Part shown: one piece after another, positions 1-64,000 of the stretch
Position numbering within the stretch: the stretch's first letter is position 1
How the letters are laid out: the number at the start of each line of letters is the position of its first letter
Virus record (IMG/VR): IMGVR_UViG_3300046616_000314
Coordinates: 412,616-476,615 of that record
DNA from: a virus
DNA length: 64,000 bases
Strand: one strand, 5' to 3'
Program-made: the position numbers and the translations under genes
The notes under the pieces: generated by a model
Told to the model about the DNA's origin: nothing
Database searches by the model: none
The model's input: only the letters and a program-made list of their open reading frames with translations

Positions 1-684
1 TTTGCACAAATTGATGCGCGGTCACGTCGTCTTCAAACTCGCGCCGATCTACTTCGTAAAAATTATAACGATGCGAAGGTTTCGCAATTAGAAGCCGACA
101 TTCGCGATGGTTCAACAAACGCTTATAGCGAAGACACATTCGGGGAAGACTACGTTCCTACCTATGACTCTACGCTGAAGATTTCTTATCAGTCTCAGAC
201 CGATGAATCTACCAACGCTCAAGGAACGGGTTTCTTGGGTCACTGGCATCGCGGCGAGAGCTTGACGGGTTCGTTGTTCAACCAATTGTATCAGCCGATG
301 AACAACGCAATGTTCAAGATCAGCATTGATATTCGCGGCGATCCTTATTGGTTGGGAGCTTCGAACTTGGATCGTCGTGCATTGTTGAATGGGCTGACCT
401 TGAAGCAATCGCAACATGCTGATCTCAAGGCTTTGCCGACTTTCGTTCAACATGACACGGCGTTTGCTTTGAACTTCCGCTTCCCCGCTCGTATCGATCC
501 CGAAACTCAAATCCCAGAAATCCGCAAGGACGATTCGTTTAACGGTGTTTACGTTGTGACGATGATCAAAAGCGTATTCTCGGATGGGGCTTTCACACAA
601 ACACTAGACGCTTACAAACTTCCTTTGGTCAACATGGTTGGTCAGAGCAATCCTAAGACGACAGACGCCGGTACAATTCAATGA
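1..684 (+). CDS. Baseplate hub protein, 3' part only (gp27-like by position)
   Basis: The reading frame is open from base 1, so the 5' end lies outside the window; 227 codons are visible. The C-terminal part has alternating hydrophobic beta-strand character and ends with an F-N-G-V-Y...F-S-D-G-x-F-T-Q-T-L pattern typical of hub or late-control-type tail proteins. The stop overlaps the start of the next gene (ATGA), which is the gp5-like hub/lysin. In T4-type phages gp27 and gp5 form the hub together, so position supports a gp27-like role. The homology itself is inferred, not shown. Confidence 0.5.
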   Translation, partial: FAQIDARSRRLQTRADLLRKNYNDAKVSQLEADIRDGSTNAYSEDTFGEDYVPTYDSTLKISYQSQTDESTNAQGTGFLGHWHRGESLTGSLFNQLYQPMNNAMFKISIDIRGDPYWLGASNLDRRALLNGLTLKQSQHADLKALPTFVQHDTAFALNFRFPARIDPETQIPEIRKDDSFNGVYVVTMIKSVFSDGAFTQTLDAYKLPLVNMVGQSNPKTTDAGTIQ

Positions 685-2669
685 GTATGAACCTTAATAA
701 AACGCCGCCCGGTTTTAAGCCTAATGCTGGTGCATTAGGTCGGGTGGTTGACAACACAACCTATGTTGGTTTCGTAAAATATAATCAAGATGTTCAGCGC
801 ATGGGGCGTCTTGGCGTCTACATTCCTGAATTGGGTGGTGATCCTCGTGACCCCGAAAGCTGGTTCACGGTGTCGTATGCTTCGCCCTTTGCGGGCGCGA
901 CTTCTGCGCACAAAACGGTCAAAGATTCGAAGACCATGGACGGTTCACAAACCTCCTATGGTATGTGGATGGTTCCGCCCGATCTTGAAAACGAAGTGCT
1001 CGTTACGTTCGTAAATGGCAACACGGCGCGTGGTTTCTGGTTTGCCTGTGTTTGGCAGCAGAACATGAACCACATGGTTCCAGGCTTGGCTTCGAATATT
1101 ACGACTGAGCCACCGGATAAGCAAACCCAGTGTGGCTCTCTGCCTCCGGTCACGGAATATAATAAAAATAGCACGGTCAATGCTGACGAACCACAACGCC
1201 CGGTGTTCGCACCCCTGGCGACGGGACTATCTAAACAAGGATTGTTTAGTGATCTTGAACGCGGGGTGTCTTCCACTTCGGCACGTCGTGAGGCTCCGTC
1301 TCACGTGTTCGGTTTCCTGACCCCTCGCGGCAACAGCATCCACGTCGATGACAATCCGGTCAACGAATTCATCCGTATGCGTACACGTTCGGGCGCGCAA
1401 GTGCTTGTCCATGAGACGACAGGTTATGTGTATATCAATTCTAAGGACGGTAATTCGTGGATCGAAGTTTCTGACGTTGGTATCGATATCTATAGCGCGG
1501 GTGCAGTCAGTGTTCGCACCGAAGGTACCTTGAACCTTCACGCCGATAAAGATGTAAATCTTGAAGCCGATGGTAATTTGAATTTGCGTGCGGGTAAGAA
1601 TATTACCATGCAAGCCCCTGGCACGATGAACGTTCTCACCAACGGTGGTCTGATCTTGGAGACCGGTGGTAAGGCAAGCATCAATGCAGGTAGCGATGTC
1701 TTGTTCGCTTCGGGTGGTGCATTGCGTCTTGGCGCCGCTGGCGACATTTCTCAAGCCTCTGGGGGCATGAATGTGCGGTCGGCATCAGTGATCCACGACA
1801 ACACGTCTACGGCGGCTCCTGCCCCCTCTCCTGCGGCTCCTACGCTACCTACGGCGACTACGGTTGCCTCAACAACAGGAAGCCCGCCTTGCTACGCTGA
1901 AGCGTCTCGTCAATCGATCACCAATCGTTTCCCGTCTCACGAACCTTGGGGCGGACACCCTAAGCGCGGTATTGCCATTCCTGAAACGCATGATGCGATT
2001 GCAGCATCACCGGAAGAAGTGGGCACGCCTAATCAAGTCACGGGTTCTGGTAAGGTTCTACCCGAGGCTATTCCGGCTGACACGTCTCCGAAGACGACAG
2101 CTTGTAACGCTAAGATCAGCCAGACCGTGTTGACGGCTATCCGTGCAGCGGCAGGGAAGACCGGTATGGACTTTGGAATCCTCATGGCTGTCTGTCACCA
2201 AGAAAGCTCGTTCAACCCCTCTGCGGGGGCTTCTACGTCCAGCGCGAAGGGTCTCTACCAGTTCACGTCGGGAACATGGGCGAGCGTGTGGAAACAGTAC
2301 GGCGCGGCAAATCAAGTCGGACAGTCCGATTGGTTCGATGCACGCTCAAATGCGCTGCTAGGCGCCTACTTCTCGCGGGACAATGGGAATTTGTTACGTA
2401 AGCAAGGCATCGACCCGGTTTCAGCAGCCGACTACTATATGGTTCACTTCTTGGGCGTTGGTGGTGGTCCTAAGTTCCTAAAGGCTGTGAAGAGTGATCC
2501 TAATACGCTATGCTCTACTGTTGTTTCGGCAGCGGGCATTAATGCAAACCGATCTATCTTTATCAAGAACGGTCAGATGCAAACAGTTGGACAGGTTTAT
2601 AACTACTTCCGCAACAAACTTGATCCTCTGGCTAAGTGCTATGAGAAATATAAGACACCGGCTGCTTAG
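681..2669 (+). CDS. gp5-like baseplate hub spike with C-terminal lytic transglycosylase domain
   Basis: 662 residues. Three parts are visible. Residues about 20-140 look like the OB-fold of gp5/VgrG hubs (Y-V-G-F-V...D-x-x-x-M-G-R-L-G-V-Y-I-P). Residues about 280-350 are short repeats (L-N-L-x-A-D-x-D-V-N-L-E-A) like the gp5/VgrG beta-helix needle. After a Pro/Ala-rich linker (about 373-395), residues 480-620 match an SLT/goose-type transglycosylase, with the likely catalytic Glu508 in HQESSFNP followed by G-L-Y-Q-F. It would pierce the outer membrane and cut peptidoglycan during injection. In T4 gp5 the lysozyme sits between OB-fold and needle and is a different fold; here the enzyme is C-terminal. 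The start overlaps the previous stop. Confidence 0.85.
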   Translation: MSMNLNKTPPGFKPNAGALGRVVDNTTYVGFVKYNQDVQRMGRLGVYIPELGGDPRDPESWFTVSYASPFAGATSAHKTVKDSKTMDGSQTSYGMWMVPPDLENEVLVTFVNGNTARGFWFACVWQQNMNHMVPGLASNITTEPPDKQTQCGSLPPVTEYNKNSTVNADEPQRPVFAPLATGLSKQGLFSDLERGVSSTSARREAPSHVFGFLTPRGNSIHVDDNPVNEFIRMRTRSGAQVLVHETTGYVYINSKDGNSWIEVSDVGIDIYSAGAVSVRTEGTLNLHADKDVNLEADGNLNLRAGKNITMQAPGTMNVLTNGGLILETGGKASINAGSDVLFASGGALRLGAAGDISQASGGMNVRSASVIHDNTSTAAPAPSPAAPTLPTATTVASTTGSPPCYAEASRQSITNRFPSHEPWGGHPKRGIAIPETHDAIAASPEEVGTPNQVTGSGKVLPEAIPADTSPKTTACNAKISQTVLTAIRAAAGKTGMDFGILMAVCHQESSFNPSAGASTSSAKGLYQFTSGTWASVWKQYGAANQVGQSDWFDARSNALLGAYFSRDNGNLLRKQGIDPVSAADYYMVHFLGVGGGPKFLKAVKSDPNTLCSTVVSAAGINANRSIFIKNGQMQTVGQVYNYFRNKLDPLAKCYEKYKTPAA

Positions 2670-2672
2670 TCG

Positions 2673-2701
2673 TTGACATGATTGGGGTTCTTTCGTAGCC
2701 T
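2673..2701 (+). promoter_or_regulatory. Possible sigma70-type promoter
   Basis: TTGACA at 2673-2678 and TAGCCT at 2696-2701, 17 nt apart, just after the hub stop. The -10 is weak, so this is tentative. It would serve the 63-aa gene at 2728. Confidence 0.3.
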
Positions 2702-2717
2702 GATGGTCTTACGAAAG
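2690..2717 (+). promoter_or_regulatory. Hairpin overlapping the ribosome binding site of the 2728 gene
   Basis: CTTTCGTA (2690-2697) pairs perfectly with TACGAAAG (2710-2717) around a 12-nt loop, and weaker pairs extend outward. The Shine-Dalgarno AAAGGA (2714-2719) lies in the 3' arm, so the fold could hide the start. It lacks a T-tract, which argues against a simple terminator. Confidence 0.45.
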
Positions 2718-2727
2718 GACTTCCGAC

Positions 2728-2919
2728 ATGACTGATCGCGCCGGTTACGTGATTTTCTACAATGAGGATGAATCAACGGTTGTCGCCATTCTGAAGGTCG
2801 CCAGCTTCGATATTGCTTCGAAATTGGTAGATAAAATCCCGGCGGATGCTTGTGACCAAGAGGGTTACGACATTTTTGCTTCTATTCATGCCGTGGATAA
2901 TCTTTTGATCAATCCATAA
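2728..2919 (+). CDS. Small unknown protein, 63 aa
   Basis: ATG start with AAAGGAC nine bases upstream. No family recognised. A compact acidic protein with alternating hydrophobic segments and no membrane segment or cysteine cluster. First of four small + genes between the hub gene and the fibre block; the strong promoter at 2928 starts only after it, so it may be expressed separately. Confidence 0.6.
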   Translation: MTDRAGYVIFYNEDESTVVAILKVASFDIASKLVDKIPADACDQEGYDIFASIHAVDNLLINP

Positions 2920-2927
2920 GTTTGTTC

Positions 2928-2955
2928 TTGACACTGTTGGTGAGTATGCTATCTT
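2928..2955 (+). promoter_or_regulatory. Strong sigma70-like promoter, TTGACA-N16-TATCTT
   Basis: TTGACA at 2928-2933, TATCTT at 2950-2955, spacer 16, with an extended -10 (TGC before the hexamer). Predicted start about 2962 gives a leader of some 23 nt before the ATG at 2985. It resembles the promoter at 20281 closely, including the TATGC preceding the -10. Confidence 0.75.
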
Positions 2956-2984
2956 GTATTCATCAACAGCGCGGAGATTTCTTT

Positions 2985-3317
2985 ATGACTACCCTGACTC
3001 AAAAGGAAATGGTTCAAGAACTCGCGCTGCAATTCACGTCGAATTTCCTCGGCAAGTATACGGTCGAGCAAGCCATCAGCATGATGCTCCCGTACTGCTT
3101 CGCCTACGGTCGCGATAATCCGAGCCTCGTTCAATTCTACAGCAACGACGAAACCGATGTCGAGGCGTCGGCTCGCCTGCGCTTCTGCGACTTCCTCACC
3201 AACAAGATCACCATCATGCAGTTCGTGGAAGACGTGTTCCGTCATGCCGCGACGCAAGTCGCCTATGAGAAGGTTGCCGAAAACGCCGCTCGCGAAGCCG
3301 CCAAGGCGAGCGTGTAA
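2985..3317 (+). CDS. Small unknown protein, 110 aa
   Basis: Start chosen at 2985, where GGAG lies seven to eight bases upstream and just downstream of the promoter; an upstream in-frame extension to 2922 would run through the promoter. Mostly helical in appearance with an alanine-rich C-terminal helix. No family recognised. Likely an early, host-takeover type gene because of its promoter; this is inference. Confidence 0.7.
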   Translation: MTTLTQKEMVQELALQFTSNFLGKYTVEQAISMMLPYCFAYGRDNPSLVQFYSNDETDVEASARLRFCDFLTNKITIMQFVEDVFRHAATQVAYEKVAENAAREAAKASV

Positions 3318-3318
3318 G

Positions 3319-3549
3319 ATGGGCAAGCAACAAAAGATTCGCCATCGGATCGATGCTGTTCCGCAAGTCGGTCAACGCATTCAGTTCGGTCAGACACAAG
3401 ATGGTCCCTGGCGCCAAGGTTTGGTGATCGAGCCCAGCCTTCGCGATGACTATTTCGCTGGCGTGGGTGATGACGTTCGCATCAAGCCCGATGACGGCGA
3501 TCTGCTTCTGATCCCGAGCAAGACATATTTGTATTGGTCTTATATCTGA
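3319..3549 (+). CDS. Small unknown protein, 76 aa
   Basis: ATG one base after the preceding stop, so probably translated by coupling. Sequence such as V-G-Q-R-I-Q-F-G...R-Q-G-L-V-I-E suggests a small beta-barrel (SH3-like) protein, but I cannot assign a family. Directly followed by the next ATG at 3550. Confidence 0.65.
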   Translation: MGKQQKIRHRIDAVPQVGQRIQFGQTQDGPWRQGLVIEPSLRDDYFAGVGDDVRIKPDDGDLLLIPSKTYLYWSYI

Positions 3550-3813
3550 ATGAAAACGCCGTTTAAACTTCGCGTTCTGTCGCGATGCTGTTATGCCCTG
3601 GCGAGCTTGACCGAATGGTTGGCTCGCCAGAATGATATCCCGACATACCATGCCGATTCTGATTTCGGCAACATGGTGATGCTCTCCAAGAGCGAACCCG
3701 TTGAACGAGAATGCACGGGTTTCCTGAACGGAACGGGTGTCTATGCCCTGAAGCAAAAGGGTGGTTTCTGGTTCCGGCGAGAATTCGGTAAGTGGATCGT
3801 AGTCGGTCGTTAG
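3550..3813 (+). CDS. Small unknown protein, 87 aa
   Basis: Start abuts the preceding stop. Basic N-terminus (residues 1-30) and a C-terminal beta-rich part (G-G-F-W-F-R-R-E-F-G-K-W). Last gene of the + operon; its TAG overlaps the stop of the convergent fibre gene by three bases in a TTAG arrangement, with no terminator between them. Confidence 0.6.
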   Translation: MKTPFKLRVLSRCCYALASLTEWLARQNDIPTYHADSDFGNMVMLSKSEPVERECTGFLNGTGVYALKQKGGFWFRREFGKWIVVGR

Positions 3814-4994
3814 GTCTTCATAATATAAGCAAGAACCACGTGAGCCGGTAGAACGGATACCGAGCCTGTGTGGGTGTGCGAGCCCGCCGCATCCGTCGCG
3901 CCGCCCGAGTGGGTGTGCGTAGCAGTAGGCATTGGGTGATCGTGGGGTTGACCACCACCTTCATTTTCGGTGAAATAAAGCTTCGTTGCTTTAATACCGT
4001 TGCTTCCCGAATAACCGAAGCCCGAACCAACCCACGGCACGCCCGCGCCGTCTGGCGATGTTGCATGTCGGTGACTTGGGATTTGTGCTGTCGTCAAGGT
4101 CGTAGGACCCGTGACACCGCCGGGCGGGAATGCAGCAGCGGCAGGAACGTTGAACCCGTGGGCGTGGCTTCCGTCCGCACTTGTAGTGAATGACGATGTA
4201 GCCGAGCCGCCGGTTGCTCCGGTTGACGATGCACCACCGTAGACAAAGCGATTGACAAGGTTCGGTGTGCCGTTGTTTCCGTCACATAGAACCCAACCAG
4301 CAGGGATCGAGCCAGCGGACGGCGCCCACATGGTGACGATGCCGCGAGGAACTAAGTCGTTGCCTTGTTCCTGAATTTTTGCGCCTGTACCAGATACGTT
4401 GAGCTTTTTATTGTTGCCCGAGATCGTCAGCGAACCGATCTTGGTTTGATCGGTGTTGTCCAGGGTGACAACGTTGTTTGCTACGGCATAGCGGGGATCA
4501 AGTGTGTTGTTTGCGACTGCGTTAGTTACAGCCGTAATACGACCATCGGTTCCGACTGTGATCGTTCCAGGGGTGTAGGTTCCAGCCGCCAGACCGGGTT
4601 GTGTCTTTATATGGAGATCAAGGACGCCTGTGTTGGCGTTATATGTTCCGGTGACATCACCAGCCGGTGTAATAACAACGGCAGGCGGGTCTTCACTAAC
4701 GTTGCTCCAAGTGTTGGAAGCTCTGAAAAATTTAATGCGATCAACGTTTGGATCGTACCAAGTCTGACCCACTAGAGGATTTGCGGGAGCCGTTGCCGAA
4801 TTGAAATTTTCAGCAAGGCGAACAAAATTTTCCGCGTTATCTTGCGCGTAATCACGCGCGCCGACACGTTGTAGATTCAGACCAGCAGTTTCATAAGAAA
4901 CACTATTGGCGAATAGAACACTACTGACGGTGATGGCAGGATTGTAGTTGCCACCATCAATTTTAGTAATTGAATATTCGTATTCGTCAGCCAT
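3810..4994 (-). CDS. Tail fibre protein with phage tail collar domain
   Basis: 394 residues. The N-terminal 95 residues carry a fibre-attachment pattern (N-F-V-R-L-x-E-N-F...P-L-V-G-Q-T-W-Y-D) that is also in the gene at 5929. A repeat I-T-V-G-T-D-G-R-I-T-A lies near the middle and is shared with the same neighbour. Residues about 217-255 match the tail-collar domain (P-A-G-W-V-L-C-D-G-N-N-G-T-P-N-L). The C-terminus is His/Gly/Thr-rich. Likely a receptor-binding or short fibre. A late motif lies 29 nt upstream. Confidence 0.8.
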   Translation of the reverse strand: MADEYEYSITKIDGGNYNPAITVSSVLFANSVSYETAGLNLQRVGARDYAQDNAENFVRLAENFNSATAPANPLVGQTWYDPNVDRIKFFRASNTWSNVSEDPPAVVITPAGDVTGTYNANTGVLDLHIKTQPGLAAGTYTPGTITVGTDGRITAVTNAVANNTLDPRYAVANNVVTLDNTDQTKIGSLTISGNNKKLNVSGTGAKIQEQGNDLVPRGIVTMWAPSAGSIPAGWVLCDGNNGTPNLVNRFVYGGASSTGATGGSATSSFTTSADGSHAHGFNVPAAAAFPPGGVTGPTTLTTAQIPSHRHATSPDGAGVPWVGSGFGYSGSNGIKATKLYFTENEGGGQPHDHPMPTATHTHSGGATDAAGSHTHTGSVSVLPAHVVLAYIMKT

Positions 4995-5023
4995 AATACA
5001 CGCCCTATCAGTAGGTTATCGTA

Positions 5024-5030
5024 TATTTAG
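5024..5030 (-). promoter_or_regulatory. Late-type promoter motif CTAAATA
   Basis: Read on the - strand; 29 nt upstream of the fibre start at 4994. Matches the core of the T4 late promoter (TATAAATA) except at the first positions. Confidence 0.5.
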
Positions 5031-5929
5031 GCTAATGGACCCCGTACATCACCGTATACTGCCCAGCTAATGTTGCCAGAGAGTTGAGCCGCATATCCAG
5101 CCGCGCCGGGGTGAGGCAATTCAGGATCGTTAGGATTGTAAGGTCCGCGTGCATCAGCACCGGGACCGCCCGGTTGTCCAAGATTTCCGCCGTAGCCACC
5201 GTTGTTAGGAGGTTTAGGACCACCGGTCGTTAATGTGCCGTTAGCCGAAGCCGCTGCGGCGCCAGTTTGAACCGGTTGACCCTTGCCAGGATCAAACCCG
5301 GCGCCACCAGCCCCGGCATCAGTAGACGGTTGGAAGATAGCGCGCATACCCATTGCACCGCCGCCACCGCCGCCGCCAACAACACCATAATTGATAACGG
5401 TCATCGGATAACCTGCCCAAATCGCAGTCCCGCCGCGCTCACCGCTAAAGTCGCCGCCGCGACCGTCATCAAAATTGATCTGGTTTCCACCGGCTCCACC
5501 CTTACCAACGAGATACGAGCCCGCCGGGATGGTGAGAGTGATAGTTGATCCAGGCGAAATGTTACCGGTAGTGAAAGCAGGAACACCCGTTGATGTTGAA
5601 CCCAGGACATTTGCCCCGTAAGTCATGGAACCAGAATATCCAGGGACACTACCCGGTCCAGGCTTTTGTGGTGTAGCAATAACCGTGATGTTCGCGATCA
5701 TCGGTGTAGAACCATCCCAGCCAGCAGCCCGAGCCGCATTCTCTAGATTATAGTTGTAGCCAACGGCAGTATCGGTGAATTCGAAACCTAGTCCGAAGAC
5801 CTTCCGCCACGTGCCTTGTTCATTGACCCATTTTTCGCGCATAGAAACCCACGAACCATTTACTTTTACATAAATGTTTTGGGCTTTGCGCCATGCACCA
5901 GCAGCATATAAATGGGTTTCAATAGGCAT
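5027..5929 (-). CDS. Glycine-rich tail protein, probable fibre-tip adhesin
   Basis: About 300 residues from the ATG at 5929, which overlaps the upstream stop as TAATG; an in-frame start at 5944 also exists. The N-terminus holds two W-containing repeats (A-W-R-K-A...S-W-V-S-M-R-E-K-W...T-W-R-K-V) typical of phage tail attachment segments. The rest is glycine-rich with G-G-A-G-G and a run of seven Gly, reminiscent of the polyglycine adhesins (gp38 type) at fibre tips of some T-even phages. Function inferred from composition and position among fibre genes. Confidence 0.65.
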   Translation of the reverse strand: MPIETHLYAAGAWRKAQNIYVKVNGSWVSMREKWVNEQGTWRKVFGLGFEFTDTAVGYNYNLENAARAAGWDGSTPMIANITVIATPQKPGPGSVPGYSGSMTYGANVLGSTSTGVPAFTTGNISPGSTITLTIPAGSYLVGKGGAGGNQINFDDGRGGDFSGERGGTAIWAGYPMTVINYGVVGGGGGGGAMGMRAIFQPSTDAGAGGAGFDPGKGQPVQTGAAAASANGTLTTGGPKPPNNGGYGGNLGQPGGPGADARGPYNPNDPELPHPGAAGYAAQLSGNISWAVYGDVRGPLA

Positions 5930-6801
5930 TAGTAGCGATACCAAACGTCTCCATCAACGCCGCCCGATGGGGCATTGGGAGAAACCGTCACGTTATAAAT
6001 TGAAGAAATTCCGCCTTGGAAGACACGAGTAGTTTTCGCATCAACGTCTTGTTTACGCGCAGCCGATGACGGTTGGTTCGGAGCTTGAAGCAGCAATTGA
6101 CCGCCCATTGTGTCGCCAGACTTAGCAACATAGCCAGCCAAAACAGCCGGATTGACTGGAACATAACCCAAGGCATTGTTGATGCCAGCGGCGTTATTAA
6201 TGAAACCTAGCGGGTTTGCGGTACCATTGTACGGAGTGTAGCCTAGAAGATCGGTGATATCTTGTGCGACAACAACCACGTTCGCGATAAGAGGTCCGCG
6301 ACCGCCTTGGAACGTAATCGAGTAAACGGGCGTCGTGATGTCGTTACCTGTTAGACCGCTACCAGCAGCCGTAATACGACCATCGGCGCCAACGGTAATG
6401 TTTGCTGATTGGTAGACACCAGCGATGACACCGGTGTTCGACAAGGTAACGGGAATAGCGACATCCGCCGTACCATCGAACGAAACGGAGCCACTTGCCG
6501 CGCCTGACAAAGAAATAGTGCGAGGAGTTGACAGTCTGGAAACCGAAAGACCGGTCCATGCACCATTGGCATACGTCTTGAAGAGACCGGTGGATGTATC
6601 GAGCCAGAGTTGACCCGTGCGACCGTTAGCGGGCTGATCGGGACCGGCACTGTTTTGTAGAAGCTTTACGAAGTTATTCGAGTAGGGTTCACCCCAATCG
6701 GTAACGTCCTTGCCCGGCAGAACGAGCGACGTGCTTGTTGAATCCACCGCATAGCGTTGAATATCGAAATCACCATCAATGGATTTTACCAAATAACTCA
6801 T
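5929..6801 (-). CDS. Tail fibre protein, paralogue of the 3810 gene N-terminal half
   Basis: 290 residues. The N-terminus has the fibre pattern D-W-G-E-P-Y-S-N-N-F-V-K-L-L-Q-N followed by G-Q-L-W-L-D-T-S-T-G, and a central I-T-V-G-A-D-G-R-I-T-A repeat, both shared with the 3810 gene. No tail-collar domain is seen. An M-G-G-Q-L-L-L-Q segment near residue 235 is common in fibre shafts. Ends in TAATG overlap with the glycine-rich gene, implying coupled expression. Confidence 0.75.
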   Translation of the reverse strand: MSYLVKSIDGDFDIQRYAVDSTSTSLVLPGKDVTDWGEPYSNNFVKLLQNSAGPDQPANGRTGQLWLDTSTGLFKTYANGAWTGLSVSRLSTPRTISLSGAASGSVSFDGTADVAIPVTLSNTGVIAGVYQSANITVGADGRITAAGSGLTGNDITTPVYSITFQGGRGPLIANVVVVAQDITDLLGYTPYNGTANPLGFINNAAGINNALGYVPVNPAVLAGYVAKSGDTMGGQLLLQAPNQPSSAARKQDVDAKTTRVFQGGISSIYNVTVSPNAPSGGVDGDVWYRY

Positions 6802-6815
6802 AAAATATTTTACCT

Positions 6816-7403
6816 TTAGCTCATAAAGATACGAATGGTGTAGACCACTTCGATAGTTCTATTTAAGGCTTTTTGAACAGGGTGAAAAATGACGTGGGTC
6901 AGAAGACGACCTTGACCAACGATAGGATCGTAAGCCTTCAAGCCCAGTTCATCGAACACGAATGCACTTTCGGTATCAGCCGCGTTATCGAACACGTCTT
7001 GACCCGAAGGTTCGCCAGCAGCCAACAGACAGGTCACAACGATATCCGAATAGGTGTCGTTTTGAGTGTGCTGGATACGCATGTAATTTGCCGAAGAATC
7101 GGCATTCAACGGCGACAGATCATCAACCACCTTGCGATAGGTTTGGTTGTAGAGTTGGGCGGTCTTACCCGTCACGTTTGGCGGGAAGTACGTTACCGCA
7201 CCAGTACCCGAGACTGTCGAGGCGCCGTTGCCAAACACCATTTCATGAATGTGACCAGTAGGACGGTTCGCCAGACTGAGAGCCAGGGCTTCGCTCATGT
7301 TTTCGAAGTGGATAGCATTCTTCTTATCAACGAGAATTTCACCAGTAATGGCGTCTCGGATAAGCACAAAGCCTTCAACAGTGGGGAACATCTTATCGCT
7401 CAT
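6816..7403 (-). CDS. Probable virion or tail-associated protein, 195 aa
   Basis: Three ATGs occur in tandem (7409, 7406, 7403). AGAAGG ends at 7410, so the third ATG has the best spacing and is chosen. The N-terminal 30 residues (G-F-V-L-I-R-D-A-I-T-G-E-I-L) resemble the neighbouring 44-aa ORF. The remainder is mixed alpha/beta with H-E-M-V-F-G-N-G-A-S-T, a segment common in phage structural proteins. Lies between fibre genes and the 1577-aa protein, so probably structural. Confidence 0.65.
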   Translation of the reverse strand: MSDKMFPTVEGFVLIRDAITGEILVDKKNAIHFENMSEALALSLANRPTGHIHEMVFGNGASTVSGTGAVTYFPPNVTGKTAQLYNQTYRKVVDDLSPLNADSSANYMRIQHTQNDTYSDIVVTCLLAAGEPSGQDVFDNAADTESAFVFDELGLKAYDPIVGQGRLLTHVIFHPVQKALNRTIEVVYTIRIFMS

Positions 7404-7527
7404 CATCATCCTTCTTATTATGGTCGCGCTTAGTCAAAAGAACTTCTCCCGAATCAATATCTTTGATCACTAGGAATTCGACCATTCGAGTATTGGTCTT
7501 ATCGTCTACGTCTTTTTCTTCGCTCAT
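7393..7527 (-). CDS. 44-aa ORF resembling the N-terminus of its downstream neighbour
   Basis: Starts at ATG 7527 and ends TAA at 7395-7393, overlapping the next gene's start region. Its core F-L-V-I-K-D-I-D-S-G-E-V-L-L aligns with F-V-L-I-R-D-A-I-T-G-E-I-L of the 6816-7403 protein, so it looks like a truncated paralogue. No clear Shine-Dalgarno; a late motif is only 11 nt upstream. It may be translated or may act only as a leader. Confidence 0.5.
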   Translation of the reverse strand: MSEEKDVDDKTNTRMVEFLVIKDIDSGEVLLTKRDHNKKDDDER

Positions 7528-7538
7528 AATGCTTTCAA

Positions 7539-7545
7539 TATTTAT
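7539..7545 (-). promoter_or_regulatory. Late-type promoter motif ATAAATA
   Basis: Preceded by C on the - strand. It sits 11 nt before the 44-aa ORF start, shorter than the usual 21-32 nt, but about 135 nt before the 6816-7403 gene. Confidence 0.45.
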
Positions 7546-7552
7546 GTGTAAA

Positions 7553-10500
7553 TTAAATCAGTCTTTGGTCAGGATTGTAACCAAGTTTATTTTTACCATC
7601 ATACACTAACGAACCCGAGGAATGCACTATTCCTGATTGTTGTAGAATATAGATGGTGCTTCCCGCAGCAGGAGCTTTAGTAAAGGTGATTGTTACACCG
7701 CTACCACTACTTGCCACGGTGTAATCAATACCAAATGTCTTGGGAACGTTGATTGGATAACCGGTGTAGTCATCAGTAATGATTTGAATACCATTCGAAT
7801 TGTACGGCACTTCATTTACGGTAATCTGAATTCCGGCTGACGAAGTAAACTCAGGAAGAGTAAAGACCTTAGATGTACCGTCTCCCGAGCGTGTAGCTTT
7901 CGTAAGTTGCTCTGATCCAATGCGGGTATTATGAGTACCGCGCTTCAACTCAGTCAAAACGATTGCGTTGCTTGTTTCTTCCATCTTGAAGAATTCAATG
8001 CGTTCACCATTGATCCAAATAACTCCTGGCTCCGATACATACTCACGAATACTTACTGCATTGGTAATTGTATTAGAAATGTACTGTTCAGCCATCAACG
8101 TAACATTGCTGATTACGCTTGTATTAGACAGATGAATTTCTGTGTCCGTTGAGGTAACGCTATTAGCCAGAACGCCATCTGCGTTCTTGTTCCACTGAAC
8201 AAATTCCCAGGCTTCACGGCGGAATACGTAGATCGGCTTCGTTTCACCAGCGTAGGCATTGGGAACGGCGCCAGGATTAGGGACATCGTTTCCGACGTAA
8301 ACGGATGAGTTACCCACGACTTCACTACCGCCGATTGGACCGTAATCCAGGCTTAGAACTTCAAGTGGGCGAGCATCGTAGTCACCCGTTTCGAAGGGCG
8401 TAATCAGATCACGGCTAGGCATATTCATCGAAACGTGCCAAGTCTTAGCTCCGAATGCGGGCGAAGCTTGGAACGATGTCACCATAACTTTGTCAGCCGA
8501 CGTGCCAATAGCTAGACCATTGACCGGGATATATTCGCCATTCATGGTGATCCAAGTATAGTTGGAACCATATGGTGAGTGGATATCGTACTGACCTTCG
8601 GGATTGGCATCGAAATACGTATTCAAGATATTCAGACGATCAGCATTTGTGAACGTCATGACTTGAACCAAGCCAGTGATGGGAGCCGTAATCGTCAAGG
8701 TTCCAGCGGACACCGTATAATCAGTGTTCGGAATGAGACGCTTGCCGTTCATATCAACGAATGTACAGTTGGTTTCGTCAGTTGCCGGTGTTGTCGGATT
8801 GGTGAGAGCAACAGGACCGCTATAGGTCAACTCTTGAAGATAGACTTGCGTATCTTGTGGAGCACCAGGGTACGGTAATTGCTGAATAGTAACAGTGACG
8901 GGATAACCATCGGGCTTACCAAACAATTGTGTAATCGTTAGCTGATCAGTGCCATCAAAAACGGCATCGTCATAGCTTTGACCATCAATGTATACGACGA
9001 TCAATTCCTGAGAGGTCGGAACCACTTCTAGAGTGACACTGATATCGCCCGCTTCTTTGTGATATTCCTTTACACTCGTAATCTTGGTGTAGCTGGACAT
9101 ACCGAACGTACGAATTTCTACATGCTCTGCACCAGAGACGGCATCAACGTTGACAATCGAATTGACCCAATCAACGGTGTAAGACGCGGCAGGAACACGT
9201 AGACCATCCACGAATACATGAACGCCGTCATGCGCTTGGCATTCCTTGATGTTGATTGCGTAAGACGAGCCAACCGCATTCGAAACATCCGATTGGAAAG
9301 AACGTTGTGCCGGGACGCCCGAGGACCATGCTGCATCAATCGTCATGGCAAGTTGTTCACCCGAGCCGACAACCATCAATTCTTGTGGACGATTGGCGCC
9401 ATAAACAGCGTCGGCATAGCTAAGTGCGTTGCCGTTTGAATTCAGATATTCTTCATCCTGAACCGAAGCGGTGGCATTGCCCGTGGCGTTGCCATCCACG
9501 TCATAGTCGCGCCAGGAATTGTCCAGCAATTCACCACCATCTAGAACGTTGGCTTTGAATTCCAAACCCATCAGGCGGCGCAGATTCTTTTCTGCGTTTG
9601 CGCCTTGAGGATCATAGAATTGGCGAATGCGATCTGCTTCAGCCCCTTCGGTGAGGTCATTACGAAGCGTTACGAAAACATCGGTGTCGCCATACAGCGG
9701 GCGCGTGACTGTCAGCTTATCATCTGCGACTTCGAAATCAGCCGTAACCAGAGACGTACCGTTTGCCTTGACATCAATTAGATATCCAGCGGGATCGGTA
9801 TCCAGGGTGAACACTTGAGGAAGTGACGTTTGGAAATTGACCGAAGTCGTCTCGATAATGTGTTGCGGATTCAAGCTGTCGCGAATGACGACATGGATCA
9901 AGGCATCATGGTTAGGTGGTGTGACATAGACGTGTTGACCACCAGCCGTTTGCGAAACGGTAGTAACGGTTGGTTCTTTGATTTCGAATTGCGCATCAGA
10001 CACCGGACCAGTGGCGCCAGGGGTAGAATTGAAATAGATGTCATTGATATTATTGGGGTAGCTTGGACCAAAATACGTACGATTGACACGGATGCGCCCG
10101 CGCGCATGAACGTAAGGGCTTGCCGGTGTCCAAATTGCGGAAAGCGTATACCATTTATTCAATTCCCAGTTTGTAGTATTGAATAAGTCGGCTGATTCAT
10201 AGCCTTCTCCATACTTCAAGCCATAACCATCAACAACGCCGTTAGCATCTTCCGCGTCGAACGACGGACGAACATACGCCGGGATAACAATAGGGGGAGT
10301 GGTGAGCCCGGCGTTAGCATACGCAGCGGGATAATCAGTCGTTAAAGAGGTCGCGTTTGCAATCTTACGCAGCGTAAAATCAATTCGGTACGTTTGACCG
10401 ATTACCGGAGTAAACTCTTCTTGATTGGTTACGTGGAATGATTCGTGTGGCTTAGAACGGAAAACCTTAACGGGTTGTCCTTGATCCGTGACGGTAACTT

Positions 10501-12286
10501 GATAGCTTGGGTCTTCTACTACCGGAGAGTTGAAGCTACCCGACCAGATACCCAGGCTGAATTCTGAAGTGGTGATCGTATTCGCCGTCTGCAATCCATC
10601 AACCGTAAACTCGTTAGTTTGCTCACCATCGATATAGACTTCGATGAAATTTCCAATGGCATTACTGGATAGTTCAAGATCGGTGATTGTCGATTTTCTG
10701 TAGAAGAAATCTTGGTCATCCATCACCGGCATATGGTCGATACGGTCGAACATCATTTTGATGTTCATTCGGCGGACAGGATTGAAAGTAGACGGAACAG
10801 TCGGATCGGTCCCCGTCTTCTCGTAATTTTCGTACCAATATTTCCAAGGCGCCGTATTGGCAATGATCGCCAAGTCGTCGGCATTATCCAGGCTCAGATA
10901 GCGATTCTGCGCGGTCTTTGGATCATAGTACATCGGGAAGTCGAAATCGGTGACAGTCGTGTTGGCGACATCCACCGGAGGCGATACGATGCGAGTGAAG
11001 TCGCGTGTCTTGACGCGATAAGGCTTAACTTCATCGATATAATCTAGAAGGTTCTGTGTATTGTCGATAGGTTGAACCGGAACCGGAAGCAATGCTTCGT
11101 TATAACCACCGATGGTCATGAACGAAGTCTTGAACGCCCACGGAACTTGATCTTGTTGCGCATGAACGAAGTGAAGCATACTGAAGAATACTTCGTTGAT
11201 TTCTAGGTTCGTAAGAACACTACCCGATTGCAATTCATCGTAGATCGCACGAAATTCCCAGCTACCATCACGATAAGGGATGAGAGCCAGATCAGCCGTT
11301 GGATTTTCCAGCAGCTTCAAATCGGGATCATAGAATTTTTCAGAAAGTTTGATCGTTCCATTCTGACGAGCCACAACAGTCCAAGTACCATCCGCATAGG
11401 CAGTCCAAATCCAAGTACCATCACCACTGTTATCAATACGAACAAAGGTGGTCTTGGGGTTCGGGTTCTCTGCACGGTCGCGATCAGCGGGGGTGGCGTA
11501 GCGAACGACAGGCGGTTCAGCCGCACTATAACCTTCCGCATACCAATCGGTATACGACCAGAAATCGACCGTGCGAGCGGTTTGCTGTTGGTCAAGGGTG
11601 AAGCCATCTTCATCAGCAGACAACGACAGGGGATCGTATTTCCAAATCGACCAGAAACCCGAGCTTTCAGGAGAGCCAGCTACGAGGACGCGATCTCCGG
11701 TGGAGATTGGAGTTAGCCCTTGCGGCAGGAGGTTGCGATCTGCGAAGCTTTCAACGGCAACATCGTATTGCTTTGCCAGGGTGAAGACGCTTGAAGGATC
11801 GCTGGCGATATCATCATCCGTTGGCGCGGTTTCACCAGCAGCAGGAGCCGAAGCATCCCAAACGGTCCATTGAGGGGTAGTGTCAACGAGGCAGTCAACA
11901 AGCACTCGTTGTGTTTCAACGCGGATAGCGTCAATGAATGCCGAGTTAGCTAGAAGGCTGTTACGTTCTTCGATGCTGTAGACATGATAGTTCCATGTCG
12001 TGGAAGGTGGCACGGGTTCAATGTGATTTGTGCCCGCTGGCTGAATCCAGGCGGCAGCTTGAGTGATAGGCGTTTCGTAAACCAGAGCATCAACGCCATT
12101 GGGATTTTCAATGGTGAATGCTTGGCGGGAAAAGATATCGTTGACGATACCCACGAATGATTCGCGAGCATCAAGCACACCTTGTTGACCCGACGACACG
12201 TCGAACATATTTTGGTCAGGCAAAATACCCACGGGACCACCGTTAAGGTATTTGCTCAAGTTGCCATTTGTCGTTTGCTGGACCAT
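7553..12286 (-). CDS. Giant virion structural protein, 1577 aa
   Basis: A single uninterrupted frame. Rich in beta-strand modules: several segments follow the phage structural pattern of a strand, x-Y-T-V-x-x-x-x-L-T-I-x-x-x-P, then x-V-x-V, for example N-T-D-Y-T-V-S-A-G-T-L-T-I-T and I-D-Y-T-V-A-S-S-G-S-G-V-T-I-T-F near the C-terminus. There is also an aromatic G-D-G-T-W-I-W-T-A-Y-A-D-G-T-W region near residue 290. No enzymatic motif seen. Sits downstream of the 2251-aa and gp6 genes and upstream of fibres, so probably peripheral baseplate or fibre-connecting. A late motif lies 29 nt upstream. Confidence 0.75.
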   Translation of the reverse strand: MVQQTTNGNLSKYLNGGPVGILPDQNMFDVSSGQQGVLDARESFVGIVNDIFSRQAFTIENPNGVDALVYETPITQAAAWIQPAGTNHIEPVPPSTTWNYHVYSIEERNSLLANSAFIDAIRVETQRVLVDCLVDTTPQWTVWDASAPAAGETAPTDDDIASDPSSVFTLAKQYDVAVESFADRNLLPQGLTPISTGDRVLVAGSPESSGFWSIWKYDPLSLSADEDGFTLDQQQTARTVDFWSYTDWYAEGYSAAEPPVVRYATPADRDRAENPNPKTTFVRIDNSGDGTWIWTAYADGTWTVVARQNGTIKLSEKFYDPDLKLLENPTADLALIPYRDGSWEFRAIYDELQSGSVLTNLEINEVFFSMLHFVHAQQDQVPWAFKTSFMTIGGYNEALLPVPVQPIDNTQNLLDYIDEVKPYRVKTRDFTRIVSPPVDVANTTVTDFDFPMYYDPKTAQNRYLSLDNADDLAIIANTAPWKYWYENYEKTGTDPTVPSTFNPVRRMNIKMMFDRIDHMPVMDDQDFFYRKSTITDLELSSNAIGNFIEVYIDGEQTNEFTVDGLQTANTITTSEFSLGIWSGSFNSPVVEDPSYQVTVTDQGQPVKVFRSKPHESFHVTNQEEFTPVIGQTYRIDFTLRKIANATSLTTDYPAAYANAGLTTPPIVIPAYVRPSFDAEDANGVVDGYGLKYGEGYESADLFNTTNWELNKWYTLSAIWTPASPYVHARGRIRVNRTYFGPSYPNNINDIYFNSTPGATGPVSDAQFEIKEPTVTTVSQTAGGQHVYVTPPNHDALIHVVIRDSLNPQHIIETTSVNFQTSLPQVFTLDTDPAGYLIDVKANGTSLVTADFEVADDKLTVTRPLYGDTDVFVTLRNDLTEGAEADRIRQFYDPQGANAEKNLRRLMGLEFKANVLDGGELLDNSWRDYDVDGNATGNATASVQDEEYLNSNGNALSYADAVYGANRPQELMVVGSGEQLAMTIDAAWSSGVPAQRSFQSDVSNAVGSSYAINIKECQAHDGVHVFVDGLRVPAASYTVDWVNSIVNVDAVSGAEHVEIRTFGMSSYTKITSVKEYHKEAGDISVTLEVVPTSQELIVVYIDGQSYDDAVFDGTDQLTITQLFGKPDGYPVTVTIQQLPYPGAPQDTQVYLQELTYSGPVALTNPTTPATDETNCTFVDMNGKRLIPNTDYTVSAGTLTITAPITGLVQVMTFTNADRLNILNTYFDANPEGQYDIHSPYGSNYTWITMNGEYIPVNGLAIGTSADKVMVTSFQASPAFGAKTWHVSMNMPSRDLITPFETGDYDARPLEVLSLDYGPIGGSEVVGNSSVYVGNDVPNPGAVPNAYAGETKPIYVFRREAWEFVQWNKNADGVLANSVTSTDTEIHLSNTSVISNVTLMAEQYISNTITNAVSIREYVSEPGVIWINGERIEFFKMEETSNAIVLTELKRGTHNTRIGSEQLTKATRSGDGTSKVFTLPEFTSSAGIQITVNEVPYNSNGIQIITDDYTGYPINVPKTFGIDYTVASSGSGVTITFTKAPAAGSTIYILQQSGIVHSSGSLVYDGKNKLGYNPDQRLI

Positions 12287-12315
12287 AAAATTCTCAGACT
12301 ATAAAACTGTTACTA

Positions 12316-12322
12316 TATTTAT
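12316..12322 (-). promoter_or_regulatory. Late-type promoter motif ATAAATA
   Basis: Preceded by C on the - strand, 29 nt upstream of the ATG at 12286. Confidence 0.55.
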
Positions 12323-12349
12323 GTACCGATTAAAGACGGCTTTTATGGA

Positions 12350-12378
12350 TTGACTGAGACGAAAATTTCGTATATATG
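12350..12378 (+). promoter_or_regulatory. sigma70-like promoter TTGACT-N17-TATATG
   Basis: TTGACT at 12350-12355 and TATATG at 12373-12378; alternative -10 hexamers overlap because of the TATATAT run. It points at the membrane-protein pair starting at 12409 and is divergent from the late motif at 12316. Confidence 0.5.
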
Positions 12379-12408
12379 AGAGGAGATATTAGAATTAGGG
12401 ATTGATTT

Positions 12409-13155
12409 ATGAACAAGCGCACGATTGGTTTGCTCGCCGGGCTTGCCCTGATTGTCATTCCGCTGTTTAGTACGTGGGCGGTCACGTCGTTGGCGACTTA
12501 TTACAAGAACCACGGCTACTCCATCCCGAATGAAGCGGGTCCTTACGTTCTCGTGCAGGGCGATGAACGTGGTGTGCTTCTGATCGATGCAGCGTCTATC
12601 ACCCGTACGGGAACGCGCGTTCAGATCGCCCAATACTACATCACCTATATCCCGATCCCTTGGACCAGCAATCGCGTTGGTCCGCCTAAGCAATCCGTGA
12701 ACGCTCAACAGTCGCGCAGCGATATCGAATTTGATTGTCAGCGTAAGATGCGCCGCCAAACCAATCTGACCGTCTGGGATGAAAACAACAAGAAGATCAA
12801 TTCGGGTAAGACGGGAGACATTTGGCTCGCCGTGAATAAGGATGACGGCACTGGCGTTGAAATCATGAAGATGGCGTGCGTGGGTGATCTCATTCATTCA
12901 CGCTTCCCGGTGGTGAACAAGTCGTTGGATGATCTGCGTAATGATTATTACGCGACGCCGAGCAAGTACGTCACTGAAAATTCGTGGCGGTTTAACCCCG
13001 ATTTGGCATCCAAGAACGCCGAAGCTTGGGCAAAAGAAAAACGTGTTCAGGCACAAATTGATCTAGCCAAAGCGGAAGCTGATGTTGCCCTCGCGCGAGC
13101 CAAATTGGCGGCTGATGTTGCCCGTGCAGAACGAGAAAAGGAAGCGTCCAAGTGA
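12409..13155 (+). CDS. Membrane-anchored protein with C-terminal coiled coil, 248 aa
   Basis: One N-terminal hydrophobic segment (residues 6-29, L-L-A-G-L-A-L-I-V-I-P-L-F) serves as signal anchor. A beta-rich middle domain follows, then an Ala/Lys/Glu-rich coiled coil (about 200-248). No family recognised. The early-type promoter and its own + strand island inside the - structural block suggest it acts on the host envelope early in infection; that role is inference. Followed by a second membrane gene that overlaps its stop. Confidence 0.7.
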   Translation: MNKRTIGLLAGLALIVIPLFSTWAVTSLATYYKNHGYSIPNEAGPYVLVQGDERGVLLIDAASITRTGTRVQIAQYYITYIPIPWTSNRVGPPKQSVNAQQSRSDIEFDCQRKMRRQTNLTVWDENNKKINSGKTGDIWLAVNKDDGTGVEIMKMACVGDLIHSRFPVVNKSLDDLRNDYYATPSKYVTENSWRFNPDLASKNAEAWAKEKRVQAQIDLAKAEADVALARAKLAADVARAEREKEASK

Positions 13156-13443
13156 CCGACTACCAAACCCCACGGGTGGAACCCGTTTCGGCTGGCAGCA
13201 CTTGTTGCCCTGATTTTCTCAGCCGGTTTGATCGGTGAAAACTATACCTATCTCTGGCAGCACACGGCGGGCGTTCCTGCGTTCGCATGGGCGGCGATTC
13301 TGTTCCTGTCGCTCAACGTGTGGGTTCAGGGGCATTTCGTTTACAAGTGTATTCCGAAACCCACTGTAGTCTATCTGATGCTCGTCATCGTAACCATGTG
13401 GACCGGGATCATCTTTTCGGTCTTGTCGCTGTTATTCCAATGA
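13152..13443 (+). CDS. Small three-helix membrane protein, probably read through a +1 frameshift
   Basis: AAGGA at about 13137-13141 lies at ideal distance from GTG 13152, which overlaps the previous TGA (GTGA). That frame stops after 27 codons. The membrane-protein sequence lies in the next frame, which is open from 13156 but has no ATG or GTG before its first hydrophobic helix. A shift at codon CCC 13182-13184 (skipping G13185) joins T-P-R-V-E-P to F-R-L-A-A-L-V-A-L and restores about 96 residues with three hydrophobic segments. A start at TTG 13228 would cut the first helix. Programmed shift, mutation or sequence error cannot be separated here. Confidence 0.55.
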
Positions 13444-13444
13444 G

Positions 13445-13470
13445 TAAGGGCGGGGAATTCCCCGCCCTTA
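13445..13470. terminator. Two-way terminator, perfect 26-bp palindrome
   Basis: TAAGGGCGGGGAA followed by its exact complement, between the convergent genes ending at 13443 (+) and 13474 (-). The T-tract is short on both sides, but GC content and position fit a shared terminator. Confidence 0.75.
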
Positions 13471-13473
13471 AGT

Positions 13474-16400
13474 TTATTGTGGTGGTTGATAAGGTTTCGG
13501 GACTACGTTTCCGCGATCATCGAAGCCAACAAGGCTGTCTCGCATCTTATTCCAGAGCCAATCAGGCGGAATAGAACGCTCGTCTTCTGGACGAAGCATG
13601 AGCCACTGATCGTGGGTAACGTCATCCTCTTCCGGGTTGTCCAGTTCCAGTTGGAAGACTGTACCCGAGGTTGAAGCTACGTTTGACACTGGCAACAAGG
13701 GATCGGTGACGAACGGCGAGACGCCGCCTACCAGCAATGCATTGGGGGCAACCGGGGCAACCCACGCCAAATCTTGAGCGATAGGGTTCGCCAGGATGCG
13801 AGCCACGGTGTTCACGTCCAGCTTACGGAAATCAACAGCCGGGGTGATCGTGCGACCTTTTACCCAGAAGAAATACTTGGTGACGTTACGTTCCAGTTGC
13901 GAATCATATTCAACCGTCTCAGTCCAAGCGGGGTCTTCCGCATTGAAGATCGTACCTGAATATTTTTGCGGATCGCTAGCTTGAGCGTCCAGCCAATCCG
14001 CCGGGGCAACATCCGACTTGAACCACTCGTAAATATCAACACTCGTAGCCGGGGCAATCTTACCCCAGGTCGTTGAACGATAGGTCAGTTCAGATTTCAA
14101 ACGATCATCAGAAATATTCGAAGTCAGGTCGGTTTCACTTTCGATGAAACGAACGGTCGAAGTATTCCACCAGACGCGCCCGACTTCCGAGTTATCCCAT
14201 TGACCATCGATACCGACGTATTGAGCCGGATCGTATTCAATGCGGAAATCAATTTCACGCTCAGCCGTACCAGGGATCAAACCAACAGCAGGAGACAGAA
14301 CCGTCAAATAATTTAGACGAATGGGTTCCGGCATCAGGGATGTTGTGCTCAGCGAGGTCTTGAGATCATAGACCAAGGTCGAGGCAATCTTTTCGTTGTC
14401 CATCCGCTTCGGTTGTTGACGTGCGACAGTCCAATCAGAAACAGTAGGACCATTTCTCAGATAGACACCCCAGGTAGGACCATCAACATAGGCGATGTCG
14501 CCTTCAGCAGGATTATAAGTTTCGCGCTCAGCCAGGAAGGCAGAGTTAGACACATAGTGCATCGAACGCATGATACGAACTTCGGGACCAGTTTCCGGGG
14601 TCTCTTGGTTCAGGAAATCATATCCAGTATCAGGGAACACGGGAACTTCGAACCACCAGCCAATAGTTTCTTCAGTATTGGTGACTGCGTTATCGACCAC
14701 GACGTGACCGACGTTGGAAATGGTCTGGACGCCAATCAAATCGGGGGTGGTCCCGGTCTGACCGTCAATGACCACGTATGCCCCTATAAACGCCCCCACA
14801 TTGCCCATGAGACCATGATCGGCTTCCATGTAGATACGCGCGCCTACAACCTCTTCATCCTCTGTAGCGGTGTCTACGCGGATCATTGTGTTGTTCGAAC
14901 CAGTGTTGGACATATTGCGAATCTTCAGGGCATCCCAATGCAAATCTTCGCCTTGGTGAACCCAGATGACTTCACCCTCTTCCAAGGTTGTCGTATCTTC
15001 GACGTAGAGAGCCGGGACATCGGACCATGCAAAAACGGTGTAGTTGGCTTCGTTCGTACGAATGTAACCGCCCATCGGAAGATCGTTTTCCAGGGCGACA
15101 TAATCGGCACGTTGCGGAAAGATGGTCGAAGGCGTCTTAGGACGTTCAACCCAGTTTCCATCCACGCTCGAATTGGCATCGTTCAAATCATACCAAGTTG
15201 GTAGAGTTGTGGAATTGCCAGTGGTGAAACGAATCAGTTGGGGATCGCGCTTGATCTGTGATGATCCCAGCATGAACGCCAAACGTTCACGTTGCGGAGC
15301 ACCGAAGTTGCCAATGCGGAAAGCCCACTCTTCAAAGAATTTCAGGTCGCGGCTTTGTTCGATGAAATTCGAACGCAGCAGCTTATCAAACGCACCAGGG
15401 GCGCCCTTTTGGTGGATCAGACCTTGATAGAATTCAAACTGTTCAACATCCGACAGAACCAGTTCTGAGAGGTATGAGCGAGAGTCGTAGCCGATGGCAT
15501 GGCGTGCGTGGTCGCGCAGCACCGCGTTATCTGCCTTCTCGATATCGAACATCAAGCTAAGGTCGGTTGAAGATTTTTCATAGTTCGACTTGATTTGGTT
15601 GTCGATCAGAATGAAGCCAGGAGCATCCAAGCGACCGTTCCAATCCGTCGAGCGATTACCGATTAGACGAAGGCGCGGCTGGCGAAGATCGAACAGCGGT
15701 TCATAGATGATGTCACCGAAAATGGTTTTGTTGCTGAAGAACAAGGCGTGTTCAATTTCTTGAATGTTTACGCGAGTACCATAGACATCAGCCAGCTTCG
15801 ACAAGATCGTGACTTCTTCATCGACGCGATTGACCACGACATTGCGACGATCAATCGGATTACCAGTGCGATTGATCATACCGTATGAGCCGGTAGGGGA
15901 ATTCAAGATATCCATGACGATGCCTTGATCCACGATGATCTTCAGGAGATCGGCGCCAGGGGATACGGTGATGAAGTTGCCAGGAGCCCAATCGACTTGC
16001 GACCATGCCAGGAAATCTTCAACAGCTTTCGTCCAATCCTGAGTAACGTTGTCGTCACCTTCGGTCTGTTCAAAACGCCAGCCCTTAGAAACCATATAAC
16101 GTTCATGACCCAGCAAGAAATCAGCAACTTCTTGTTGTGAATACAGGATAGTTCCATACGGAACAGATTCAGTATAGTCTTCAGCGCGCAAGTAAGTGAC
16201 CACGCGCGGAGCTTGCGGATACAATGTTCCATCGCTCAAGTAATAGACTTGCTCAAATGTTGAACCAGAAGTGTGGCTCTTGACGACGCGATAGACCGAT
16301 GAATTGTGAGAAACCAATACGCCCACGGTATAGTAGGTGTTCGGCTTCCACTCATTGATTGAGGGTTCGGGCGTAGCCGAGAGGGAAATATAACCCTTCG

Positions 16401-19400
16401 GACCCGACTTCATCCCAGGAATGACAGTGAAATTCGGATTGCGACCATCGTAGCCGATGACCTTCCAACCCGCTCCGGTCCATTCAATCAAGATACCGCT
16501 ATAGAATTCTTCGCGAATAGAGGGAGAGCGATACAGAACAATTTCGATATCGTCGGTCGGAACCAAGCCGAAATTATCAGCGAGAACCTTCAAGTTATCT
16601 AGTGACGTATAGCCTGCCATTTTGTGAGCCAAACGAACGTCTAGACCACGGATGGAATCACCAAAATTGGAAGCCGGTTGACCGCGATACGCCATGTAAT
16701 CAACGATCCATTGTTGAACGCCGGTCTTCACATAGCGCGAACCATCGGGCGCGGTTTCGCCGTGTACGGTGTTTTGTTCCGAGCGCGGGCGATTGCCGGT
16801 TGGTTCATAAATCCACTGACCGCTAGCGTCTTTAACAATGTCAACGGTATCCCAGCACTCTTCCATGAAGCGCGAAGGCTTCATCAGGAAACTTAGCTTC
16901 GACAAATCGTATTGGAACGTCGAAGAAATTTTCCAAAGATTTTCCACTGGACCTTCATCGCCAGCAACCCAATCGGCACTAGCTTGTTGATAGGTCGGAA
17001 CGTCTGTGACAATACGAGCATCGATAGGATTCAGTAGCTCACCGACATTATCGATAGGCAGGTAGTCCATCAAATTCGGGCGGACGAATCGTGCATCGAA
17101 ACCAGCGCGGGGACCTTGAGCCACGAAACCGTGTTCCATGTGATCCCAAAGCTTAGTGTTGCCGCGCGTATACGGAGCAACCCCGTATTCGGTATCCCAC
17201 CAAATAGGCTTTTCACTGAAGCCCACCATTTCCCACGGGGCGATATGCGGGCGATACGTGTCGAAATAGAAACGATAGATACCTTTCCAGTTACCCGGAA
17301 TAGGTTGAGCATCGCGGTCGCCAACAGCACGATAATTCCAAGTCAAAGGATCATCGGGGGCGAATTGCGAATTCACGATTTCGGTGTCGATATCACGCGA
17401 GCGATAGTTCAAACCAGCAGCTTGTGACCAACTTTCAAGGAAGGGTGTGAGCATCGCTTGGGTTTCAGCATAGGTATAGCCATTGGTAGGCGCCGTACGG
17501 AACTTACCTGCAACGTAACCTTCGATATACAAGATCGGCAGTTCTTCGGTTTTGAAGGACGCATTGATGTTGTCATAGATGCGAGTTTCCAGAGCCAACA
17601 TGATGTCGTCTCGGAAATCACCATCGGTCGGCGTGACGCTATTATCGTGACCTTGCAACATGATTTGCGACGGAACAAACGAAGTGTCTTCGAAAATCAT
17701 AGGCGCGGTGACGCGACCAATACCCAGGCTTGCCGGGGTAGGAGGAATGAAGAACTGATCGCCTGCCATTTCGCTCAGTGCGAATGGGAAATCCGAAGCC
17801 TTGTTCAGACGCAGCTTTTCAAGGATAGCCTGAACCCATTCATCGGGCGTATTGATCCATACAGTTTGACCGTTGCCATCGGCATCGATATCGACGCGCA
17901 TGGTTCCGTTCTTGTAGAAATCAATAATGGCTTGCTTGAATTTGTTACGGAAACGAGTGTACTCGCTTTGAACGTAGCGAATGGAAGCCAAAACATCGTA
18001 ATTGGAATTGCTAGAAACCAACATAGTCTTCAGCATCGGCGAACGATGTTGTAAAATCTTGTCGCCATTGCCTAAGAACTTGTCGGTATCGCGCCAGTTA
18101 TTGACCGTATACGGGTGTCCGGTAAAGCCATCTTGGCTTAGCATGATCGAACTGAAATGGTCGAACCATTGGTTACGGCTGATGTACGAAACTTCATCGT
18201 TGGTCGGGTTCGCCGATAGGTTCAACGGAATCGAATAGACATTCGCAGTCAAGGTTTGGCTCGATGGCTCATCAACGGTGAACCAGTTATTCGAATAGCC
18301 CTCTACCTGACCTGTCGAAGGCAGGAAGTGATGATAGTAATACCCGATGATTTCCCCAGCATCATACGTGACACGGTAGACAATCGGATCAACCTCAAAG
18401 ATAGGTTGAGAGTAAGCGTTGACTGTGATCGGGAAACCCAAATACGGATCGTTTGCGCCAGTACCAATTTGGTAGCTGAATAGTTCGCTACCGTTAAAGT
18501 CAGTGCCAGGATACGACGCAACATCGCCAAGACCGTTCGTGGAAGCATCGAACAGGTTGAACAACGGATTCATCTGGGAACTATCTACCAGAATCCACTT
18601 TTCGCCATCGTACCAATATTCTTCTTGGTCTTCGAATACGCTAGTTGGTCGGTCAGCTTGTGCAGCACGCTCAATGCGGAAAATATCGCCGCGCTTGATC
18701 TCAGCAAATTGAATCAATTCAACAACATCGGCGGTCGCGCCTGAAGGCAGCGGCGTACCGGTGTTCGAAATGACACGATAGATCATGTTGTTAATCTCTG
18801 GTTCATTAGTAACCGTTTGATTAACAAACATCAGATCGTTCGGCTGAAGAATATAATTGTTATCCACCAGCACCGAACCAATGACCTTGCCGTCCATAGT
18901 ACCGAACAGCTTGCCATTGATAGCCGATAGATTGACTTTTTCTTTATCCCAAACGTTGTTGTCCCAAGGATAGATATCCCAGTTGTCGAAGACTGTGGCT
19001 TGCGTAGAAGTCAGAGTAGCTTGAACGTCGGGTAGACGGTTCCAACCATAGTTCCACATTTCGATATTGGGTAGGAATTCAATAATTGGACGCTTTGCCT
19101 TGCGGGCAGCGAAATCCAGACCAGTCCATTCAAGAGCCGATTTGTGAATCCAGAGATTGCGGCGAGCCCAAGGGCTTTGCTCTAACGAACGGCGATCAAT
19201 CACGATATAACGCGGTGTCTCACCACCTTCATCAGAACTGTGATCGTCCGAAAATTGAATGAACGTTCCAACACCTTCTGTGAGATATGTCGTTGCGCTG
19301 TTGTTCGCATCATCGAACATAACTCGCGAACCTGTGGTCAGGTAATCGGCTTCAGCCGCGATCACCCATTGGGTTTCGTCAAATGTTGCGCCCGAAGTGT

Positions 19401-20229
19401 GGGCGATCACGCATCGGCGCGGACCCACACCCGTTACATAAACAAGATCGCCAACGGCATAGGCGTGACCATCCGCTTTCCAAGCAATAAGGAAAGTCAG
19501 CGGTAGGGTTTCCGAGCCGGTGATCGTCGTCTTCAAATCACCGTAGCGATAGGTTTCAACAATGTCACCCACTACCAAACCAGAGACGTTGATTGTTGCG
19601 TAATAGCCAGCAGGATTCAGGTCGGTACGGGTTTGATAGTTTGCCGAAACAGGCTCGCCATTGACCAACACCACCGGATTATATTTTCCGGGGAATTCTG
19701 GTTGTTCACCAGGGACCAGAAATTCACCAGCGGCATTGATGATCGGATCGAAATAGAATGTGTAATGTGGAGCCGATAATTTGATTGAAGTCAGGGCATT
19801 TTCTTCAGTAGAAAGCACACCCATCCAAACATATTGGCTGAAGTTATTGAGCTTATCGAGATCGACAGGGGGAGCCCACGAATAGTATTCGCCTTCAAAC
19901 AGGCGGCTATGGTTCGTAGTATTCGCACCTTGTGAATTCAAATAATTGATAAGATCGTCATAGCAAAGCGTATTGGCGTACGTGCCGGTATTGTCAACGC
20001 TGACCATCGCGGGCTCAAGCTGATAGGCTTGGCGCGTGTCAGTGGGTTCTTCAATATAGAAATCTTTGCTTGGATCATAGTACACGGGCTTCTGACCAAT
20101 ATATCCGCTGATCGGTTCCGAAAGACCCGGTTGGAATAGATGATCGGCTGTCGCAGAGAAGAAACCCTTGAGCGTTTCAGTCTGGTGAACAGCAGGAAGT
20201 TGTGTAATGATTTTACGTTTATCAGCCAT
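13474..20229 (-). CDS. Giant baseplate/virion structural protein, 2251 aa (gp7 position)
   Basis: The largest frame in the window, uninterrupted. It follows gp25 and gp6, the place of gp7 in T4, and is the likely wedge scaffold; T4 gp7 has only about 1030 residues. Two copies of a W-x-x-x...Y-x-V-G-x-x-V...Y-x-x-x-x-x-H-T-S-G-x-T-F module are visible near residues 249-290 and 1293-1335, resembling small carbohydrate-binding-like modules in phage structural proteins. No enzymatic motif seen. A late motif lies 31 nt upstream of the ATG. The gp7 equivalence is positional only. Confidence 0.7.
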   Translation of the reverse strand: MADKRKIITQLPAVHQTETLKGFFSATADHLFQPGLSEPISGYIGQKPVYYDPSKDFYIEEPTDTRQAYQLEPAMVSVDNTGTYANTLCYDDLINYLNSQGANTTNHSRLFEGEYYSWAPPVDLDKLNNFSQYVWMGVLSTEENALTSIKLSAPHYTFYFDPIINAAGEFLVPGEQPEFPGKYNPVVLVNGEPVSANYQTRTDLNPAGYYATINVSGLVVGDIVETYRYGDLKTTITGSETLPLTFLIAWKADGHAYAVGDLVYVTGVGPRRCVIAHTSGATFDETQWVIAAEADYLTTGSRVMFDDANNSATTYLTEGVGTFIQFSDDHSSDEGGETPRYIVIDRRSLEQSPWARRNLWIHKSALEWTGLDFAARKAKRPIIEFLPNIEMWNYGWNRLPDVQATLTSTQATVFDNWDIYPWDNNVWDKEKVNLSAINGKLFGTMDGKVIGSVLVDNNYILQPNDLMFVNQTVTNEPEINNMIYRVISNTGTPLPSGATADVVELIQFAEIKRGDIFRIERAAQADRPTSVFEDQEEYWYDGEKWILVDSSQMNPLFNLFDASTNGLGDVASYPGTDFNGSELFSYQIGTGANDPYLGFPITVNAYSQPIFEVDPIVYRVTYDAGEIIGYYYHHFLPSTGQVEGYSNNWFTVDEPSSQTLTANVYSIPLNLSANPTNDEVSYISRNQWFDHFSSIMLSQDGFTGHPYTVNNWRDTDKFLGNGDKILQHRSPMLKTMLVSSNSNYDVLASIRYVQSEYTRFRNKFKQAIIDFYKNGTMRVDIDADGNGQTVWINTPDEWVQAILEKLRLNKASDFPFALSEMAGDQFFIPPTPASLGIGRVTAPMIFEDTSFVPSQIMLQGHDNSVTPTDGDFRDDIMLALETRIYDNINASFKTEELPILYIEGYVAGKFRTAPTNGYTYAETQAMLTPFLESWSQAAGLNYRSRDIDTEIVNSQFAPDDPLTWNYRAVGDRDAQPIPGNWKGIYRFYFDTYRPHIAPWEMVGFSEKPIWWDTEYGVAPYTRGNTKLWDHMEHGFVAQGPRAGFDARFVRPNLMDYLPIDNVGELLNPIDARIVTDVPTYQQASADWVAGDEGPVENLWKISSTFQYDLSKLSFLMKPSRFMEECWDTVDIVKDASGQWIYEPTGNRPRSEQNTVHGETAPDGSRYVKTGVQQWIVDYMAYRGQPASNFGDSIRGLDVRLAHKMAGYTSLDNLKVLADNFGLVPTDDIEIVLYRSPSIREEFYSGILIEWTGAGWKVIGYDGRNPNFTVIPGMKSGPKGYISLSATPEPSINEWKPNTYYTVGVLVSHNSSVYRVVKSHTSGSTFEQVYYLSDGTLYPQAPRVVTYLRAEDYTESVPYGTILYSQQEVADFLLGHERYMVSKGWRFEQTEGDDNVTQDWTKAVEDFLAWSQVDWAPGNFITVSPGADLLKIIVDQGIVMDILNSPTGSYGMINRTGNPIDRRNVVVNRVDEEVTILSKLADVYGTRVNIQEIEHALFFSNKTIFGDIIYEPLFDLRQPRLRLIGNRSTDWNGRLDAPGFILIDNQIKSNYEKSSTDLSLMFDIEKADNAVLRDHARHAIGYDSRSYLSELVLSDVEQFEFYQGLIHQKGAPGAFDKLLRSNFIEQSRDLKFFEEWAFRIGNFGAPQRERLAFMLGSSQIKRDPQLIRFTTGNSTTLPTWYDLNDANSSVDGNWVERPKTPSTIFPQRADYVALENDLPMGGYIRTNEANYTVFAWSDVPALYVEDTTTLEEGEVIWVHQGEDLHWDALKIRNMSNTGSNNTMIRVDTATEDEEVVGARIYMEADHGLMGNVGAFIGAYVVIDGQTGTTPDLIGVQTISNVGHVVVDNAVTNTEETIGWWFEVPVFPDTGYDFLNQETPETGPEVRIMRSMHYVSNSAFLAERETYNPAEGDIAYVDGPTWGVYLRNGPTVSDWTVARQQPKRMDNEKIASTLVYDLKTSLSTTSLMPEPIRLNYLTVLSPAVGLIPGTAEREIDFRIEYDPAQYVGIDGQWDNSEVGRVWWNTSTVRFIESETDLTSNISDDRLKSELTYRSTTWGKIAPATSVDIYEWFKSDVAPADWLDAQASDPQKYSGTIFNAEDPAWTETVEYDSQLERNVTKYFFWVKGRTITPAVDFRKLDVNTVARILANPIAQDLAWVAPVAPNALLVGGVSPFVTDPLLPVSNVASTSGTVFQLELDNPEEDDVTHDQWLMLRPEDERSIPPDWLWNKMRDSLVGFDDRGNVVPKPYQPPQ

Positions 20230-20260
20230 TCTATATTTACCCGCGCATAAACTACGACTT

Positions 20261-20267
20261 TATTTAT
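20261..20267 (-). promoter_or_regulatory. Late-type promoter motif ATAAATA
   Basis: Preceded by C on the - strand, 31 nt upstream of the 2251-aa gene. Confidence 0.55.
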
Positions 20268-20280
20268 GTATATAAAACGC

Positions 20281-20308
20281 TTGACGTATGAAAATCCTAT
20301 GCTATCTT
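20281..20308 (+). promoter_or_regulatory. sigma70-like promoter TTGACG-N16-TATCTT
   Basis: TTGACG at 20281-20286 and TATCTT at 20303-20308 with extended -10 (TGC). Nearly the same as the promoter at 2928. Drives the single gene at 20343. Confidence 0.7.
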
Positions 20309-20342
20309 ATGTATATAAGGAACACGGAAACGGAGATTTAGG

Positions 20343-20702
20343 ATGTACATGAGCAACGAAACCCGCACTCAAGTTCGCGCCGAACAGCAACATGCTCAAG
20401 ACATTGCCGCCGAATATCAAGGTGGTGGTTTCCGTCCCGACATCCGTCATATCAATCTGCGCGACGGCATCATGAGCCTGTGTGATCTGGATCAAGACGA
20501 TGCGCAAGAATACATTCTGCGCAATCTGGATTGGGTCAACGGTCAGTTCAAGGATGGTCTGGTCGCCGAACAAATCACCGTTCTGGTCGGCAAGAACTTC
20601 GGCATCGGTCTGACCGCCGAAGAACAAGAAACTCGCGACCGTCGTGACGCCGAACACTACGGCTACACCTACGAAGCCTATATGGCTCTGGCTGACCACT
20701 AA
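20343..20702 (+). CDS. Small acidic unknown protein, 119 aa
   Basis: GGAG lies seven bases before ATG 20343; the next ATG at 20349 is an alternative. Rich in Asp, Glu, Gln and Arg with no hydrophobic segment, so probably soluble. No family recognised. A single-gene transcription unit with its own early-type promoter and terminator inside the structural block, like the 12409 island. Confidence 0.7.
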   Translation: MYMSNETRTQVRAEQQHAQDIAAEYQGGGFRPDIRHINLRDGIMSLCDLDQDDAQEYILRNLDWVNGQFKDGLVAEQITVLVGKNFGIGLTAEEQETRDRRDAEHYGYTYEAYMALADH

Positions 20703-20706
20703 TAAA

Positions 20707-20732
20707 AAAGGGGCTCCCAAAAGAGCCCCTTT
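20707..20732. terminator. Two-way terminator
   Basis: AAAGGGGCTC pairs with GAGCCCCTTT around a 6-nt loop, with A-rich and T-rich flanks. It separates the convergent genes ending at 20702 (+) and 20737 (-). Confidence 0.85.
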
Positions 20733-20736
20733 AGTT

Positions 20737-23700
20737 TTAGCGAATACGCAGGTTGTTGGCGGTGTTCGAATCGATGATCACAATATCGCTGACTTGAGCG
20801 GTACTGATGAACAACTCATCGGATCGGCATCGAATTTCGAAACCATCACCGAATGCCGCGCTCTCAAACAGCGGAACCAGAGCAACCGAGGCGATGACGT
20901 TTGCTAGTTGTTGGTGAATATAAGCCGCCAGTTCGGTGAAGTAGAACGTAGAACCGAAGTCCCAGAACTGAACCGCGAAGAATTCATTGATCGCGCGAAC
21001 GATACGGCTGCTAATTTCGCCATCGCTCAGTGTGGTGCTTGCCAGCTTAACAACCTTGAACTGTGTACGCAGTTCGTCGGCGGCGCCATTACCAAACAAT
21101 AATTTGTACTTCACAGGGCGCCAGACGATTTGGTCTGAGAACATGCGATAGTCTTCAAATTCCGTGAACATCAAGCGAAGGTCAAGTTCGGTCGGGGCAA
21201 CTGGAATCGCGTTTACATCCGCGCCTTGGCTGATCCACAAACGAGTGAGATAATCGTATTCTGAAGTCAGAACGAAAATGTCATTGATGTTTGTACGAGC
21301 CGGGTCAATGCGATGGTCCGCAATTGCATAGTGCTTCCATTTGAAGTTCAATGCTTCGGACGGAGTTTCATTTACAGCGACGTTAGGACCGCGCCCGATG
21401 GCGTAGGAATATGCGCTAGACGGTTGGACATTCCAGCCGTTTTCGTTTCCCGAGGTTGCAGTACGAACCCAGAACGTATTGGAACGAACTTCAACATCAC
21501 TGTCGATTTGGAACGCCAGGGTTCCAACCGGAGCAATTGTTGCGTTCGCATTGCGACGATCTGTTTCGGTGTCGAACAAATGAACGTTGTAAATCGGCAT
21601 TGTATCGTTAGACGCGGTTTGCCAGAACAGATAATTTGAGTGATCTTCGACAGGTTGAAGAATAATGTTGTTATAGGTATCCGGGTTATCGGGATGCCCA
21701 TTCAGGTTCGCATCAGCAAAACGAACAACGGTACGAGCCGGGTTAGGTGTGCCATCACGATTTAGGTAGATAGCTCCGGTGTATAGTTCGTAATCCTTGC
21801 CAATCGAGCTACCGGTGTTGCTGTTCAGGTCTTCGTTATACTTCAAGACGCTGATCAAATCGTTTTGTTCATTGCCGGTTTCGTTGTCGATAGAACGACG
21901 CCCGTCATTGTAGAATTCAACGTTCTTCAAGCTTTCGAAGATATAGCGAATGCCGTTTGCGTTCACACCCCATGTTCCGCCAGCCGAATAGCTCACGGTC
22001 ATGACTTCGTACACGTCACCAGCTTCGGGACCAATCAGACCCCAAGCACGAACACCGTCGTTGGGGTTCACGGAAGAGTCGAAGTAAAGCGAGAACGATT
22101 GGTTGTCGTTGATCTTATCTTGGATTTCAGAAATCGTTGTCGAATCCAGGGTAGGAGAGAAACGCGGAACAATTTCAATAACTTCCCAGCCTGTAGGGAT
22201 AGCCAATGACAGGGTGACAGGTCCAGGCGTGTTTGCAGCAGGCGGATTGTTTACGGCGCCGATGATGCTGACGACAGTTGCCCATTTGAATGAGGTCGGA
22301 TGGGCAGGGTCTTGGAACTTCAATGTCGCGCCTGAAGCGATATAATCAATAGAGCTTGCGCCCGCGCCAGGGAAACTACCGGTGCTGCTATAAGCAGCCG
22401 ATGTTGCAGCTTCCCACGGAATCGGAGGGGAAGGGAACTTAGAATCATCCAACAGACGATCTTGCATATAGTTGAGCGTTTCCTGACGATCCAAGATCGG
22501 CTGGATAAACGACGTAACCAATTGCGGCGCGGTCTGGTTCAAAGTGATCGGAATTTCGACGTAGGTGTTGTACTTTTCTTTGAAGAAAATACCATCGTCC
22601 GAGAACACGTTCACGTCTTGATAGTTGCCGGTCGGATCGTTCAAATCAATAAAACGGGAGTGCCCCGAATAGACACGGTTCAATGCCTTCAGCTTTACAG
22701 CCAAATTGCTTTGCAGCGGGAAGGTGTTGTAGTCTTCGCCCGAGACCATGCGGTTTTGGGTAGCGTAGACGGATGGGGCACGTGCCTTGATTTGAGCTTC
22801 GGTTTCACGCGGTGTGGAATTCGAAACAGTTTCTTCAAGAGCGAACACCATCGTAAGGGTCTTCTGGACGCCATTACGATTGTAATACTTCAGAGGAATT
22901 TCAACACGGCTGATGTCTGATGGCTTGATTTGATAGGTCAGACCGTTCGACACGCGATACCAGACGCGCAAGTTGCCGGTTGGAACCGAGCCGAAACGAC
23001 CGTCCGAGAAACGTAGGGACACGGCATCGTTATCGCGAGTGATCACCGAATAAATGTCACGCACGCTGGCTTCATAGTTGTTGTAGGTGATGTTCTGGTT
23101 ATAGATAGCCGGAACCTTCGACCATTCTGTTAGAACCGAGCCGTTGTCATTGATCGTCTGAACCCAAACGTCTGTTTCGTTGACGTTGTTGTTGCCCAGG
23201 TCGATGACTTGGTTTTCGATAGGGGTCGAAATGAAGAACGATTCCGTGAAGGTGGAGCCTTGCTTGAACAGGAAAAAGAAACCTGTATTCGCGCTGGAAT
23301 TACCCGTACCGTCATTGCGGTAGAAAACATTTAGCGAATTGCCGTAGCCAGGAGTACGCTCATAGAAGCCACCACCATCGTCAAAGTCGGCATTGACGAC
23401 TTCGAAGTTCATGGATGTACCGGAGACCTTGGCAGAGAACGACAAATTGGCTTCAGCCATCACATTGTTGAAGCGATAGCTTTGGGTCAACACGTCACCA
23501 ACAGTTCCCTTTTTCAGAGGCACGCCATATTGGTGATTGGCATTGAACGCGCTGTTCATGATCGTCGTGAAACGTTCGAACCAATCAGCATCGTCGGGAT
23601 TGTCCCACTGGACGGGGACGTTGTTCAAGCTGGCGCCGAAGCTGTCAGTTAGATCATCATCGGTCGAGACTTCAACGAGCTTAAGCAAACCGGTGGCGGG

Positions 23701-24036
23701 TTGGTTGCGGCGAGGATTGTAGGAGATAAAGCGAGCAAGGCGCAAAATGCTTTCGCGCGTCTCTGCATTCTCAAGGAAATTCTCGCGAGCGTTGATATCG
23801 GTCTTGAATGCCAGAGTACCGGCGAGCCAGGACAGCAATTCAATGATGGCGATGAATTCAGACGATTCGATCCAGTCGTTGAAATTTTCTGGATAGTTGG
23901 TTTGGATGTAGGAACGTAGCGAATCGTTGATCGATGCCGGGTCCGAGGCATTGAAGTTGACTTCCGTGAACGCACGGTAAAGGACGAGCCAGTCTTGACC
24001 CGCGAACAACTCAGATTGTCTAATTGAAGAAGAAAT
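20737..24036 (-). CDS. gp6-like baseplate wedge protein, probable ATT start
   Basis: About 1100 residues, longer than T4 gp6 (660). The N-terminal region, with E-N-F-N-D-W-I-E-S-S-E-F-I-A-I-I and R-E-N-F-L-E-N-A-E-T-R-E-S-I, is typical of gp6 of T4-like phages. No ATG or GTG lies upstream of TTG 24009. In-frame ATT at 24036-24034 has AAGGGG (24050-24045) exactly 8 nt upstream and adds S-S-S-I-R-Q-S-E, a natural-looking extension, so I place the start there. The gene follows gp25 closely. gp6 forms the ring joining the wedges around the hub. Confidence 0.8.
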   Translation of the reverse strand: MSSSIRQSELFAGQDWLVLYRAFTEVNFNASDPASINDSLRSYIQTNYPENFNDWIESSEFIAIIELLSWLAGTLAFKTDINARENFLENAETRESILRLARFISYNPRRNQPATGLLKLVEVSTDDDLTDSFGASLNNVPVQWDNPDDADWFERFTTIMNSAFNANHQYGVPLKKGTVGDVLTQSYRFNNVMAEANLSFSAKVSGTSMNFEVVNADFDDGGGFYERTPGYGNSLNVFYRNDGTGNSSANTGFFFLFKQGSTFTESFFISTPIENQVIDLGNNNVNETDVWVQTINDNGSVLTEWSKVPAIYNQNITYNNYEASVRDIYSVITRDNDAVSLRFSDGRFGSVPTGNLRVWYRVSNGLTYQIKPSDISRVEIPLKYYNRNGVQKTLTMVFALEETVSNSTPRETEAQIKARAPSVYATQNRMVSGEDYNTFPLQSNLAVKLKALNRVYSGHSRFIDLNDPTGNYQDVNVFSDDGIFFKEKYNTYVEIPITLNQTAPQLVTSFIQPILDRQETLNYMQDRLLDDSKFPSPPIPWEAATSAAYSSTGSFPGAGASSIDYIASGATLKFQDPAHPTSFKWATVVSIIGAVNNPPAANTPGPVTLSLAIPTGWEVIEIVPRFSPTLDSTTISEIQDKINDNQSFSLYFDSSVNPNDGVRAWGLIGPEAGDVYEVMTVSYSAGGTWGVNANGIRYIFESLKNVEFYNDGRRSIDNETGNEQNDLISVLKYNEDLNSNTGSSIGKDYELYTGAIYLNRDGTPNPARTVVRFADANLNGHPDNPDTYNNIILQPVEDHSNYLFWQTASNDTMPIYNVHLFDTETDRRNANATIAPVGTLAFQIDSDVEVRSNTFWVRTATSGNENGWNVQPSSAYSYAIGRGPNVAVNETPSEALNFKWKHYAIADHRIDPARTNINDIFVLTSEYDYLTRLWISQGADVNAIPVAPTELDLRLMFTEFEDYRMFSDQIVWRPVKYKLLFGNGAADELRTQFKVVKLASTTLSDGEISSRIVRAINEFFAVQFWDFGSTFYFTELAAYIHQQLANVIASVALVPLFESAAFGDGFEIRCRSDELFISTAQVSDIVIIDSNTANNLRIR

Positions 24037-24048
24037 GGCTAGGACCCC

Positions 24049-24441
24049 TTAAATATTGTTGGCTGTTTGGCGAGAATCAAAATCAACAGCAAAAGTATTA
24101 ATTACATCGTATGGTTTATATAATAGCGTAAGTTCGATACGAATGCCATTTTCTGATGCGAATACTTGCACATTTTGTACAGTTACTCGGCTATCCGATT
24201 GACAAATGCGTACGGCTTCAGCAACGATCACGTCTCGCGTGCCCGTTACGAGCGGTTCCATAAGATAATCCCAGATTTTGCAGCCATAGGCAGGGCGCAT
24301 CACGCGCTCACCAACCTTGGTATTGAAATGGTTCATCAAGTCGCGTTTGATCAAAGCAATGTCGTAATAGGTATAGTTCTGACTGACTAGACCCCCGGCG
24401 GTGCTGAAACCCTTGAATACAATATTGCTCGATGACGCCAT
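24049..24441 (-). CDS. gp25-like baseplate wedge protein
   Basis: 130 residues; T4 gp25 has 132. Shows the gp25 signature: N-H-F-N-T-K-V-G-E-R-V-M-R-P-x-Y-G-C-x-I-W-D near residues 35-57, then I-x-x-A-V-R-I-C and a C-terminal beta-strand pair. Central wedge component around which sheath polymerisation starts. The stop is followed within 13 bases by the gp6 start, matching the T4 order gp25-gp6. Late motif 26 nt upstream. Confidence 0.9.
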   Translation of the reverse strand: MASSSNIVFKGFSTAGGLVSQNYTYYDIALIKRDLMNHFNTKVGERVMRPAYGCKIWDYLMEPLVTGTRDVIVAEAVRICQSDSRVTVQNVQVFASENGIRIELTLLYKPYDVINTFAVDFDSRQTANNI

Positions 24442-24467
24442 GTGAAATAAACACCTGTGATTTAAGA

Positions 24468-24474
24468 TATTTAT
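24468..24474 (-). promoter_or_regulatory. Late-type promoter motif ATAAATA
   Basis: Preceded by A on the - strand, 26 nt upstream of the gp25 start. Confidence 0.55.
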
Positions 24475-24494
24475 TCCACCATTAAGGCGGGGCT

Positions 24495-25424
24495 TTAACA
24501 GACGACGATTTTGCCTCTGGCTTCTTTCAAGATAGTTTGGAAGATGCCTTCGTAATGTTCGCGGGCTTGATTGATCATTCGTTGTACATCGGCTTGAGTA
24601 CCCGGCTTGATCGGATATTCGTTGCGCGGATGTTTAAGGGTTTCATCGCCATACTGTAGAACAGTAGGGGCAGGCTTAAATGTAATCTTACCCGTCAGGA
24701 TGTATTGGGTAAACATTTCGGCTTTCAACTCATAGTAATAATCACCCGAATCATACAGTTTCAGGATTTTGTTATTACGAACAGATGCCATAGTACATAG
24801 AGACATCAACATGACCCCGGCGGCTGTTTCACCTTCGGCGACATGAAAATCATAATATTTCTTGGCGATATATTCTAGATCACGATCAGTGCTGGTGATT
24901 TCATTTTGCCAATTATATCGCCCGATTTTGCCGTTGATCGACATCAACGCATGAACCATGCGGTGAGCAATTGTCCAGGGAGTCAAGGCGTGTCTATGTT
25001 CGCCACCTTCATTGTGCGCGAGAACAACTTGAATTGACATTGGATAATTTTCCAACACCTGTTCAATCTTGGCAGTCATGGGCTTGGGGAATTCATGTGC
25101 CGCTTGCTTAAGTGTGATCTCACCATAATCAACGTTCTTCAAGAAATACAACATCTTGGGATCATTGATGAAATACAGATAGAAATCTTCGGCTCTGGCT
25201 TCGAATTTCTTCTTAAGAATATCTAGATTTTTTGGATCGGTTGCTAGAGTGCGATCCACCTTAGAGACAAACGAATTTTTAGCAAAAGCATTTCGCCCGA
25301 TGTCGTTGGTTGAATCTTGCCCAGTAATAGGCTTGTGGTTAGACGTAGTATCTGACCAATCGCCATAGTGACTCACGTCAGCCAATGGAGCTTCAAACAA
25401 ATCCATAAAGCGGCGCATGTCCAT
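24495..25424 (-). CDS. Conserved phage protein of unknown function, 309 aa
   Basis: Start overlaps the fibre stop (TAATG). N-terminus M-R-R-F-M-D-L-F-E-A-P is a common opening of T4-like phage proteins. The middle has T-P-W-T-I-A-H-R-M-V-H-A-L followed by Y-x-F-H, a histidine cluster that could bind metal, but no complete protease motif is present. Lies between the S74 fibre and gp25, so possibly virion-associated. I recognise the general type from other large phages but no function. Confidence 0.6.
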   Translation of the reverse strand: MDMRRFMDLFEAPLADVSHYGDWSDTTSNHKPITGQDSTNDIGRNAFAKNSFVSKVDRTLATDPKNLDILKKKFEARAEDFYLYFINDPKMLYFLKNVDYGEITLKQAAHEFPKPMTAKIEQVLENYPMSIQVVLAHNEGGEHRHALTPWTIAHRMVHALMSINGKIGRYNWQNEITSTDRDLEYIAKKYYDFHVAEGETAAGVMLMSLCTMASVRNNKILKLYDSGDYYYELKAEMFTQYILTGKITFKPAPTVLQYGDETLKHPRNEYPIKPGTQADVQRMINQAREHYEGIFQTILKEARGKIVVC

Positions 25425-27400
25425 TACTTAAGCTTGTCTTTCAGTTCATCAACTTCTGCGCTCAGTTCCTTAATCGCTTCGACCAATAGACCAACGAGGA
25501 CGCCATAGGCGACCAGTTTCTTACCTTGTTCGTTTTCAGTGATGGCTTCGGGAGCGACTTGTTCAACGTGTTGCGCGATCAGACCCATCTTGCGAGGATA
25601 GCCTGCCATGTCATTACGATTGAAGGTAACACCTTGAAGTTGCTTAACTTTAGCCAAGGCATCTTCAATTAGATCGACATTTTCCTTGACGGATTCATCG
25701 GACAGACCTGAAACGTCGCCATCGGCATTGATGCTACCGATTGTCTTAATATCACCCGTGTCGCGTGAGAACACGATTGGGTGGTTTGTGGCATTACCGA
25801 TGAAGACCTTGGCGCCCGTAATGTTGGGAACGCGCCCGGCGTCTACACCAGAGAAGCCAGGGTTCAACCAAAGGTGTGCAGCGGGCTCAAGAGCCATGCT
25901 GTCATCGTTGACGCCGTTTGGTTGGTCATTTGTTGTACCGATACGAAGGGCAGAATATTCATAATGCGAATTGGTGTTAGCAACACCATTTGCAATAATG
26001 CTGTTAGCAATGGCGTTGGCAATAGCAGTATTGGTGATGTAGGCGTAATTGAAGTTGTTTTGATCCAACATCAGGAAGCCACCATCACCGGCGCCGACTG
26101 TATTTGGAAGCTTCTGGAACTTAATGCCGTATGTTTCGCCATAACTGTTGGCGTCGATGATGACGTTGGTGTTTGCCAAAGTCGTGTCGCCAGGAGTGGT
26201 CAGCGTTACATCAACCCATGTTGAAGTAGCGTTGTCGAACACGCGCAAATAATCATTACCGGTATTGGCAATCGAGTTGGCGTTGTCGATCCACAAATCA
26301 CCATCCTTAGCGCCACCAGTGGAAGGCTCAATAGCGGTATAATAGACCGTAGAACCAACTGCTACGACCAGGGCGTCAATCTGCGTTTGCAGGTTGCCGT
26401 CGCCATCTTGGCGGGCTTGTGCTTCATCAGCAATGGCAACGTAAACGTTAGAAATCGATTGGTTTACGGTTGTAATCGCATTTTGTCGGTTGGTAATTTC
26501 TTGAGCAATGGCGTTCGCGTTGAGGCTTGTAGCCGAAGAAACCGCGTTGATTTCATTTCGCAGCAGGGCATCGTTAGCGATACGATAGGTCGCCTCTTGG
26601 TCCAGCTTCAGTTGGAACGAAACGGAGTTGCTTTCGAGCACGCCAATTCGGGTTTCCAGACCAGTTGCATAGGTCGTGAGACTTTGGTCGGCACTTTGAC
26701 GAGCATTGATTTCGTTAGTCAAATCAGTGCCTAGGTCGGTCAACGATTGATTGAACGTGACGCCATTGGCTTCTAGGTTAGAAATGCGAACTTCGGCATT
26801 GCCGATGCGGAGACCCAACGCGAGATCGCCGTTCTGGCGATTGGTGATCTCTTGAAGCAGAAGTGCCGAATTAGAATTGATTTGGGTTTGCAGGAAAGAA
26901 TACGCAGCATTGGAATTGCTACCCGAAGAAGCAATCAATCCATCAACATACGTCTTATTCGTAGCTTGTGTACCCGAGGTTGGATTGTAGTTCAAAATCA
27001 ACGAGCTAGAAACGGTTGCATTAACAAATGAAACGTTATTGTTGGCATCTTCGCTGATGACCTTGCGCCATCCGCCCGATGTTCCATTGTCATTGAATTC
27101 TAGAATGGTAGTACCGGCATTGAAGCGAATCATACCCGCTACGGCATTACCAGTAGGAGCACCAATCGGAAGAACTAACCCATTGTTCTTATACGAGATA
27201 TTGATAATAACTTCGCCCGCCGAATTCAGCGACGTGGCTAGATTAGCAATCGATAGCGCATTCGACTTCGCGACGTGCAAATTTTCAATTGCCGTTTTGA
27301 TGACGCCGAAATTGTCGCGGAACTGTTGAGACGGTTGGTCAACGTTCGGAACGGGGAAATTTTGCGCGTAAATTAGGGATTGACCTGTATCGATGCTCAT
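25424..27400 (-). CDS. Trimeric tail fibre with self-cleaving S74 chaperone domain
   Basis: 658 residues. N-terminus P-S-Q-Q-F-R-D-N-F-G-V-I-K-T is a fibre attachment region. Residues about 150-400 contain coiled-coil heptads and repeated E-I-T-N-R-Q-N / E-I-N-A-R-Q-S motifs, a shaft pattern. The last 92 residues match the intramolecular chaperone of endosialidase (peptidase S74), with predicted catalytic Ser567 and Lys572 in S-D-E-S-V-K and M-G-L-I-A-Q-H-V-E. The chaperone should trimerise the fibre and release itself just before Ser567, leaving about 566 residues in the virion. Confidence 0.85.
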   Translation of the reverse strand: MSIDTGQSLIYAQNFPVPNVDQPSQQFRDNFGVIKTAIENLHVAKSNALSIANLATSLNSAGEVIINISYKNNGLVLPIGAPTGNAVAGMIRFNAGTTILEFNDNGTSGGWRKVISEDANNNVSFVNATVSSSLILNYNPTSGTQATNKTYVDGLIASSGSNSNAAYSFLQTQINSNSALLLQEITNRQNGDLALGLRIGNAEVRISNLEANGVTFNQSLTDLGTDLTNEINARQSADQSLTTYATGLETRIGVLESNSVSFQLKLDQEATYRIANDALLRNEINAVSSATSLNANAIAQEITNRQNAITTVNQSISNVYVAIADEAQARQDGDGNLQTQIDALVVAVGSTVYYTAIEPSTGGAKDGDLWIDNANSIANTGNDYLRVFDNATSTWVDVTLTTPGDTTLANTNVIIDANSYGETYGIKFQKLPNTVGAGDGGFLMLDQNNFNYAYITNTAIANAIANSIIANGVANTNSHYEYSALRIGTTNDQPNGVNDDSMALEPAAHLWLNPGFSGVDAGRVPNITGAKVFIGNATNHPIVFSRDTGDIKTIGSINADGDVSGLSDESVKENVDLIEDALAKVKQLQGVTFNRNDMAGYPRKMGLIAQHVEQVAPEAITENEQGKKLVAYGVLVGLLVEAIKELSAEVDELKDKLK

Positions 27401-29433
27401 GTAAGGCTTCCACCTGAAAGTTTTGGATTTATTCTATAGTATTTACCCTCATCGAAACCGAAGGTGTCAAAATTCGTTAAGCCGTTATCAAATGTAGTTG
27501 TGTTCTCATCAAACGTAGTTGGGAAAGCAACGGTTTGGAATACAACGTAATATTGATCGAAATCGACTTGGTGTCCGTAGACGATAGGATTACCCGGTTC
27601 CAGTTCTGTTGACTGCACCGGAGGATTCAATTTAATTTGGTCGAGGACCGCTTGACCAGTACCCGGCTTTAGGTATGCAAGGGCGACCGCCGGGATATAA
27701 CCCAGTGCGCTATTGGTTGCCGAAGTCTGCGGGCTACTCATCCACAACGGCATATTTTCCACGACGGGATTGCCGGGTACGAATTCTTGCGAGGGATCGA
27801 TAGCCGGAAAGCCGATCTTCGTAATGAAATCGTAGCGAATGTTTTTGATGCTGGACGGGTGAATATAAGTCGGGGGAGCGACCGATTGCGGATAGCGCAA
27901 TGGTTCTGCTACGGGAACTTTATTAATGACCTTAAAACCACCGGCTTTGGCGATAGGATCGATGACATCGCGGTACAGCACTTCATAAATCGTGACACCA
28001 TTTTGCTTGGCGTACGCGATCTTATGGGCGCCCAGTTGAACAGTAATTGGACCGCCATACGGAGAATTCTGAATAGTGGTTCGCATTTCATCAATGTCGC
28101 CCCGAATGCCTGAGACGATATAGATGTTTAAGTCGCGACCAACTGTTCCAAAATTTTCGTCTGTGGAACGGAAATAGTACGTGGGATCAATGCGAGACGA
28201 ATAATATTCGTACATCGGACGAATTTCTTTGACTCGGAGGTTGAACATTACTTCCGAGAGATACGCCGAATTGTATCGTGGTTGCACGGTCATAGAGAAC
28301 GTACGATCTTCGTACGTGTCGCCCACATATGCACGGATACGGAAGATATATGTCTTCGTCAGGGCTATGTGTGAAAATTTACCTTCCAAATCCCCTGTGA
28401 ACGTATTTAAGGTGATTCCAGGGGGTAGAACGCTCGATGAATGCAATGCGTATGAAACCGCTTCACCGGTCGTACACGTGGCTAGGACGCTCGCTGAACA
28501 GGGTTGTTGCTCATAGAATGTACCAATGTCGCCAGCCGGTGTGACCCAGCGAATGAAACGGAGGGGTTCTAGGACATCGACGGGAGGCGCAATTTCGATC
28601 CCAAAAATGCGTGTCGAATTAGCGACCGGAGTACCATTTACCTCTAGACGAATTTGGAAATAATAATTACCTAACTGGTTCGAAGGATCGACATCACCCG
28701 AGAGCAGCCCTGTCGAAGGATTGAGCACGACGTTATGAGGCAGATAGTCGAATGGAGCCACGACTTCATCTAGAGAAATGAAATGCTCTAGAATGAACGT
28801 GGGGTTGGGACCGCCGTTGTTATAAACTTGAAGCTGATATTCGAAGGTATCACCACGGGTTGCTCTACCTAGCGGAACATATGCATATCGTTCATCATCC
28901 GGTCCAAAGAAACTTTGAGACGGGAGATTCCAAGAAGGCGGAACGAGAATTACGGTGGCAGACGATGCGGTGACAGAAAATTCCCGGTCAACTGAATTCA
29001 GATTGTCAGAGGCGCGAACGGCGAAGGGGTAAACCAGAGCGTTGCTTACAACGGGTAGTGTACCAATCGTCCCAGAAATCGTGCCCGAATTTGAGAAGGT
29101 AATCCCAGGCGGGAGGCTATTATACAGCATCGTATAGGTGATAGGTTGCTCTGCGATGACTTCCACAATATCGGTTGTGGTCAGAGCATTTGACAGAACG
29201 ATGGTATTAGAAACGATGGTGTAGTTGGTCGGGTTTACAAGCGTTGCTGTATTGACCTTCAAGGTGACGTTAGCAACATCTTCACTTGGGTCAATATCGA
29301 TAACTGTTTGCCCAGGAGCACCCATGAATGTTGCCACACGTTCGGCGTGTAGAACACTACTAATAGTGCTCCCTTCCGAGCCCGAGGCTAGGTTGCCGCT
29401 TGGGGTTTTCCAAATGGGGAAAAATTCGATCAT
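27397..29433 (-). CDS. Baseplate/tail structural protein with three Ig-like (He_PIG type) modules
   Basis: 678 residues. Three copies of the L-P-P-G-I-T-x-x-x-x-x-G-x-I-x-G type motif are visible: near residue 107 (L-P-P-G-I-T-F), 241 (L-N-P-S-T-G-L-L-S-G) and 339 (L-P-P-G-I-T-L). These are putative Ig-fold repeats found in surface and phage structural proteins. The C-terminal half (about 390-678) lacks repeats and contains I-Y-E-V-L-Y-R-D-V-I-D-P. First gene of the long - structural block; its late motif is 21 nt upstream. ATGA overlap with the fibre gene. May be a wedge part such as gp8 or gp10, or a fibre connector. Confidence 0.65.
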   Translation of the reverse strand: MIEFFPIWKTPSGNLASGSEGSTISSVLHAERVATFMGAPGQTVIDIDPSEDVANVTLKVNTATLVNPTNYTIVSNTIVLSNALTTTDIVEVIAEQPITYTMLYNSLPPGITFSNSGTISGTIGTLPVVSNALVYPFAVRASDNLNSVDREFSVTASSATVILVPPSWNLPSQSFFGPDDERYAYVPLGRATRGDTFEYQLQVYNNGGPNPTFILEHFISLDEVVAPFDYLPHNVVLNPSTGLLSGDVDPSNQLGNYYFQIRLEVNGTPVANSTRIFGIEIAPPVDVLEPLRFIRWVTPAGDIGTFYEQQPCSASVLATCTTGEAVSYALHSSSVLPPGITLNTFTGDLEGKFSHIALTKTYIFRIRAYVGDTYEDRTFSMTVQPRYNSAYLSEVMFNLRVKEIRPMYEYYSSRIDPTYYFRSTDENFGTVGRDLNIYIVSGIRGDIDEMRTTIQNSPYGGPITVQLGAHKIAYAKQNGVTIYEVLYRDVIDPIAKAGGFKVINKVPVAEPLRYPQSVAPPTYIHPSSIKNIRYDFITKIGFPAIDPSQEFVPGNPVVENMPLWMSSPQTSATNSALGYIPAVALAYLKPGTGQAVLDQIKLNPPVQSTELEPGNPIVYGHQVDFDQYYVVFQTVAFPTTFDENTTTFDNGLTNFDTFGFDEGKYYRINPKLSGGSLT

Positions 29434-29702
29434 GAAACCAGACTCCTAATCGTTTATTTATCGGCAAAAAAATCGCAGTAACCCTATTGCAATTGGTACG
29501 AAAAAACGGTAAGTTATCCACAGGTTTATAAAAAACGCTTATTTCTGGAACGAAAATGGTTTTTCGTCGTTTGGTTAGGTACGTATTTTCTAGAACCCAT
29601 TGGGGTATAAAAATCACCCGAAGGTATCCACGGTGGATGCTTTCAACCAAGTGAGAGGTTTTGTGCATAAGTGCGCAGGACCAGAAGGATACGAGAGTCC
29701 AA
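29434..29702. other. Divergent intergenic region with DnaA-box match and inverted repeats
   Basis: No gene fits in these 269 bases. Besides the late motif it holds TTATCCACA (29514-29522), identical to the consensus DnaA box; a hairpin with ACGAAAA and TTTTCGT arms near 29560-29577; TATAAA at 29606-29611, a possible -10 for the + gene; and an ATCCAC-G-GTGGAT palindrome (29626-29638). Only one DnaA-box match was seen, so an origin is not established. Confidence 0.4.
29455..29461 (-). promoter_or_regulatory. Late-type promoter motif ATAAATA
   Basis: Preceded by G on the - strand, 21 nt upstream of the start at 29433. Head of the structural block. Confidence 0.55.
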
Positions 29703-30323
29703 ATGACTTTCAAGTTGACACTGAATAAGCCTGCCGCGAAATCATTCTTTGATGCCGAAAAAACCAAAGGTGTTCGGATCAAAATTGATAACGGCGCAAT
29801 GTTCTTCCAACCTGTGGACGAACTGACCAACGATTCGGTAGCTGTCGAATTCCCGGCTCGCGGAAGCGCGACGATGACGATTGGCGGCAAGGGCGAAAAA
29901 GCTCTCCGTAAGCTGTTCGATGTCGATCAGCCCTATCATGTCGTCACGCCCGCCGAAGACGGTTGGCTACGAGCCACGCCCTTCGGCGAAGGTGTTCCCG
30001 CCCGCAATATTCCTCAAGTTCGCTTGTGGGATAAGACCGTTCAGGAAGCCGTGCCCAAGGTCAAGAAGGTTCGGGGCGAAATGCCTTTCAATCCCGAAAC
30101 CTTCGGTGATCGAATTCGTAATATCTTCGAACTCGCCAACTCGGAACGTAGACCAGGGCGCCCGTCTCTGGAATATGTCGCCGCTGTCGCCATCAAGGCA
30201 GAATTCGAAAAGCTGGCGGAAGAACTGGTGTTCAGTCAGAACCCCGCTTCCAAGGTCGATCTTGACCAAATCCTCGCGGCTCACAAGACGCTTGGTAATC
30301 TGGTTGAGGCAGCTAAACACTAG
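29703..30323 (+). CDS. Unknown protein, 206 aa
   Basis: Start chosen at ATG 29703 (GAAGGA upstream, long spacing); the frame also extends to 29661 without better support. Two parts: an N-terminal beta-rich domain (residues 1-100) and a C-terminal helical part from about 140 with R-R-P-G-R-P-S-L, a short AT-hook-like basic motif. No family recognised; DNA contact is possible but speculative. Followed by a palindrome and a terminator. Confidence 0.6.
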   Translation: MTFKLTLNKPAAKSFFDAEKTKGVRIKIDNGAMFFQPVDELTNDSVAVEFPARGSATMTIGGKGEKALRKLFDVDQPYHVVTPAEDGWLRATPFGEGVPARNIPQVRLWDKTVQEAVPKVKKVRGEMPFNPETFGDRIRNIFELANSERRPGRPSLEYVAAVAIKAEFEKLAEELVFSQNPASKVDLDQILAAHKTLGNLVEAAKH

Positions 30324-30325
30324 AC

Positions 30326-30354
30326 TTGCAAGAATACTTCATGTGAAGTATCAT
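30326..30354 (+). promoter_or_regulatory. Possible promoter with an operator-like palindrome
   Basis: TTGCAA and TATCAT are 17 nt apart. A perfect palindrome, ATACTTCA-TG-TGAAGTAT (30334-30351), covers the spacer and reaches the -10. It sits between a stop codon and a terminator hairpin, so it could instead belong to the 3' end of the previous transcript. Confidence 0.3.
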
Positions 30355-30385
30355 GGGCGGGTCTTCGGGCTCGCCCACTTTTTTT
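30354..30385 (+). terminator. Rho-independent terminator
   Basis: TGGGCG pairs with CGCCCA around a loop holding TCTTCGG, followed by ACTTTTTTT. Ends the 29703 transcript. Confidence 0.8.
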
Positions 30386-30393
30386 GGTGTCTA

Positions 30394-30603
30394 ATGTTTG
30401 GTCAATTAAAACAAAATTTAGCTATGGGCACCTTGGTTCGGCTTGGTCAAACCGGGGGTAGTATGGATGGCTTGACCGGGCGTATTGCTGGCGTCACCAC
30501 CGAAACCGCCCAGGCTGATTTTTACATCGTGCTCATGATCGACAGAATACCGGGCATGAATCCTGCGATAACTATTATCGAAAGCTGCATTGAACCGATC
30601 TAG
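30394..30603 (+). CDS. Small unknown protein, 69 aa, SH3-like appearance
   Basis: ATG at 30394; no strong Shine-Dalgarno, so an internal ATG at 30424 (M-G-T-L-V-R-L-G) remains possible. Beta-rich pattern V-R-L-G...D-G-L-T-G-R-I-A-G-V...Y-I-V-L suggests a small barrel. Lies between a terminator and the tRNA gene, with which it may be co-transcribed. Function unknown. Confidence 0.5.
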   Translation: MFGQLKQNLAMGTLVRLGQTGGSMDGLTGRIAGVTTETAQADFYIVLMIDRIPGMNPAITIIESCIEPI

Positions 30604-30609
30604 GTTCTC

Positions 30610-30686
30610 GGCTCCTTAGCTCAGCGGATTAGAGCACGTGCCTTCTAAGCACGGGGTCGTTGGTTCGAATCCAACAGGAGTCGCCA
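30610..30686 (+). tRNA. tRNA-Arg, anticodon TCT, CCA encoded
   Basis: 77 bases. Acceptor GGCTCCT/AGGAGTC (one G-T pair), D-stem GCTC/GAGC, anticodon stem CGTGC/GCACG with loop CTTCTAA, T-stem GTTGG/CCAAC with TTCGAAT, discriminator G, and a genomic CCA end. Reads AGA and probably AGG. A single phage tRNA placed upstream of a strong terminator. Confidence 0.95.
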
Positions 30687-30692
30687 AACAAG

Positions 30693-30718
30693 AAAGCCCC
30701 CATTTCTGGGGGCTTTTT
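30693..30718 (+). terminator. Rho-independent terminator after the tRNA
   Basis: AAAGCCCCC pairs with GGGGGCTTT around ATTTCT, ending in a T-run. Starts seven bases past the tRNA CCA. Confidence 0.9.
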
Positions 30719-30802
30719 CGTGATCTATTCTGTTTCAACGGGATCAAACGCATACCTCGTTTGGTTTATGCAACCAAAGTCATCGGTGATGAGCAATTAT
30801 CA

Positions 30803-30839
30803 TTGGCTTCTAATCAATACTTAGTATCGATGAAGCCAA
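30803..30839. repeat. Inverted repeat downstream of the 30848 gene
   Basis: TTGGCTTC (30803-30810) pairs with GAAGCCAA (30832-30839), with ATACT-T-AGTAT inside the loop. It may end the - operon that stops at 30848, but there is no T-tract. Nothing else is visible between 30720 and 30847. Confidence 0.4.
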
Positions 30840-30847
30840 ATGTCAAG

Positions 30848-31210
30848 TTAGACGCCGAATTTTAGCTTAAAAAATCCTGCATCGGCTGCATCATTGAACC
30901 CGACATCAACATAATTGGTATAGCGATGGATGGTCGGAGGACCGCCAGGGAAGACAGAATGTTCATAACAAGGTTCTTTGAGAATAGAATAATGTATTCT
31001 ATTCTCAACGATATACGAAGCCATTTTGACTAAAGGCGAAACGCTCTTATCGTCGGGAGCCATCCATCTAGTTTCCACTCGAATTTGGTGTGGAAGAGGA
31101 ACCGGGCTCAGATATGGACCATATTGTTCTAATCCATTACAAAATTTGGCGGCACAAAGGTTATGCTCCTGCATTCGTAGAACGCGGAGAGAAGGGGGAG
31201 TATCACACAT
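30848..31210 (-). CDS. Small unknown protein with C-terminal F-K-L-x-F motif, 120 aa
   Basis: Starts nine bases after the Pth2 stop. The C-terminus N-D-A-A-D-A-G-F-F-K-L-K-F-G-V belongs to a motif shared by several small proteins in this window (37545, 45469, 48661, 49370, 63199). The body has R-V-E-T-R-W-M-A-P and no known domain. Last gene of the 36024-30848 operon. Confidence 0.65.
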   Translation of the reverse strand: MCDTPPSLRVLRMQEHNLCAAKFCNGLEQYGPYLSPVPLPHQIRVETRWMAPDDKSVSPLVKMASYIVENRIHYSILKEPCYEHSVFPGGPPTIHRYTNYVDVGFNDAADAGFFKLKFGV

Positions 31211-31219
31211 AGTATCTAC

Positions 31220-31597
31220 TTAGTTGAAAATTTTGATAGCTTTTAGATCGGCACCAATATGCTTGACGTTGATCGGACCCAGACCCAGGCAAGTCAACGT
31301 GGGTTCCTTGAACACGGTGTGAGCCGCATCAACGATCATATCCACACCGCACACCGACTTGTAAGCGGCGAGCAATTGGTGAAGTTCAGCTTCGGGGGCG
31401 ATCAGCGCAATCTTGGCGACGCCGCCTGATTCCATATATGCCTTGGCATCCTTGGGGAAGCGGCGCATAGAATCGAGTAGCGCGCCCACAAAGGCATGAC
31501 CACCTTGTGCCACCATCTTACCACGGGCACCATTCATCTTCTCAATGGCTTCAGCACTGAAGATTGTATAAAGTTTAATATTGTATGGGCTTGCCAT
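31220..31597 (-). CDS. Peptidyl-tRNA hydrolase, Pth2 family
   Basis: 125 residues, the full Pth2 length. Signature region R-G-K-M-V-A-Q-G-G-H-A-F-V-G-A near residues 25-39, then K-I-A-L...E-A-E-L-H-Q-L, I-V-D-A-A-H-T-V-F and the C-terminal L-G-L-G-P...L-K. Pth2 releases tRNA from stalled peptidyl-tRNA; it is the archaeal/eukaryotic type, while bacteria normally use the unrelated Pth1. Start overlaps the previous stop (TAATG). Its presence with deformylase and ClpA genes elsewhere in the window suggests phage control of translation by-products. Confidence 0.85.
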   Translation of the reverse strand: MASPYNIKLYTIFSAEAIEKMNGARGKMVAQGGHAFVGALLDSMRRFPKDAKAYMESGGVAKIALIAPEAELHQLLAAYKSVCGVDMIVDAAHTVFKEPTLTCLGLGPINVKHIGADLKAIKIFN

Positions 31598-32169
31598 TAT
31601 CTACACTTTGCCGATCTATACTTGTTTTTGTTTTCTTTTCGCACCGGAGTCACGAAACGATTTGGTAATGCTTCGGCGCCGCCCGAGGGATAGTATATGT
31701 GACGATAGCCCATAAATTCGACAACGAAAAAAGCAGTCACAAGGTATGGTGTTTCCCGGTTCGGGAATTTGACCGTGACTGTATCTCCACTCTTGAGCGG
31801 ACCTTTTTTCGTAATGATCGGCTCAGTCACGGTTTTCTTCGGACCAATGTCCTTGTAAATCTGATCATAACGGAACGTGGCGGTGAATAGCTCATCGCGA
31901 TCATTGTATTCGGTGGCGGACATGAACGTTGTGCCGTTGCATTTCCCAACGACGATCAAGCCTTGCATATGAATGCTACCATCACTGAAGACGATCATGA
32001 CTTGATCGCCAATTTCGTGCGGTCCACCAACATACGTTGCCAGGGCGGCAAGCTTGGCTTTCTTTTCTTCGATCTCTTCGGGAGTATCATCTTTGCGGAA
32101 AGGATACTTGAAATCGGTAATTTCGTGGCGTGGAAAAATTTTATTCCACATAGATGCTATCGGATTCAT
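31597..32169 (-). CDS. Unknown protein, probable beta-barrel, 190 aa
   Basis: Overlaps both neighbours (ATGA upstream, TAATG downstream). Two KOW/SH3-like stretches are visible: I-G-D-Q-V-M-I-V-F-S-D-G-S-I near residue 53 and S-G-D-T-V-T-V-K-F-P-N near 127. Basic C-terminus. Could bind nucleic acid, but no family is recognised. Confidence 0.6.
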   Translation of the reverse strand: MNPIASMWNKIFPRHEITDFKYPFRKDDTPEEIEEKKAKLAALATYVGGPHEIGDQVMIVFSDGSIHMQGLIVVGKCNGTTFMSATEYNDRDELFTATFRYDQIYKDIGPKKTVTEPIITKKGPLKSGDTVTVKFPNRETPYLVTAFFVVEFMGYRHIYYPSGGAEALPNRFVTPVRKENKNKYRSAKCR

Positions 32170-32627
32170 GAGAACATTCCAAACGGGTCGTCACCAGCGG
32201 GTTTCCACGACCAATCTTTCATGAATTCATGAGCCCAGAATTGACGATAGTCACAGTGGGGACAAGACCAGCCAGTCTTGGAAGCGACGAGATTTTCTCC
32301 ATCGCCTTTCTTATGCTTTTCCTTAGTCCCGCACGTAAACGGGTGAAAGCGACCCTTGGTCTGATACTCGTTCAAGGATAGAATTTCATCTTCCTTGAAA
32401 ATCGGGTGAGCATCGGAGAACGCCTCAAGTGATTGTTGGTCAGGGAATGATACCTTGACGTTAACGACATTGATGTCACCCGCACTTGAACTGACGGTAA
32501 CATATGCGTCGTCAACCGTGGCTTTGTCGGGCATGTAATTCTTGATCCAATCTTCGATGATTGCGCGCATGTCAATCGCCAAAGTGACCTGATCTCTGTT
32601 CTGAACGATGGTGTAGAATTGGGTCAT
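32166..32627 (-). CDS. Unknown protein with a possible zinc ribbon, 153 aa
   Basis: Residues 1-75 are alpha/beta with V-K-V-S-F-P-D-Q-Q-S-L-E-A-F, like the body of the F-K-L-x-F family. A C-terminal part has F-T-C-G-T...W-S-C-P-H-C-D-Y-R-Q-F-W, a cysteine/histidine set that could hold zinc. ATGA overlaps on both sides. Function unknown. Confidence 0.6.
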   Translation of the reverse strand: MTQFYTIVQNRDQVTLAIDMRAIIEDWIKNYMPDKATVDDAYVTVSSSAGDINVVNVKVSFPDQQSLEAFSDAHPIFKEDEILSLNEYQTKGRFHPFTCGTKEKHKKGDGENLVASKTGWSCPHCDYRQFWAHEFMKDWSWKPAGDDPFGMFS

Positions 32628-32992
32628 AATTTTAGAATCTCGATATTGGTCCCGTGACCATCGTTATTATGAGTAGTCCAGATAGAATGTTTCATCAATG
32701 GATGATCGGCAAATGCAGACTTCGTAGTTTCAAGATAGGCTTTAGCCCGCGAGGGCGGCATCTGCCCAACGTTAAGCTTGAACCACGCGAATTCTCGTTG
32801 ATCTTCATCCGAAGTGGGAGGTTCAAATTCGATAACCTCAACCGAGCATTCGGGGACGATCATGGCTTCTTTCCCGATCAGTTTGAATCGGGTGATAATT
32901 TTGTCATATCCGTCTTTGACGATAGGATTCAGCGTTCCATCTTGGTACGCGATCCATTCAGCAATCGGAAGTTTGACGAGAAAAACGTTCAT
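32624..32992 (-). CDS. Unknown protein, 122 aa
   Basis: Part of the overlapping small-gene operon (ATGA overlaps on both sides). Mixed alpha/beta with a central W-F-K-L-N and S-R-A-K-A-Y-L-E-T. No membrane segment, no metal motif, no family recognised. Confidence 0.6.
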   Translation of the reverse strand: MNVFLVKLPIAEWIAYQDGTLNPIVKDGYDKIITRFKLIGKEAMIVPECSVEVIEFEPPTSDEDQREFAWFKLNVGQMPPSRAKAYLETTKSAFADHPLMKHSIWTTHNNDGHGTNIEILKL

Positions 32993-33234
32993 TGTTTTTC
33001 GGGAAGCGGAGGAAGGGGATTGAGGCGATAGTGTTTTGCTAGCGACGCGGCTCCCCCAGAAGAGTTTTTGGAGGATTCTTCTGGGGTCACGCGCTTCATA
33101 TAAAACGTCTTCGCAAATGATTGATCAAAGACGTAGAAACACTCCCAACCTTCAGCACCACGTGCATTAAGAATGGAAATGGGGTTATTTCCATTCTTAA
33201 CTTGAATTTCGAGATATTCCCACGTCGTTGACAT
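32989..33234 (-). CDS. DUF4177-like small protein, 81 aa
   Basis: Start set at ATG 33234, right after the M16 stop; a longer frame upstream only mirrors that gene. The pattern W-E-Y-L-E-I...I-L-N-A-R-G-A-E-G-W-E-C resembles the small DUF4177 family (W-E-Y...L-N-x-x-G-x-E-G-W-E), followed by a Ser/Gly-rich tail. Role unknown. Confidence 0.55.
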   Translation of the reverse strand: MSTTWEYLEIQVKNGNNPISILNARGAEGWECFYVFDQSFAKTFYMKRVTPEESSKNSSGGAASLAKHYRLNPLPPLPEKQ

Positions 33235-33235
33235 C

Positions 33236-34552
33236 TTAGGCGAGAGCCTTTTGGACGATGTTGCCGTAATCAATCGTCGCGTCGATGTTGCCGTAAACAA
33301 CGACGGTCGGAACGCTTTCGACAATCGCCTTAGCCGCTGCGATCACGTCTTCCTTGGTCACGTCAGCGAAGTCTTGGGCGATTTCAGCCAGACCGCGAAC
33401 TTCGCCGTTGTGGAACAGATCGGAAGCGATCTTTTGCGCCATACCGGTCGAACGATCTTCGATCTTGAAGATTTGCGTCACGACTTGGTTGCGAACGCGG
33501 TTCCAATCGGCATCAGCGATGATGCCCTTGGCAACCTTCGCCAGTTCACCAGCCGAGGATTCAAGGAATTCCGCAACCTTCGGAGCCGTGGTGGCGCCGT
33601 CGATGTAGAACAGGCTTCCTTGCGAGGACAGCGGATAGATGCCGGTTTGGACCGAATAGCAAAGCGAACGGGCTTCGCGAACTTCTTGGAACATGGGCGA
33701 GGACATGCCGCCGCCCAGCAGCAGAGCCAGCATCTTGTAGTTCAGGTGCGTCTTTTCGTACGGACCAGGGATGTACCACGAGGTAGTCACCGAGGGCTGT
33801 TCGAAGCGATCATCCACGACAGCAGCCGTGCCACCGACATATTGCACGGTTTCTTGCGGTTGTTGATTGCTGGCAGGAATGTCCGAGAAACGTTCGGCGG
33901 CTTCCTTCACGAACGTATCGTGATCGACATTACCCACACCGATCACGATCAGAGTGTCAGCGTGATAGTTGCGAGCCATGTAGTCGGTGATCATTTCGCG
34001 AGTGAACGACGCGACATTTTCGGTCGAACCCAGGATCGGACGACCAGCGGCTTGCGCCGGGAACGCGGTTCGGAACCACGTATCCATGGCTTGCGAATCG
34101 AGTTGGTCGGCGTATTCGTTGATTTCCTGATGAACCACGATCTTTTCCGAGGCGATGTCGGCTTCGGTGAATGTGGAATTCGTCAGCACGTCGGACAGGA
34201 TATCCAGGGCGACCGGAATATGCGACGCCAGACCGGTGACATGGTAGGCAGTCAGGTTGCGAGACGTGAAGGCGTTGATATCGGCGCCGATGGATTCGAC
34301 TTCGTAGACGATATCCTTGGACGAACGGGCATTCGTGCCCTTGAATGCCATGTGTTCAAGGAAGTGCGAGATACCGTTTTCGGCTTCGACTTCGTTGTTG
34401 GCGCCGGTGTTGGCGAAGACAGCGACAGTGACGGTATTGATTGGCTTGGCGTATGTGGCGACGCGCAGACCATTGGGAAGGCGGCTAACCTTCACTTCGG
34501 TTGCGGTCGAAGCGAATTCTGCCAATGTGGCATTAAAATTTTTCGTAGTCAC
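33236..34552 (-). CDS. M16 family zinc peptidase (processing-peptidase type)
   Basis: 438 residues, the length of single-chain M16B proteins. Inverted zinc motif H63-F-L-E66-H67, with the third ligand candidate Glu143 76 residues later (V-V-H-Q-E-I-N-E-Y), as expected. Also G-R-P-I-L-G-S-T-E and the C-terminal-domain R-E-A-R-S-L-C-Y-S-V motif. GTG start with AGGAG five bases upstream. It looks most like the alphaproteobacterial and mitochondrial processing peptidase branch, pointing to capture from a host. The target could be a phage structural protein or a host peptide. M16 enzymes are not standard phage genes. Confidence 0.9.
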   Translation of the reverse strand: MTTKNFNATLAEFASTATEVKVSRLPNGLRVATYAKPINTVTVAVFANTGANNEVEAENGISHFLEHMAFKGTNARSSKDIVYEVESIGADINAFTSRNLTAYHVTGLASHIPVALDILSDVLTNSTFTEADIASEKIVVHQEINEYADQLDSQAMDTWFRTAFPAQAAGRPILGSTENVASFTREMITDYMARNYHADTLIVIGVGNVDHDTFVKEAAERFSDIPASNQQPQETVQYVGGTAAVVDDRFEQPSVTTSWYIPGPYEKTHLNYKMLALLLGGGMSSPMFQEVREARSLCYSVQTGIYPLSSQGSLFYIDGATTAPKVAEFLESSAGELAKVAKGIIADADWNRVRNQVVTQIFKIEDRSTGMAQKIASDLFHNGEVRGLAEIAQDFADVTKEDVIAAAKAIVESVPTVVVYGNIDATIDYGNIVQKALA

Positions 34553-34618
34553 TGAGACTCCTAACTCAAGAATGAACCCTTATCATAGGGCTTTACGCTA
34601 ATTTTCGTCAACTAAAAT

Positions 34619-34858
34619 TTAGATCGATTCACCAGCCATCAATTCGGCTTGAGCCATCCCTTCGGCGTCCGCAGCCGCATCCGTCAGCACCCGGAGGGCG
34701 TCTATAACTTGTTTTTCAGGTCCGCCATGCTGCGTCACCAGAAAATCATAGGCGGCGCGTAGCTTCACCGCCTTTTTGGCATTGTCCTTCCAATGCAAAA
34801 ATTCGTCGGTGGCATGAGGCTCCAAGCCCAACCAATTAGAATCGGGTATCGTAATCAT
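34619..34858 (-). CDS. Small unknown protein, 79 aa
   Basis: Start set at ATG 34858, overlapping the previous gene by 23 bases; the longer upstream frame is cysteine/arginine-rich and looks like shadow coding. Helical C-terminal half rich in alanine. AAGG lies directly before the ATG, so initiation probably depends on coupling. Separated by 66 bases from the M16 gene downstream. Confidence 0.5.
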   Translation of the reverse strand: MITIPDSNWLGLEPHATDEFLHWKDNAKKAVKLRAAYDFLVTQHGGPEKQVIDALRVLTDAAADAEGMAQAELMAGESI

Positions 34859-35228
34859 CCTTGTATGGGCGAAACAGCGACAGCAGTTCCGGTTCCGACC
34901 ATCCGAACGTGCGCTGCACATACTTGATAGCGAGGGCATATTCGCGGAAACGATTGTGCAGGTTGCCGTTGATCAACACGTGAACCCAGCCACCGGGGTC
35001 CGATTCGCGCAGGGACAGTTCGTCGCCGGGGTTCAGGACAGCGGGAACCCCTTGGACCGGAGCCGGGGCGCGCAACTCCGCGCTCAGTTCGGCAGCGGCG
35101 ACCAGCAGCGGATTGACCCGAACATCCGGGGAGCCGAGTTGGGCAACGAAATCGATGGCTTCGGCGAGCGTAGGCGTGTGTGTGCCAGGAAGGTCCGACC
35201 AGACGCCGTTTTGCTTAATCTGAATCAC
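34836..35228 (-). CDS. Unknown protein, 130 aa
   Basis: GTG start at 35228 with GAAGG eight bases upstream, two bases after the previous stop; the in-frame extension to 35279 would overlap a clear gene. Contains W-V-H-V-L-I-N-G-N-L-H-N-R-F near residue 80. No family recognised. Confidence 0.55.
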   Translation of the reverse strand: MIQIKQNGVWSDLPGTHTPTLAEAIDFVAQLGSPDVRVNPLLVAAAELSAELRAPAPVQGVPAVLNPGDELSLRESDPGGWVHVLINGNLHNRFREYALAIKYVQRTFGWSEPELLSLFRPYKDDYDTRF

Positions 35229-35230
35229 GT

Positions 35231-35665
35231 TTAGACCTTCTTCTTTTCGAGGTAATCGCTCAGAGCCATGGCGACACACAGGACGCCCACGATCAACCAG
35301 CCCGCCACGCCGCCGATGATGGCGACACGCGATGCCAGCCTATCCAGGTCAGAGAAATCGAAGCGAATGAATTCGGCGTTTTCCAGCATCCCGCCGACGA
35401 TGAGCGTCAGGAACCAGCCGACAAAGCCGATGAAGAGACCGGCGAGGGGCGGTGTGAAGAAATAGAACGCGAAACCCGGCTTATCGTTGGTCGGAACTTC
35501 CTTGTAGCCCAGGCGCGAGCGAACTTGGTCCAGCAGGGCGTTGGCGGTGTCAGCCGTAGCGGATTCGACCTGAACGCGCACCTTACCGGTCGAAGTCTCA
35601 AAATTGGCTTCGACGGTTTGTGTGGGAGCCGAGCGGCTGACCGGAACGATGATGACAGTGTTCAT
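35231..35665 (-). CDS. Two-helix membrane protein, 144 aa
   Basis: Start at ATG 35665 overlapping the previous stop (TAATG). A soluble N-terminal part of about 60 residues is followed by hydrophobic segments near 70-92 (A-G-L-F-I-G-F-V-G-W-F-L-T-L-I-V) and 112-132 (V-A-G-W-L-I-V-G-V-L-C-V-A-M-A-L), ending K-K-K-V. Probably in the inner membrane with both ends inside. Function unknown. Confidence 0.6.
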   Translation of the reverse strand: MNTVIIVPVSRSAPTQTVEANFETSTGKVRVQVESATADTANALLDQVRSRLGYKEVPTNDKPGFAFYFFTPPLAGLFIGFVGWFLTLIVGGMLENAEFIRFDFSDLDRLASRVAIIGGVAGWLIVGVLCVAMALSDYLEKKKV

Positions 35666-36024
35666 TAGAGGCACCCCGAGGCGTTGACGATCTTGTCCAG
35701 TTCGGCTTGCGAGAAGCCACCGACCGAATCAACATCATCGGTGTCCGTACCATTCAGCATGTGATGCTTGGTCGCTTCGATGATGTCGAGAATGATGCTG
35801 CAATCGCGCAGCGCGATTTGTTGCCAGAAATTATAGCGAGCGACCGAGCCGCCGAAGAAGCTGGCGATGCCGTGGCTCAAGCGCAGCGACTTCGGAGCTT
35901 TCATCAGGCGTTCTTGGATCACGAACTGAACCAGCAGCGTGGCATCCTTCAGTTCCAGATCGTAAATGTGACGAGCGACCAACTTGAGGTCTTCGATGTT
36001 GGAAGCTTTGAAACCCTGCGACAT
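35665..36024 (-). CDS. Unknown protein, 119 aa, first gene of the operon
   Basis: Helical protein with no membrane segment. It is the first gene downstream of the TTGACA-N16-TATTTT promoter at 36060-36087 and heads the chain of overlapping genes down to 30848, so this operon is probably early or middle. No family recognised. Confidence 0.6.
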   Translation of the reverse strand: MSQGFKASNIEDLKLVARHIYDLELKDATLLVQFVIQERLMKAPKSLRLSHGIASFFGGSVARYNFWQQIALRDCSIILDIIEATKHHMLNGTDTDDVDSVGGFSQAELDKIVNASGCL

Positions 36025-36059
36025 GAAGCCCTCAAAAAATGTGTTGAATCGATATAATC

Positions 36060-36087
36060 AAAATACCAGAACAATCCTTTCTGTCAA
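36060..36087 (-). promoter_or_regulatory. sigma70-like promoter TTGACA-N16-TATTTT
   Basis: On the - strand TTGACA is 36087-36082 and TATTTT 36065-36060. It points to the 36024-30848 operon and lies back to back with the + late motif at 36090. Confidence 0.6.
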
Positions 36088-36089
36088 GC

Positions 36090-36096
36090 ATAAATA
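36090..36096 (+). promoter_or_regulatory. Late-type promoter motif ATAAATA
   Basis: Preceded by C, 26 nt upstream of the ATG at 36123. Only two bases from the divergent early-type promoter, so the two classes share one 60-bp gap. Confidence 0.6.
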
Positions 36097-36122
36097 TTAG
36101 ATCGCCTATAGAGACAGAACTT

Positions 36123-36671
36123 ATGCCTATTGATCTGGATAAAATTCAGGAATCCCCACACCTTTTGGATATTCTTATTCAAATGGAAGATGTCTTGGAT
36201 TCGTTGGACATTTACGTTTTTAAGAATTGGTATCGCGGCGAAGTTGTCGAGGGTCCGGTTGTGCGCCGTTATTGGCTAGACATGACTTTGAAATACGCCA
36301 AAGACAAAATGCCAGACCCCAAGGCTGCTTATCGATTACTCAAGCACGGTGTTCGGGTAGACTTTTGGCAAGCCACCATGAACGATGGTTCCTATACCGA
36401 AATCTCAAATCAGACTGAAGAACAGGCTGAAGAAGAAGATAAGGGCGAATCTGTGTGGATGGTTCGCATCAGCATCCCACGTCGATTGATCACGCAAATG
36501 TCCGCTGAAGAAATGGATATGTACGACGACGACGTTGACGTTGATGACGTTGAAGACGCCAAGGACACCGGTATTGATGACGAATCTGCCTACAAGTCCG
36601 AAGATATGCCAGGAATGGAAGATGCACCGCCCGGCGGTGAAGAACTCCCGCCTCAAGGGGGTGGTTTCTAA
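36123..36671 (+). CDS. Probable late/virion protein with acidic tail, 182 aa
   Basis: Residues 1-85 contain L-D-S-L-D-I-Y-V-F-K-N-W...K-M-P-D-P-K-A-A-Y-R-L-L-K-H-G-V, a pattern I associate with a conserved structural or assembly protein of large T4-like phages. Residues 130-182 are very acidic (D-D-D-V-D-V-D-D-V-E-D) then Pro/Gly-rich. The late motif upstream supports virion or assembly use. Exact role unknown. The next gene's ATG overlaps its stop (TAATG). Confidence 0.6.
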   Translation: MPIDLDKIQESPHLLDILIQMEDVLDSLDIYVFKNWYRGEVVEGPVVRRYWLDMTLKYAKDKMPDPKAAYRLLKHGVRVDFWQATMNDGSYTEISNQTEEQAEEEDKGESVWMVRISIPRRLITQMSAEEMDMYDDDVDVDDVEDAKDTGIDDESAYKSEDMPGMEDAPPGGEELPPQGGGF

Positions 36672-37441
36672 TGTTTAAACTCACCGAAGGTATGCGCGCG
36701 GGTGACTTGGAAGACTTGGTTCTGCCTTTGCTCACAGTTGATGAATTCGTTAGTAAGCTAGATGATGACGCTATCGTTATTGGCTTTTATGTGCATGACA
36801 AAGATGCAGCCGACGACTTGAACCGTTTCTTGCAAAAATCACCTACCCAATACCTTGACACTGACATTTCCCCTGCCCCCGATCAGCACGGTTACTACCT
36901 CGTATTCGTGGAATTGATGAATGACAACACGATTGTCAAAAATATTGAAGACATTCTTCTTGAAGTTACTCCGTTGGTCAGTATCAAGGAATGGCAAATC
37001 CGTGTTCGCGGTCAGGAAAAAATCATGCCGTTCTCAAATAAATTCCTTGCAAAATATTTCACTCGTCTGCGAAATGAAAATGTCGAGAACGCGACACATG
37101 ATACGGATGCCGGTGCTAGCGGAGACGACGAGATCGTTGAATTTTTGGAAGCCAGTGACCTTCTTGGAGCAAGTATCCAGGGTGGAAAGTTGATTCTAGA
37201 GGGCGCGTACACGAGCATTGAGGCGCAAGTTGTTGGATTTGGTGCGGTTGATGATCTAATAAAGAATCATAAACTTTTGGAGACTGCACTTAGCTTTGAC
37301 TTTACTGGTGCAGCAGAATCCAGACGAATCACGATTATGATGGGCGAAGGTTGGGGCTACGTCCGTGCCGGTGACTTGTCAATCCTTGAAAAAAATGATT
37401 CTGGTCAAGCTATCTTGTTGCAAAACGCACGTTTGAGATAA
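36671..37441 (+). CDS. Probable late/virion protein, 256 aa
   Basis: Translationally coupled to the preceding gene. Two-part protein: residues 20-120 include H-G-Y-Y-L-V-F-V-E-L and I-K-E-W-Q-I-R-V-R, similar in style to conserved assembly proteins paired with the previous gene; residues 155-256 form a separate beta-rich domain. No family name can be given. Confidence 0.55.
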   Translation: MFKLTEGMRAGDLEDLVLPLLTVDEFVSKLDDDAIVIGFYVHDKDAADDLNRFLQKSPTQYLDTDISPAPDQHGYYLVFVELMNDNTIVKNIEDILLEVTPLVSIKEWQIRVRGQEKIMPFSNKFLAKYFTRLRNENVENATHDTDAGASGDDEIVEFLEASDLLGASIQGGKLILEGAYTSIEAQVVGFGAVDDLIKNHKLLETALSFDFTGAAESRRITIMMGEGWGYVRAGDLSILEKNDSGQAILLQNARLR

Positions 37442-37544
37442 AGTCAATAGTGAAAATTCCTAACGCATGTTAATTTTCCCCCTTCCCGCCCGACATCGAT
37501 AATGCAACTATCGGGTATGTAACGAGTTGGGAGGGGATAACCCC

Positions 37545-37898
37545 GTGTCACAAGCCGACGTTTTCAATGTGCCGTGTAACTGGCGCAATATCGTACGTTG
37601 GAGCGGCTTCAAAGAAAGTGTCGTTCCGTCAGCGTACGATTTCAGTGAAATCGATCAGCGTCCTCGTGTGGCAGTCCATGACAGTGATGTTTTGTTGCGA
37701 GTCCAACGGTTGGAGCATTGCCCGACCAAGGTCCGCGATTGGCTTAAACAACACGATATTGAGCATGTCACGTTCGGGCGTTTCGAAAAGAAAGATTTAG
37801 ATTGGCGCACAGATTGTGCGTTTTTGGGGGTGAATTTCCGCCTTTCGTGCGATAGCGACGCCACATTCTTCAAAATGCGATGGCGTTGCTTCTGTTAA
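37545..37898 (+). CDS. Small protein with C-terminal F-K-M-x-W motif, 117 aa
   Basis: GTG start at 37545 with GAGGGG eight bases upstream; the upstream TTG at 37527 is less likely because it contains the Shine-Dalgarno. C-terminus D-S-D-A-T-F-F-K-M-R-W is the motif shared with the genes at 30848, 48661, 49370 and 63199. An inverted repeat (CGATA / TATCG near 37496-37513) lies just upstream. Function unknown. Confidence 0.6.
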   Translation: MSQADVFNVPCNWRNIVRWSGFKESVVPSAYDFSEIDQRPRVAVHDSDVLLRVQRLEHCPTKVRDWLKQHDIEHVTFGRFEKKDLDWRTDCAFLGVNFRLSCDSDATFFKMRWRCFC

Positions 37899-37945
37899 CA
37901 GCGATTACCGAATAAAATCCATACCAAAGTAGAAGATGGCTCTCA

Positions 37946-37952
37946 ATAAATA
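37946..37952 (+). promoter_or_regulatory. Late-type promoter motif ATAAATA inside a short inverted repeat
   Basis: Preceded by A and flanked by CTCAA / TTGAG arms (37942-37957). Lies 32 nt upstream of the ATG at 37985. Confidence 0.5.
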
Positions 37953-37984
37953 CTTGAGGGTCATTTTTTACATTTGGGTGTGGC

Positions 37985-38239
37985 GTGGATTTCATTATGG
38001 CATTACTGGAAGGGGCGGCGAAAGCTAAGAGCGGTTCGGAAGCTCTTATCGTCGTACTCGGGCTTGGCATAGCTTATTTTTATACTGAGAACCGCTCACT
38101 ACGAGCGGATATCAAGAAAAAAGATGAGAAGATGGACAAGATCATCGATGAATATTACAAGGGTAATATGACGCTAACCGAAGCGTTGAATTCCTTGAAA
38201 CTAGTCCTATACGAACTGAAGGGTAAATTCAGAGTATAA
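37985..38239 (+). CDS. Small single-span membrane protein, possible holin, 84 aa
   Basis: One hydrophobic segment (about residues 19-35, A-L-I-V-V-L-G-L-G-I-A-Y-F) followed by a charged helix (K-K-K-D-E-K-M-D-K-I-I-D) and a second amphipathic helix. Late motif upstream and a strong terminator downstream make it a single-gene late unit. Size and layout fit small phage holins or membrane lysis regulators, but no motif is diagnostic and the spanin genes lie elsewhere (61119-61903). Confidence 0.6.
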   Translation: MDFIMALLEGAAKAKSGSEALIVVLGLGIAYFYTENRSLRADIKKKDEKMDKIIDEYYKGNMTLTEALNSLKLVLYELKGKFRV

Positions 38240-38241
38240 GT

Positions 38242-38268
38242 AAAGCCCCGGTGAAAACCGGGGTTTTT
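38242..38268 (+). terminator. Rho-independent terminator
   Basis: AGCCCCGGT pairs with ACCGGGGTT around GAAA, followed by TTTTT, immediately after the 37985 gene. Confidence 0.9.
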
Positions 38269-38325
38269 CTTTATAGCATAACTCTACCTATACATTTAGC
38301 GTGATATAATTTCATCAGTGTCACA

Positions 38326-38332
38326 ATAAATA
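38326..38332 (+). promoter_or_regulatory. Late-type promoter motif ATAAATA
   Basis: Preceded by A, 30 nt upstream of the GTG at 38363. A TATAAT at 38305-38310 is also present, so an additional sigma70-type start is possible. Confidence 0.5.
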
Positions 38333-38362
38333 AATCTAGTTACCCCGACTGAGGTTAGTGTT

Positions 38363-39502
38363 GTGATTTGGCCCTTTAACGATTGGACGAAAGCACGCGA
38401 GAAACGCGAACGCGAAATATTGCGTGATATCAAGGTACTCGAAAGCCAACACGCCCTCTTGAACGCGGCGACGGAAACAGCCGACGCAGCAAATGTTGTT
38501 ACCCACACACTTAAGCAGCGTCTTGAAGATGCTGTTCATCAATTCCAAAGCACTGCACGTATCCTAAACGACGCCCTGATCATTTGTGATGCTACGGGTG
38601 CCATTCAAGCATTTAATCCAGCCGCCGAACGTTTGTTCGGCTTGTCAGCAGACGACGTACGCTCAACGCCGATTGGTGACTTGATTTTATCGGATTGGCT
38701 GAATCTCACTGAGAACGATGAAGGCGTAGGAAAGCACTCGTCGGGTGAATTCCTACGCCTCGATATCAACCACACCCGTCTAGAACGTTCAGACGGAAGC
38801 CTTATCGATCTGTTCGTGCTACGTCAGCGCATGACCGAACTGGAAAATTATAAATCAGTTTTCGAAACATCCTTCGACGGCATCCTTGTCGTCAAAAATC
38901 GCATGATCGTCGCCGCCAACTCTTCCATCGGAAAATTGTTCGGTTACGAAATTGACGATCTGCTTTCGAAGAACGTTGATATTCTTATCGCAGAGAAAGA
39001 CCGGATGCTCTTGGGCGACCACATTGTCAACAGCAAGCTTCAAGGAACCCACCACGACGGCGGCAACCTGAACGTCTATTTCGCTGCGACACCGATCAAA
39101 TGGGACTCCGAACCGGCGAGCCTCATTACGATCAAAAAGATTGCGGAAAGCCGCATGACCGCTCCTAGCTCACGTTTGATTTGTGGCTTCGGAGAAGATT
39201 TCAAAATCACTTTTGCTAACGCCGCGTTCGCGAAGCATTACAATGTCCAAAAGACCGATCTGCCAGGGATGGATATCCGAACCCTTCTCCCCGACAACGA
39301 GTGTGATCCATTCCTGATTCACATTTCCAGCCTCACTCCCGAAGAACCTAGCCGTAGAATGCAGCTTCAAACGAATGCCGCTGACGGTACGTCTCGTTTA
39401 CATGAGTGGACAGATTACGCCACGTTCGATGAAGATGGCGTAGAATATCAGCGCATCGGCAAAGATATTTCCAAGCGTTTCAATACCAAAGATAATTTTT
39501 AA
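38363..39502 (+). CDS. Triple PAS-domain protein without output domain, 379 aa
   Basis: GTG start with GAGG upstream. An N-terminal coiled coil (residues 8-60) precedes three PAS-like repeats: about 65-150 (I-L-N-D-A-L-I-I-C-D...F-N-P-A-A-E-R-L-F-G), 165-255 (F-E-T-S-F-D-G-I-L-V-V...A-N-S-S-I-G-K-L-F-G-Y) and 275-370 (diverged). No histidine kinase, GGDEF or DNA-binding domain follows. PAS domains sense ligands or mediate protein contacts; the late-type promoter suggests expression with virion genes. Convergent with the next gene, overlapping it by 23 bases. Confidence 0.75.
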   Translation: MIWPFNDWTKAREKREREILRDIKVLESQHALLNAATETADAANVVTHTLKQRLEDAVHQFQSTARILNDALIICDATGAIQAFNPAAERLFGLSADDVRSTPIGDLILSDWLNLTENDEGVGKHSSGEFLRLDINHTRLERSDGSLIDLFVLRQRMTELENYKSVFETSFDGILVVKNRMIVAANSSIGKLFGYEIDDLLSKNVDILIAEKDRMLLGDHIVNSKLQGTHHDGGNLNVYFAATPIKWDSEPASLITIKKIAESRMTAPSSRLICGFGEDFKITFANAAFAKHYNVQKTDLPGMDIRTLLPDNECDPFLIHISSLTPEEPSRRMQLQTNAADGTSRLHEWTDYATFDEDGVEYQRIGKDISKRFNTKDNF

Positions 39503-40106
39503 TCTTTAGCAATGCTTCCTGCATAGCTATGTCTTCCATAGCATTGAACTTATCGATGACATGACGCTGATTACCTACGCCCAGTGGGCGATTAGGTCTT
39601 TCGTACATCCACCAATTATACAAAGTTCTAAACACCTTGGCGTCTTCAACTTCGAATATATCCTTCAGACCTTCTTCACACTGAATTTCGAGATCAGCGA
39701 GTTTCTTGGTCGGAACCTTTAGTTTATTGCGTCGAACGTGGTTCAAGCCGATGTCGTGATAGAAATCAACAAACATATCGAAGCTGAAATGCATGATGCG
39801 TTCGGGAAAGCGTACCTCATATGGGTATTTTTTCCACGAAAGCGATTTCGCTTCGTAGATATCTTGGCGGTCAATAAATCTAAGTTTGGTAGATTCGGCG
39901 CGCAACTTGAACCGATACAACCATCTGCTACATCCGATGGGTAGTTCATGTTCTAGGAAATAGCGAATCGGGAACTGGCGTTTGACACGTCGGTTGTAAG
40001 TCTTCCACTGTGTGGTTGTCGCCATAGAGAACGTGCGAAGTCTTTTCTTAAAAAAGAAAAGCATCTTCCCATCGGCTTCTCTGAGATAAAGAAAACTTCT
40101 AGCCAT
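39480..40106 (-). CDS. Conserved phage protein of unknown function, 208 aa
   Basis: Start at ATG 40106 overlapping the upstream stop. Basic and aromatic-rich, with F-P-I-R-Y-F-L-E-H-E, a short F-x-x-F-V-D-F-Y and L-Y-N-W-W-M-Y-E-R-P-N-R-P. I recognise the R-Y-W/F-L...V-D-F...W-W...R-P-x-R pattern as recurring in hypothetical proteins of T4-like and jumbo phages. The function is not known to me. Confidence 0.65.
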   Translation of the reverse strand: MARSFLYLREADGKMLFFFKKRLRTFSMATTTQWKTYNRRVKRQFPIRYFLEHELPIGCSRWLYRFKLRAESTKLRFIDRQDIYEAKSLSWKKYPYEVRFPERIMHFSFDMFVDFYHDIGLNHVRRNKLKVPTKKLADLEIQCEEGLKDIFEVEDAKVFRTLYNWWMYERPNRPLGVGNQRHVIDKFNAMEDIAMQEALLKIKNYLWY

Positions 40107-40530
40107 TATCGACAACCACGAAATTCGGACCTTCTAACCGAAGGGTCACGCTTTTAGCCCCTTCGGAAATATTCGTTCTGGTGTAATCTCGACCGCCGTC
40201 TACCGAAACGGTTTCATCTTCTGATGCTCGATAGTCGTGGCGATAACGAGAGAAAATGATTTCGCCATTGGCAGCTTGAGCACCATACCAATCTCCCAAG
40301 ACGCTCATGGCATCGCAGAAGAAAGCATTGCCGCCTTCTAGATAATATCCAAAATAGTGCTGATTCCCAGGTTTCGGATTGGGATGCCAGAATACAGAGA
40401 TCGGAATATCAGTCCAGGCACCGTGCTTGTTCTTCAGACACAGGTCAGCAACGTATTGACCGCCCGTGTGTCGCTCAACCTTGGCTACGTCTACGTTCGT
40501 TTCTTTGAAGCCAAGGTTGATCCAACGCAT
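40099..40530 (-). CDS. Unknown protein, 143 aa
   Basis: Beta-rich with an aromatic centre (V-F-W-H-P-N-P-K-P-G-N-Q-H-Y-F-G-Y-Y). Start overlaps the previous stop by one base, continuing the overlapping gene chain from the exonuclease. No family recognised. Confidence 0.6.
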   Translation of the reverse strand: MRWINLGFKETNVDVAKVERHTGGQYVADLCLKNKHGAWTDIPISVFWHPNPKPGNQHYFGYYLEGGNAFFCDAMSVLGDWYGAQAANGEIIFSRYRHDYRASEDETVSVDGGRDYTRTNISEGAKSVTLRLEGPNFVVVDNG

Positions 40531-40778
40531 TATTGGTAAGAGCCGCCGTCTACTTTGAATTCCATATTCGTCAAATCTTGCAATATTTTTAGCTGTTCGA
40601 CAAGCTTTAAATTTCGTGCAAGCAATTGCCCGATTGCGGAAGCCAGTTCGTAGCCTTCCGGCATGGGAACCTTGATCTCTTTGGAACCCAGGCGGGAGGC
40701 TTGGCGGGCGCGGGTCATGAACGACTCGACAACCGAGAAATCGATATTATCGGTAGGGGGCTTTGAGGTAGGCGGCAT
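40530..40778 (-). CDS. Small unknown protein, 82 aa
   Basis: Overlaps the exonuclease C-terminus by 32 bases. Residues 40-75 are helical with heptad-like leucines (L-A-S-A-I-G-Q-L-L-A-R-N-L-K-L-V). No family recognised. Overlap suggests expression tied to the exonuclease. Confidence 0.55.
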   Translation of the reverse strand: MPPTSKPPTDNIDFSVVESFMTRARQASRLGSKEIKVPMPEGYELASAIGQLLARNLKLVEQLKILQDLTNMEFKVDGGSYQ

Positions 40779-41964
40779 GATCGTGCGCTTCTTTGGTTAG
40801 GTTGGGTAGTTGATTGCGATCACAGAATCGCATGAAGTGAATGCCGACGTTGCCGATGGCGCCTTTTTCAATCGCCGCCATGATCGTTTCATCCATCATG
40901 GTAATGACATCATCAGGTTGCTTGGACAGATCAATCAACAATTCATTGAATCGATATTGATCCAGCACCCGAACTTGTTCGGTAATCGGCTGTCCATCGG
41001 GAGTTGTTTCGACCAGCTTTTCCCAACGTTGGAGCATGAAATTGTTCCAGTTGAAACCTTGCGTCTTGCGATCTTCCCAGGCTTCTTGGATGCCAACCTT
41101 GGACTTAGATGTCCAACGCACGCCAGGATACGCCGAGAAAATACCGTCGCCAGTATCACCACGGATGAGCTTGACGAACAGAGCTAGGCGCCACCATTCC
41201 GGTTCAGGGGTGAAATCGTACTCGACCCATTCGTAAGTAGACGGGACGAAAATTTGCGGAACGTACTCAGGATCATCATTCTTCTTGGACTTTTCCGAAG
41301 CTGCAAATGACACGCCACGGGCTTTTTCGGAGGCAATGTGAGCCTTCTCAAGTTCCTTTTGAGCCTTGTCGTGCTTCTTCTTCATTTCCTCGATAGTGCC
41401 AGGAACTTTGATCTTGCCATCGCTAGGGTTCACGTGGAATTCCATCGGCGTACCCTTACCATCGAAGACACCATCTTGTGTCAGCAGGCGGTCATCAACG
41501 CCGTTGTAGATCGACACGTTAGGAGCGATCAGTTGAACGAAATCGCTATCGCCTGACAGGATGATATGGTCATCATCCTTATGGACCTGAATCCATCGTG
41601 CAACGAAATCATCGCCTTCCACCTTCGGGTGGTGCAGGACGGTACAGCGGGTCTTGTCCTTGAGGAATTCGGTGAAGTCATTCAGCACCGAGAAGAAAGC
41701 TTCGTCTTCTTCTTTATCGGCGGTGCTCTTGGACATACGGTCCAGGCGACGCTTTCCCTTGTATTGTGGGAAGACATCGTATCGCCAGCTTTTGCCTTCA
41801 ACGCAGAACACCATGTGATCGACTTGATAATCACGGTGTAGTTTGCGGAGGCTGCGGAATACGATATGGAGGGACATGCCTGCTTTCATGAAAGCATCAC
41901 CACGAACGACGTGGCGAGCGCGGTGAAAGAGATTGGCAATGTCGATAATTGCGTAACGAGCCAT
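40747..41964 (-). CDS. 5'-3' exonuclease / flap nuclease (T4 RNase H-like)
   Basis: 405 residues; PIN/FEN-type nuclease. Acidic metal-binding residues are visible: Asp8 (I-I-D-I-A-N), Glu116/Asp118/Asp119 (V-E-G-D-D-F), Asp139/Asp141 (S-G-D-S-D-F) and Asp270/Asp273 in R-G-D-T-G-D-G-I-F, the helix-three-turn-type region. A lysine/glutamate-rich insertion (about 188-232) makes it longer than T4 RNase H (305). It should remove RNA primers and flaps during phage replication and may work with the clamp and polymerase encoded upstream. Its ATG is inside a strong hairpin (41960-42009). Confidence 0.85.
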   Translation of the reverse strand: MARYAIIDIANLFHRARHVVRGDAFMKAGMSLHIVFRSLRKLHRDYQVDHMVFCVEGKSWRYDVFPQYKGKRRLDRMSKSTADKEEDEAFFSVLNDFTEFLKDKTRCTVLHHPKVEGDDFVARWIQVHKDDDHIILSGDSDFVQLIAPNVSIYNGVDDRLLTQDGVFDGKGTPMEFHVNPSDGKIKVPGTIEEMKKKHDKAQKELEKAHIASEKARGVSFAASEKSKKNDDPEYVPQIFVPSTYEWVEYDFTPEPEWWRLALFVKLIRGDTGDGIFSAYPGVRWTSKSKVGIQEAWEDRKTQGFNWNNFMLQRWEKLVETTPDGQPITEQVRVLDQYRFNELLIDLSKQPDDVITMMDETIMAAIEKGAIGNVGIHFMRFCDRNQLPNLTKEAHDHAAYLKAPYR

Positions 41965-42009
41965 CTAAAAATCCTAAATCAATAACTGATTTTAGAATCT
42001 TTAGATGGC
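41960..42009 (-). promoter_or_regulatory. Two-tier hairpin enclosing the exonuclease start codon
   Basis: GCCATCTAAA (41960-41969) and TTTAGATGGC (42000-42009) pair perfectly over 10 bp, and inside them CTAAATCA (41974-41981) pairs with TGATTTTAG (41987-41995) with one bulge. On the - strand the ATG of the exonuclease is in the 3' arm and the upstream purine-rich region is in the inner stem, so translation should be blocked when folded. Confidence 0.65.
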
Positions 42010-42025
42010 ATTTACCATAATTTTC

Positions 42026-42763
42026 TTACGAAAATTCGCTTGATCCGTCATCGTCGTTACGATGGATGCGGGTGATGCGAGCCGAGTTGAACGGCGTATT
42101 GTCTTGTTCAACCGGAGTCATTTCGGCTTGTGAGCGACACACGTCCGAGAACCATTGTTCCACGACTTGTTCGTCATCGTGACCCATGTAACCGTTCTGG
42201 CGTAGGAAGCTGACCCATTGTTCATTCCAATCCAGTTCGAAGTATAGACCGTTGATGCCTTGCTTTTGGTCAAAGCCGTTGTCAACTACACCTACCCACG
42301 GTTCGTTCTTCAGAGTAGCACATTCTTTTTCAAACTTTTGTTCGGTCAGATGTCCAAATTCGAGATCGACATCAAGCATGGCAATTTTATGAGCCACGCT
42401 TTTTTCGTCAGGGAATTCATCTTTGACTTGAAGGCGAGCAAACGCTTCCGGTTCGATCTTACCGTGTTCGTTTTGGATGTTTGCAATCAGCATAGCCGGA
42501 ACGTCGTCCAGGGTTCCGTGATTGGCGATTGCGAGTTGGATTTCGTACTCATAAGGATCGGTGATCAAACCTTCCTTACGGTCGATAGCGAGCAACTTGA
42601 TCTTTTGCTCTTTTTCATCCTTCGCCGTGATCTTCACAAGCTCGCGCTCTAGATCGGCGCCATCATAGTAGTAGTTTGCTTCGGCGAGTCGCAAAGGATC
42701 GCCCGCAAGACCCCACGCAGCCGGGAGCCAGCTAAAGGGGATCAGTTTACGTTTTCTTGCCAT
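42026..42763 (-). CDS. Conserved T4-like phage protein of unknown function, 245 aa
   Basis: Opening K-R-K-L-I-P-F-S-W-L-P-A-A-W-G-L-x-G followed by A-E-A-N-Y-Y-Y-D-G is a pattern I associate with a conserved hypothetical of marine and jumbo T4-like phages. The middle is a long charged helical region; C-terminus acidic. Start overlaps the last tandem paralogue by 17 bases. A small hairpin (42019-42036) overlaps its stop codon. Confidence 0.6.
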   Translation of the reverse strand: MARKRKLIPFSWLPAAWGLAGDPLRLAEANYYYDGADLERELVKITAKDEKEQKIKLLAIDRKEGLITDPYEYEIQLAIANHGTLDDVPAMLIANIQNEHGKIEPEAFARLQVKDEFPDEKSVAHKIAMLDVDLEFGHLTEQKFEKECATLKNEPWVGVVDNGFDQKQGINGLYFELDWNEQWVSFLRQNGYMGHDDEQVVEQWFSDVCRSQAEMTPVEQDNTPFNSARITRIHRNDDDGSSEFS

Positions 42764-43043
42764 GTTTTCCTTCTAACATTTTCAATGAAAATAAAAATTC
42801 GTCCCACTGGTCTTTCAGCATGGGGCTTTCGTTGATAGCTTTCATAATAACAGCAAAGTCGTGACCAATGTTAATATGATAGAGTAGAGCCTTGACAATC
42901 GCATCCGCATGTTGCGTTGGTGTCTTCCCATCAGGGATTGACCGCATGTCTGGGATGTAAAAGCCGCGACTATTTAGAATACCGATAAGATCAGTGACGA
43001 TCTTAGTATTCAAAGACAGAGAATGTTTGGAGTAATCAGACAT
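42747..43043 (-). CDS. Tandem 'DQW' paralogue 4, 98 aa
   Basis: Shortest member of a tandem family. Shares the C-terminal pattern (L/V)-K-D-Q-W-(D/E)-E-(F/M)-x-x-x-(L/M) preceded by H-D-F-A-V-I-M-K-A-I-N-E-S-P. Its start overlaps the upstream stop by 8 bases (ATGTCTGA). Helical throughout; function unknown. Confidence 0.65.
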   Translation of the reverse strand: MSDYSKHSLSLNTKIVTDLIGILNSRGFYIPDMRSIPDGKTPTQHADAIVKALLYHINIGHDFAVIMKAINESPMLKDQWDEFLFSLKMLEGKHGKKT

Positions 43044-43539
43044 TTTTACCCATCAACTTATCTTCTTTTAACTTGAGCATCATCATGAAATCATCCCATT
43101 GTGCTTTAACAGTGGGGTCTTTTTGGACATATTCACGTAACTGACTGAACCGTTGTGATGCAAGCATGGTATCAACCAAGTAGATCAACATTTTATTTTG
43201 CATTTCACCAGTCCACAATTCTGGTGGAGGGGTTGCACCCTTCGGTACCCATGCCGTCTGTGGTTTAAAATATCGTGTCAGTTCATACAATTCGGGTTCC
43301 GTTACACTCAGATTACTCATATAGAACGGATTACCCTTGGTTCTTGATCGTTCGATTTCATGGAACAAATTTTCAAGAACAACGGCTCGGGCGGCAGCAA
43401 TCTCGTACTGCTTAGTCATGTGTTTGAGTTGATGAGCATACCGTATTTTGTATTCTTCAATCGCTTCTTCGCGAATAATGGCGTCCCATTCGCGAAGTTG
43501 TTCCATGCGTTCTTCTACAGTTTGGGGCGCATTATCCAT
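43036..43539 (-). CDS. Tandem 'DQW' paralogue 3, 167 aa
   Basis: N-terminal half is a long charged helix (E-E-R-M-E-Q-L-R-E-W...E-E-Y-K-I-R-Y), the C-terminus ends V-K-A-Q-W-D-D-F-M-M-M-L-K-L-K-E. The N-terminal helix resembles those of paralogues 1 and 2. Start overlaps the previous stop by 8 bases (ATGGATAA). Confidence 0.65.
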   Translation of the reverse strand: MDNAPQTVEERMEQLREWDAIIREEAIEEYKIRYAHQLKHMTKQYEIAAARAVVLENLFHEIERSRTKGNPFYMSNLSVTEPELYELTRYFKPQTAWVPKGATPPPELWTGEMQNKMLIYLVDTMLASQRFSQLREYVQKDPTVKAQWDDFMMMLKLKEDKLMGKNV

Positions 43540-44011
43540 TTTTCATGGACTCCCGAAGGCGCATAGCAGCCATCATTTCTTCCCATTGGTCTTTGAGCAT
43601 TACGCTCTCTTCCATATGGCTTGCTAGGCGCAAGAAATGATCCCCGCGTTGAATTGCAGAAATCATTTCGTCTAACACCACTTGCTGAGTTTGAGCGCAC
43701 CATTCACCCTTGAACCCAAACTTAAACGGCTCAAGCTCCGATGCAGTCAATTTTGCATTGATGCTTTTATATGTTTCGCTTGCTGAATCCGTGGAGCCAT
43801 ATACAGGTCTAGACCCAGACCGTATATACTCAAGTACACGTTCTATGACCAAAGCTTTGGGGGACACTTCATCAAGTCGCTTTTGAAGTAACTCTACACG
43901 TTCGTCCATTTTAGCTTCAAAATCGGCAATGGCTTCGGCGCGAATTTCTGCTTCCCAGAGACGCATCTTATCCATATGATCGATTTGTTCTTGGGTCAGA
44001 TGATCAGACAT
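43532..44011 (-). CDS. Tandem 'DQW' paralogue 2, 159 aa
   Basis: Same layout: M-D-K-M-R-L-W-E-A-E-I-R-A-E-A-I-A helix at the N-terminus, a variable middle, then M-L-K-D-Q-W-E-E-M-M-A-A-M-R-L. Start overlaps the previous stop by 8 bases (ATGTCTGA). Function unknown. Confidence 0.65.
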   Translation of the reverse strand: MSDHLTQEQIDHMDKMRLWEAEIRAEAIADFEAKMDERVELLQKRLDEVSPKALVIERVLEYIRSGSRPVYGSTDSASETYKSINAKLTASELEPFKFGFKGEWCAQTQQVVLDEMISAIQRGDHFLRLASHMEESVMLKDQWEEMMAAMRLRESMKNG

Positions 44012-44507
44012 TCTTTTCTGCCTCCAAAGCCAACATCATCATCATTTCTTCCCACTGATCTTTCAATCGCGGGTTAGCCTTGATGGATTGAATGAGTTGT
44101 TGGAAATCATACCCAATGACAACTTGTTTCATCATTGCCTGAAATGCGATATCAACTTTATCGTCCAAAGACTTCATGTAATCCGGGTTCTCGGAATCAA
44201 GAACCAGATGAGCAAGTTGAATGTCGGACGTGTCAACTCCGCGAACGTAGAATGCATGAACGAGTCTGCGATAAACCTTGCTTTCAAGAACCACGGCATG
44301 ATAACGACTGCGCATAATAGAACGTTCGTTCTCCAAAGCCTCATTATATGCAGCAGACACCCGCGCTTCAACTTGGCGTTCGATTTCAAAAACGTCGTCG
44401 GATGTTAGAACTTTGGGCGCAGAATCCTTAAATTCTTTTATGAATTCGTGCGACAAATCCTTGAATTCTTGATCCAATTCGGCATCTGATTTTGGTATAT
44501 CTGACAT
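44004..44507 (-). CDS. Tandem 'DQW' paralogue 1, 167 aa
   Basis: First of the series, 22 nt after a CTAAATA motif. N-terminal acidic helix, middle R-S-R-Y-H-A-V-V-L-E-S-K-V-Y, C-terminal D-F-Q-Q-L-I-Q-S-I-K-A-N-P-R-L-K-D-Q-W-E-E-M-M-M-M-L. A fifth relative lies apart at 51148-51423. Confidence 0.65.
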   Translation of the reverse strand: MSDIPKSDAELDQEFKDLSHEFIKEFKDSAPKVLTSDDVFEIERQVEARVSAAYNEALENERSIMRSRYHAVVLESKVYRRLVHAFYVRGVDTSDIQLAHLVLDSENPDYMKSLDDKVDIAFQAMMKQVVIGYDFQQLIQSIKANPRLKDQWEEMMMMLALEAEKNV

Positions 44508-44529
44508 ACAATTCCCTAAACTACGGATT

Positions 44530-44536
44530 TATTTAG
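44530..44536 (-). promoter_or_regulatory. Late-type promoter motif CTAAATA
   Basis: On the - strand, 22 nt upstream of the start at 44507 and directly after the clamp terminator. Confidence 0.4.
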
Positions 44537-44537
44537 T

Positions 44538-44564
44538 AAAAAGGGGAGAGCTTTCGCCCTCCCC
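44538..44564 (-). terminator. Rho-independent terminator for the clamp transcript
   Basis: On the - strand GGGGAG...CTCCCC with inner GC pairs is followed by TTTTTAC. The 109 bases between it and the clamp stop (44565-44673) hold no ORF, only a small GTGAT/ATCAC hairpin. Confidence 0.8.
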
Positions 44565-44673
44565 CGAAAAACGCAGCGAGCCATCTGTGAGACTTCCCGC
44601 CACTTCCATTGCCCGCAAGTGATTTGGATCACCTCCCGATTCTGTAAGATTGGCAGGCAACAGCCCGTATTTC

Positions 44674-45405
44674 TTAGCGAGAAGCGCGGAGGAAATACGT
44701 GTAGTTACCGTGTGGGGTTTCTACGGAGACTGAGAAAACGCCACGACCGGTAATGCTGAACTTCACGGGATTAGACCCGCTCAGTTTAACGGCTGAAAGC
44801 AGATGTTGGACGTTGAACTTGACCGAACCACGGATATCACCCGTGACACCTGTTTCGAAAATCATGCTGGCACGGTGCGACGCAGAGTCGTCGTCACCGA
44901 TGTAGAATTCCAGATTGCCATCTACGGTACGCACACCAAATTGGGGATCGATGTTGGCATACAGGTTCGCCAGTTGGGCAAACTCAGTCAGCTTCGACTT
45001 TGACGGTGTGAATTCAACATCCCAGGGGATGTTGGCGATGGTGGCTTGTTCAGGAGCAAGCTTGGGGTCCATCAGGCGAAACACGGCTTGGTTGCCTGTC
45101 ACCTTGTTGCTGAATTCGAACTGATCGATGATCGAACGCTCGTCACGCTTCACGGTCTTAACGTTGAACGTGGCGTCATCGGTGCAGTAATTCGAGAAAT
45201 TCAGCAAGCCATTCAGCAAGCTCATGTTAGCAATGGCAAACTCGCCATTGAATTCAGGGATTGCCTTCTTTAGACGGGCTTCAATGAAGAATGCCTTATC
45301 CTTATCGCAAGCCTTGATAGTCGTCTCATCGGCGGAACCCAGGACGCGAAGCACGTCAACAAGTCCGCTTGTCTGCTTAAGCAGATCGATCAATACATCA
45401 CGCAT
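44674..45405 (-). CDS. DNA polymerase sliding clamp (gp45-like)
   Basis: 243 residues; T4 gp45 has 228. Shows the gp45-type pattern of repeated beta-alpha-beta units, with K-A-F-F-I-E-A-R-L near 36, F-S-N-Y-C-T-D-D near 70 and the C-terminal S-V-E-T-P-H-G-N-Y-T-Y-F-L-R-A close. As a trimer it should hold the polymerase on DNA; in T4 the same clamp also activates late promoters, which fits the TAAATA motifs here. Lies 63 bases after the 45469 gene and downstream of the polymerase. Confidence 0.75.
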   Translation of the reverse strand: MRDVLIDLLKQTSGLVDVLRVLGSADETTIKACDKDKAFFIEARLKKAIPEFNGEFAIANMSLLNGLLNFSNYCTDDATFNVKTVKRDERSIIDQFEFSNKVTGNQAVFRLMDPKLAPEQATIANIPWDVEFTPSKSKLTEFAQLANLYANIDPQFGVRTVDGNLEFYIGDDDSASHRASMIFETGVTGDIRGSVKFNVQHLLSAVKLSGSNPVKFSITGRGVFSVSVETPHGNYTYFLRASR

Positions 45406-45468
45406 TAATCTGTAACTCCAAATAATATCTAATTTTAACTATGTGAGGGTAGGAAAGCAATATTTTTG

Positions 45469-45852
45469 TTAAGTAGTTTTGAAACGAAGAAAAAATTCCA
45501 GTAAGGCTTCTTCGTTAGAAAAAGCGAAAGTAATAGCTATAGTCTTGGAAGAAAAATCCATGACTGCACTTCTAACGCTCCATCTGGAATCAACACGATC
45601 ACCCACCGAGATAGCATGTAAGACTGTATCAGCAGCGTCTTTGCCTGCTTTTACTGTGACCGTGTGTTGATGCTTACGAATAGTCTTGGAATAAGTTTTG
45701 AGGTAAGCATCAATATCTGTTTTGGTAGAGCCCTGAACTACGGGGAATTTACCGATGTAATCACCGTTACCGTTGGTGATCGGGCAAAACAAACCATAAG
45801 TTTCGGTAGAGGTATAAAGTGCTCCACCGACATGACATTCAACTGTTAACAT
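45469..45852 (-). CDS. Small protein between polymerase and clamp, 127 aa
   Basis: Starts three bases after the polymerase stop. Ends A-I-T-F-A-F-S-N-E-E-A-L-L-E-F-F-L-R-F-K, a variant of the F-K-L-x-F C-terminal motif family. In T4 the regA translational repressor and clamp loader lie in this interval; there is no visible likeness to either. Confidence 0.6.
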   Translation of the reverse strand: MLTVECHVGGALYTSTETYGLFCPITNGNGDYIGKFPVVQGSTKTDIDAYLKTYSKTIRKHQHTVTVKAGKDAADTVLHAISVGDRVDSRWSVRSAVMDFSSKTIAITFAFSNEEALLEFFLRFKTT

Positions 45853-45855
45853 TCA

Positions 45856-48657
45856 TCACCATGAGAAAAATTCATCAGCGGGCGCATCCTTAGTCTTGGA
45901 TAGGTCCCACTTCAGCACGCCAACGAGGTTGTCGAGCTTGTTGTCAATGATCACGTCTTCCATGGCGCGGTGATCGAAGGGCAGAGCCTTGAACCATGCC
46001 GGAATGTGAGGTTCGTCAATCGGATAAGCCACACTCGTCATACCCATGAGGTTTGCCTTGAGCTTACAAACGATGATCTTGGCGCCATCACCGATCCGCA
46101 TAGAATAGCGGTCGTTGTTGCTTTCGCAGAGTTGGTTCCAGTTCATCGACGCGCGGACGTGTCCAGGCACGTTGACCTTTGCCTTTTCGCCCTTGGTCAT
46201 CTTCAGCGATTGCTCAAGAGTCATATCGCGACCCTTTTGGAAACGTTGAGTGTAGTCCATCAGAGCGGACACCTTCTTAGGCGAGCCCTTTTCCCAGCCA
46301 GGACGGTTCACAAATTCCTTGCGGAACTTACGAATATCTTCGAACATATCTTCTTTCTTCGCACCGGTTAGGATGTTCATCAGAAGGGATTCTAGGAATT
46401 CCTGCATGTACTTCGGGGTATCCGAACGCTTCAGATCGAGACCCATAGCCTTCAGCTTGCCCGGCTTGCCATCCTTATCCAGGCGCTTGCCGTCCTTGTC
46501 ATACATCAGCACCGCATACTTTTTCTTCTTGATGAAGAGAGCGGTAGACGCAACAAGTTCTCGACCAGCCTTAATAATCCCGCCACGCTCAAGCGTCGTG
46601 TTGAACGTCTTGTGCATGAATTCGGGGAAGCTGTCATTTGCGGAATCCGCGATCACGTCATACAAACTGATGATGTTCTCGCGGGTCCATTCGAAGTCCA
46701 CATAACGAGGATCATTCTTCAGGATTTTAGCAGCAGAGAAATAGCAGGAGTCGGTATCGGCGTAGCAGATTGCGTCGCCCATGTAGTCATATTCGCCAGC
46801 AATGATTTCGTTGATCTTAGCGTTCATGTGCCGAACGATAGAGCGACCGGTTAGAGTAACCGATTGACCCAGACGTTCATCATAGAAGCGAAGACCTTCG
46901 TTCAGCAACGCGCCGTACAGCGAGTTGAGCAAAATCTTACGAGCTTGTTGACGCTGATTCCAGAACCCAGCCCAATATTTGTAGTCGGCTTTCTTGTCAG
47001 CGTCCGTTTCGGCAGCAGCCAAGTCTTCAAACTCAACTTGCTTGCCTTGCATTTCCTGACGTTCGGCATACCACTTCGCCAGGAGCATCGGAATGATGCC
47101 ATCCTTGCGGGTAGAGAAGAGAGTACCGTTGGCAGTGATGCAGACTTGGTTACGTGGGTTATACACGTAATCGAACAGATCACGCCCCGACATGGTACGA
47201 GTAACACCATCTTCGAAGTCGATAGTCAGAGGCGCACCATCGCGGGCGTGCATATGATCGACTTCTAGAGCGCAGAAAATACCATCCCAGGCTTCAGCGC
47301 GAGGCACGCCACGGGCGATACGTTCGGCGACCAGAGCCATTGTTTCGTCAATACGAACCTGACCGACGATGGTTTCGGGGCTCATGTTCAGAGCACGAAT
47401 GCACGACGGGTACAGCGAGTTGATGTCAACGCAGCCGACTTCTTCATGGATGCCGGTCTTAGGCTTAGCTACATAGGCGCCGACGACGGGTGTACGACCT
47501 TCATCGTCCTCATCGTCTTCGTCACGATCTTCGGGAGAATATTCTTCATCGAACTTGGGTTTGCGGTCAGGAACCACGAAACCCATGGCGTGCATTTCGT
47601 TGATGATCGCGGTTTCCACCAGGGAAACCGAACCCATCGTCGTCTTCAGCAGAACGCAGTTTGCGTGAGCAATTTGGTTCGCCAGTTCAATGAACTTCTT
47701 CTTCGCGTCGATCTTGACCAACAGCATAGTATCTTGGCGGTTATATTCAATAAACCGCTTGAAATCATAGTTGTATAGTTGGTCAAGCGTGCCTTCGTAG
47801 ACAGTCTTGTTGTCACCAACTTCAACTTCCGCCACATAATCCAGACGATACGAGTGGAGTTGTTGCGGGTTATGCTTCTGATACAGGTCCAGATAGTCAA
47901 GGTGGACCCGACCAACCAAGTCGTAAGTCTTGTGCTTACGCTTGAACTTCAGATACTCGCGTTCACGGGGCTTCTGGTTCCACAAGCACAACGCGCGAGT
48001 GGTATCGGAGTCCATGATGCGTTGAATGCGGTTGACGATATAGGGAATATCGAAACCCGTGCTGTTCCAGCCCGACAGTACGTCGGCTTCATCGATCAGT
48101 TCTAGGAAGGTTCGTAGCAGTTCTTTTTCATCATTGAAAAGGAACGTGTCTTCGAATTCTTCACAGATTTTCGTACCTTCAGCGAAATCCACGGTCTTAG
48201 GGCATAGAACCAAGCTGATGAGCCGGTTGATATGCGATAGGTGCAGAGAGATCGCTGTAATCGCGTTGAAGGGGTCTGTGACGGGCGCAAAGCCGCGATC
48301 TGGGTCAAAGTCCACTTCAATGTCGAAAAAGCCTACGTTAAGCTTAGGAGCGTCAACACCCATGTAGTTGTCAGCGAGACAACGAAACACGGGGTTGATA
48401 TCGCTTTCGAAAATCTTGACGGGATTCTTTGCGCCGAAGGGTGAGCGCGTCCGCATCAGTTCCTTGCGGAACTTCTTGCTATCGGTCGTAGTGAATTTGC
48501 GGCAGGGATCACCGAAGATGCTCAGGTTAGAGCCTTGCGGGTGATCGTAGTAGAAAACGTAATTGGCGTCGAATTCGGTTAGAATACGTTCGCCATTGAT
48601 CCGTTCTGCGACAAGGATTTTATCTTTTTTTCTATCGATTATCGCGTCAACAAACAT
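45856..48657 (-). CDS. Family B DNA polymerase (T4 gp43-like)
   Basis: 933 residues; T4 gp43 has 898. Exonuclease motifs: Asp112/Glu114 (F-F-D-I-E), Asp203 (G-F-D-I-P-Y), Asp309 (Y-N-R-Q-D-T). Polymerase motifs: A, D411-I-N-S-L-Y-P-S; B, K574-x-x-x-N-S-L-Y-G; C, Y-A-D634-T-D636-S. All catalytic residues are present, so replication and proofreading should be active. An acidic insertion (371-390, E-D-R-D-E-D-D-E-D-D) lies between the exonuclease and palm domains. Neighbours are a small gene and the clamp. Confidence 0.95.
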   Translation of the reverse strand: MFVDAIIDRKKDKILVAERINGERILTEFDANYVFYYDHPQGSNLSIFGDPCRKFTTTDSKKFRKELMRTRSPFGAKNPVKIFESDINPVFRCLADNYMGVDAPKLNVGFFDIEVDFDPDRGFAPVTDPFNAITAISLHLSHINRLISLVLCPKTVDFAEGTKICEEFEDTFLFNDEKELLRTFLELIDEADVLSGWNSTGFDIPYIVNRIQRIMDSDTTRALCLWNQKPREREYLKFKRKHKTYDLVGRVHLDYLDLYQKHNPQQLHSYRLDYVAEVEVGDNKTVYEGTLDQLYNYDFKRFIEYNRQDTMLLVKIDAKKKFIELANQIAHANCVLLKTTMGSVSLVETAIINEMHAMGFVVPDRKPKFDEEYSPEDRDEDDEDDEGRTPVVGAYVAKPKTGIHEEVGCVDINSLYPSCIRALNMSPETIVGQVRIDETMALVAERIARGVPRAEAWDGIFCALEVDHMHARDGAPLTIDFEDGVTRTMSGRDLFDYVYNPRNQVCITANGTLFSTRKDGIIPMLLAKWYAERQEMQGKQVEFEDLAAAETDADKKADYKYWAGFWNQRQQARKILLNSLYGALLNEGLRFYDERLGQSVTLTGRSIVRHMNAKINEIIAGEYDYMGDAICYADTDSCYFSAAKILKNDPRYVDFEWTRENIISLYDVIADSANDSFPEFMHKTFNTTLERGGIIKAGRELVASTALFIKKKKYAVLMYDKDGKRLDKDGKPGKLKAMGLDLKRSDTPKYMQEFLESLLMNILTGAKKEDMFEDIRKFRKEFVNRPGWEKGSPKKVSALMDYTQRFQKGRDMTLEQSLKMTKGEKAKVNVPGHVRASMNWNQLCESNNDRYSMRIGDGAKIIVCKLKANLMGMTSVAYPIDEPHIPAWFKALPFDHRAMEDVIIDNKLDNLVGVLKWDLSKTKDAPADEFFSW

Positions 48658-48660
48658 AAT

Positions 48661-48933
48661 TCACTTAATTCTATGGGACCAATATATCTTAAAATGCGTC
48701 ATATCGTCGGATGACTCGAAGTAAACCTTCGCGCCAAAAGCCCAACGATCATAATTACCGGTGGAATGTGGGGGTCTGACTGAATACCGAAGCGTTGTGT
48801 GCTTCTTTAGCCAAGCGCGCATATCAACAAGGTCAGCGGAATAGCGAAGAATATCGCCATCCGCTTCCTTGAAGTGGAGCGCGCCCGCAGGACCCAGGTT
48901 TGAATTCCAGCGTCTTAGGTCGTGCTCCATCAT
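48661..48933 (-). CDS. Small protein with F-K-I-x-W C-terminal motif, 90 aa
   Basis: Two ATGs in tandem (48933, 48930) follow AAAGATG. Contains R-Y-S-V-R-P...G-A-K-V-Y-F-E-S-S-D-D-M-T-H-F-K-I-Y-W, the family motif also at 49370 and elsewhere. Three bases upstream of the polymerase start, so co-expressed with it. Function unknown. Confidence 0.6.
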   Translation of the reverse strand: MMEHDLRRWNSNLGPAGALHFKEADGDILRYSADLVDMRAWLKKHTTLRYSVRPPHSTGNYDRWAFGAKVYFESSDDMTHFKIYWSHRIK

Positions 48934-48938
48934 CTTTA

Positions 48939-49202
48939 TTAACGACGGTTGGTCAGGACGAGGATTTCTTCAACGATGTCGAAGGCTTCCTTTTCGTCTT
49001 CAATCGACGCCTTGTAGGCAGTACGTGCAGCCTTGATCAGTTGACCAGCCTTCCAACCAAAATCTTCAGCCAGAGCCTTAGCGGCGTCCTTGGTGCTCAG
49101 TTGAAGGTCTTCGATGTCTTGGAAGTTCTTCAGAGCGGCATCCATGAATTGGTTCAGACGGATTTTGTCGTTTTGCGAGAGAGTTTGATCAGCGATAGCC
49201 AT
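48939..49202 (-). CDS. DsbA-like double-stranded DNA binding protein
   Basis: 87 residues; T4 DsbA has 89 and the same layout of an N-terminal helix, a central K-D-A-A-K-A-L-A-E-D-F-G-W-K-A-G-Q-L-I-K segment and an acidic C-terminal helix ending in I-V-E-E-I-L. T4 DsbA binds DNA near late genes. First gene of the polymerase operon, with a TTGACA promoter upstream. Assignment rests on size and pattern only. Confidence 0.55.
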   Translation of the reverse strand: MAIADQTLSQNDKIRLNQFMDAALKNFQDIEDLQLSTKDAAKALAEDFGWKAGQLIKAARTAYKASIEDEKEAFDIVEEILVLTNRR

Positions 49203-49270
49203 GATAAATTTGCCTGTAAATTGTGTTTAAAATGTTTGGTAAAAAATAGTGGTAAACCACCTATTAACCA

Positions 49271-49300
49271 AAGATAGCGGATTGGACCCCCGTTTGTCAA
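49271..49300 (-). promoter_or_regulatory. sigma70-like promoter TTGACA-N18-TATCTT
   Basis: On the - strand TTGACA is 49300-49295 and TATCTT 49276-49271. Directs the DsbA-like, polymerase and clamp operon. Confidence 0.55.
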
Positions 49301-49316
49301 AATGATTCTGCTACGG

Positions 49317-49344
49317 TTGCGCTTTTTGATTAGTGTGGTATAGT
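49317..49344 (+). promoter_or_regulatory. Promoter TTGCGC-N16-TATAGT with extended -10
   Basis: TATAGT at 49339-49344 is preceded by TGG. Divergent from the - strand promoter at 49271-49300; drives the gene at 49370. Confidence 0.55.
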
Positions 49345-49369
49345 CGAGTATTAATTTAAGGATAGGTGG

Positions 49370-49744
49370 ATGACGATAGACCTAACGCTAAGGCGTCTTG
49401 CCTGTGACCTTGTTTTGAAAGCGAAGAAATTGCCCAAAATCGATTGGAAACAAGAAGTTATTGATACCCAAAAAGGTTTAGAGCGTATCGGCTTTGTCGA
49501 TATTCTTGCGGGGCAAGAAGTCGAACCCGAGCACGTCGAAATTCATCTTCGCAGCTTGGGTTTCTGTGACATTACCAAATTCGAGCGCGCCAGAGAAAAT
49601 AGCTTCTATTTTCTCAAGCGGCTAAGTCAGTCCAAGCGCAAAATGCGTGAATGGACCTTCGTAGATCGGTCCAGTCAAGATTATTTGCTGTTTGCGTTTT
49701 CGAATCCCGAAGACGGCGTTTGGTTCAAGATGAAGTTTCTGTAG
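49370..49744 (+). CDS. Small protein with F-K-M-x-F C-terminal motif, 124 aa
   Basis: Lone + gene with its own promoter, inserted between - operons. Basic N-terminus, then S-Q-D-Y-L-L-F-A-F-S-N-P-E-D-G-V-W-F-K-M-K-F, the clearest copy of the family motif. Convergent with the next gene, with one base between the stops. Likely early; function unknown. Confidence 0.65.
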   Translation: MTIDLTLRRLACDLVLKAKKLPKIDWKQEVIDTQKGLERIGFVDILAGQEVEPEHVEIHLRSLGFCDITKFERARENSFYFLKRLSQSKRKMREWTFVDRSSQDYLLFAFSNPEDGVWFKMKFL

Positions 49745-49745
49745 C

Positions 49746-50102
49746 TCAGTCGTCGTCTTCGTCTGGTTCCGGCTTGAAATTTTCGGCGACCACTGGTCCA
49801 GCATAATGCTTAACAAATGCTTTGATCATCAACCCCATGATAATGAACGGAGCTAGAACTACGCCGATCATCAGACCAAACGGAGAGACGGTACCGACGA
49901 CTGCACCTATGACAAAACCAAGCATAGGTTGACCAACGCAATCACCCAAGGATGGCTCAATATTTTTCTTGGCGTTGTCTACAATGCCGCCGATGGCGAT
50001 ACAGAAACCAAACATACCAGCAAAAAATATCAAAAATTGCCAAACGTGAGTGGCACTTTCAGTCTTAGACCATTCAAGTGCCGCAGTAAGAATCGAATCC
50101 AT
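49746..50102 (-). CDS. Membrane protein with two to three helices, 118 aa
   Basis: Hydrophobic segments near residues 20-41 (W-Q-F-L-I-F-F-A-G-M-F-G-F-C-I-A), 58-80 (G-F-V-I-G-A-V-V-G-T-V) and 78-95 (M-I-G-V-V-L-A-P-F-I-I-M-G-L-M). Acidic cytoplasmic-looking tail (E-P-D-E-D-D-D). No family recognised; an envelope or lysis role is possible. Confidence 0.6.
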   Translation of the reverse strand: MDSILTAALEWSKTESATHVWQFLIFFAGMFGFCIAIGGIVDNAKKNIEPSLGDCVGQPMLGFVIGAVVGTVSPFGLMIGVVLAPFIIMGLMIKAFVKHYAGPVVAENFKPEPDEDDD

Positions 50103-50163
50103 AGAAACCTCGTAAACTGGCTGTCAGATTAGCACAACCAATTTACGAGGGCAAAGACGAAAA

Positions 50164-51138
50164 TTAAGCCGCGTCGTCCGCGACCAGTTTCCAACGCGAA
50201 ACGAAATCGCGCAGTTCGCGGAGGTTCAAGCCGTTAGCTTCGGCATAAGCCTTTTCACCACCGGCTTCCGCCAGGGCATCCGCATAAGCTTGGCGAGCCG
50301 GGACGTTAGATGTCAGCAGGCTAACCAGAACATTGACTTCCATACGAGAATTGGTTGTCGCGTCACGGATATAATCGTCAAACGCTTCCACGGTAGCCGG
50401 GAACAACGGTTGGATCAGATCGTAAACGGCTTGGGCGAACACTCGAATTTCGTATTGGGCGTGCGGGTCAGCGCGCAGCTTAATCAGGTGCAACAGGTTG
50501 TGTAGGTTCTGCGACCAGTAAAGTTCGCTGTAGATACCTACCGGAAGAATGGTACGAGCCATTTCGCGAGCGACACCATCAAAATCCTTGCCGAACACCG
50601 GATCATCTTCGCTGAACACGTCGTAGGCGACTTCACCTTGCGCGTTCGGCTCACGGTCGCCCAGAAGCGCGCGGTAGGCGTCATAGGCTTGACGATTGGT
50701 TTGTTCGATCATCCAACGAACACCCGTGGCATTCTCGGCAGACATTTCACCAGCGCGACCTTGTTTGTTATCCGAGCTTTGCGGCTTGATAACATCCATT
50801 TCCGGCAGATAGAAATCGTCGTCCAGAACCGAGTAGCGTGCGCTTTCTTCGTTCAGAGAAGCCGTGCGGTGACGGTTCCATTGACGTAGAACAAAGATAG
50901 GAGCCTTGATATGCAGCTTCACTTGGCATTGTTCGATAGGGCTAGTGTGTTTGTGGCTCACCAGATAACGAATCAAGCCACGGTCCTCGCGGACAGTCTT
51001 GGTTCCGGCGCCATAGGACACGCGGGCGGCTTGGACGATTGCGGCGTCCGAACCCATGTAGTCTACTAAGCCTAGAAAACCATGATCCAAGACAGCAATG
51101 TACTTAGGATCGTTCAAAATATCAGCTTGTTTAGTCAT
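50164..51138 (-). CDS. thyX: Flavin-dependent thymidylate synthase (ThyX)
   Basis: 324 residues. The ThyX signature R-H-R-x-x-S-x-N-x-x-S-x-R-Y-S is present at 89-103, with the preceding V-L-R-Q-W. Converts dUMP to dTMP using FAD and methylene-tetrahydrofolate. The length is above the usual 220-300 because of a C-terminal extension of about 60 residues. Phage ThyX boosts dTTP supply for replication. Next to, but not overlapping, a 'DQW' paralogue. Confidence 0.95.
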   Translation of the reverse strand: MTKQADILNDPKYIAVLDHGFLGLVDYMGSDAAIVQAARVSYGAGTKTVREDRGLIRYLVSHKHTSPIEQCQVKLHIKAPIFVLRQWNRHRTASLNEESARYSVLDDDFYLPEMDVIKPQSSDNKQGRAGEMSAENATGVRWMIEQTNRQAYDAYRALLGDREPNAQGEVAYDVFSEDDPVFGKDFDGVAREMARTILPVGIYSELYWSQNLHNLLHLIKLRADPHAQYEIRVFAQAVYDLIQPLFPATVEAFDDYIRDATTNSRMEVNVLVSLLTSNVPARQAYADALAEAGGEKAYAEANGLNLRELRDFVSRWKLVADDAA

Positions 51139-51147
51139 TGAAAACTC

Positions 51148-51423
51148 TTAATAGAAATTAGAAATATCATATGGAGAAGCCGCCACCGGGGAGGCTTCAA
51201 AAATCTTTTCGTCTTCGGGACGCTTGAGCTTCCACATAGTGACGAAATCCATCCAATTTTGGAGGATGATCGGGTCTTTCTTGATTGCGTCTTGCATCGC
51301 TCGATATATAGCAGCCTGTTTCTTGGCTTCGGCATACTGGCGTTGCATCGTACGAATTTCTTCATTCAAGCGGCTAATTAGCTCCGCTTGCTTCTGGATC
51401 ATACGTTGATCTTGGCTAGGCAT
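51148..51423 (-). CDS. Dispersed 'DQW' paralogue 5, 91 aa
   Basis: N-terminal charged helix (M-I-Q-K-Q-A-E-L-I-S-R-L-N-E-E-I-R) and a C-terminal A-I-K-K-D-P-I-I-L-Q-N-W-M-D-F-V-T-M-W-K-L matching the end of the tandem family at 42747-44507, with Q-N-W in place of D-Q-W. Ten bases upstream of ThyX. Confidence 0.6.
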   Translation of the reverse strand: MPSQDQRMIQKQAELISRLNEEIRTMQRQYAEAKKQAAIYRAMQDAIKKDPIILQNWMDFVTMWKLKRPEDEKIFEASPVAASPYDISNFY

Positions 51424-51472
51424 ATGAAACGATTATTCCTTAACGAATAACCCATCATAGCAAATGGTATGG

Positions 51473-51760
51473 TTAAATGTCTTTATTTTTCTGAAAATAA
51501 AGTTCGTCAACCTCGTGCCAAATGGCGTTTAATTCCGCCAGGAGAGCACGTTTGATTTTTCGAGAATCGAACGTTGCGCGAGCCGATACGATGTTTTTCC
51601 CATCAGGGCTTTTCATCAGACGTTCAAGTTCGGCGCCATCTACGATCTTAGTAATACCATGGATGTCGGTGATCTTCGCCATGAAAATGTATTCAGAGGG
51701 AATTAATTGCGGATCAAGTTCGCGGATGACTTCATCAATAAGATCGTCGTTCATGTCCAT
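51473..51760 (-). CDS. Small unknown protein, 95 aa
   Basis: ATGs at 51760 and 51754 are both possible. Acidic N-terminus; R-K-I-K-R-A-L-L-A-E-L-N-A-I-W-H-E-V-D-E-L at the C-terminus forms an amphipathic helix. No family recognised. An ATAAATA (51766-51772) lies only five bases upstream, too close to be a normal promoter for it. Confidence 0.55.
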   Translation of the reverse strand: MDMNDDLIDEVIRELDPQLIPSEYIFMAKITDIHGITKIVDGAELERLMKSPDGKNIVSARATFDSRKIKRALLAELNAIWHEVDELYFQKNKDI

Positions 51761-51768
51761 AAAAATAT

Positions 51769-52110
51769 TTATCTAAGCATGGTCCCTGATTGAACCATAG
51801 CGTCCAAATTTTCTAGAGCGGCGAGGATGACGGCAGCAGCTTTGATAAGCTCGTCTTCAAACTCTTCTGCGTTCGGCTTTGAATGTTTTCTGGTGACAGC
51901 CCCGAGGCAATACGAAGAGGCAATTGCTAGCCAATCATTAGGCGTGTTGCGGGCGTCATATTCCGAGTTAGGGAGACTTAGCTGTCTCAACCGTTCGGCT
52001 TTAATTTTGGCAATAAATTCTTCCCGGCGATCCGGGGCAGAAATGGTCCGCCCATCCGAAAGCCCTGATAGTAAGGCTCCTAGAATTTCTTCATCGGATG
52101 GGCGGGTCAT
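51769..52110 (-). CDS. Possible MazG-like nucleotide pyrophosphohydrolase-type protein, 113 aa
   Basis: Start at ATG 52110, one base after the previous stop; a longer frame mirrors the upstream gene. All-helical, with I-K-A-E-R-L-R-Q...Y-D-A-R-N-T-P-N-D-W-L-A-I-A-S-S-Y and F-E-D-E-L-I-K-A-A-A-V-I-L-A-A-L-E, a pattern seen in small phage proteins related to NTP pyrophosphohydrolases. The catalytic E-x-x-E...E-x-x-D set is not clearly complete, so enzymatic activity is uncertain. Confidence 0.5.
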   Translation of the reverse strand: MTRPSDEEILGALLSGLSDGRTISAPDRREEFIAKIKAERLRQLSLPNSEYDARNTPNDWLAIASSYCLGAVTRKHSKPNAEEFEDELIKAAAVILAALENLDAMVQSGTMLR

Positions 52111-52111
52111 T

Positions 52112-52774
52112 TTACTTCTTTGCAGTCGGACGCTTCGCGGTAGTGCGAGTCGTCTTAGGCGCCGAAGCGGTCTCGGCGGTAGCAGCCACCAGACCTTCAT
52201 TTGCGGTTGAACCTAGCAGGTTTGCCACGGTATCACCGGTCTTGCGCAGATTCGGAGCCAGCGAGTAAGCTTGGTCGCGCTTTTGGCGCGCGGTTGCTTC
52301 AAGCATTTCAGCTTCGATCAGCAGGTTGTTTGCGATACCAGCCTTACCTTCAGCCGAGGCGACTTGTTGGTTGGCGGTATGCGGGTTGTACTTGGATTCC
52401 AGAGGCTTTGAGGACTCGTTCTTTTCCAGGCGACCCATTTGTTCCAGAATGCCGCGCAGCGGGAAGCCTTGGGCAGCGGTCGGGAACATCATGACGTTAT
52501 CAATCGGAACAGCAGCCATCAGACCTTGTTCGTGGAATGCCTGAAGAACACTCGTGGTGTCATTCGGCATCATGCGACGGTTCAGAACCGAAGCGAGATC
52601 GCCAGCCGATTGACCTTCGGGGCTTTCCAGAATTTGCATCAGAACATGCTCTAGTTGACCCGGCAGGTTGTCGGTCGGGATAACGAGGGCGTGATCAGCG
52701 CGTCCAGGGATTTGCATAAAAGCGATAACGACTCGTTGGTCGGTATTCACCATTCGTCCAGTATGTTTCTTCAT
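52112..52774 (-). CDS. Unknown protein with basic tail, 220 aa
   Basis: Residues 1-95 look globular, with a possible winged-helix type segment (L-E-H-V-L-M-Q-I-L-E-S-P-E-G-Q-S-A-G-D-L-A-S-V-L). The C-terminus is Ala/Thr/Lys-rich (T-T-R-T-T-A-K-R-P-T-A-K-K), fitting nucleic-acid contact. Part of the 53053-51473 gene run. No family recognised. Confidence 0.55.
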   Translation of the reverse strand: MKKHTGRMVNTDQRVVIAFMQIPGRADHALVIPTDNLPGQLEHVLMQILESPEGQSAGDLASVLNRRMMPNDTTSVLQAFHEQGLMAAVPIDNVMMFPTAAQGFPLRGILEQMGRLEKNESSKPLESKYNPHTANQQVASAEGKAGIANNLLIEAEMLEATARQKRDQAYSLAPNLRKTGDTVANLLGSTANEGLVAATAETASAPKTTRTTAKRPTAKK

Positions 52775-52777
52775 AAT

Positions 52778-53053
52778 TTAGCCTTCTTGTGCAGCTTGTT
52801 GATCAGCGTAGTCAATGAAAGCTTGGAACTTATTGCGAACCGCTTGAACTTGGTTAATGATGCTCCACGACTTGAAGGCACCTTGTTCGGCGGCGTGGTC
52901 GATAATCTTGACCACGTTCTTCAGATCAGTGATGCCCAAGCCTTCACCTTCGGTGGCAGTAGTAGTGGCTTCCACATGCTCAACATGCGGTGCGACTTCT
53001 TCAACTGCTTCAACGACGGGAGCTTGCTTGGTGGATTTAGATGTCTTAGTCAA
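52778..53053 (-). CDS. Small conserved phage protein, 91 aa
   Basis: A disordered Val/Glu/Thr-rich N-terminus precedes I-T-D-L-K-N-V-V-K-I-I-D-H-A-A-E-Q-G-A-F-K-S-W, a C-terminal helical domain of a kind I recall from many T4-like phages without known function. Late motif 24 nt upstream, so possibly virion-associated. Confidence 0.55.
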   Translation of the reverse strand: MTKTSKSTKQAPVVEAVEEVAPHVEHVEATTTATEGEGLGITDLKNVVKIIDHAAEQGAFKSWSIINQVQAVRNKFQAFIDYADQQAAQEG

Positions 53054-53077
53054 AATACTTAACTCCTAATAGGATTA

Positions 53078-53084
53078 TATTTAC
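53078..53084 (-). promoter_or_regulatory. Late-type promoter motif GTAAATA
   Basis: On the - strand, 24 nt upstream of the ATG at 53053. Confidence 0.45.
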
Positions 53085-53156
53085 TATAATATGCTCTACG
53101 ACCACCTAAAGTCAAAATTAAATTAACTATATTCGTAAATTATATTAGGTACTTGC

Positions 53157-53184
53157 TTGACAGATTGAATTTTAGATGTATAGT
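53157..53184 (+). promoter_or_regulatory. Strong promoter TTGACA-N16-TATAGT
   Basis: TTGACA at 53157-53162, TATAGT at 53179-53184. A GGAGATTTTT-ATG leader follows, alike to those at 2985 and 20343. Confidence 0.75.
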
Positions 53185-53209
53185 GAAGTCATCATTTAAG
53201 GAGATTTTT

Positions 53210-53317
53210 ATGAGCCAATCAGCCCAGAATGCCGGTGTTGCCATTCTCTTCGTGATCATGATCGTCGCTGGTGCTGGTCAAATGGTGCTCAACATCATGA
53301 CCCTGTGTGGCAAGTAA
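53210..53317 (+). CDS. 35-aa single-span membrane peptide
   Basis: AAGGAG is seven to eight bases upstream of the ATG. Almost the whole peptide is one hydrophobic helix (V-A-I-L-F-V-I-M-I-V-A-G-A-G) ending C-G-K. The excellent promoter and ribosome site argue that it is real despite its size. Early expression and membrane targeting suggest a host-envelope or exclusion role; this is inference. Confidence 0.7.
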   Translation: MSQSAQNAGVAILFVIMIVAGAGQMVLNIMTLCGK

Positions 53318-53329
53318 GGGAGAGTTAGA

Positions 53330-53602
53330 ATGGTGACGTTTCTATGGGTATCCTTGGGTATCATCGTTTTCATCATCGCTTTTTCGATTTTTATGTCGGT
53401 AAAGTACGGATGCGATCATGAATATGGTCCATGGAGTGACGAGCAAACCCACAAGCGGTTTATTCCGTTCGACTACAACCACCAATACGACGGCGATCCC
53501 GGTTATGACTATTTTGTCGTGACTAAGTTCCGGTCGCGGTTCTGTGAAAAATGCGGGAACGTCCACAAATCAATTCTGGACGAAAGTCAAGAACGAGCAT
53601 AA
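53330..53602 (+). CDS. Membrane-anchored small protein with Cys/His cluster, 90 aa
   Basis: N-terminal helix (residues 3-23, F-L-W-V-S-L-G-I-I-V-F-I-I-A-F) then a soluble part with C-D-H-E-Y-G-P-W and F-C-E-K-C-G-N-V-H-K, which could hold zinc. ATG 12 bases after the previous stop with GGGAGAG before it. Followed by a terminator, so the pair forms a two-gene early unit. Confidence 0.7.
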   Translation: MVTFLWVSLGIIVFIIAFSIFMSVKYGCDHEYGPWSDEQTHKRFIPFDYNHQYDGDPGYDYFVVTKFRSRFCEKCGNVHKSILDESQERA

Positions 53603-53603
53603 C

Positions 53604-53639
53604 AGAAAAAGCCTCCGCACCGAAATGCGGAGGCTTTTC
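53604..53639. terminator. Two-way terminator
   Basis: GCCTCCGCA pairs with TGCGGAGGC around CCGAAA, with A-run and T-run flanks, between convergent stops at 53602 and 53640. Confidence 0.9.
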
Positions 53640-54212
53640 TTATGCGGCTTTCAGCGAAATGGCTGGCGCCTTACGCTTTCTAAGCACAACGTTTTCTTCA
53701 TCCCAGCCCAGGTACGGGAACCACGATTCGTGGGGGATGTAGATCGGGTATTGTCGTCTCTTTTCCAACATTTCGTAGTATGTCGGTTGGTACGGAGCGA
53801 TCTTCGGTTGGATGCTTTGGTTGTTACCCCGCTTGTTGTTGCAGGGCGAGCAAGCCGAAACAAGGTTCTTCCACGACGAACCGCCGCCACGCGATTGTGG
53901 AATAACGTGGTCCCACGTCAACAAATCTTCAGGGAAGCGTTGAGTGCAGTATTGGCAACGGTGTCCATCGCGCAGGAACAGGTTTTCGCTAGACAGACGG
54001 ATTGAGCGTCTGATCTTAACTTGCTTCTTAGCCATCACGATACAGGGCACGCGCATTTCGAGGCTTGGACTGCGAACAATCCAATCATCATAATGCTCGA
54101 CCACTGTAACCTTTTCCTTCCAAATGAGCTTGATGGCATCTTGCCACGCCCAAGCGGAAACGGGGAAAAGGCTCATGGGCATTCCGTCTGCGTTCAAAAG
54201 CAACGTGTCCAT
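53640..54212 (-). CDS. HNH endonuclease
   Basis: 190 residues. Zinc cysteines Cys87/Cys90 (R-C-Q-Y-C) and Cys121/Cys124 (A-C-S-P-C-N-N-K-R), catalytic region W-D-H-V-I-P-Q-S-R-G-G (Asp101-His102) and W-K-N-L. This is the free-standing HNH type common in bacteria and phages. A late motif 26 nt upstream. It is not inserted in another gene, so a homing role is not evident; DNA processing or host DNA attack are alternatives. Confidence 0.9.
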   Translation of the reverse strand: MDTLLLNADGMPMSLFPVSAWAWQDAIKLIWKEKVTVVEHYDDWIVRSPSLEMRVPCIVMAKKQVKIRRSIRLSSENLFLRDGHRCQYCTQRFPEDLLTWDHVIPQSRGGGSSWKNLVSACSPCNNKRGNNQSIQPKIAPYQPTYYEMLEKRRQYPIYIPHESWFPYLGWDEENVVLRKRKAPAISLKAA

Positions 54213-54238
54213 TACATACCTCTTTTACTTCCTTTCTA

Positions 54239-54245
54239 TATTTAA
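54239..54245 (-). promoter_or_regulatory. Late-type promoter motif TTAAATA
   Basis: On the - strand, 26 nt upstream of the HNH start and overlapping the end of the 54247 gene region. Confidence 0.4.
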
Positions 54246-54246
54246 C

Positions 54247-55446
54247 CTAGTGAATATTGAAGTTTTCTAGTCTTAGTCTATCGTCTTCGAATTTAAAGTC
54301 AACCGAAGACAAGCGACCGCCCTTACCCGATCCAGTATCCAAAAAGATTGCTTTGCCGCCGTTCTTATTGGTAACAACTACTGGACTGAACTTGGATCGA
54401 GCATCATGCCCGACCACTACTGTTTCAGTAGCCGGAATGGCGTCTACCCACTTATAAGTTCGGATCGCGGAATATTCATTGCCTTCTAACGTTTCTATCT
54501 CGCCGTAGAGACTAAAATTTTCATTCGCTCGAAAATCAACATCCCCTGTGGACCACTTTTGAGGGTGAACCGCAGCGTGGACCATATGCACGTTTTTAAT
54601 TGACATGGAAAGACCCGAATACGAAATTAAGCCACGAAAACGACCTTCCCACTTTTCGCGGTCGCCATGAGATAGCTTTTCCAGGGCGTCAATGGTCACG
54701 CGGTTGCCATCACTCAAGCGCATCGCGTTTTTGTGTTTTTCGGTTTGGTCGATCCAGCGCGCGATTTTACGTTCGTGGTTTCCGATCACCAGGGCGGCTT
54801 TTCCATCCATGACTAGATCATAAACCCGATCAGCCACGTCCAGGGTGTCATAGCCATAGTCGATGATGTCACCCAACGAAATCAGGAAGTGATTCCGCGA
54901 CCGCGCCCAGCCATAAGCCATGTTGAAGGCATCTAGCTCGCCGTGAACATCACCAACGATAGTGATGCCGCTGTACCGAGTACGGATGTCTGCGAATGGA
55001 TCAGAAATTTTCTTTGTGAAAAAAGGCTGATCCCGGCGGGTATCTAGAACCGTGGCGACTTCATCACCGTTCAGGATGTCCCGTTCGGCGGAAAGGAAAC
55101 GCTGGCGAAGGATGGTGTTCGGTTCTGTGGGATCGGCTACGACCAGATAAATGATCGGAACACCGTAAGTCTCACCAATACCCGTTAGGGCAAGGCGAGA
55201 TTCTTTACGGAGGTTTGTAGCGACCACAACGGCACGTTCTCCCAAACGAAGCTTGGTGTGAACACGGCGATGGATTTCGGAGAACACGACAGCATCGATA
55301 TCCTGTCGGTCACTGTCGCCAACTAGGTCATATCGTACTTTGCGTACGTTCAGTATCTCATGCTCTGGGACCGAAGTCGTAGCCTTTTCTATGGCTGCAA
55401 CGTTCGGTCCCACACAGATGACTAAAGAGTGTAGAGGAATATTCAT
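54247..55446 (-). CDS. Pnkp-like fusion: degenerate kinase domain plus metallophosphatase
   Basis: 399 residues. The C-terminal domain (about 160-390) is a calcineurin-type phosphatase: G-D-V-H-G, G-D-I-I-D-Y-G, G-N-H-E-R, H-A-A-V-H and G-H-D-A-R. The N-terminal 150 residues follow the bacterial Pnkp kinase layout (V-V-V-A-T-N-L-R-K-E-S-R...I-I-Y-L-V-V), but the P-loop G-P-S-G-S-G-K-S/T is replaced by G-P-N-V-A-A-I-E-K-A-T, so kinase activity is doubtful. No ligase domain. Possible roles are end-healing of RNA/DNA or a nucleotide phosphatase. Confidence 0.75.
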   Translation of the reverse strand: MNIPLHSLVICVGPNVAAIEKATTSVPEHEILNVRKVRYDLVGDSDRQDIDAVVFSEIHRRVHTKLRLGERAVVVATNLRKESRLALTGIGETYGVPIIYLVVADPTEPNTILRQRFLSAERDILNGDEVATVLDTRRDQPFFTKKISDPFADIRTRYSGITIVGDVHGELDAFNMAYGWARSRNHFLISLGDIIDYGYDTLDVADRVYDLVMDGKAALVIGNHERKIARWIDQTEKHKNAMRLSDGNRVTIDALEKLSHGDREKWEGRFRGLISYSGLSMSIKNVHMVHAAVHPQKWSTGDVDFRANENFSLYGEIETLEGNEYSAIRTYKWVDAIPATETVVVGHDARSKFSPVVVTNKNGGKAIFLDTGSGKGGRLSSVDFKFEDDRLRLENFNIH

Positions 55447-55450
55447 TACA

Positions 55451-55477
55451 ATAATATAGTCAATCCAACTATATTAT
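55451..55477. repeat. Perfect inverted repeat upstream of the phosphatase gene
   Basis: ATAATATAGT and ACTATATTAT, 10-bp arms around CAATCCA, lying between the 55485 stop and the 55446 start. Could be an operator or an mRNA hairpin; no T-tract for termination. Confidence 0.6.
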
Positions 55478-55484
55478 GCATTAT

Positions 55485-55724
55485 TTAAAGTTCAGGAAGA
55501 CTTGATTTCAGTGACGAAATATTGTCGATGATGGCTTGTAGAGCTTCTTGTTGGCTTTTGATCGTAGACTGGAAATCCAGCAATTGGATTTTCAACATTT
55601 CGTTGATCCCTCGCACCGTAGCCATCCGGGTTTTGAGATCAGCGTTTTCAAGTTCCAACTCTTTGAGACGTGCGGCAAAGTCACGCTCAAGACGCATCAG
55701 GGGCGTGTCGATGCCGATTGGCAT
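55485..55724 (-). CDS. Small coiled-coil protein, 79 aa
   Basis: Nearly all helix with heptads (F-A-A-R-L-K-E-L-E-L-E-N-A-D-L-K-T-R and I-K-S-Q-Q-E-A-L-Q-A-I-I). Start overlaps the previous stop (TAATG). Likely oligomeric; function unknown. Confidence 0.6.
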   Translation of the reverse strand: MPIGIDTPLMRLERDFAARLKELELENADLKTRMATVRGINEMLKIQLLDFQSTIKSQQEALQAIIDNISSLKSSLPEL

Positions 55725-56062
55725 TATTGAGCCACCTTGGGCTTACGACCGCGACGTTTGCCTTGGTAGACCTTCTCGCCATCGTCGTCCATGTCATGCG
55801 AGGCAATCAGACGGTCATAGTCCATACCGTCGATCAGTAGAACGTCTGAGGCTTCGATATTTTTCTTGGAGCCATCAACGGTGCTGACGGTTTCGAAGAT
55901 GGCAACGCCCTTGATGATCTTGATATTTCTAACGAGGAAGATGCCGCGCGCCTTAACAATCGGACTACCCGAAATGTCATAACCGCGATAGTGAGCCTCG
56001 ATTTCAGTATTTTCCCGAAGGATGCCGCGTTGTACTAGTTGTTTAATCAGTGATACTTGCAT
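55724..56062 (-). CDS. Unknown protein with AT-hook-like tail, 112 aa
   Basis: Start set at ATG 56062, overlapping the upstream gene by 20 bases. Beta-rich domain (E-I-E-A-H-Y-R-G-Y-D-I...V-R-N-I-K-I-I-K) and C-terminal K-R-R-G-R-K-P-K, an R-G-R-K-P core similar to AT-hooks, suggesting minor-groove DNA contact. No family recognised. Confidence 0.55.
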   Translation of the reverse strand: MQVSLIKQLVQRGILRENTEIEAHYRGYDISGSPIVKARGIFLVRNIKIIKGVAIFETVSTVDGSKKNIEASDVLLIDGMDYDRLIASHDMDDDGEKVYQGKRRGRKPKVAQ

Positions 56063-56750
56063 CAATATTCTCGTCAATATACGCTTTATGAATTTTATGA
56101 ATGTGTTGTCCAAGGGCTAGCTTGGTCAAATAAATGTCCATTTCATCTTTGAGGTAAAGACGGCGAACGTCTCCCTCATAGAGATACATGGCGTCTTTAT
56201 TTTTTAGTTGTTCTTCGAAACGATTGGTGATGACGTGATCAATATGAGCCAGGGCATCTTGGTCGTACACGCGCTTGAACAGAATCGACCATTCAAACTT
56301 ATTCCAGAACAAGGACTTTCGAATAATAACGAAAGTGTCGGAGAGTAGCAGATTTACGTAGTCGTCATTATCTGGACGAAAAACTTCGCGAATGTGCTTT
56401 GTGTGTAGGTCTATAAAATCTAGGGCTTCCTCTTTTGATTTGAAGAAAAACGAGAAACCCGCTTGGTTGTCCATGACTTTCCAATTTTCGGAAAGACAAG
56501 ACTTTTTCAATTTCGCCAGGAAATTGTTACGCTTTCGCCGATCCTTGGCTACGCGCTCTACAATGCTATTACCGGAGCCTACAACGAAACGAGATAATGA
56601 GCCGCCGGGTGTGACCGGGAAATAATGTTGGCTGTTCGCGCTACGCTTGGGATAGGAAATCACAACTTTGTAAGGGTACTCTCCCCAGTATAATGCGGAG
56701 ATAGGCTTATAGTTAACAGACTCATGTCTGTCAAAATCCATTGCACTCAT
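56043..56750 (-). CDS. Unknown protein, 235 aa
   Basis: ATG at 56750 preferred over TTG 56762. Contains L-Y-W-G-E-Y-P-Y-K-V-V-I-S-Y-P near residue 20 and G-F-S-F-F-F-K-S-K-E-E-A-L-D-F-I near 100, the second resembling the body of the F-K-L-x-F family. Followed downstream on the - strand by two overlapping small genes; preceded by three hairpins after ClpA. Confidence 0.6.
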   Translation of the reverse strand: MSAMDFDRHESVNYKPISALYWGEYPYKVVISYPKRSANSQHYFPVTPGGSLSRFVVGSGNSIVERVAKDRRKRNNFLAKLKKSCLSENWKVMDNQAGFSFFFKSKEEALDFIDLHTKHIREVFRPDNDDYVNLLLSDTFVIIRKSLFWNKFEWSILFKRVYDQDALAHIDHVITNRFEEQLKNKDAMYLYEGDVRRLYLKDEMDIYLTKLALGQHIHKIHKAYIDENIDASITD

Positions 56751-56782
56751 TAAAAATCTCAAAAAATAACTTGGGTAGTGCG

Positions 56783-56880
56783 TCGCCCATTAACCATAAT
56801 TTTTAGTGGGCGAAATAGGCGTCCCCTCAAAATGTGAGAAGGACGCCTATTAAGTATGTCAGAAAATTATCGTTCTGACA
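56783..56880 (-). promoter_or_regulatory. Array of three perfect hairpins between ClpA and the 56043 gene
   Basis: TCGCCCA/TGGGCGA (56783-56789, 56807-56813); AATAGGCGTCC/GGACGCCTATT (56814-56824, 56841-56851) with an inner CTCA/TGAG; TGTCAGAA/TTCTGACA (56857-56864, 56873-56880). T-tracts are weak on the - strand, so at least part may be leader or processing structure rather than terminators. Confidence 0.7.
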
Positions 56881-56883
56881 ATT

Positions 56884-59211
56884 TTATTCAGCAATTTCGG
56901 CGACTACCGCGACTTCAGGCGGCTTGGTAGCCGCGATAGGGGTCACGACGATCTTGTCTTCGACCACTCGCACCATGGCGATGCCGCCGTACGGAGTCAG
57001 TTCGCCGATCAGCATCATCTTGGAAAGCGGCTTCTTGATCGTTTCCTTGATCAGACGGTTCAACGGGCGGGCGCCCATCGCACGGTCGTAGCCGTTCTTG
57101 GCGAGCCACTGAACAGCAGCTTCATCAAGGTCCAGGGTGACGTTGCGTTCCTTCGCCATGTCTTCCAACTGACCGATGAACTTATGGACAATCTTTTCCA
57201 TATTTTCAGGAGCCAGGAAGTTGAACATGACCGTGGCGTCGAGGCGGTTGCGGAATTCGGGGCTGAAACGCTTCTCGATAGCCTTTTCCGCATCCTGCGT
57301 TTGTTGCTGACCACCGAAGCCCAGAGGGTTCTTAGCCAGCATTTCCGCGCCCGCGTTCGAAGTCAGGATCAGAATAATATTCTGGAACGAGACCGTCTTA
57401 CCCGTCGAGTTGGACAGGCGACCATCGTCCATGACTTGAAGCAGGATGTTTTGAATGTCGGCGTGAGCCTTTTCAAATTCGTCCAGCAGGACCACGGCGC
57501 GCGGGTGATTATCCACTTCGTTGACCAGCTTGCCACCAGCCGCGCCACCTTCGCCGTGACCGACGTAGCCAGGAGGCGAGCCTATCAGCTTAGCGACCGA
57601 ATGCTTTTCCATGTATTCCGACATATCGTACTTGAGCATCGGAACGCCCAGCGTGTCAGCCAGGGCACGAGCGGTTTCGGTCTTACCCGAACCGGTCGGA
57701 CCAGCGAAGAGGTAGCAACCCGCCGTCTTGTTGGCTTCGCGCAGACCGGCACGGGCAATGTAAACGTCGGTTTCCAGGGCTTCGATGGCTTGATCTTGAC
57801 CGAAGACGCGAGCCCGAAGGTTCTTTTCCAAGTCCTTCAGGTTGTCTTGTTCATCACCCGAGACCTGTTGAGCCGGAATGTTGGCGACTTCGGAAATCTC
57901 GTACTCGATTTGCGCAACATCGATGATCTTGATGCGCTCGGCTTCCGGGGTGATACGCTGACGGGCGCCCGCGCCGTCGATCAGATCAATCGACTTGTCG
58001 GGGTTCTTTTGACCGGTGATGTAGCGAGTCGAGAGATCAACCGCCGCATCAAGGGCTTCGTCGGTGTACGTAACTTCGTGGAACTTTTCGAAGGTTTCAC
58101 GCAGACCGCGCAGGATCAGCTTGGTTTCCGCGATGGTCGGCTCATCAGCCGTGACCTTCTGGAAACGACGACGAAGGGCGGCGTCCTTGTCGAAATGCTT
58201 CTGATATTCGTCCAGGGTGGTCGAACCGATGCAACGCAGCGTGCCGCGAGCCAGGGCGGGCTTCAGCAGGTTCGCAACGTCCATGGTACCTTGGCTCGAT
58301 GCCCCGGCGCCCATGATGTTGTGAATTTCGTCCACGAACAGAATGGAGCCTTCCACCATTTCCAGGGACTTGATGACTTGCTTCATACGTTCTTCGAAAT
58401 CACCACGGTACTTTGTACCGGCGATCAGATCAGCGATTTCGAGCGAATAGACCGTCGAAGCCTTCAGATTGTCGGGGACTTCGCCCTTGACGATCTTATA
58501 TGCCAGACCTTCGGCGATGGCAGTCTTACCCACGCCAGCGTCACCGACGATCAGCGGGTTGTTCTTGCGGCGACGCGAAATGATTTGTTGGATGCGCAGT
58601 AGTTCGACCGAACGACCAATCAGCGGATCGATGCGACCAGCGACAGCTTCGGCGTTCAAATCCTTGGTGTACTTCTTCAGGATTTCCTTGGCGTCTTCCA
58701 AGGTCAGAACTTCCTTGGATTGCTGGATCGGCTCGCCATCGGGACCGACTTCACCATTGGGGCTCAGAATGCGGGCGATCTTGAGTTGAACGTCGGCGCC
58801 GCCGAACTTCTTGAGGACAGCGATAGCGTGGCTGTCGTCGTCATCGTGGCTGACCAGATGATAGAGAATGTGACCAGCCGTGGTGGCATTGGGCTGACCC
58901 TCGCGTTGCGAGAACATCGCGTGCGACACGGCGCGGGCGATAATGTGGTTGAAACCTTCCGAGGCGACCGGGCGACCACCCGAGACCGGAATGATGCCGC
59001 TTTTTAGAATGCTTTCCAGAATCGGCGTCAGGTTGGTATCCGCCGGGGTCAGCACCTTGGACAAAATGTCCTGAACTTGCGGTTCTGCCAGGAGAGCCAG
59101 CAGAAGGTGTTCGGGAGTCACGTACTCATGGCGGTGCTTGACGGCAATGGCTTCGGCGCGGTGAATGTTCGCCAAAATTTCTTGATGTTGGGGAGGCTGA
59201 TTTTTAGACAT
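56884..59211 (-). CDS. clpA: ClpA-type AAA+ unfoldase
   Basis: 775 residues (bacterial ClpA about 758). Clp N-domain 1-150; D1 Walker A G-D-A-G-V-G-K-T 223-230 and Walker B I-L-F-V-D-E 290-296; D2 Walker A G-P-T-G-S-G-K-T 504-511 and Walker B V-V-L-L-D-E 574-579. L-G-F at 630-632 is at the place of the ClpP-docking loop, so it may dock to host ClpP. All ATPase motifs are intact. Start overlaps the deformylase stop (TAATG). Phage-encoded ClpA is unusual; it may redirect host proteolysis or unfold virion proteins. Confidence 0.95.
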
Positions 59212-59717
59212 TAATTAGCACCTTTAACCTTTTTACTACGACGTGTCTTCGCTCGCGTGAGAACCAAACGGCTTACCCGAGTTGTGAAACGAACCCCGTT
59301 CACATGATCATATTCGTGAGCATAGCACCGGGCGTTCATATCCGCAAACTTTTCGTTCACGAAAATTCCTTCCGCATTTTGGTAGCGGACTTCGATCCAC
59401 GACGGACGATCCACGTCCAGCCAGAGATCGGGAAAGCTCAAGCATCCCTCTGCACCCTTGACGATATCATCACTGGTAGCCAGGATTTCGGGATTGAAAC
59501 AAGCGATAATTTGTTCCGAATCAGCCGGTTGCATGATGAACATACGAAACGGGAGACCGACTTGCGGTGCGGCAAGACCCATGCCGTTGAATTCGCGCAT
59601 CACGGTAGTCATGGATTCTACCAGATACGACACGTCAAACGACGTGACTGAAAAATCGAACGGGTCGGTAGGTTCCTTGAGGATCGGATCATCCTCACTG
59701 ACGAGCTTAAGCACCAT
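59211..59717 (-). CDS. def: Peptide deformylase
   Basis: 168 residues, standard length. All three motifs intact: G-M-G-L-A-A-P-Q (45-52), E-G-C-L-S with metal ligand Cys92, and H134-E135-x-x-H138. Removes formyl from nascent N-terminal Met. Phage deformylases are known from cyanophages. TAATG overlaps on both sides tie it to the secreted protein upstream and ClpA downstream. C-terminus is unusually basic (R-A-K-T-R-R-S-K-K-V-K), which could favour ribosome binding. Confidence 0.95.
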   Translation of the reverse strand: MVLKLVSEDDPILKEPTDPFDFSVTSFDVSYLVESMTTVMREFNGMGLAAPQVGLPFRMFIMQPADSEQIIACFNPEILATSDDIVKGAEGCLSFPDLWLDVDRPSWIEVRYQNAEGIFVNEKFADMNARCYAHEYDHVNGVRFTTRVSRLVLTRAKTRRSKKVKGAN

Positions 59718-60214
59718 TATCGCATACCATTCGCGTAGGTTTGGTTGACCATGGCGATACCACGGTCACGAAGGGCGTTGCACTGTGACACATTGCCCAT
59801 GCTGATGTTCGCCTGCAAACTGCGACGAATATAATAGGTGTCGTTGAAGATCGCGTTGCGGATGTTTTGAGCTTCTTCGAAAGTCAGGACACCGCCCGAA
59901 GTGCGTTCATTCTTGGTGACACGGCGTGCCGCAGTACCGATGGCTTCACCCAGAGCATCTTCAGCGTGAATGCAGGCGATGATATCTTGTTGGCTGACCG
60001 GGCGACGTTCCGAAATCGGACCCAGCGGGCGATTTTGATTTTCGTAGTCGATCTGGCGACGAGCGTGGTTGCATTGAATAGTGACGCAACGACCAGCATC
60101 AATGGCATCGCCGAGAGATTCCGCGTCACTGATCCGCACCTGACCATGGGCTCGACCAGCGTTGGCGAGACCGATGAGGGCGATGAGAATCAGGACCGGA
60201 GCGGCAATACGCAT
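59717..60214 (-). CDS. Secreted protein with signal peptide, 165 aa
   Basis: Signal peptide about residues 1-24 (I-L-I-A-L-I-G-L-A-N-A, possible cleavage after A-N-A or A-H-G). The mature part has four cysteines (C-V-T-I-Q-C, I-I-A-C, Q-C-N-A) that may form disulfides in the periplasm. No family recognised. Its own promoter lies upstream (60247-60274). Oddly, it is coupled to cytoplasmic deformylase and ClpA. Confidence 0.65.
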   Translation of the reverse strand: MRIAAPVLILIALIGLANAGRAHGQVRISDAESLGDAIDAGRCVTIQCNHARRQIDYENQNRPLGPISERRPVSQQDIIACIHAEDALGEAIGTAARRVTKNERTSGGVLTFEEAQNIRNAIFNDTYYIRRSLQANISMGNVSQCNALRDRGIAMVNQTYANGMR

Positions 60215-60246
60215 TAAAACCTCGTGAAAAATTTATCGTATGATCA

Positions 60247-60274
60247 AATTTAACACGAAATTCTCGTTTGTCAA
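60247..60274 (-). promoter_or_regulatory. sigma70-like promoter TTGACA-N16-TAAATT
   Basis: On the - strand TTGACA is 60274-60269, overlapping the DnaJ stop codon; TAAATT is 60252-60247. It would drive secreted protein, deformylase and ClpA apart from DnaJ. Confidence 0.5.
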
Positions 60275-61101
60275 GAGTTGGGAGGGTTTTTAAATGAACG
60301 AAGTATCGTTTTTTGTTCTTCTGATACATTATTAGGCAAAATAATGTTAACAACGATATGTAATGGACCAAAGATGTCAGTACGTCCCAAGGCAGGCATA
60401 CCTTTACCATCAATAGTAATCATTGTTCCAGTTTGAACATCCGCCGGTAATTTGTACTGAATGTTTTCTCCACTCAGGGTGCGAACCCAAAATGTGTCAT
60501 TGATCATCGCGTCAACCGCATCAATGTCAGCACGGGTAAACAACTCGGTTCCCTGACGTTGGAACATACCATGTTCAGCAACGTGGATGATGACATACAA
60601 GTCGCCGGGAGGTAGTGACTTGTCGGCATCATCACCTAGACCCGTCATTTTCAATCGGGCTCCTGATTCAATACCGCGAGGAATGTTGAATTTGATTTCC
60701 CGATTCGCGGGAGCCCCTAGATTCATGGAAACCTCACCACCTTCAAACGCTTGTAAGAGCGTGACTTGATAATGAGTGGTGTAATCCCGATTGGTGGGCT
60801 TAGGGGGCGGTCCAGGGTGTTGTTGATGCCAGAAATTCCGAAGGATGTCTTCAAAACTCGGGTTGTTCATATCAAAATGGAACTGGCGATTTCCACCCGA
60901 TGATTGTTGGCGAAGACTATCGCGCGAAGCTTGATCTTTGATTTGATTATAAGCGTGCGTGACTTCTTCAAATTTTGCGCGAGCTTCATCAGTATTGTTA
61001 AGATCAGGATGATACTTCTTAGCCAAACCACGATAAGCGGTCTTGATAACATCATCGTTCGCATCTTGGGGAACGCCCAAGACGGCATAAGGATTGGTCA
61101 T
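60271..61101 (-). CDS. DnaJ/CbpA-type co-chaperone
   Basis: 276 residues. J-domain 1-68 with the Hsp70-activating His-Pro-Asp at 31-33 and Y-A-V-L-G-V start; a short Gly/Asn linker; then C-terminal substrate-binding domains (I-E-S-G-A-R-L-K, L-P-P-G-D-L-Y-V, D-V-Q-T-G-T-M-I). No zinc-finger cysteines, so it is the class B or CbpA type. It would recruit host DnaK to phage proteins. Lies between spanins and the deformylase/ClpA group. Confidence 0.9.
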   Translation of the reverse strand: MTNPYAVLGVPQDANDDVIKTAYRGLAKKYHPDLNNTDEARAKFEEVTHAYNQIKDQASRDSLRQQSSGGNRQFHFDMNNPSFEDILRNFWHQQHPGPPPKPTNRDYTTHYQVTLLQAFEGGEVSMNLGAPANREIKFNIPRGIESGARLKMTGLGDDADKSLPPGDLYVIIHVAEHGMFQRQGTELFTRADIDAVDAMINDTFWVRTLSGENIQYKLPADVQTGTMITIDGKGMPALGRTDIFGPLHIVVNIILPNNVSEEQKTILRSFKNPPNS

Positions 61102-61118
61102 ATTATAACTTTAAAAAA

Positions 61119-61502
61119 TTATTTCTTTGGTTCTTCGGGCTTCTCGGAATTTTTCTTGGCATCCTTCGTCGCAGTTTCATGCGAAGCGATAGCCTTTTCG
61201 AGAAAATCGATTACCGCATTTTGTTGACCAATATGAGTGTTGATGTCAACCAAATTATCGGACAGAGCCTTGAAATTTTTTTCGTCCAGGGCGAGCAACA
61301 ACACGTCATCGTCTTTCAAGGTAGCCAACAGTTCTGTCAAGCGTGCCTTGTTATATGCCTTCCATTGGACATCACGGACTTGAAGTGGGTCAACAACCGG
61401 GGCAGTAACCGGGGCGTTGGGGTTCACGACCACATCCGGCTTACGACTAATATCGCATCCGGTTAGTAATACACAGAACAGAATTACTTTGAAAATTTTC
61501 AT
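61119..61502 (-). CDS. Outer-membrane lipoprotein, probable o-spanin
   Basis: 127 residues. Lipobox L-L-T-G-C with Cys16 after a short hydrophobic signal. The mature chain is Pro-rich near the N-terminus, then helical. It overlaps the upstream membrane-anchored coiled-coil gene by four bases (ATGA), the usual arrangement of a two-component spanin. Would link to the i-spanin and fuse the membranes at lysis. Longer than classic Rz1. Confidence 0.7.
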   Translation of the reverse strand: MKIFKVILFCVLLTGCDISRKPDVVVNPNAPVTAPVVDPLQVRDVQWKAYNKARLTELLATLKDDDVLLLALDEKNFKALSDNLVDINTHIGQQNAVIDFLEKAIASHETATKDAKKNSEKPEEPKK

Positions 61503-61903
61503 TTCTTCGAAGTCTCGTTGATGTTAGCCAGATTTTTATTGCTGGTTGCGTTTGCCCATTTTTCAACGTCATCAATATTAGTCTTCGCTGCTTTTCCAGC
61601 GTCATAGCTATTGACTTCGTTCTTACGAGTGGTTCCCGCTGTACGCAGAGCCGACATCTTGTCGTTGGTCTCTTTGGTCAGACGAGCAATTTCCTGCACA
61701 TTGGCAGACAATGCGTTCAAAGCCGCATTCGTTGTGCGCAGTTGGGTTTCTGCAACAGCCTTATCCACGGCAAGCTTCTTGATTTCAGCTTGCGACGATT
61801 TGAAATACCAGACAGCCGAACCCACAATCGCCAGTAAGAGAACACCGACAATGGCTCCGACAATAAGTTTGGCTTTAATTTCTGCAATATTTGGAATATT
61901 CAT
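61499..61903 (-). CDS. Probable i-spanin, membrane anchor plus coiled coil
   Basis: Start set at ATG 61903; TTG 61924 would overlap the + promoter. One transmembrane helix (about residues 13-34, I-V-G-A-I-V-G-V-L-L-L-A-I-V) then a long coiled coil (K-A-V-A-E-T-Q-L-R-T-T-N-A-A-L-N-A-L), as in Rz-type i-spanins. Overlaps the lipoprotein gene. Unusually, chaperone genes follow in the same direction. Confidence 0.7.
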   Translation of the reverse strand: MNIPNIAEIKAKLIVGAIVGVLLLAIVGSAVWYFKSSQAEIKKLAVDKAVAETQLRTTNAALNALSANVQEIARLTKETNDKMSALRTAGTTRKNEVNSYDAGKAAKTNIDDVEKWANATSNKNLANINETSKK

Positions 61904-61917
61904 ACTCGTATTTAGCG

Positions 61918-61945
61918 TTGACAAATCTCTATTCTAGGATAGTAT
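61918..61945 (+). promoter_or_regulatory. sigma70-like promoter TTGACA-N16-TAGTAT
   Basis: TTGACA at 61918-61923, TAGTAT at 61940-61945. Drives the membrane gene at 61977. Confidence 0.65.
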
Positions 61946-61976
61946 GAAGTCATTGATTTGATAGAGGATTGCTAAA

Positions 61977-62465
61977 ATGATTGGTTTCATCATCGGCGGC
62001 GTGTTCTTTAGCATTCTGTTTTTTGTGTTCCGCAAGGCGATCTTCTGGTTTCTGATCATCACAGTTGTCCTCACGGCAATCGCCATGATGTTCAACTCGA
62101 CGCTCGGCGGCGCCCAGAAAAATCAACCTCTCGATAAAGTTATTTCGACGCTGCACCCCACGGAACACACGGATAAATCCCTGTCGGCTATCCTTACGGT
62201 CACGAATAACTCGAATTATTCGGTCAAGACGATTAACGTTCGCTGCACAGGCACGACCTTCGGCGGTGAAAATGTCTCGGAAATCATGCTTCTTCCTATC
62301 TCGTTCGAAGTGGCTCCGCACGAAATCAAGAGCACGACTTTGAGCGGTGCTATCTTGACGAGCCAAAGCGTGTGCGAGACTACGGCGTTTGCAAGCTGGA
62401 ATCGCAACAAGAAAGACGCTGGTAGTTATATCGATGATATGACTGCATGGATGAATGCACACTAA
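61977..62465 (+). CDS. Membrane-anchored protein with periplasmic domain, 162 aa
   Basis: GAGG is nine to ten bases before the ATG. Two hydrophobic helices (residues 2-18 and 22-40) then a beta-rich domain (S-A-I-L-T-V-T-N-N-S-N-Y-S-V-K-T-I-N-V-R-C) with two cysteines. Shape and early promoter fit envelope-acting phage proteins such as superinfection blockers, but nothing specific is recognised. Confidence 0.65.
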   Translation: MIGFIIGGVFFSILFFVFRKAIFWFLIITVVLTAIAMMFNSTLGGAQKNQPLDKVISTLHPTEHTDKSLSAILTVTNNSNYSVKTINVRCTGTTFGGENVSEIMLLPISFEVAPHEIKSTTLSGAILTSQSVCETTAFASWNRNKKDAGSYIDDMTAWMNAH

Positions 62466-63198
62466 GAGTCATAAGGGAGGCTTAGCCTCCCAATGAGACT
62501 GGACAAACGCTAACGCGCCTATCCAGTCTCTATCTCTTAATGAGTAATATTTCTTTTTATATCATGCACAGGAAGTAATTCACTTTCTCTCCCCCTTGAA
62601 AACAATACACCTGTAGAAAGGTATAATGCTCCAAGGGGAAGAAATAAGATGATGCACTCTCGCTCATCGCTCAATAAGCGGCTAACCCACTTTACGTAGG
62701 TAGATGGCGGTTTCCCTGTACCATCATGTTGCCGCCCAATCTCGATATTCTAACTCACCCTATCTAAGGGGCTTTGGGGCTGTTGCTGGTGTGCGTCGAT
62801 ACGCCTTTTTCACCAACAGACCTTGTGCTCTGGTAGTTATTTTATAATCAAACGGTTATGAAATGTAATTTCACTCTTATACGCCGCGCTATTGAGGGAC
62901 GGGCGTATACGGATAGTTGCCAAACTGTTGAAGGCATAGCTATCCTCTTTATTAAGTGCCTTTTTGCGAAAACTCTGTTCGCTGAGCAGCCGTCAATACA
63001 TCACCCCTGCTATGGTGTGTAGAATCCGTCTCATTCGGTCGCGTTCCTATCGGGCTCGGTCTATACTTCCCGGCTGGATGGTTGGGTCGGAGTGAAACCC
63101 TTTTAACTCCTACGCGAATTATGGCTAGACAACAGAACCAAATGGTTCTATAAATTTCTAGAGTCCTTTAATAGAATCCTTTGGGGTATCCTGTCAAT
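62466..63198 (+). ncRNA. ORF-free, hairpin-dense segment; candidate large structured RNA
   Basis: No coding frame of note in 733 bases. Local perfect or near-perfect stems: 62475-62491 (GGGAGGC), 62495-62530 (GAGACTGGA, 9 bp), 62648-62668, 62702-62742 (AGAT plus GGCGG, 9 bp with bulge), 62780-62819 with inner GCGT-CGAT-ACGC, 62859-62873 (TGAAAT), 62878-62909 (TATACGCC, 8 bp), 62911-62945 (GGATAG then TGCC, 10 bp), 62966-62982, 62997-63021 (8 bp with bulge), 63089-63110, 63134-63149 (AGAACC). TATAAT at 62622-62627 could start a + transcript; a - strand TTGACA-N18-TATTAA (63197-63168) could start the opposite one, so the strand is not settled. Confidence 0.55.
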
Positions 63199-63570
63199 AT
63201 GAATCGTGTAATTCTCGGTAAATTCGAACAAGGACGCCAAGCTAAGTGGATTTGTACTGCTGATATGGCAGGAATGCCGAAAAATAGGCTCGAATATTTT
63301 TGCGATCTGATGTTCTTGTACGACGACGATCCCGATCAAGTCGCGATCCGAGGCGGCGTTTTCTTCCGGGTCATCAAGAATCGGAACAGTGATCCCGAAA
63401 CGGCTGCGGTGTTTGAGAAGTTCTCCCGCGCGTTTCCCACCATGCCGGTATATTACCTAGGATCATCGATAGGCACTGATCCCAAAGATTTCACGAAAAA
63501 TTTGATGCCCTCGTTCCTCATCACCACCGATGAGCAACGGACCTATTTCAAACTGCTGTTTGGAGTTTAA
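63199..63570 (+). CDS. Small protein with F-K-L-x-F C-terminal motif, 123 aa
   Basis: ATG 63199 preferred to TTG 63181; Shine-Dalgarno weak (TGGGG, distant). Ends D-E-Q-R-T-Y-F-K-L-L-F-G-V, matching the family at 30848, 37545, 48661 and 49370. Middle has V-F-F-R-V-I-K-N-R and F-S-R-A-F-P-T-M-P. Lies directly after the hairpin-dense segment. Function unknown. Confidence 0.65.
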   Translation: MNRVILGKFEQGRQAKWICTADMAGMPKNRLEYFCDLMFLYDDDPDQVAIRGGVFFRVIKNRNSDPETAAVFEKFSRAFPTMPVYYLGSSIGTDPKDFTKNLMPSFLITTDEQRTYFKLLFGV

Positions 63571-63577
63571 ACCATAG

Positions 63578-63584
63578 ATAAATA
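63578..63584 (+). promoter_or_regulatory. Late-type promoter motif ATAAATA
   Basis: Preceded by G, 30 nt upstream of the ATG at 63615. Confidence 0.55.
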
Positions 63585-63614
63585 GTATTAACGCCTAATA
63601 TAAAGGAAAATACT

Positions 63615-63797
63615 ATGGCTAAGGTTGTTGAAGAAGTATACGTAGTTCGTTTGAGCAAGCTTGTTAAGGGCGACAGTGTTGACGCACTTTCCCCGAAGGG
63701 CTTCGTTGATAATGTCGAAGCGATTCTAGGCGAACTCGTTGGGGACGCGGGCGTTATTGTCGAAGTTGAGGTACTGGATTCCGGCGATAGCGAATGA
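63615..63797 (+). CDS. Small acidic protein, 60 aa
   Basis: AAAGGAAA lies upstream of the ATG. Beta-alpha pattern V-Y-V-V-R-L-S-K-L-V...V-I-V-E-V-E-V-L, ending acidic. Late motif upstream. Its last 72 bases overlap the convergent gene from the right edge, so both strands code there. No family recognised. Confidence 0.6.
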   Translation: MAKVVEEVYVVRLSKLVKGDSVDALSPKGFVDNVEAILGELVGDAGVIVEVEVLDSGDSE

Positions 63798-64000
63798 TCT
63801 GACATACTGACGTTCGATATCTTCGACCATCAATTTGAAATTGATAGCGGCTTCGCCAGGGATATCGGACTTCAGTTTGTTAAAATAATCGCCAATGAGG
63901 GATTGCCAGACCTGACGAATGCTGTTCGCTAGGTCTGCCTCTGACTTGGAATCTTCAATCTCGGCGTGCGACGACGGCAACTTAAGATGCTCGATCACCT
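63726..64000 (-). CDS. Unknown gene cut by the window edge (3' part)
   Basis: Frame open from the right edge to a stop at 63726; a GTG at 63998 could be internal or the start. 90 residues visible: L-K-L-P-S-S-H-A-E-I, a helical middle (A-N-S-I-R-Q-V-W-Q-S-L) and C-terminal F-A-I-A-G-I-Q-Y-L-N-F. Reads as a normal protein. Overlaps the 63615 gene by 72 bases on the other strand. Confidence 0.5.
   Translation of the reverse strand, partial: VIEHLKLPSSHAEIEDSKSEADLANSIRQVWQSLIGDYFNKLKSDIPGEAAINFKLMVEDIERQYVRSFAIAGIQYLNFDNNARVPNEFA

Follow-up and report, generated by a model that had tools for sequence, protein, structure and literature searches.

The function of most genes of the largest phages is unassigned. 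It has been reported that Bacillus phage G carries a zinc ribbon family in about 35 copies (PMC7824862). The genome considered here, a 561,116-base IMG/VR virus record (~561 kb), belongs among the T4-related jumbo phages according to its clamp, polymerase and exonuclease genes, and, judged by the clamp, the cultured phages closest to it are Sinorhizobium phage Phosso (39% identity) and, second, Agrobacterium phage Atu_ph07 (32%). The 64,000-nucleotide stretch of this record that was analysed, hereafter the window, contains five small open reading frames, A to E, all of them present on the - strand as the preliminary description had them (Table 1). Along that strand, the DNA polymerase gene is followed by a 127-aa gene, the clamp gene, a stretch without coding sequence, A to D in that order, and then the phrog_13349 and 5'-3' exonuclease genes. 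Profile searches of the whole record found five copies, A to E; an additional match was weak (E 0.07) and lay in an open frame of 27 codons, and it was left out of the count.

Table 1. Features of the two loci and their counterparts in related phages; HMM E values are from the profile built solely from relatives.
Feature	Position	Strand	Remarks
5'-3' exonuclease	40747-41964	-	
phrog_13349 gene	42026..42763	-	245 aa; after D, 17-base overlap with D
Paralog D	42747..43043	-	98 aa; mostly C-terminal domain; closest to A; HMM E 4.7e-12
C/D stop/start overlap	43036..43043	-	8 bases, ATGTCTGA
Paralog C	43036..43539	-	167 aa; HMM E 9.4e-8
B/C stop/start overlap	43532..43539	-	8 bases, ATGGATAA
Paralog B	43532..44011	-	159 aa; full-length similarity greatest to C; HMM E 2.1e-7
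A/B stop/start overlap	44004..44011	-	8 bases, ATGTCTGA
Paralog A	44004..44507	-	167 aa, pI 4.8; charged N-terminal region; motif of the C-terminal helical hairpin, GYDFQQLIQSIKANPRLKDQWEEMMMMLAL; HMM E 3.1e-9
T4-type late-promoter-like motif	44529..44536	-	CTAAATAA, ahead of A
Conserved structured non-coding RNA	44530..44670	-	about 140 nt; 3' end of polymerase-clamp operon
Intrinsic terminator closing the RNA	about 44538-44565	-	
Sliding-clamp-like gene, phrog_12062	44674..45405	-	directly upstream of array; anchor for relatives
DNA polymerase	45856-48657	-	
ThyX	50164..51138	-	downstream neighbour of E
Paralog E	51148..51423	-	91 aa; adjoins ThyX; divergent member; positional orthologs
Positional orthologs of E	L013:1941-2261; L015:1742-2044; L018:59-364		also Atu_ph07 AUZ95029.1
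Conserved RNA in relatives	L012:10732-10870; L013:11043-11180; L014:4751-4892; L015:7671-7808; L017:7199-7338; L018:6633-6767; L019:1276-1416		

The relationship proposed for A to D was borne out by two kinds of comparison. In local alignments scored against shuffled sequences, every pair among the four (A-B, A-C, A-D, B-C, B-D and C-D) gave p values of 1e-5 to 3e-12. In a non-circular test, an HMM built solely from relatives, with zero window rows, was run on 11,141 ORFs and matched A to D at E values of 4.7e-12 to 2.1e-7. It might be argued that the resemblance is one of chance or of helix composition among unrelated genes, since charged helical proteins yield spurious matches and E alone was matched weakly (E 0.02) by the same HMM; however, that HMM ranked A to D far above the rest of the ORFs, which contradicts the argument for these four, and the synteny is common to the relatives, so that such an explanation is very improbable indeed. 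Judged by these sequence comparisons, A to D are true paralogs, although highly diverged ones: the identity of the paralogs to A is 14-31%, and the region common to the family is the C-terminal ~50 residues. Of the two features originally described as shared, the C-terminal block stands, whereas N-terminal charged helices are clearly common only to B and C.

The pairs involving E were weaker against the shuffles (C-E, 3e-4; D-E, 2e-3), and A-E and B-E fell short of significance. When E-type rows were left out of the training, the HMM matched the E orthologs in L013, L015 and L018, with E values of 3.7e-10, 4.9e-8 and 4.2e-5, and E is therefore a family member by way of its orthologs. The order of an about 220-aa gene, a phrog_2831-like gene, an about 100-aa gene, E and ThyX is identical in the window and in L015. 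Rather than the stray fifth copy for which it had been taken, E is an old ortholog retained beside ThyX, at the same place in relatives.

The loci of the relatives (L012 to L019) were collected from IMG/VR by scanning with the clamp. At the clamp locus, the window has four copies, L012 three, L013 and L018 two each and L017 one, and L014, L015, L016 and L019 have none. At the ThyX-side locus, where the gene order is alike, one copy each was found in the window, L013, L015/L016 and Atu_ph07, in which AUZ95029.1 is the single member in that neighbourhood. In Phosso, XYS97433, XYS97434 and XYS97435 form a tandem row behind the same two upstream genes, so that its ThyX-side locus probably holds three tandem copies, and XYS97325 is located elsewhere. 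When the cultured-phage rows were left out of the HMM, the Atu_ph07 member was matched at 2.9e-10, XYS97434 at 6e-7, XYS97435 at 4e-5 and XYS97325 at 4e-4; XYS97433 gave E 0.84 and was found only by the joint profile that includes XYS97433 itself. XYS97436 (L078:7555-7845), which follows the tandem members, has a look-alike C-terminus, QPSVQEAFTRLQTLIKL, that is missed by the profile, and it is possibly a fourth tandem member.

The tandem genes on the ThyX side of Phosso and the array at the clamp locus together indicate tandem growth at two loci, and the suggestion of an expanding family is thus upheld by the copy numbers in related phages. As read from the sequences of the relatives, tandem duplication has occurred repeatedly, with one C-terminal helical hairpin kept throughout. 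In a tree of the short C-terminal region, one Phosso pair and the E-type group (99/97) were the sole groupings with support, and its resolution stops short of deciding whether A to D arose within the window lineage. The wide range of copy numbers, including the relatives with none at the clamp locus, would also be expected if a small gene had been amplified in tandem in a mostly neutral manner, with little selection for diversification. The hairpin motif and the reading frames were nevertheless retained across strongly diverged members and phages, and we consider neutral amplification improbable.

The statement that A to E belong to no known family and have no known function was supported by Pfam, PHROG, PDB sequence and Foldseek searches. 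With a known family taken as a Pfam or PHROG match above the cut-off or at E <= 1e-3, A to E matched none (best Pfam E 0.02, best PHROG E 0.023), nor did the relatives' members match any PHROG family (best E 0.0068). Neither the hairpin profile nor the full profile matched any PDB sequence, Foldseek against BFVD and PDB gave nothing at E <= 1, and the best VIA-align hits, at Z <= 3.7, were to unrelated helical proteins and were uninformative. A scan of IMG/VR with the five-sequence alignment of A to E gave zero confirmed relatives, and tblastn of paralog A in phages gave a chance match only. At E <= 1e-3 the family was absent from PA5oct, GAP32, CBB, RaK2, PBECO4, XacN1, XbC2, XaC1, Hallingskeid, SCTP-2 and Vibrio 2.275.O. 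A to E represent an undescribed protein family of a T4-related jumbo phage clade, and within the scope of these searches its members were limited to jumbo phages related to Atu_ph07 and Phosso. Small terminases of the T4 gp16 type form coiled-coil hairpins and are similar in size to the members of this family. A small terminase was considered because of this size and the helical hairpin, and the candidate was dropped for want of support: neither by sequence nor by fold did A to E match solved small terminases, in searches that are weak with helical models, and no terminase gene was seen beside the array.

Structure prediction of single chains agreed on the common region. The AlphaFold2 model of C has a helix at residues 8-67, a low-confidence linker and a helical hairpin at 111-140/142-162, and that of an L018 member likewise has a long N-terminal helix, a linker and a C-terminal helical hairpin. 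In both models, which come from two genomes, the block-mean pLDDT of the hairpin core was about 91-96, and the overall pTM was 0.37 and 0.40. The hairpin, whose consensus is xxGxDFxxLxxAIxxxPxLxxEWxRFxxxLRL, contains one near-invariant Trp. The models therefore suggest a family architecture of a variable, mostly helical N-terminal part, a linker and a conserved C-terminal helical hairpin, in which the N-terminal helix is a candidate coiled coil, named so by its length and charge only.

Three successive junctions in the array overlap by exactly 8 bases, as previously noted; A/B and C/D share the same 8 bases and B/C differs. Three such overlaps in a row are mildly unusual. In the window and the related loci, however, 8-base overlaps make up 10% of overlaps and are the third commonest length after 4 and 1. 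The overlap between the GroES and phrog_13349 genes is 8 bases in GAP32, CBB, RaK2, PBECO4, XbC2 and Hallingskeid, and in L018 the last paralog overlaps the phrog_13349 gene by 8 bases. Since 8-base overlaps are ordinary here and are not conserved in the relatives, where the paralog junctions are 4, 8, 1 or none, the case that the duplication unit includes the junction is weak, and it is rejected as a general rule.

A motif of the T4 late-operon type (TATAAATA-like) lies directly upstream of the first gene of the array, as TACTAAATAAAT ahead of A. Counting both strands, the window has 23 copies of TAAATA, and the motif is found in 12 gene-upstream stretches totalling 3.3 kb; this is an 11-fold enrichment in gene-upstream regions with a binomial p of 8e-14, which is optimistic because some stretches entered the count for both of two divergent genes and because the background takes no account of the lower intergenic GC. 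L012, L013, L015, L017 and L018 retain the motif upstream of either the cluster or the next gene. ATAAATA has been predicted as a late promoter in CBB and is reported to have been predicted before structural genes of GAP32 as well (PMC5259590). The motif and its position make late activation of the four-gene array, along with the virion genes, probable. A PAS protein with several PAS-domain matches (379 aa, 38363-39502, +), which is unusual for a phage, also stands behind a late-type motif, AATAAATAAATC. Elsewhere in the window, a ClpA/ClpB-like AAA+ protein (775 aa, 56884-59211, -) is encoded near a DnaJ protein (276 aa, 60271-61101, -).

Between the clamp and the array lies a conserved structured RNA, present in eight relatives including some without the array. 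Covariation in the alignment is strong: 22 of 37 pairs have changed on both sides and 91% of cells pair, vs 41-57% when slid, figures that are favoured by the structure having been derived from the same alignment. There was no Rfam match above threshold. The invariant core of the RNA, GGGAGGTGA, is extended to GGAGGTGATCCA in the window and L017, and we take the latter to be complementary to the 3' end of bacterial 16S rRNA. A DNA pattern scan for the core gave 21 stretches, and those outside the clamp relatives look like chance. Weak second matches of the RNA model in the same genome and in G001 were rejected as terminators only. Phosso has a shorter stretch after the clamp with the same plan by eye, which the RNA model does not find. 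This RNA may be more novel than the gene family, and it is a separate, clean target.

The position of the array near replication genes had led to the suggestion of replication-linked dosage or diversification. In that case A to E would be accessories acting with the sliding clamp, the 5'-3' exonuclease and ThyX, as the place of the array between the clamp and exonuclease genes and of E next to ThyX might indicate. Position is the sole hint, however, and the motif ahead of A is late-type. The terminator-bearing RNA and this motif part the array from the clamp operon, L014, L015 and L019 have the same replication genes without the array, and the Phosso genes are located elsewhere. We therefore regard a role in replication as unlikely.

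We prefer the reading, with a probability of roughly 0.4, that A to E are late, self-associating assembly or adaptor proteins. This reading is based on the late-type TAAATA ahead of the array, whose string CTAAATAAATCCGTAGTTTA is close to CATAAATAAAGTCGTAGTTTA ahead of a 2251-aa gene (13474-20229), and on the next gene, phrog_13349, which is of the category head and packaging and is annotated virion structural in RaK2, GAP32, PA5oct and PBECO4, where "structural" rests on annotation. A single late mRNA would carry the array together with the phrog_13349 gene, and translational coupling through the stop/start overlaps would keep the amounts of the paralogs similar. The conserved hairpin could then serve as a common docking or self-association surface, the variable N-terminal helices could set partner or oligomer specificity, and the tandem products could form hetero-oligomers or act as alternative adaptors in late virion assembly. 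Several observations count against an assembly role: E and its orthologs lack TAAATA upstream and stand among nucleotide-metabolism genes, the Phosso members are at a distance from genes annotated as structural, no fold or sequence match points to function, and CBB_269, the CBB homolog of the phrog_13349 protein, was not found in the available part of the CBB MS table (PMC5259590). As a separate observation, the C-terminal ~100 residues of the phrog_13349 protein form a widespread T4-like domain without a Pfam model; among the matches listed, 593 of 600 IMG/VR candidate stretches match it, and in L139 it is a 144-aa gene of its own, two genes upstream of the 5'-3' exonuclease.

Alternatively, A to E could be accessory host-takeover or counter-defence proteins, small and fast-diverging binders that are anchored by their conserved hairpin to a single hub of phage or host and whose N-terminal parts diversify against host targets. 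We give this a minor but real chance. It would suit the extreme divergence of the paralogs, the patchy copy number across relatives and the Phosso members in accessory regions beside a tRNA gene and small ORFs; on the other hand, the main array stands behind a late-type, not an early, promoter motif, and the position of the E ortholog is old and conserved. A more elaborate form of the assembly or adaptor reading, which we consider quite unlikely as a whole, sees in the array a modular hetero-oligomer kit with coupled translation. In this kit the hairpin would assemble or dock every member, repeated tandem duplication at the two loci would let the phage diversify the N-terminal helices, and the outcome would be a particle part or an adaptor set that varies; the conserved RNA may here keep the late mRNA of the array separate from the polymerase-clamp mRNA. 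If the reading of a hairpin with variable helices is true, this would be a phage building specificity by tandem duplication.

The family is now defined by a signature at the HMM level, by its clade, by its two home loci and by its changing copy number, and its role is therefore testable in the cultured phages Phosso and Atu_ph07. AUZ95029.1 of Atu_ph07 and XYS97433, XYS97434, XYS97435 and XYS97325 of Phosso, all labelled "hypothetical protein", have the same C-terminal hairpin motif, and AUZ95029.1 and XYS97433-435 share the ThyX-side gene neighbourhood of E. Both phages differ from the window in that their clamp locus is without members, and Phosso expanded the ThyX-side locus instead. Like the zinc ribbon of phage G (PMC7824862), A to E represent a clade-restricted expansion of a small protein family in a giant phage, but they are an unrelated family, with far fewer copies, arranged in tandem.

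Follow-up and report, generated by a model that had tools for sequence, protein, structure and literature searches.

A ClpA-type unfoldase paired with a J-domain protein beside the spanin genes of a huge phage that also encodes ClpP, ClpS and ClpX

Introduction

What is the role of a row of protein-quality genes located beside the spanin genes of a huge phage? The question is raised by a 64,000-nucleotide stretch of DNA, hereafter the window, that belongs to a 561-kb phage record (IMGVR_UViG_3300046616_000314) and carries genes for a ClpA-type unfoldase, a peptide deformylase, a small secreted protein and a J-domain protein. An initial annotation regarded these as four coupled genes, took the overlap of deformylase and ClpA to suggest a joint control of N-terminal processing and degradation, and had the ClpP of the host in view as docking partner. 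Here we re-examine the genes, the remainder of the phage genome and the related phages. The existence of a proteostasis cassette is supported, and the interpretation first given to it is partly supported.

A block of six genes

The genes had been named correctly: open reading frame and family checks indicate that they are genuine, intact and all encoded on the minus strand. They belong to a block ordered i-spanin, o-spanin, J-protein, secreted protein, deformylase and ClpA, followed by a strong hairpin. The Rz-like i-spanin (61499-61903) is identified by phrog_739/214 (Rz-like spanin), by its sequence and by a position kept in relatives; it carries an N-terminal transmembrane helix and likely starts at the ATG at 61903, the longest reading frame beginning at 61924. 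It overlaps by 4 nt the gene of an Rz1-like lipoprotein, the o-spanin (61119-61502; phrog_812 Rz-like spanin, E 3e-9, and sequence), which displays an LLTGC lipobox. An i-spanin with an N-terminal transmembrane helix and an overlapping o-spanin lipoprotein together define a two-component system, and the spanin pair reported upstream of the cassette is thus confirmed.

The J-protein (60271-61101, 276 aa; PF00226 E 3e-18, PF01556 E 2e-30) combines a J domain retaining its HPD motif with a DnaJ_C domain and lacks the Cys-rich zinc domain, which makes it a type II, CbpA-like co-chaperone. The secreted protein (59717-60214, 165 aa) possesses a signal peptide, and the deformylase (59211-59717, 168 aa; PF01327 E 8e-41, above the NCBIfam cut-offs NF001159 and TIGR00079) keeps GxGLAAPQ, EGCLS and HExxH and ends with a basic C-terminal tail. 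The proposed coupling holds for three of the four genes: TAATG stop/start overlaps join the secreted protein to the deformylase at 59717 and the deformylase to ClpA at 59211, whereas the J-protein gene lies 56 nt from that of the secreted protein, with no overlap. Scans for promoters and terminators performed at about chance level and were set aside; the hairpin downstream of ClpA (56810-56852, minus strand) was judged by shuffling instead. Its minimum free energy is -23.3 kcal/mol (z -5.75) and none of 200 shuffled sequences was equally stable; it is terminator-like or protects the 3' end, and its U tract is weak. The spanin, J-protein and ClpA genes probably constitute a lysis-gene operon that would be expressed late. 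Two further protein-processing genes previously noticed in the window, Pth2 (31220-31597) and M16 (33236-34552), were recovered as well.

A divergent ClpA with a ClpP-docking loop

The last gene of the block (56884-59211) encodes 775 residues comprising a Clp_N domain and two AAA+ modules, both with intact Walker A and B motifs. The pore loops are KYRG in D1 and GYVG in D2 (residues 548-551), and an LGF loop occupies the ClpP-docking position of D2 (residues 630-632); the earlier description of a complete ClpA was therefore accurate. Homology to E. coli ClpA (1ksf/1r6b) extends over the full length (E 4e-196), and Foldseek matches the predicted model to 1r6b and to the ClpAPS complex 7uiv. The protein aligns to ClpA in one stretch and to ClpB and ClpC in two, and is devoid of their middle domain. 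TIGR02639 (ClpA) is the best family by 122 bits, with a score of 855.7 bits that stays below the NCBIfam equivalog cut-off of 993.15; from its sequence, we assign the protein to the ClpA type, as a phage branch that has diverged below equivalog level.

This branch is marked by four residues inserted after the D2 pore-1 loop GYVG (residues 552-562; loop and insertion at 57526-57570, minus strand). The insertion is common to phage ClpAs and missing from the bacterial ClpAs aligned with them, of which three of a small set of four were useful; in the model, residues 550-557 form a flexible loop of low confidence. The D1 pore-2 loop, which is required for delivery by ClpS (PMC9663308), is kept as GAGASS versus GAGAAS.

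A complete set of Clp partners in the same genome

The initial annotation had assumed a host ClpP as the partner of this ClpA. The docking loop indicates that the enzyme could dock a ClpP; however, the phage genome itself encodes canonical ClpP, ClpS and ClpX, and docking to the host protease need not be assumed. Phage ClpP is an S14 protease (PF00574 E 2e-74) with an intact S97/H122/D171 triad. Its docking pocket retains L48, Y62, F82, M92 and L114, with the conservative change L189I, and departs from that of E. coli by Y60H, I90T and F112S, changes that might weaken or retune docking. ClpS, whose closest match is Caulobacter ClpS, carries the N-D-D-x-T-P-M-E-F motif and a complete N-degron pocket (N34, D35, D36, T38, M40 and the pocket histidine H66), and ClpX possesses its Cys4 domain. 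These three genes lie about 250 kb from ClpA, so that their position does not imply co-expression with it. The phage probably supplies a complete protein-shredding machine of its own, beyond borrowing from its host.

The docking loop is invariant as I/L/V-G-F across the alignment of the clade. In contrast, Rak2-like phages (Mimasvirus/Asteriusvirus), which also encode a ClpA homologue and a ClpP-family protein, have LGM, MGM, MNM or IGG at this place and a ClpP pocket that differs at positions 82, 112 and 114. Such co-variation, observed in few and phylogenetically non-independent lineages, is as expected if phage ClpA pairs with phage ClpP. Rak2-like ClpA further differs by standing alone amid tail genes, with no J-protein, and the tblastn matches included no ClpS record from these phages.

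Gene order among relatives

When the same gene order was sought in relatives, about 19 of 20 distinct phages of the clade turned out to carry a J-protein gene co-oriented with ClpA and upstream of it, mostly adjacent and sometimes with genes in between; a lack of this order among relatives, which would have spoken against the initial annotation, was thus not observed. The ClpAs of these phages are 42-55% identical to that of the window. The four bacterial clpA loci compared, a small control set of which three were useful, all lacked this order. Because it persists at such divergence and is absent from the bacterial loci, the order is, on these comparisons, not due to chance. GenBank 'phage' records that look bacterial, among them Acinetobacter phage MD-2021a with its clpS-clpA pair beside argC and bioH, served as bacterial controls only. 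The longer succession of spanins, J-protein and ClpA recurs in most related huge phages, and in PA5oct the J-protein and ClpA genes are located among those of virion proteins detected by mass spectrometry. Each of the eight phages of the clade that reach 280 kb or more encodes ClpA, ClpX, ClpS and canonical ClpP.

The deformylase is a less constant companion. It adjoins ClpA in only four of the phages examined (Phosso, L009, L010 and the phage of the window), and is encoded elsewhere in the genome in three; Atu_ph07, PA5oct, XaC1 and Vibrio 2.275.O, all of which keep ClpA, yielded no deformylase. Support in the deformylase tree is too low to separate shared descent from repeated insertion. Unrelated genes occupy the interval between J-protein and ClpA in L023, and other genes are inserted at the same place in L037. 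The secreted protein varies among relatives as well: it matches no Pfam, PHROG or NCBIfam family, sequence searches of viral contigs returned no relative, and the only one, in L009 (38% identity), was located by position; a weak positional analogue in L028 could be due to chance. Its AF2 model predicts a three-helix bundle with pLDDT above 80 across residues 71-165 and no confident fold match. DUF1311 was considered and rejected, the match (E 1.9) carrying no confidence.

Comparison with known systems

The components themselves are already known from Agrobacterium phage Atu_ph07, for which the passages considered of the published account list ClpA (gp292), DnaJ (gp293), ClpX (gp2), ClpP (gp676) and ClpS (gp708) without describing the order as conserved (Attai et al. 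2018, PMC6102473). Atu_ph07 shares the order spanins-DnaJ-ClpA and differs by a block lacking deformylase and secreted protein and by a divergent ClpS pocket. Sinorhizobium phage Phosso (PV764938) has i- and o-spanin, DnaJ, deformylase and ClpA in this order and ClpP, ClpS and ClpX elsewhere; it lacks the secreted protein, and its ClpA is about 47% identical to that of the window. Components, domain layout and docking and N-degron motifs are those of E. coli ClpAPS (PDB 6w1z, 7uiv). In bacteria, however, clpS adjoins clpA, and E. coli also has aat close by, whereas phage ClpS is near ClpX and phage ClpA adjoins a J-protein and carries the D2 insertion. The conservation of the gene order and the phage-specific insertion appear to be new.

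Family searches found no Hsp70 in the phage genome, and we therefore propose that the J-protein recruits host DnaK. A precedent exists in the RB43 J-protein Rki, which binds host DnaK (PMC3486835); Rki differs in being a type III protein expressed early, whereas the J-protein of the window is type II and lies in a lysis-gene block.

Discussion

We favour, with slightly better than even confidence, the view that the block represents the ClpA arm of a phage-encoded ClpAP(S) system, linked by its J-protein to host DnaK and serving late quality control or assembly. ClpA hexamers produced from the lysis-gene operon would use the LGF loops to dock on a ClpP, which is most likely that of the phage. 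Phage ClpS and the J-protein, with the DnaK that it recruits, would guide them to their substrates, late phage proteins that are misfolded or in surplus and selected host proteins; these would be unfolded, then degraded or released in remodelled form for assembly. The deformylase would be a separate aid that lets deformylation keep pace with the high rate of translation late in infection.

The most serious rival assumes mere co-location: the operon would be late and its stretch between J-protein and ClpA prone to insertions, and deformylase, secreted protein and ClpA would share no joint function. The variability of deformylase and secreted protein, the insertions in L023 and L037 and the isolated ClpA of Rak2-like phages all fit this idea; we nevertheless hold it to be somewhat unlikely, given that the J-protein-ClpA pair survives extensive ClpA divergence and that the deformylase adjoins ClpA in four phages. 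Host takeover, in which ClpA, ClpS, ClpX and ClpP would remove particular host proteins such as defence factors, regulators or repressors, is a little less probable again. The intact ClpS pocket and the presence of ClpX offer specific recognition routes for it, and a host-directed use of phage ClpS and ClpP has been proposed (Iyer et al. 2021, PMC7824862), but the lysis and virion neighbourhood of ClpA suggests late rather than early expression.

ClpA could also work mainly without a protease, in a ClpB-like chaperone role shared with the J-protein and host DnaK, and help to assemble virions or remodel aggregates. E. coli ClpA remodels RepA in a chaperone role, and the pairing with the J-protein is the most conserved part of the arrangement; yet the clade keeps the docking loop without exception, canonical ClpP accompanies it in all large members, and the ClpB-type middle domain for DnaK contact is missing, which leaves this idea improbable. 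The least probable reading, a very unlikely one, is the original: an N-degron route through host ClpP, with deformylase and ClpA as its joint drivers. The TAATG overlap and the existence of a phage ClpS speak for it. ClpS degrons are N-terminal Leu, Phe, Trp or Tyr, and to our knowledge Met is not a primary ClpS degron, nor deformylated Met a ClpS signal. A phage-autonomous N-degron pathway would involve an N-degron-making transferase of its own, Aat or Bpt, and family searches of the phage genome yielded neither Aat (PF03588) nor methionine aminopeptidase; a transferase would have to come from the host. For these reasons the link between deformylase and N-degrons is unsupported, all the more as the deformylase is not a constant partner and the phage owns a ClpP; an N-degron route via ClpS is allowed in principle.

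Returning to the preferred ClpAP(S) reading, the conserved pairing of J-protein and ClpA, unlike the bacterial clpS-clpA pair, suggests a direct hand-over from Hsp70 to ClpA that could be studied in the cultivable phages Phosso, Atu_ph07 and PA5oct, and the altered loop and pocket of Rak2-like phages provide a natural experiment on how specifically ClpA and ClpP pair. More tentatively, this lineage of huge phages may own a Clp protease (ClpA, ClpX, ClpS and ClpP) with co-evolved docking and a J-protein coupling host DnaK to ClpA, a virus-owned proteostasis system including an N-degron route and switched on with the lysis genes. If so, some viruses would possess a complete, regulated ATP-dependent protease with its adaptors, and protein degradation in infected cells could be set by the virus.

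Anatomy of the block

The minus-strand cassette of the initial annotation consists of four intact open reading frames encoding a J-protein (61101-60271), a secreted protein (60214-59717), a deformylase (59717-59211) and ClpA (59211-56884), and the i-spanin/o-spanin pair stands before the J-protein as had been described. The four genes had been called coupled; this holds for the secreted protein/deformylase and deformylase/ClpA junctions, which both overlap by TAATG, but not for the J-protein gene, separated by 17 nt from the o-spanin gene and by 56 nt from the secreted protein gene. Translational coupling of the deformylase is plausible because no clear ribosome-binding site precedes its gene, whereas an AAAGG stretch precedes ClpA. 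Gene overlaps and short gaps, the leading spanins and a hairpin 3' of ClpA (-23.3 kcal/mol, z -5.75) make the block look, from its anatomy, like a single transcription unit of ~5 kb with the lysis genes first. Third-position GC reaches 0.68 in ClpA and 0.67 in an M16 peptidase gene (33236-34552) versus 0.40-0.50 in the J-protein and spanin genes.

The ClpA protein and its partners

The alignment of the window ClpA to its E. coli counterpart (1ksf, E 4e-196) spans the full length, and its fold matches the ClpA chains of ClpAPS structures. Since ClpA is its best curated family (855.7 bits) yet the equivalog cut-off of 993.15 is not reached, we regard it as a ClpA-type protein of a divergent phage branch. 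Family membership is standard for the deformylase, the J-protein and both spanins; for the secreted protein, family searches and fold comparison of its model recovered no known family.

The docking tripeptide is I/L/V-G-F in all ClpAs of the window's clade, and IGF also in Sinorhizobium phage Phosso. The Rak2-like phages carry LGM, MGM, MNM or IGG, and their ClpP proteins differ at pocket positions 82, 112 and 114; these positions were selected on what is established for E. coli ClpP rather than from a computed structure. Such co-variation, drawn from few independent lineages, would be expected of a phage ClpA-phage ClpP pair. In the phage clade the D2 GYVG pore loop is also followed by a shared insertion of four residues; Rak2-like phages have a shorter one, and the aligned ClpAs of E. 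coli, Acinetobacter, Hydrogenedentota and Desulfobulbus lack it. In a tree whose root is open, three bacterial ClpAs form one clade separate from the phage groups, which speaks for an old rather than a recent acquisition.

The window covers bases 412616-476615 of a viral record 561,116 bp long. Family searches of this record identified components that the initial annotation had not recognised: ClpP (223435-223977, E 2e-74; 201 aa, Ser-His-Asp intact), ClpS (218715-218945, E 1e-30; pocket residues intact), closest to that of Caulobacter, and a ClpX with a Cys4 domain at about 215 kb, all inside ~9 kb. ClpAP, ClpAPS and ClpXP could therefore, in principle, form from phage-encoded parts alone. 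The same searches found no Hsp70, Aat or methionine aminopeptidase in the record, so that host DnaK would be needed, as would host Aat for secondary N-degrons.

Between ClpS and ClpP lies a MoxR-like AAA ATPase, with a VWA-type protein after it (~6400-9210 of L044, a stretch of this genome, G000:C1:213500-229500). Another stretch (L001, G000:C1:169417-172782) encodes at 13-2091 a protein of 692 aa that has two AAA domains and may likewise be an unfoldase or remodeller. Several of these phages have a second protein of the ClpP family (G021:C1:442320-442739 in another viral genome; Phosso 115158-115679); it is divergent and may be a head-maturation protease.

Gene order in relatives

The initial annotation had proposed a search for the same synteny, and the order i-spanin, o-spanin, J-protein, ClpA does recur among viral contigs and phages in GenBank. 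The J-protein is full-length in five contig loci (L009, L010, L011, L036, L037), Phosso and Agrobacterium phage Atu_ph07; in the L012-L035 group it is short (~127 aa, with HPD) and overlaps or abuts ClpA. In PA5oct, two virion proteins directly precede J-ClpA. The J-to-ClpA interval holds other genes in L023 and L037; in L023 (1123-3068) these are one PP-loop ATPase-like gene and one that may encode a radical-SAM protein, which suggests that the interval is insertion-prone. L028 has spanins and no J-protein, and a different small secreted protein (9678-9977) occupies the J-protein's usual place directly upstream of ClpA. ClpA also occurs without the J-protein in Rak2-like phages, XaC1 and Vibrio 2.275.O. 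The deformylase adjoins ClpA in the window, L009, L010 and Phosso, is located elsewhere in three phages and was not found in Atu_ph07, PA5oct, XaC1 or Vibrio 2.275.O.

Bacterial clpA loci differ, with clpS rather than a J-protein ahead of clpA in all four controls; in phages, instead of this pairing, ClpS is linked to ClpX (~3-10 kb apart in nine genomes). CAKLQH020000043 and similar records labelled 'phage' appear to be bacterial chromosome fragments, with clpS-clpA beside argC and bioH.

Two plus-strand window proteins (36123-37441), ~20 kb from the spanins and on the opposite strand, resemble by eye the pair directly before the spanins in marine relatives; in PA5oct and Atu_ph07, the proteins occupying the corresponding position are annotated as virion structural proteins. 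A 379-aa protein nearby (38363-39502, plus strand) has two or three PAS domains and is sensor-like, unusual for a phage.

ClpA, ClpX, ClpP, ClpS and DnaJ were already reported in Atu_ph07 (PMC6102473) and noted among jumbo phages in a review (PMC7824862); huge-phage deformylases are likewise known (PMC7162821). Searches of open-access literature turned up no account of the D2 insertion, of conservation of the spanin-J-ClpA order or of the contrast in docking loop and ClpP pocket; this does not in itself prove novelty.

Proposed role

That the phage encodes a full set of Clp parts is well supported. The N-degron route put forward initially gains from the ClpS of the record, but the deformylase overlap on which it was founded no longer supports it. 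We favour a phage-owned ClpAP(S), with the deformylase as a separate aid to translation. This ClpAP(S) would assemble from the encoded parts, be produced late together with the lysis genes and, cooperating with the J-protein and host DnaK, act on late phage proteins as its substrates.
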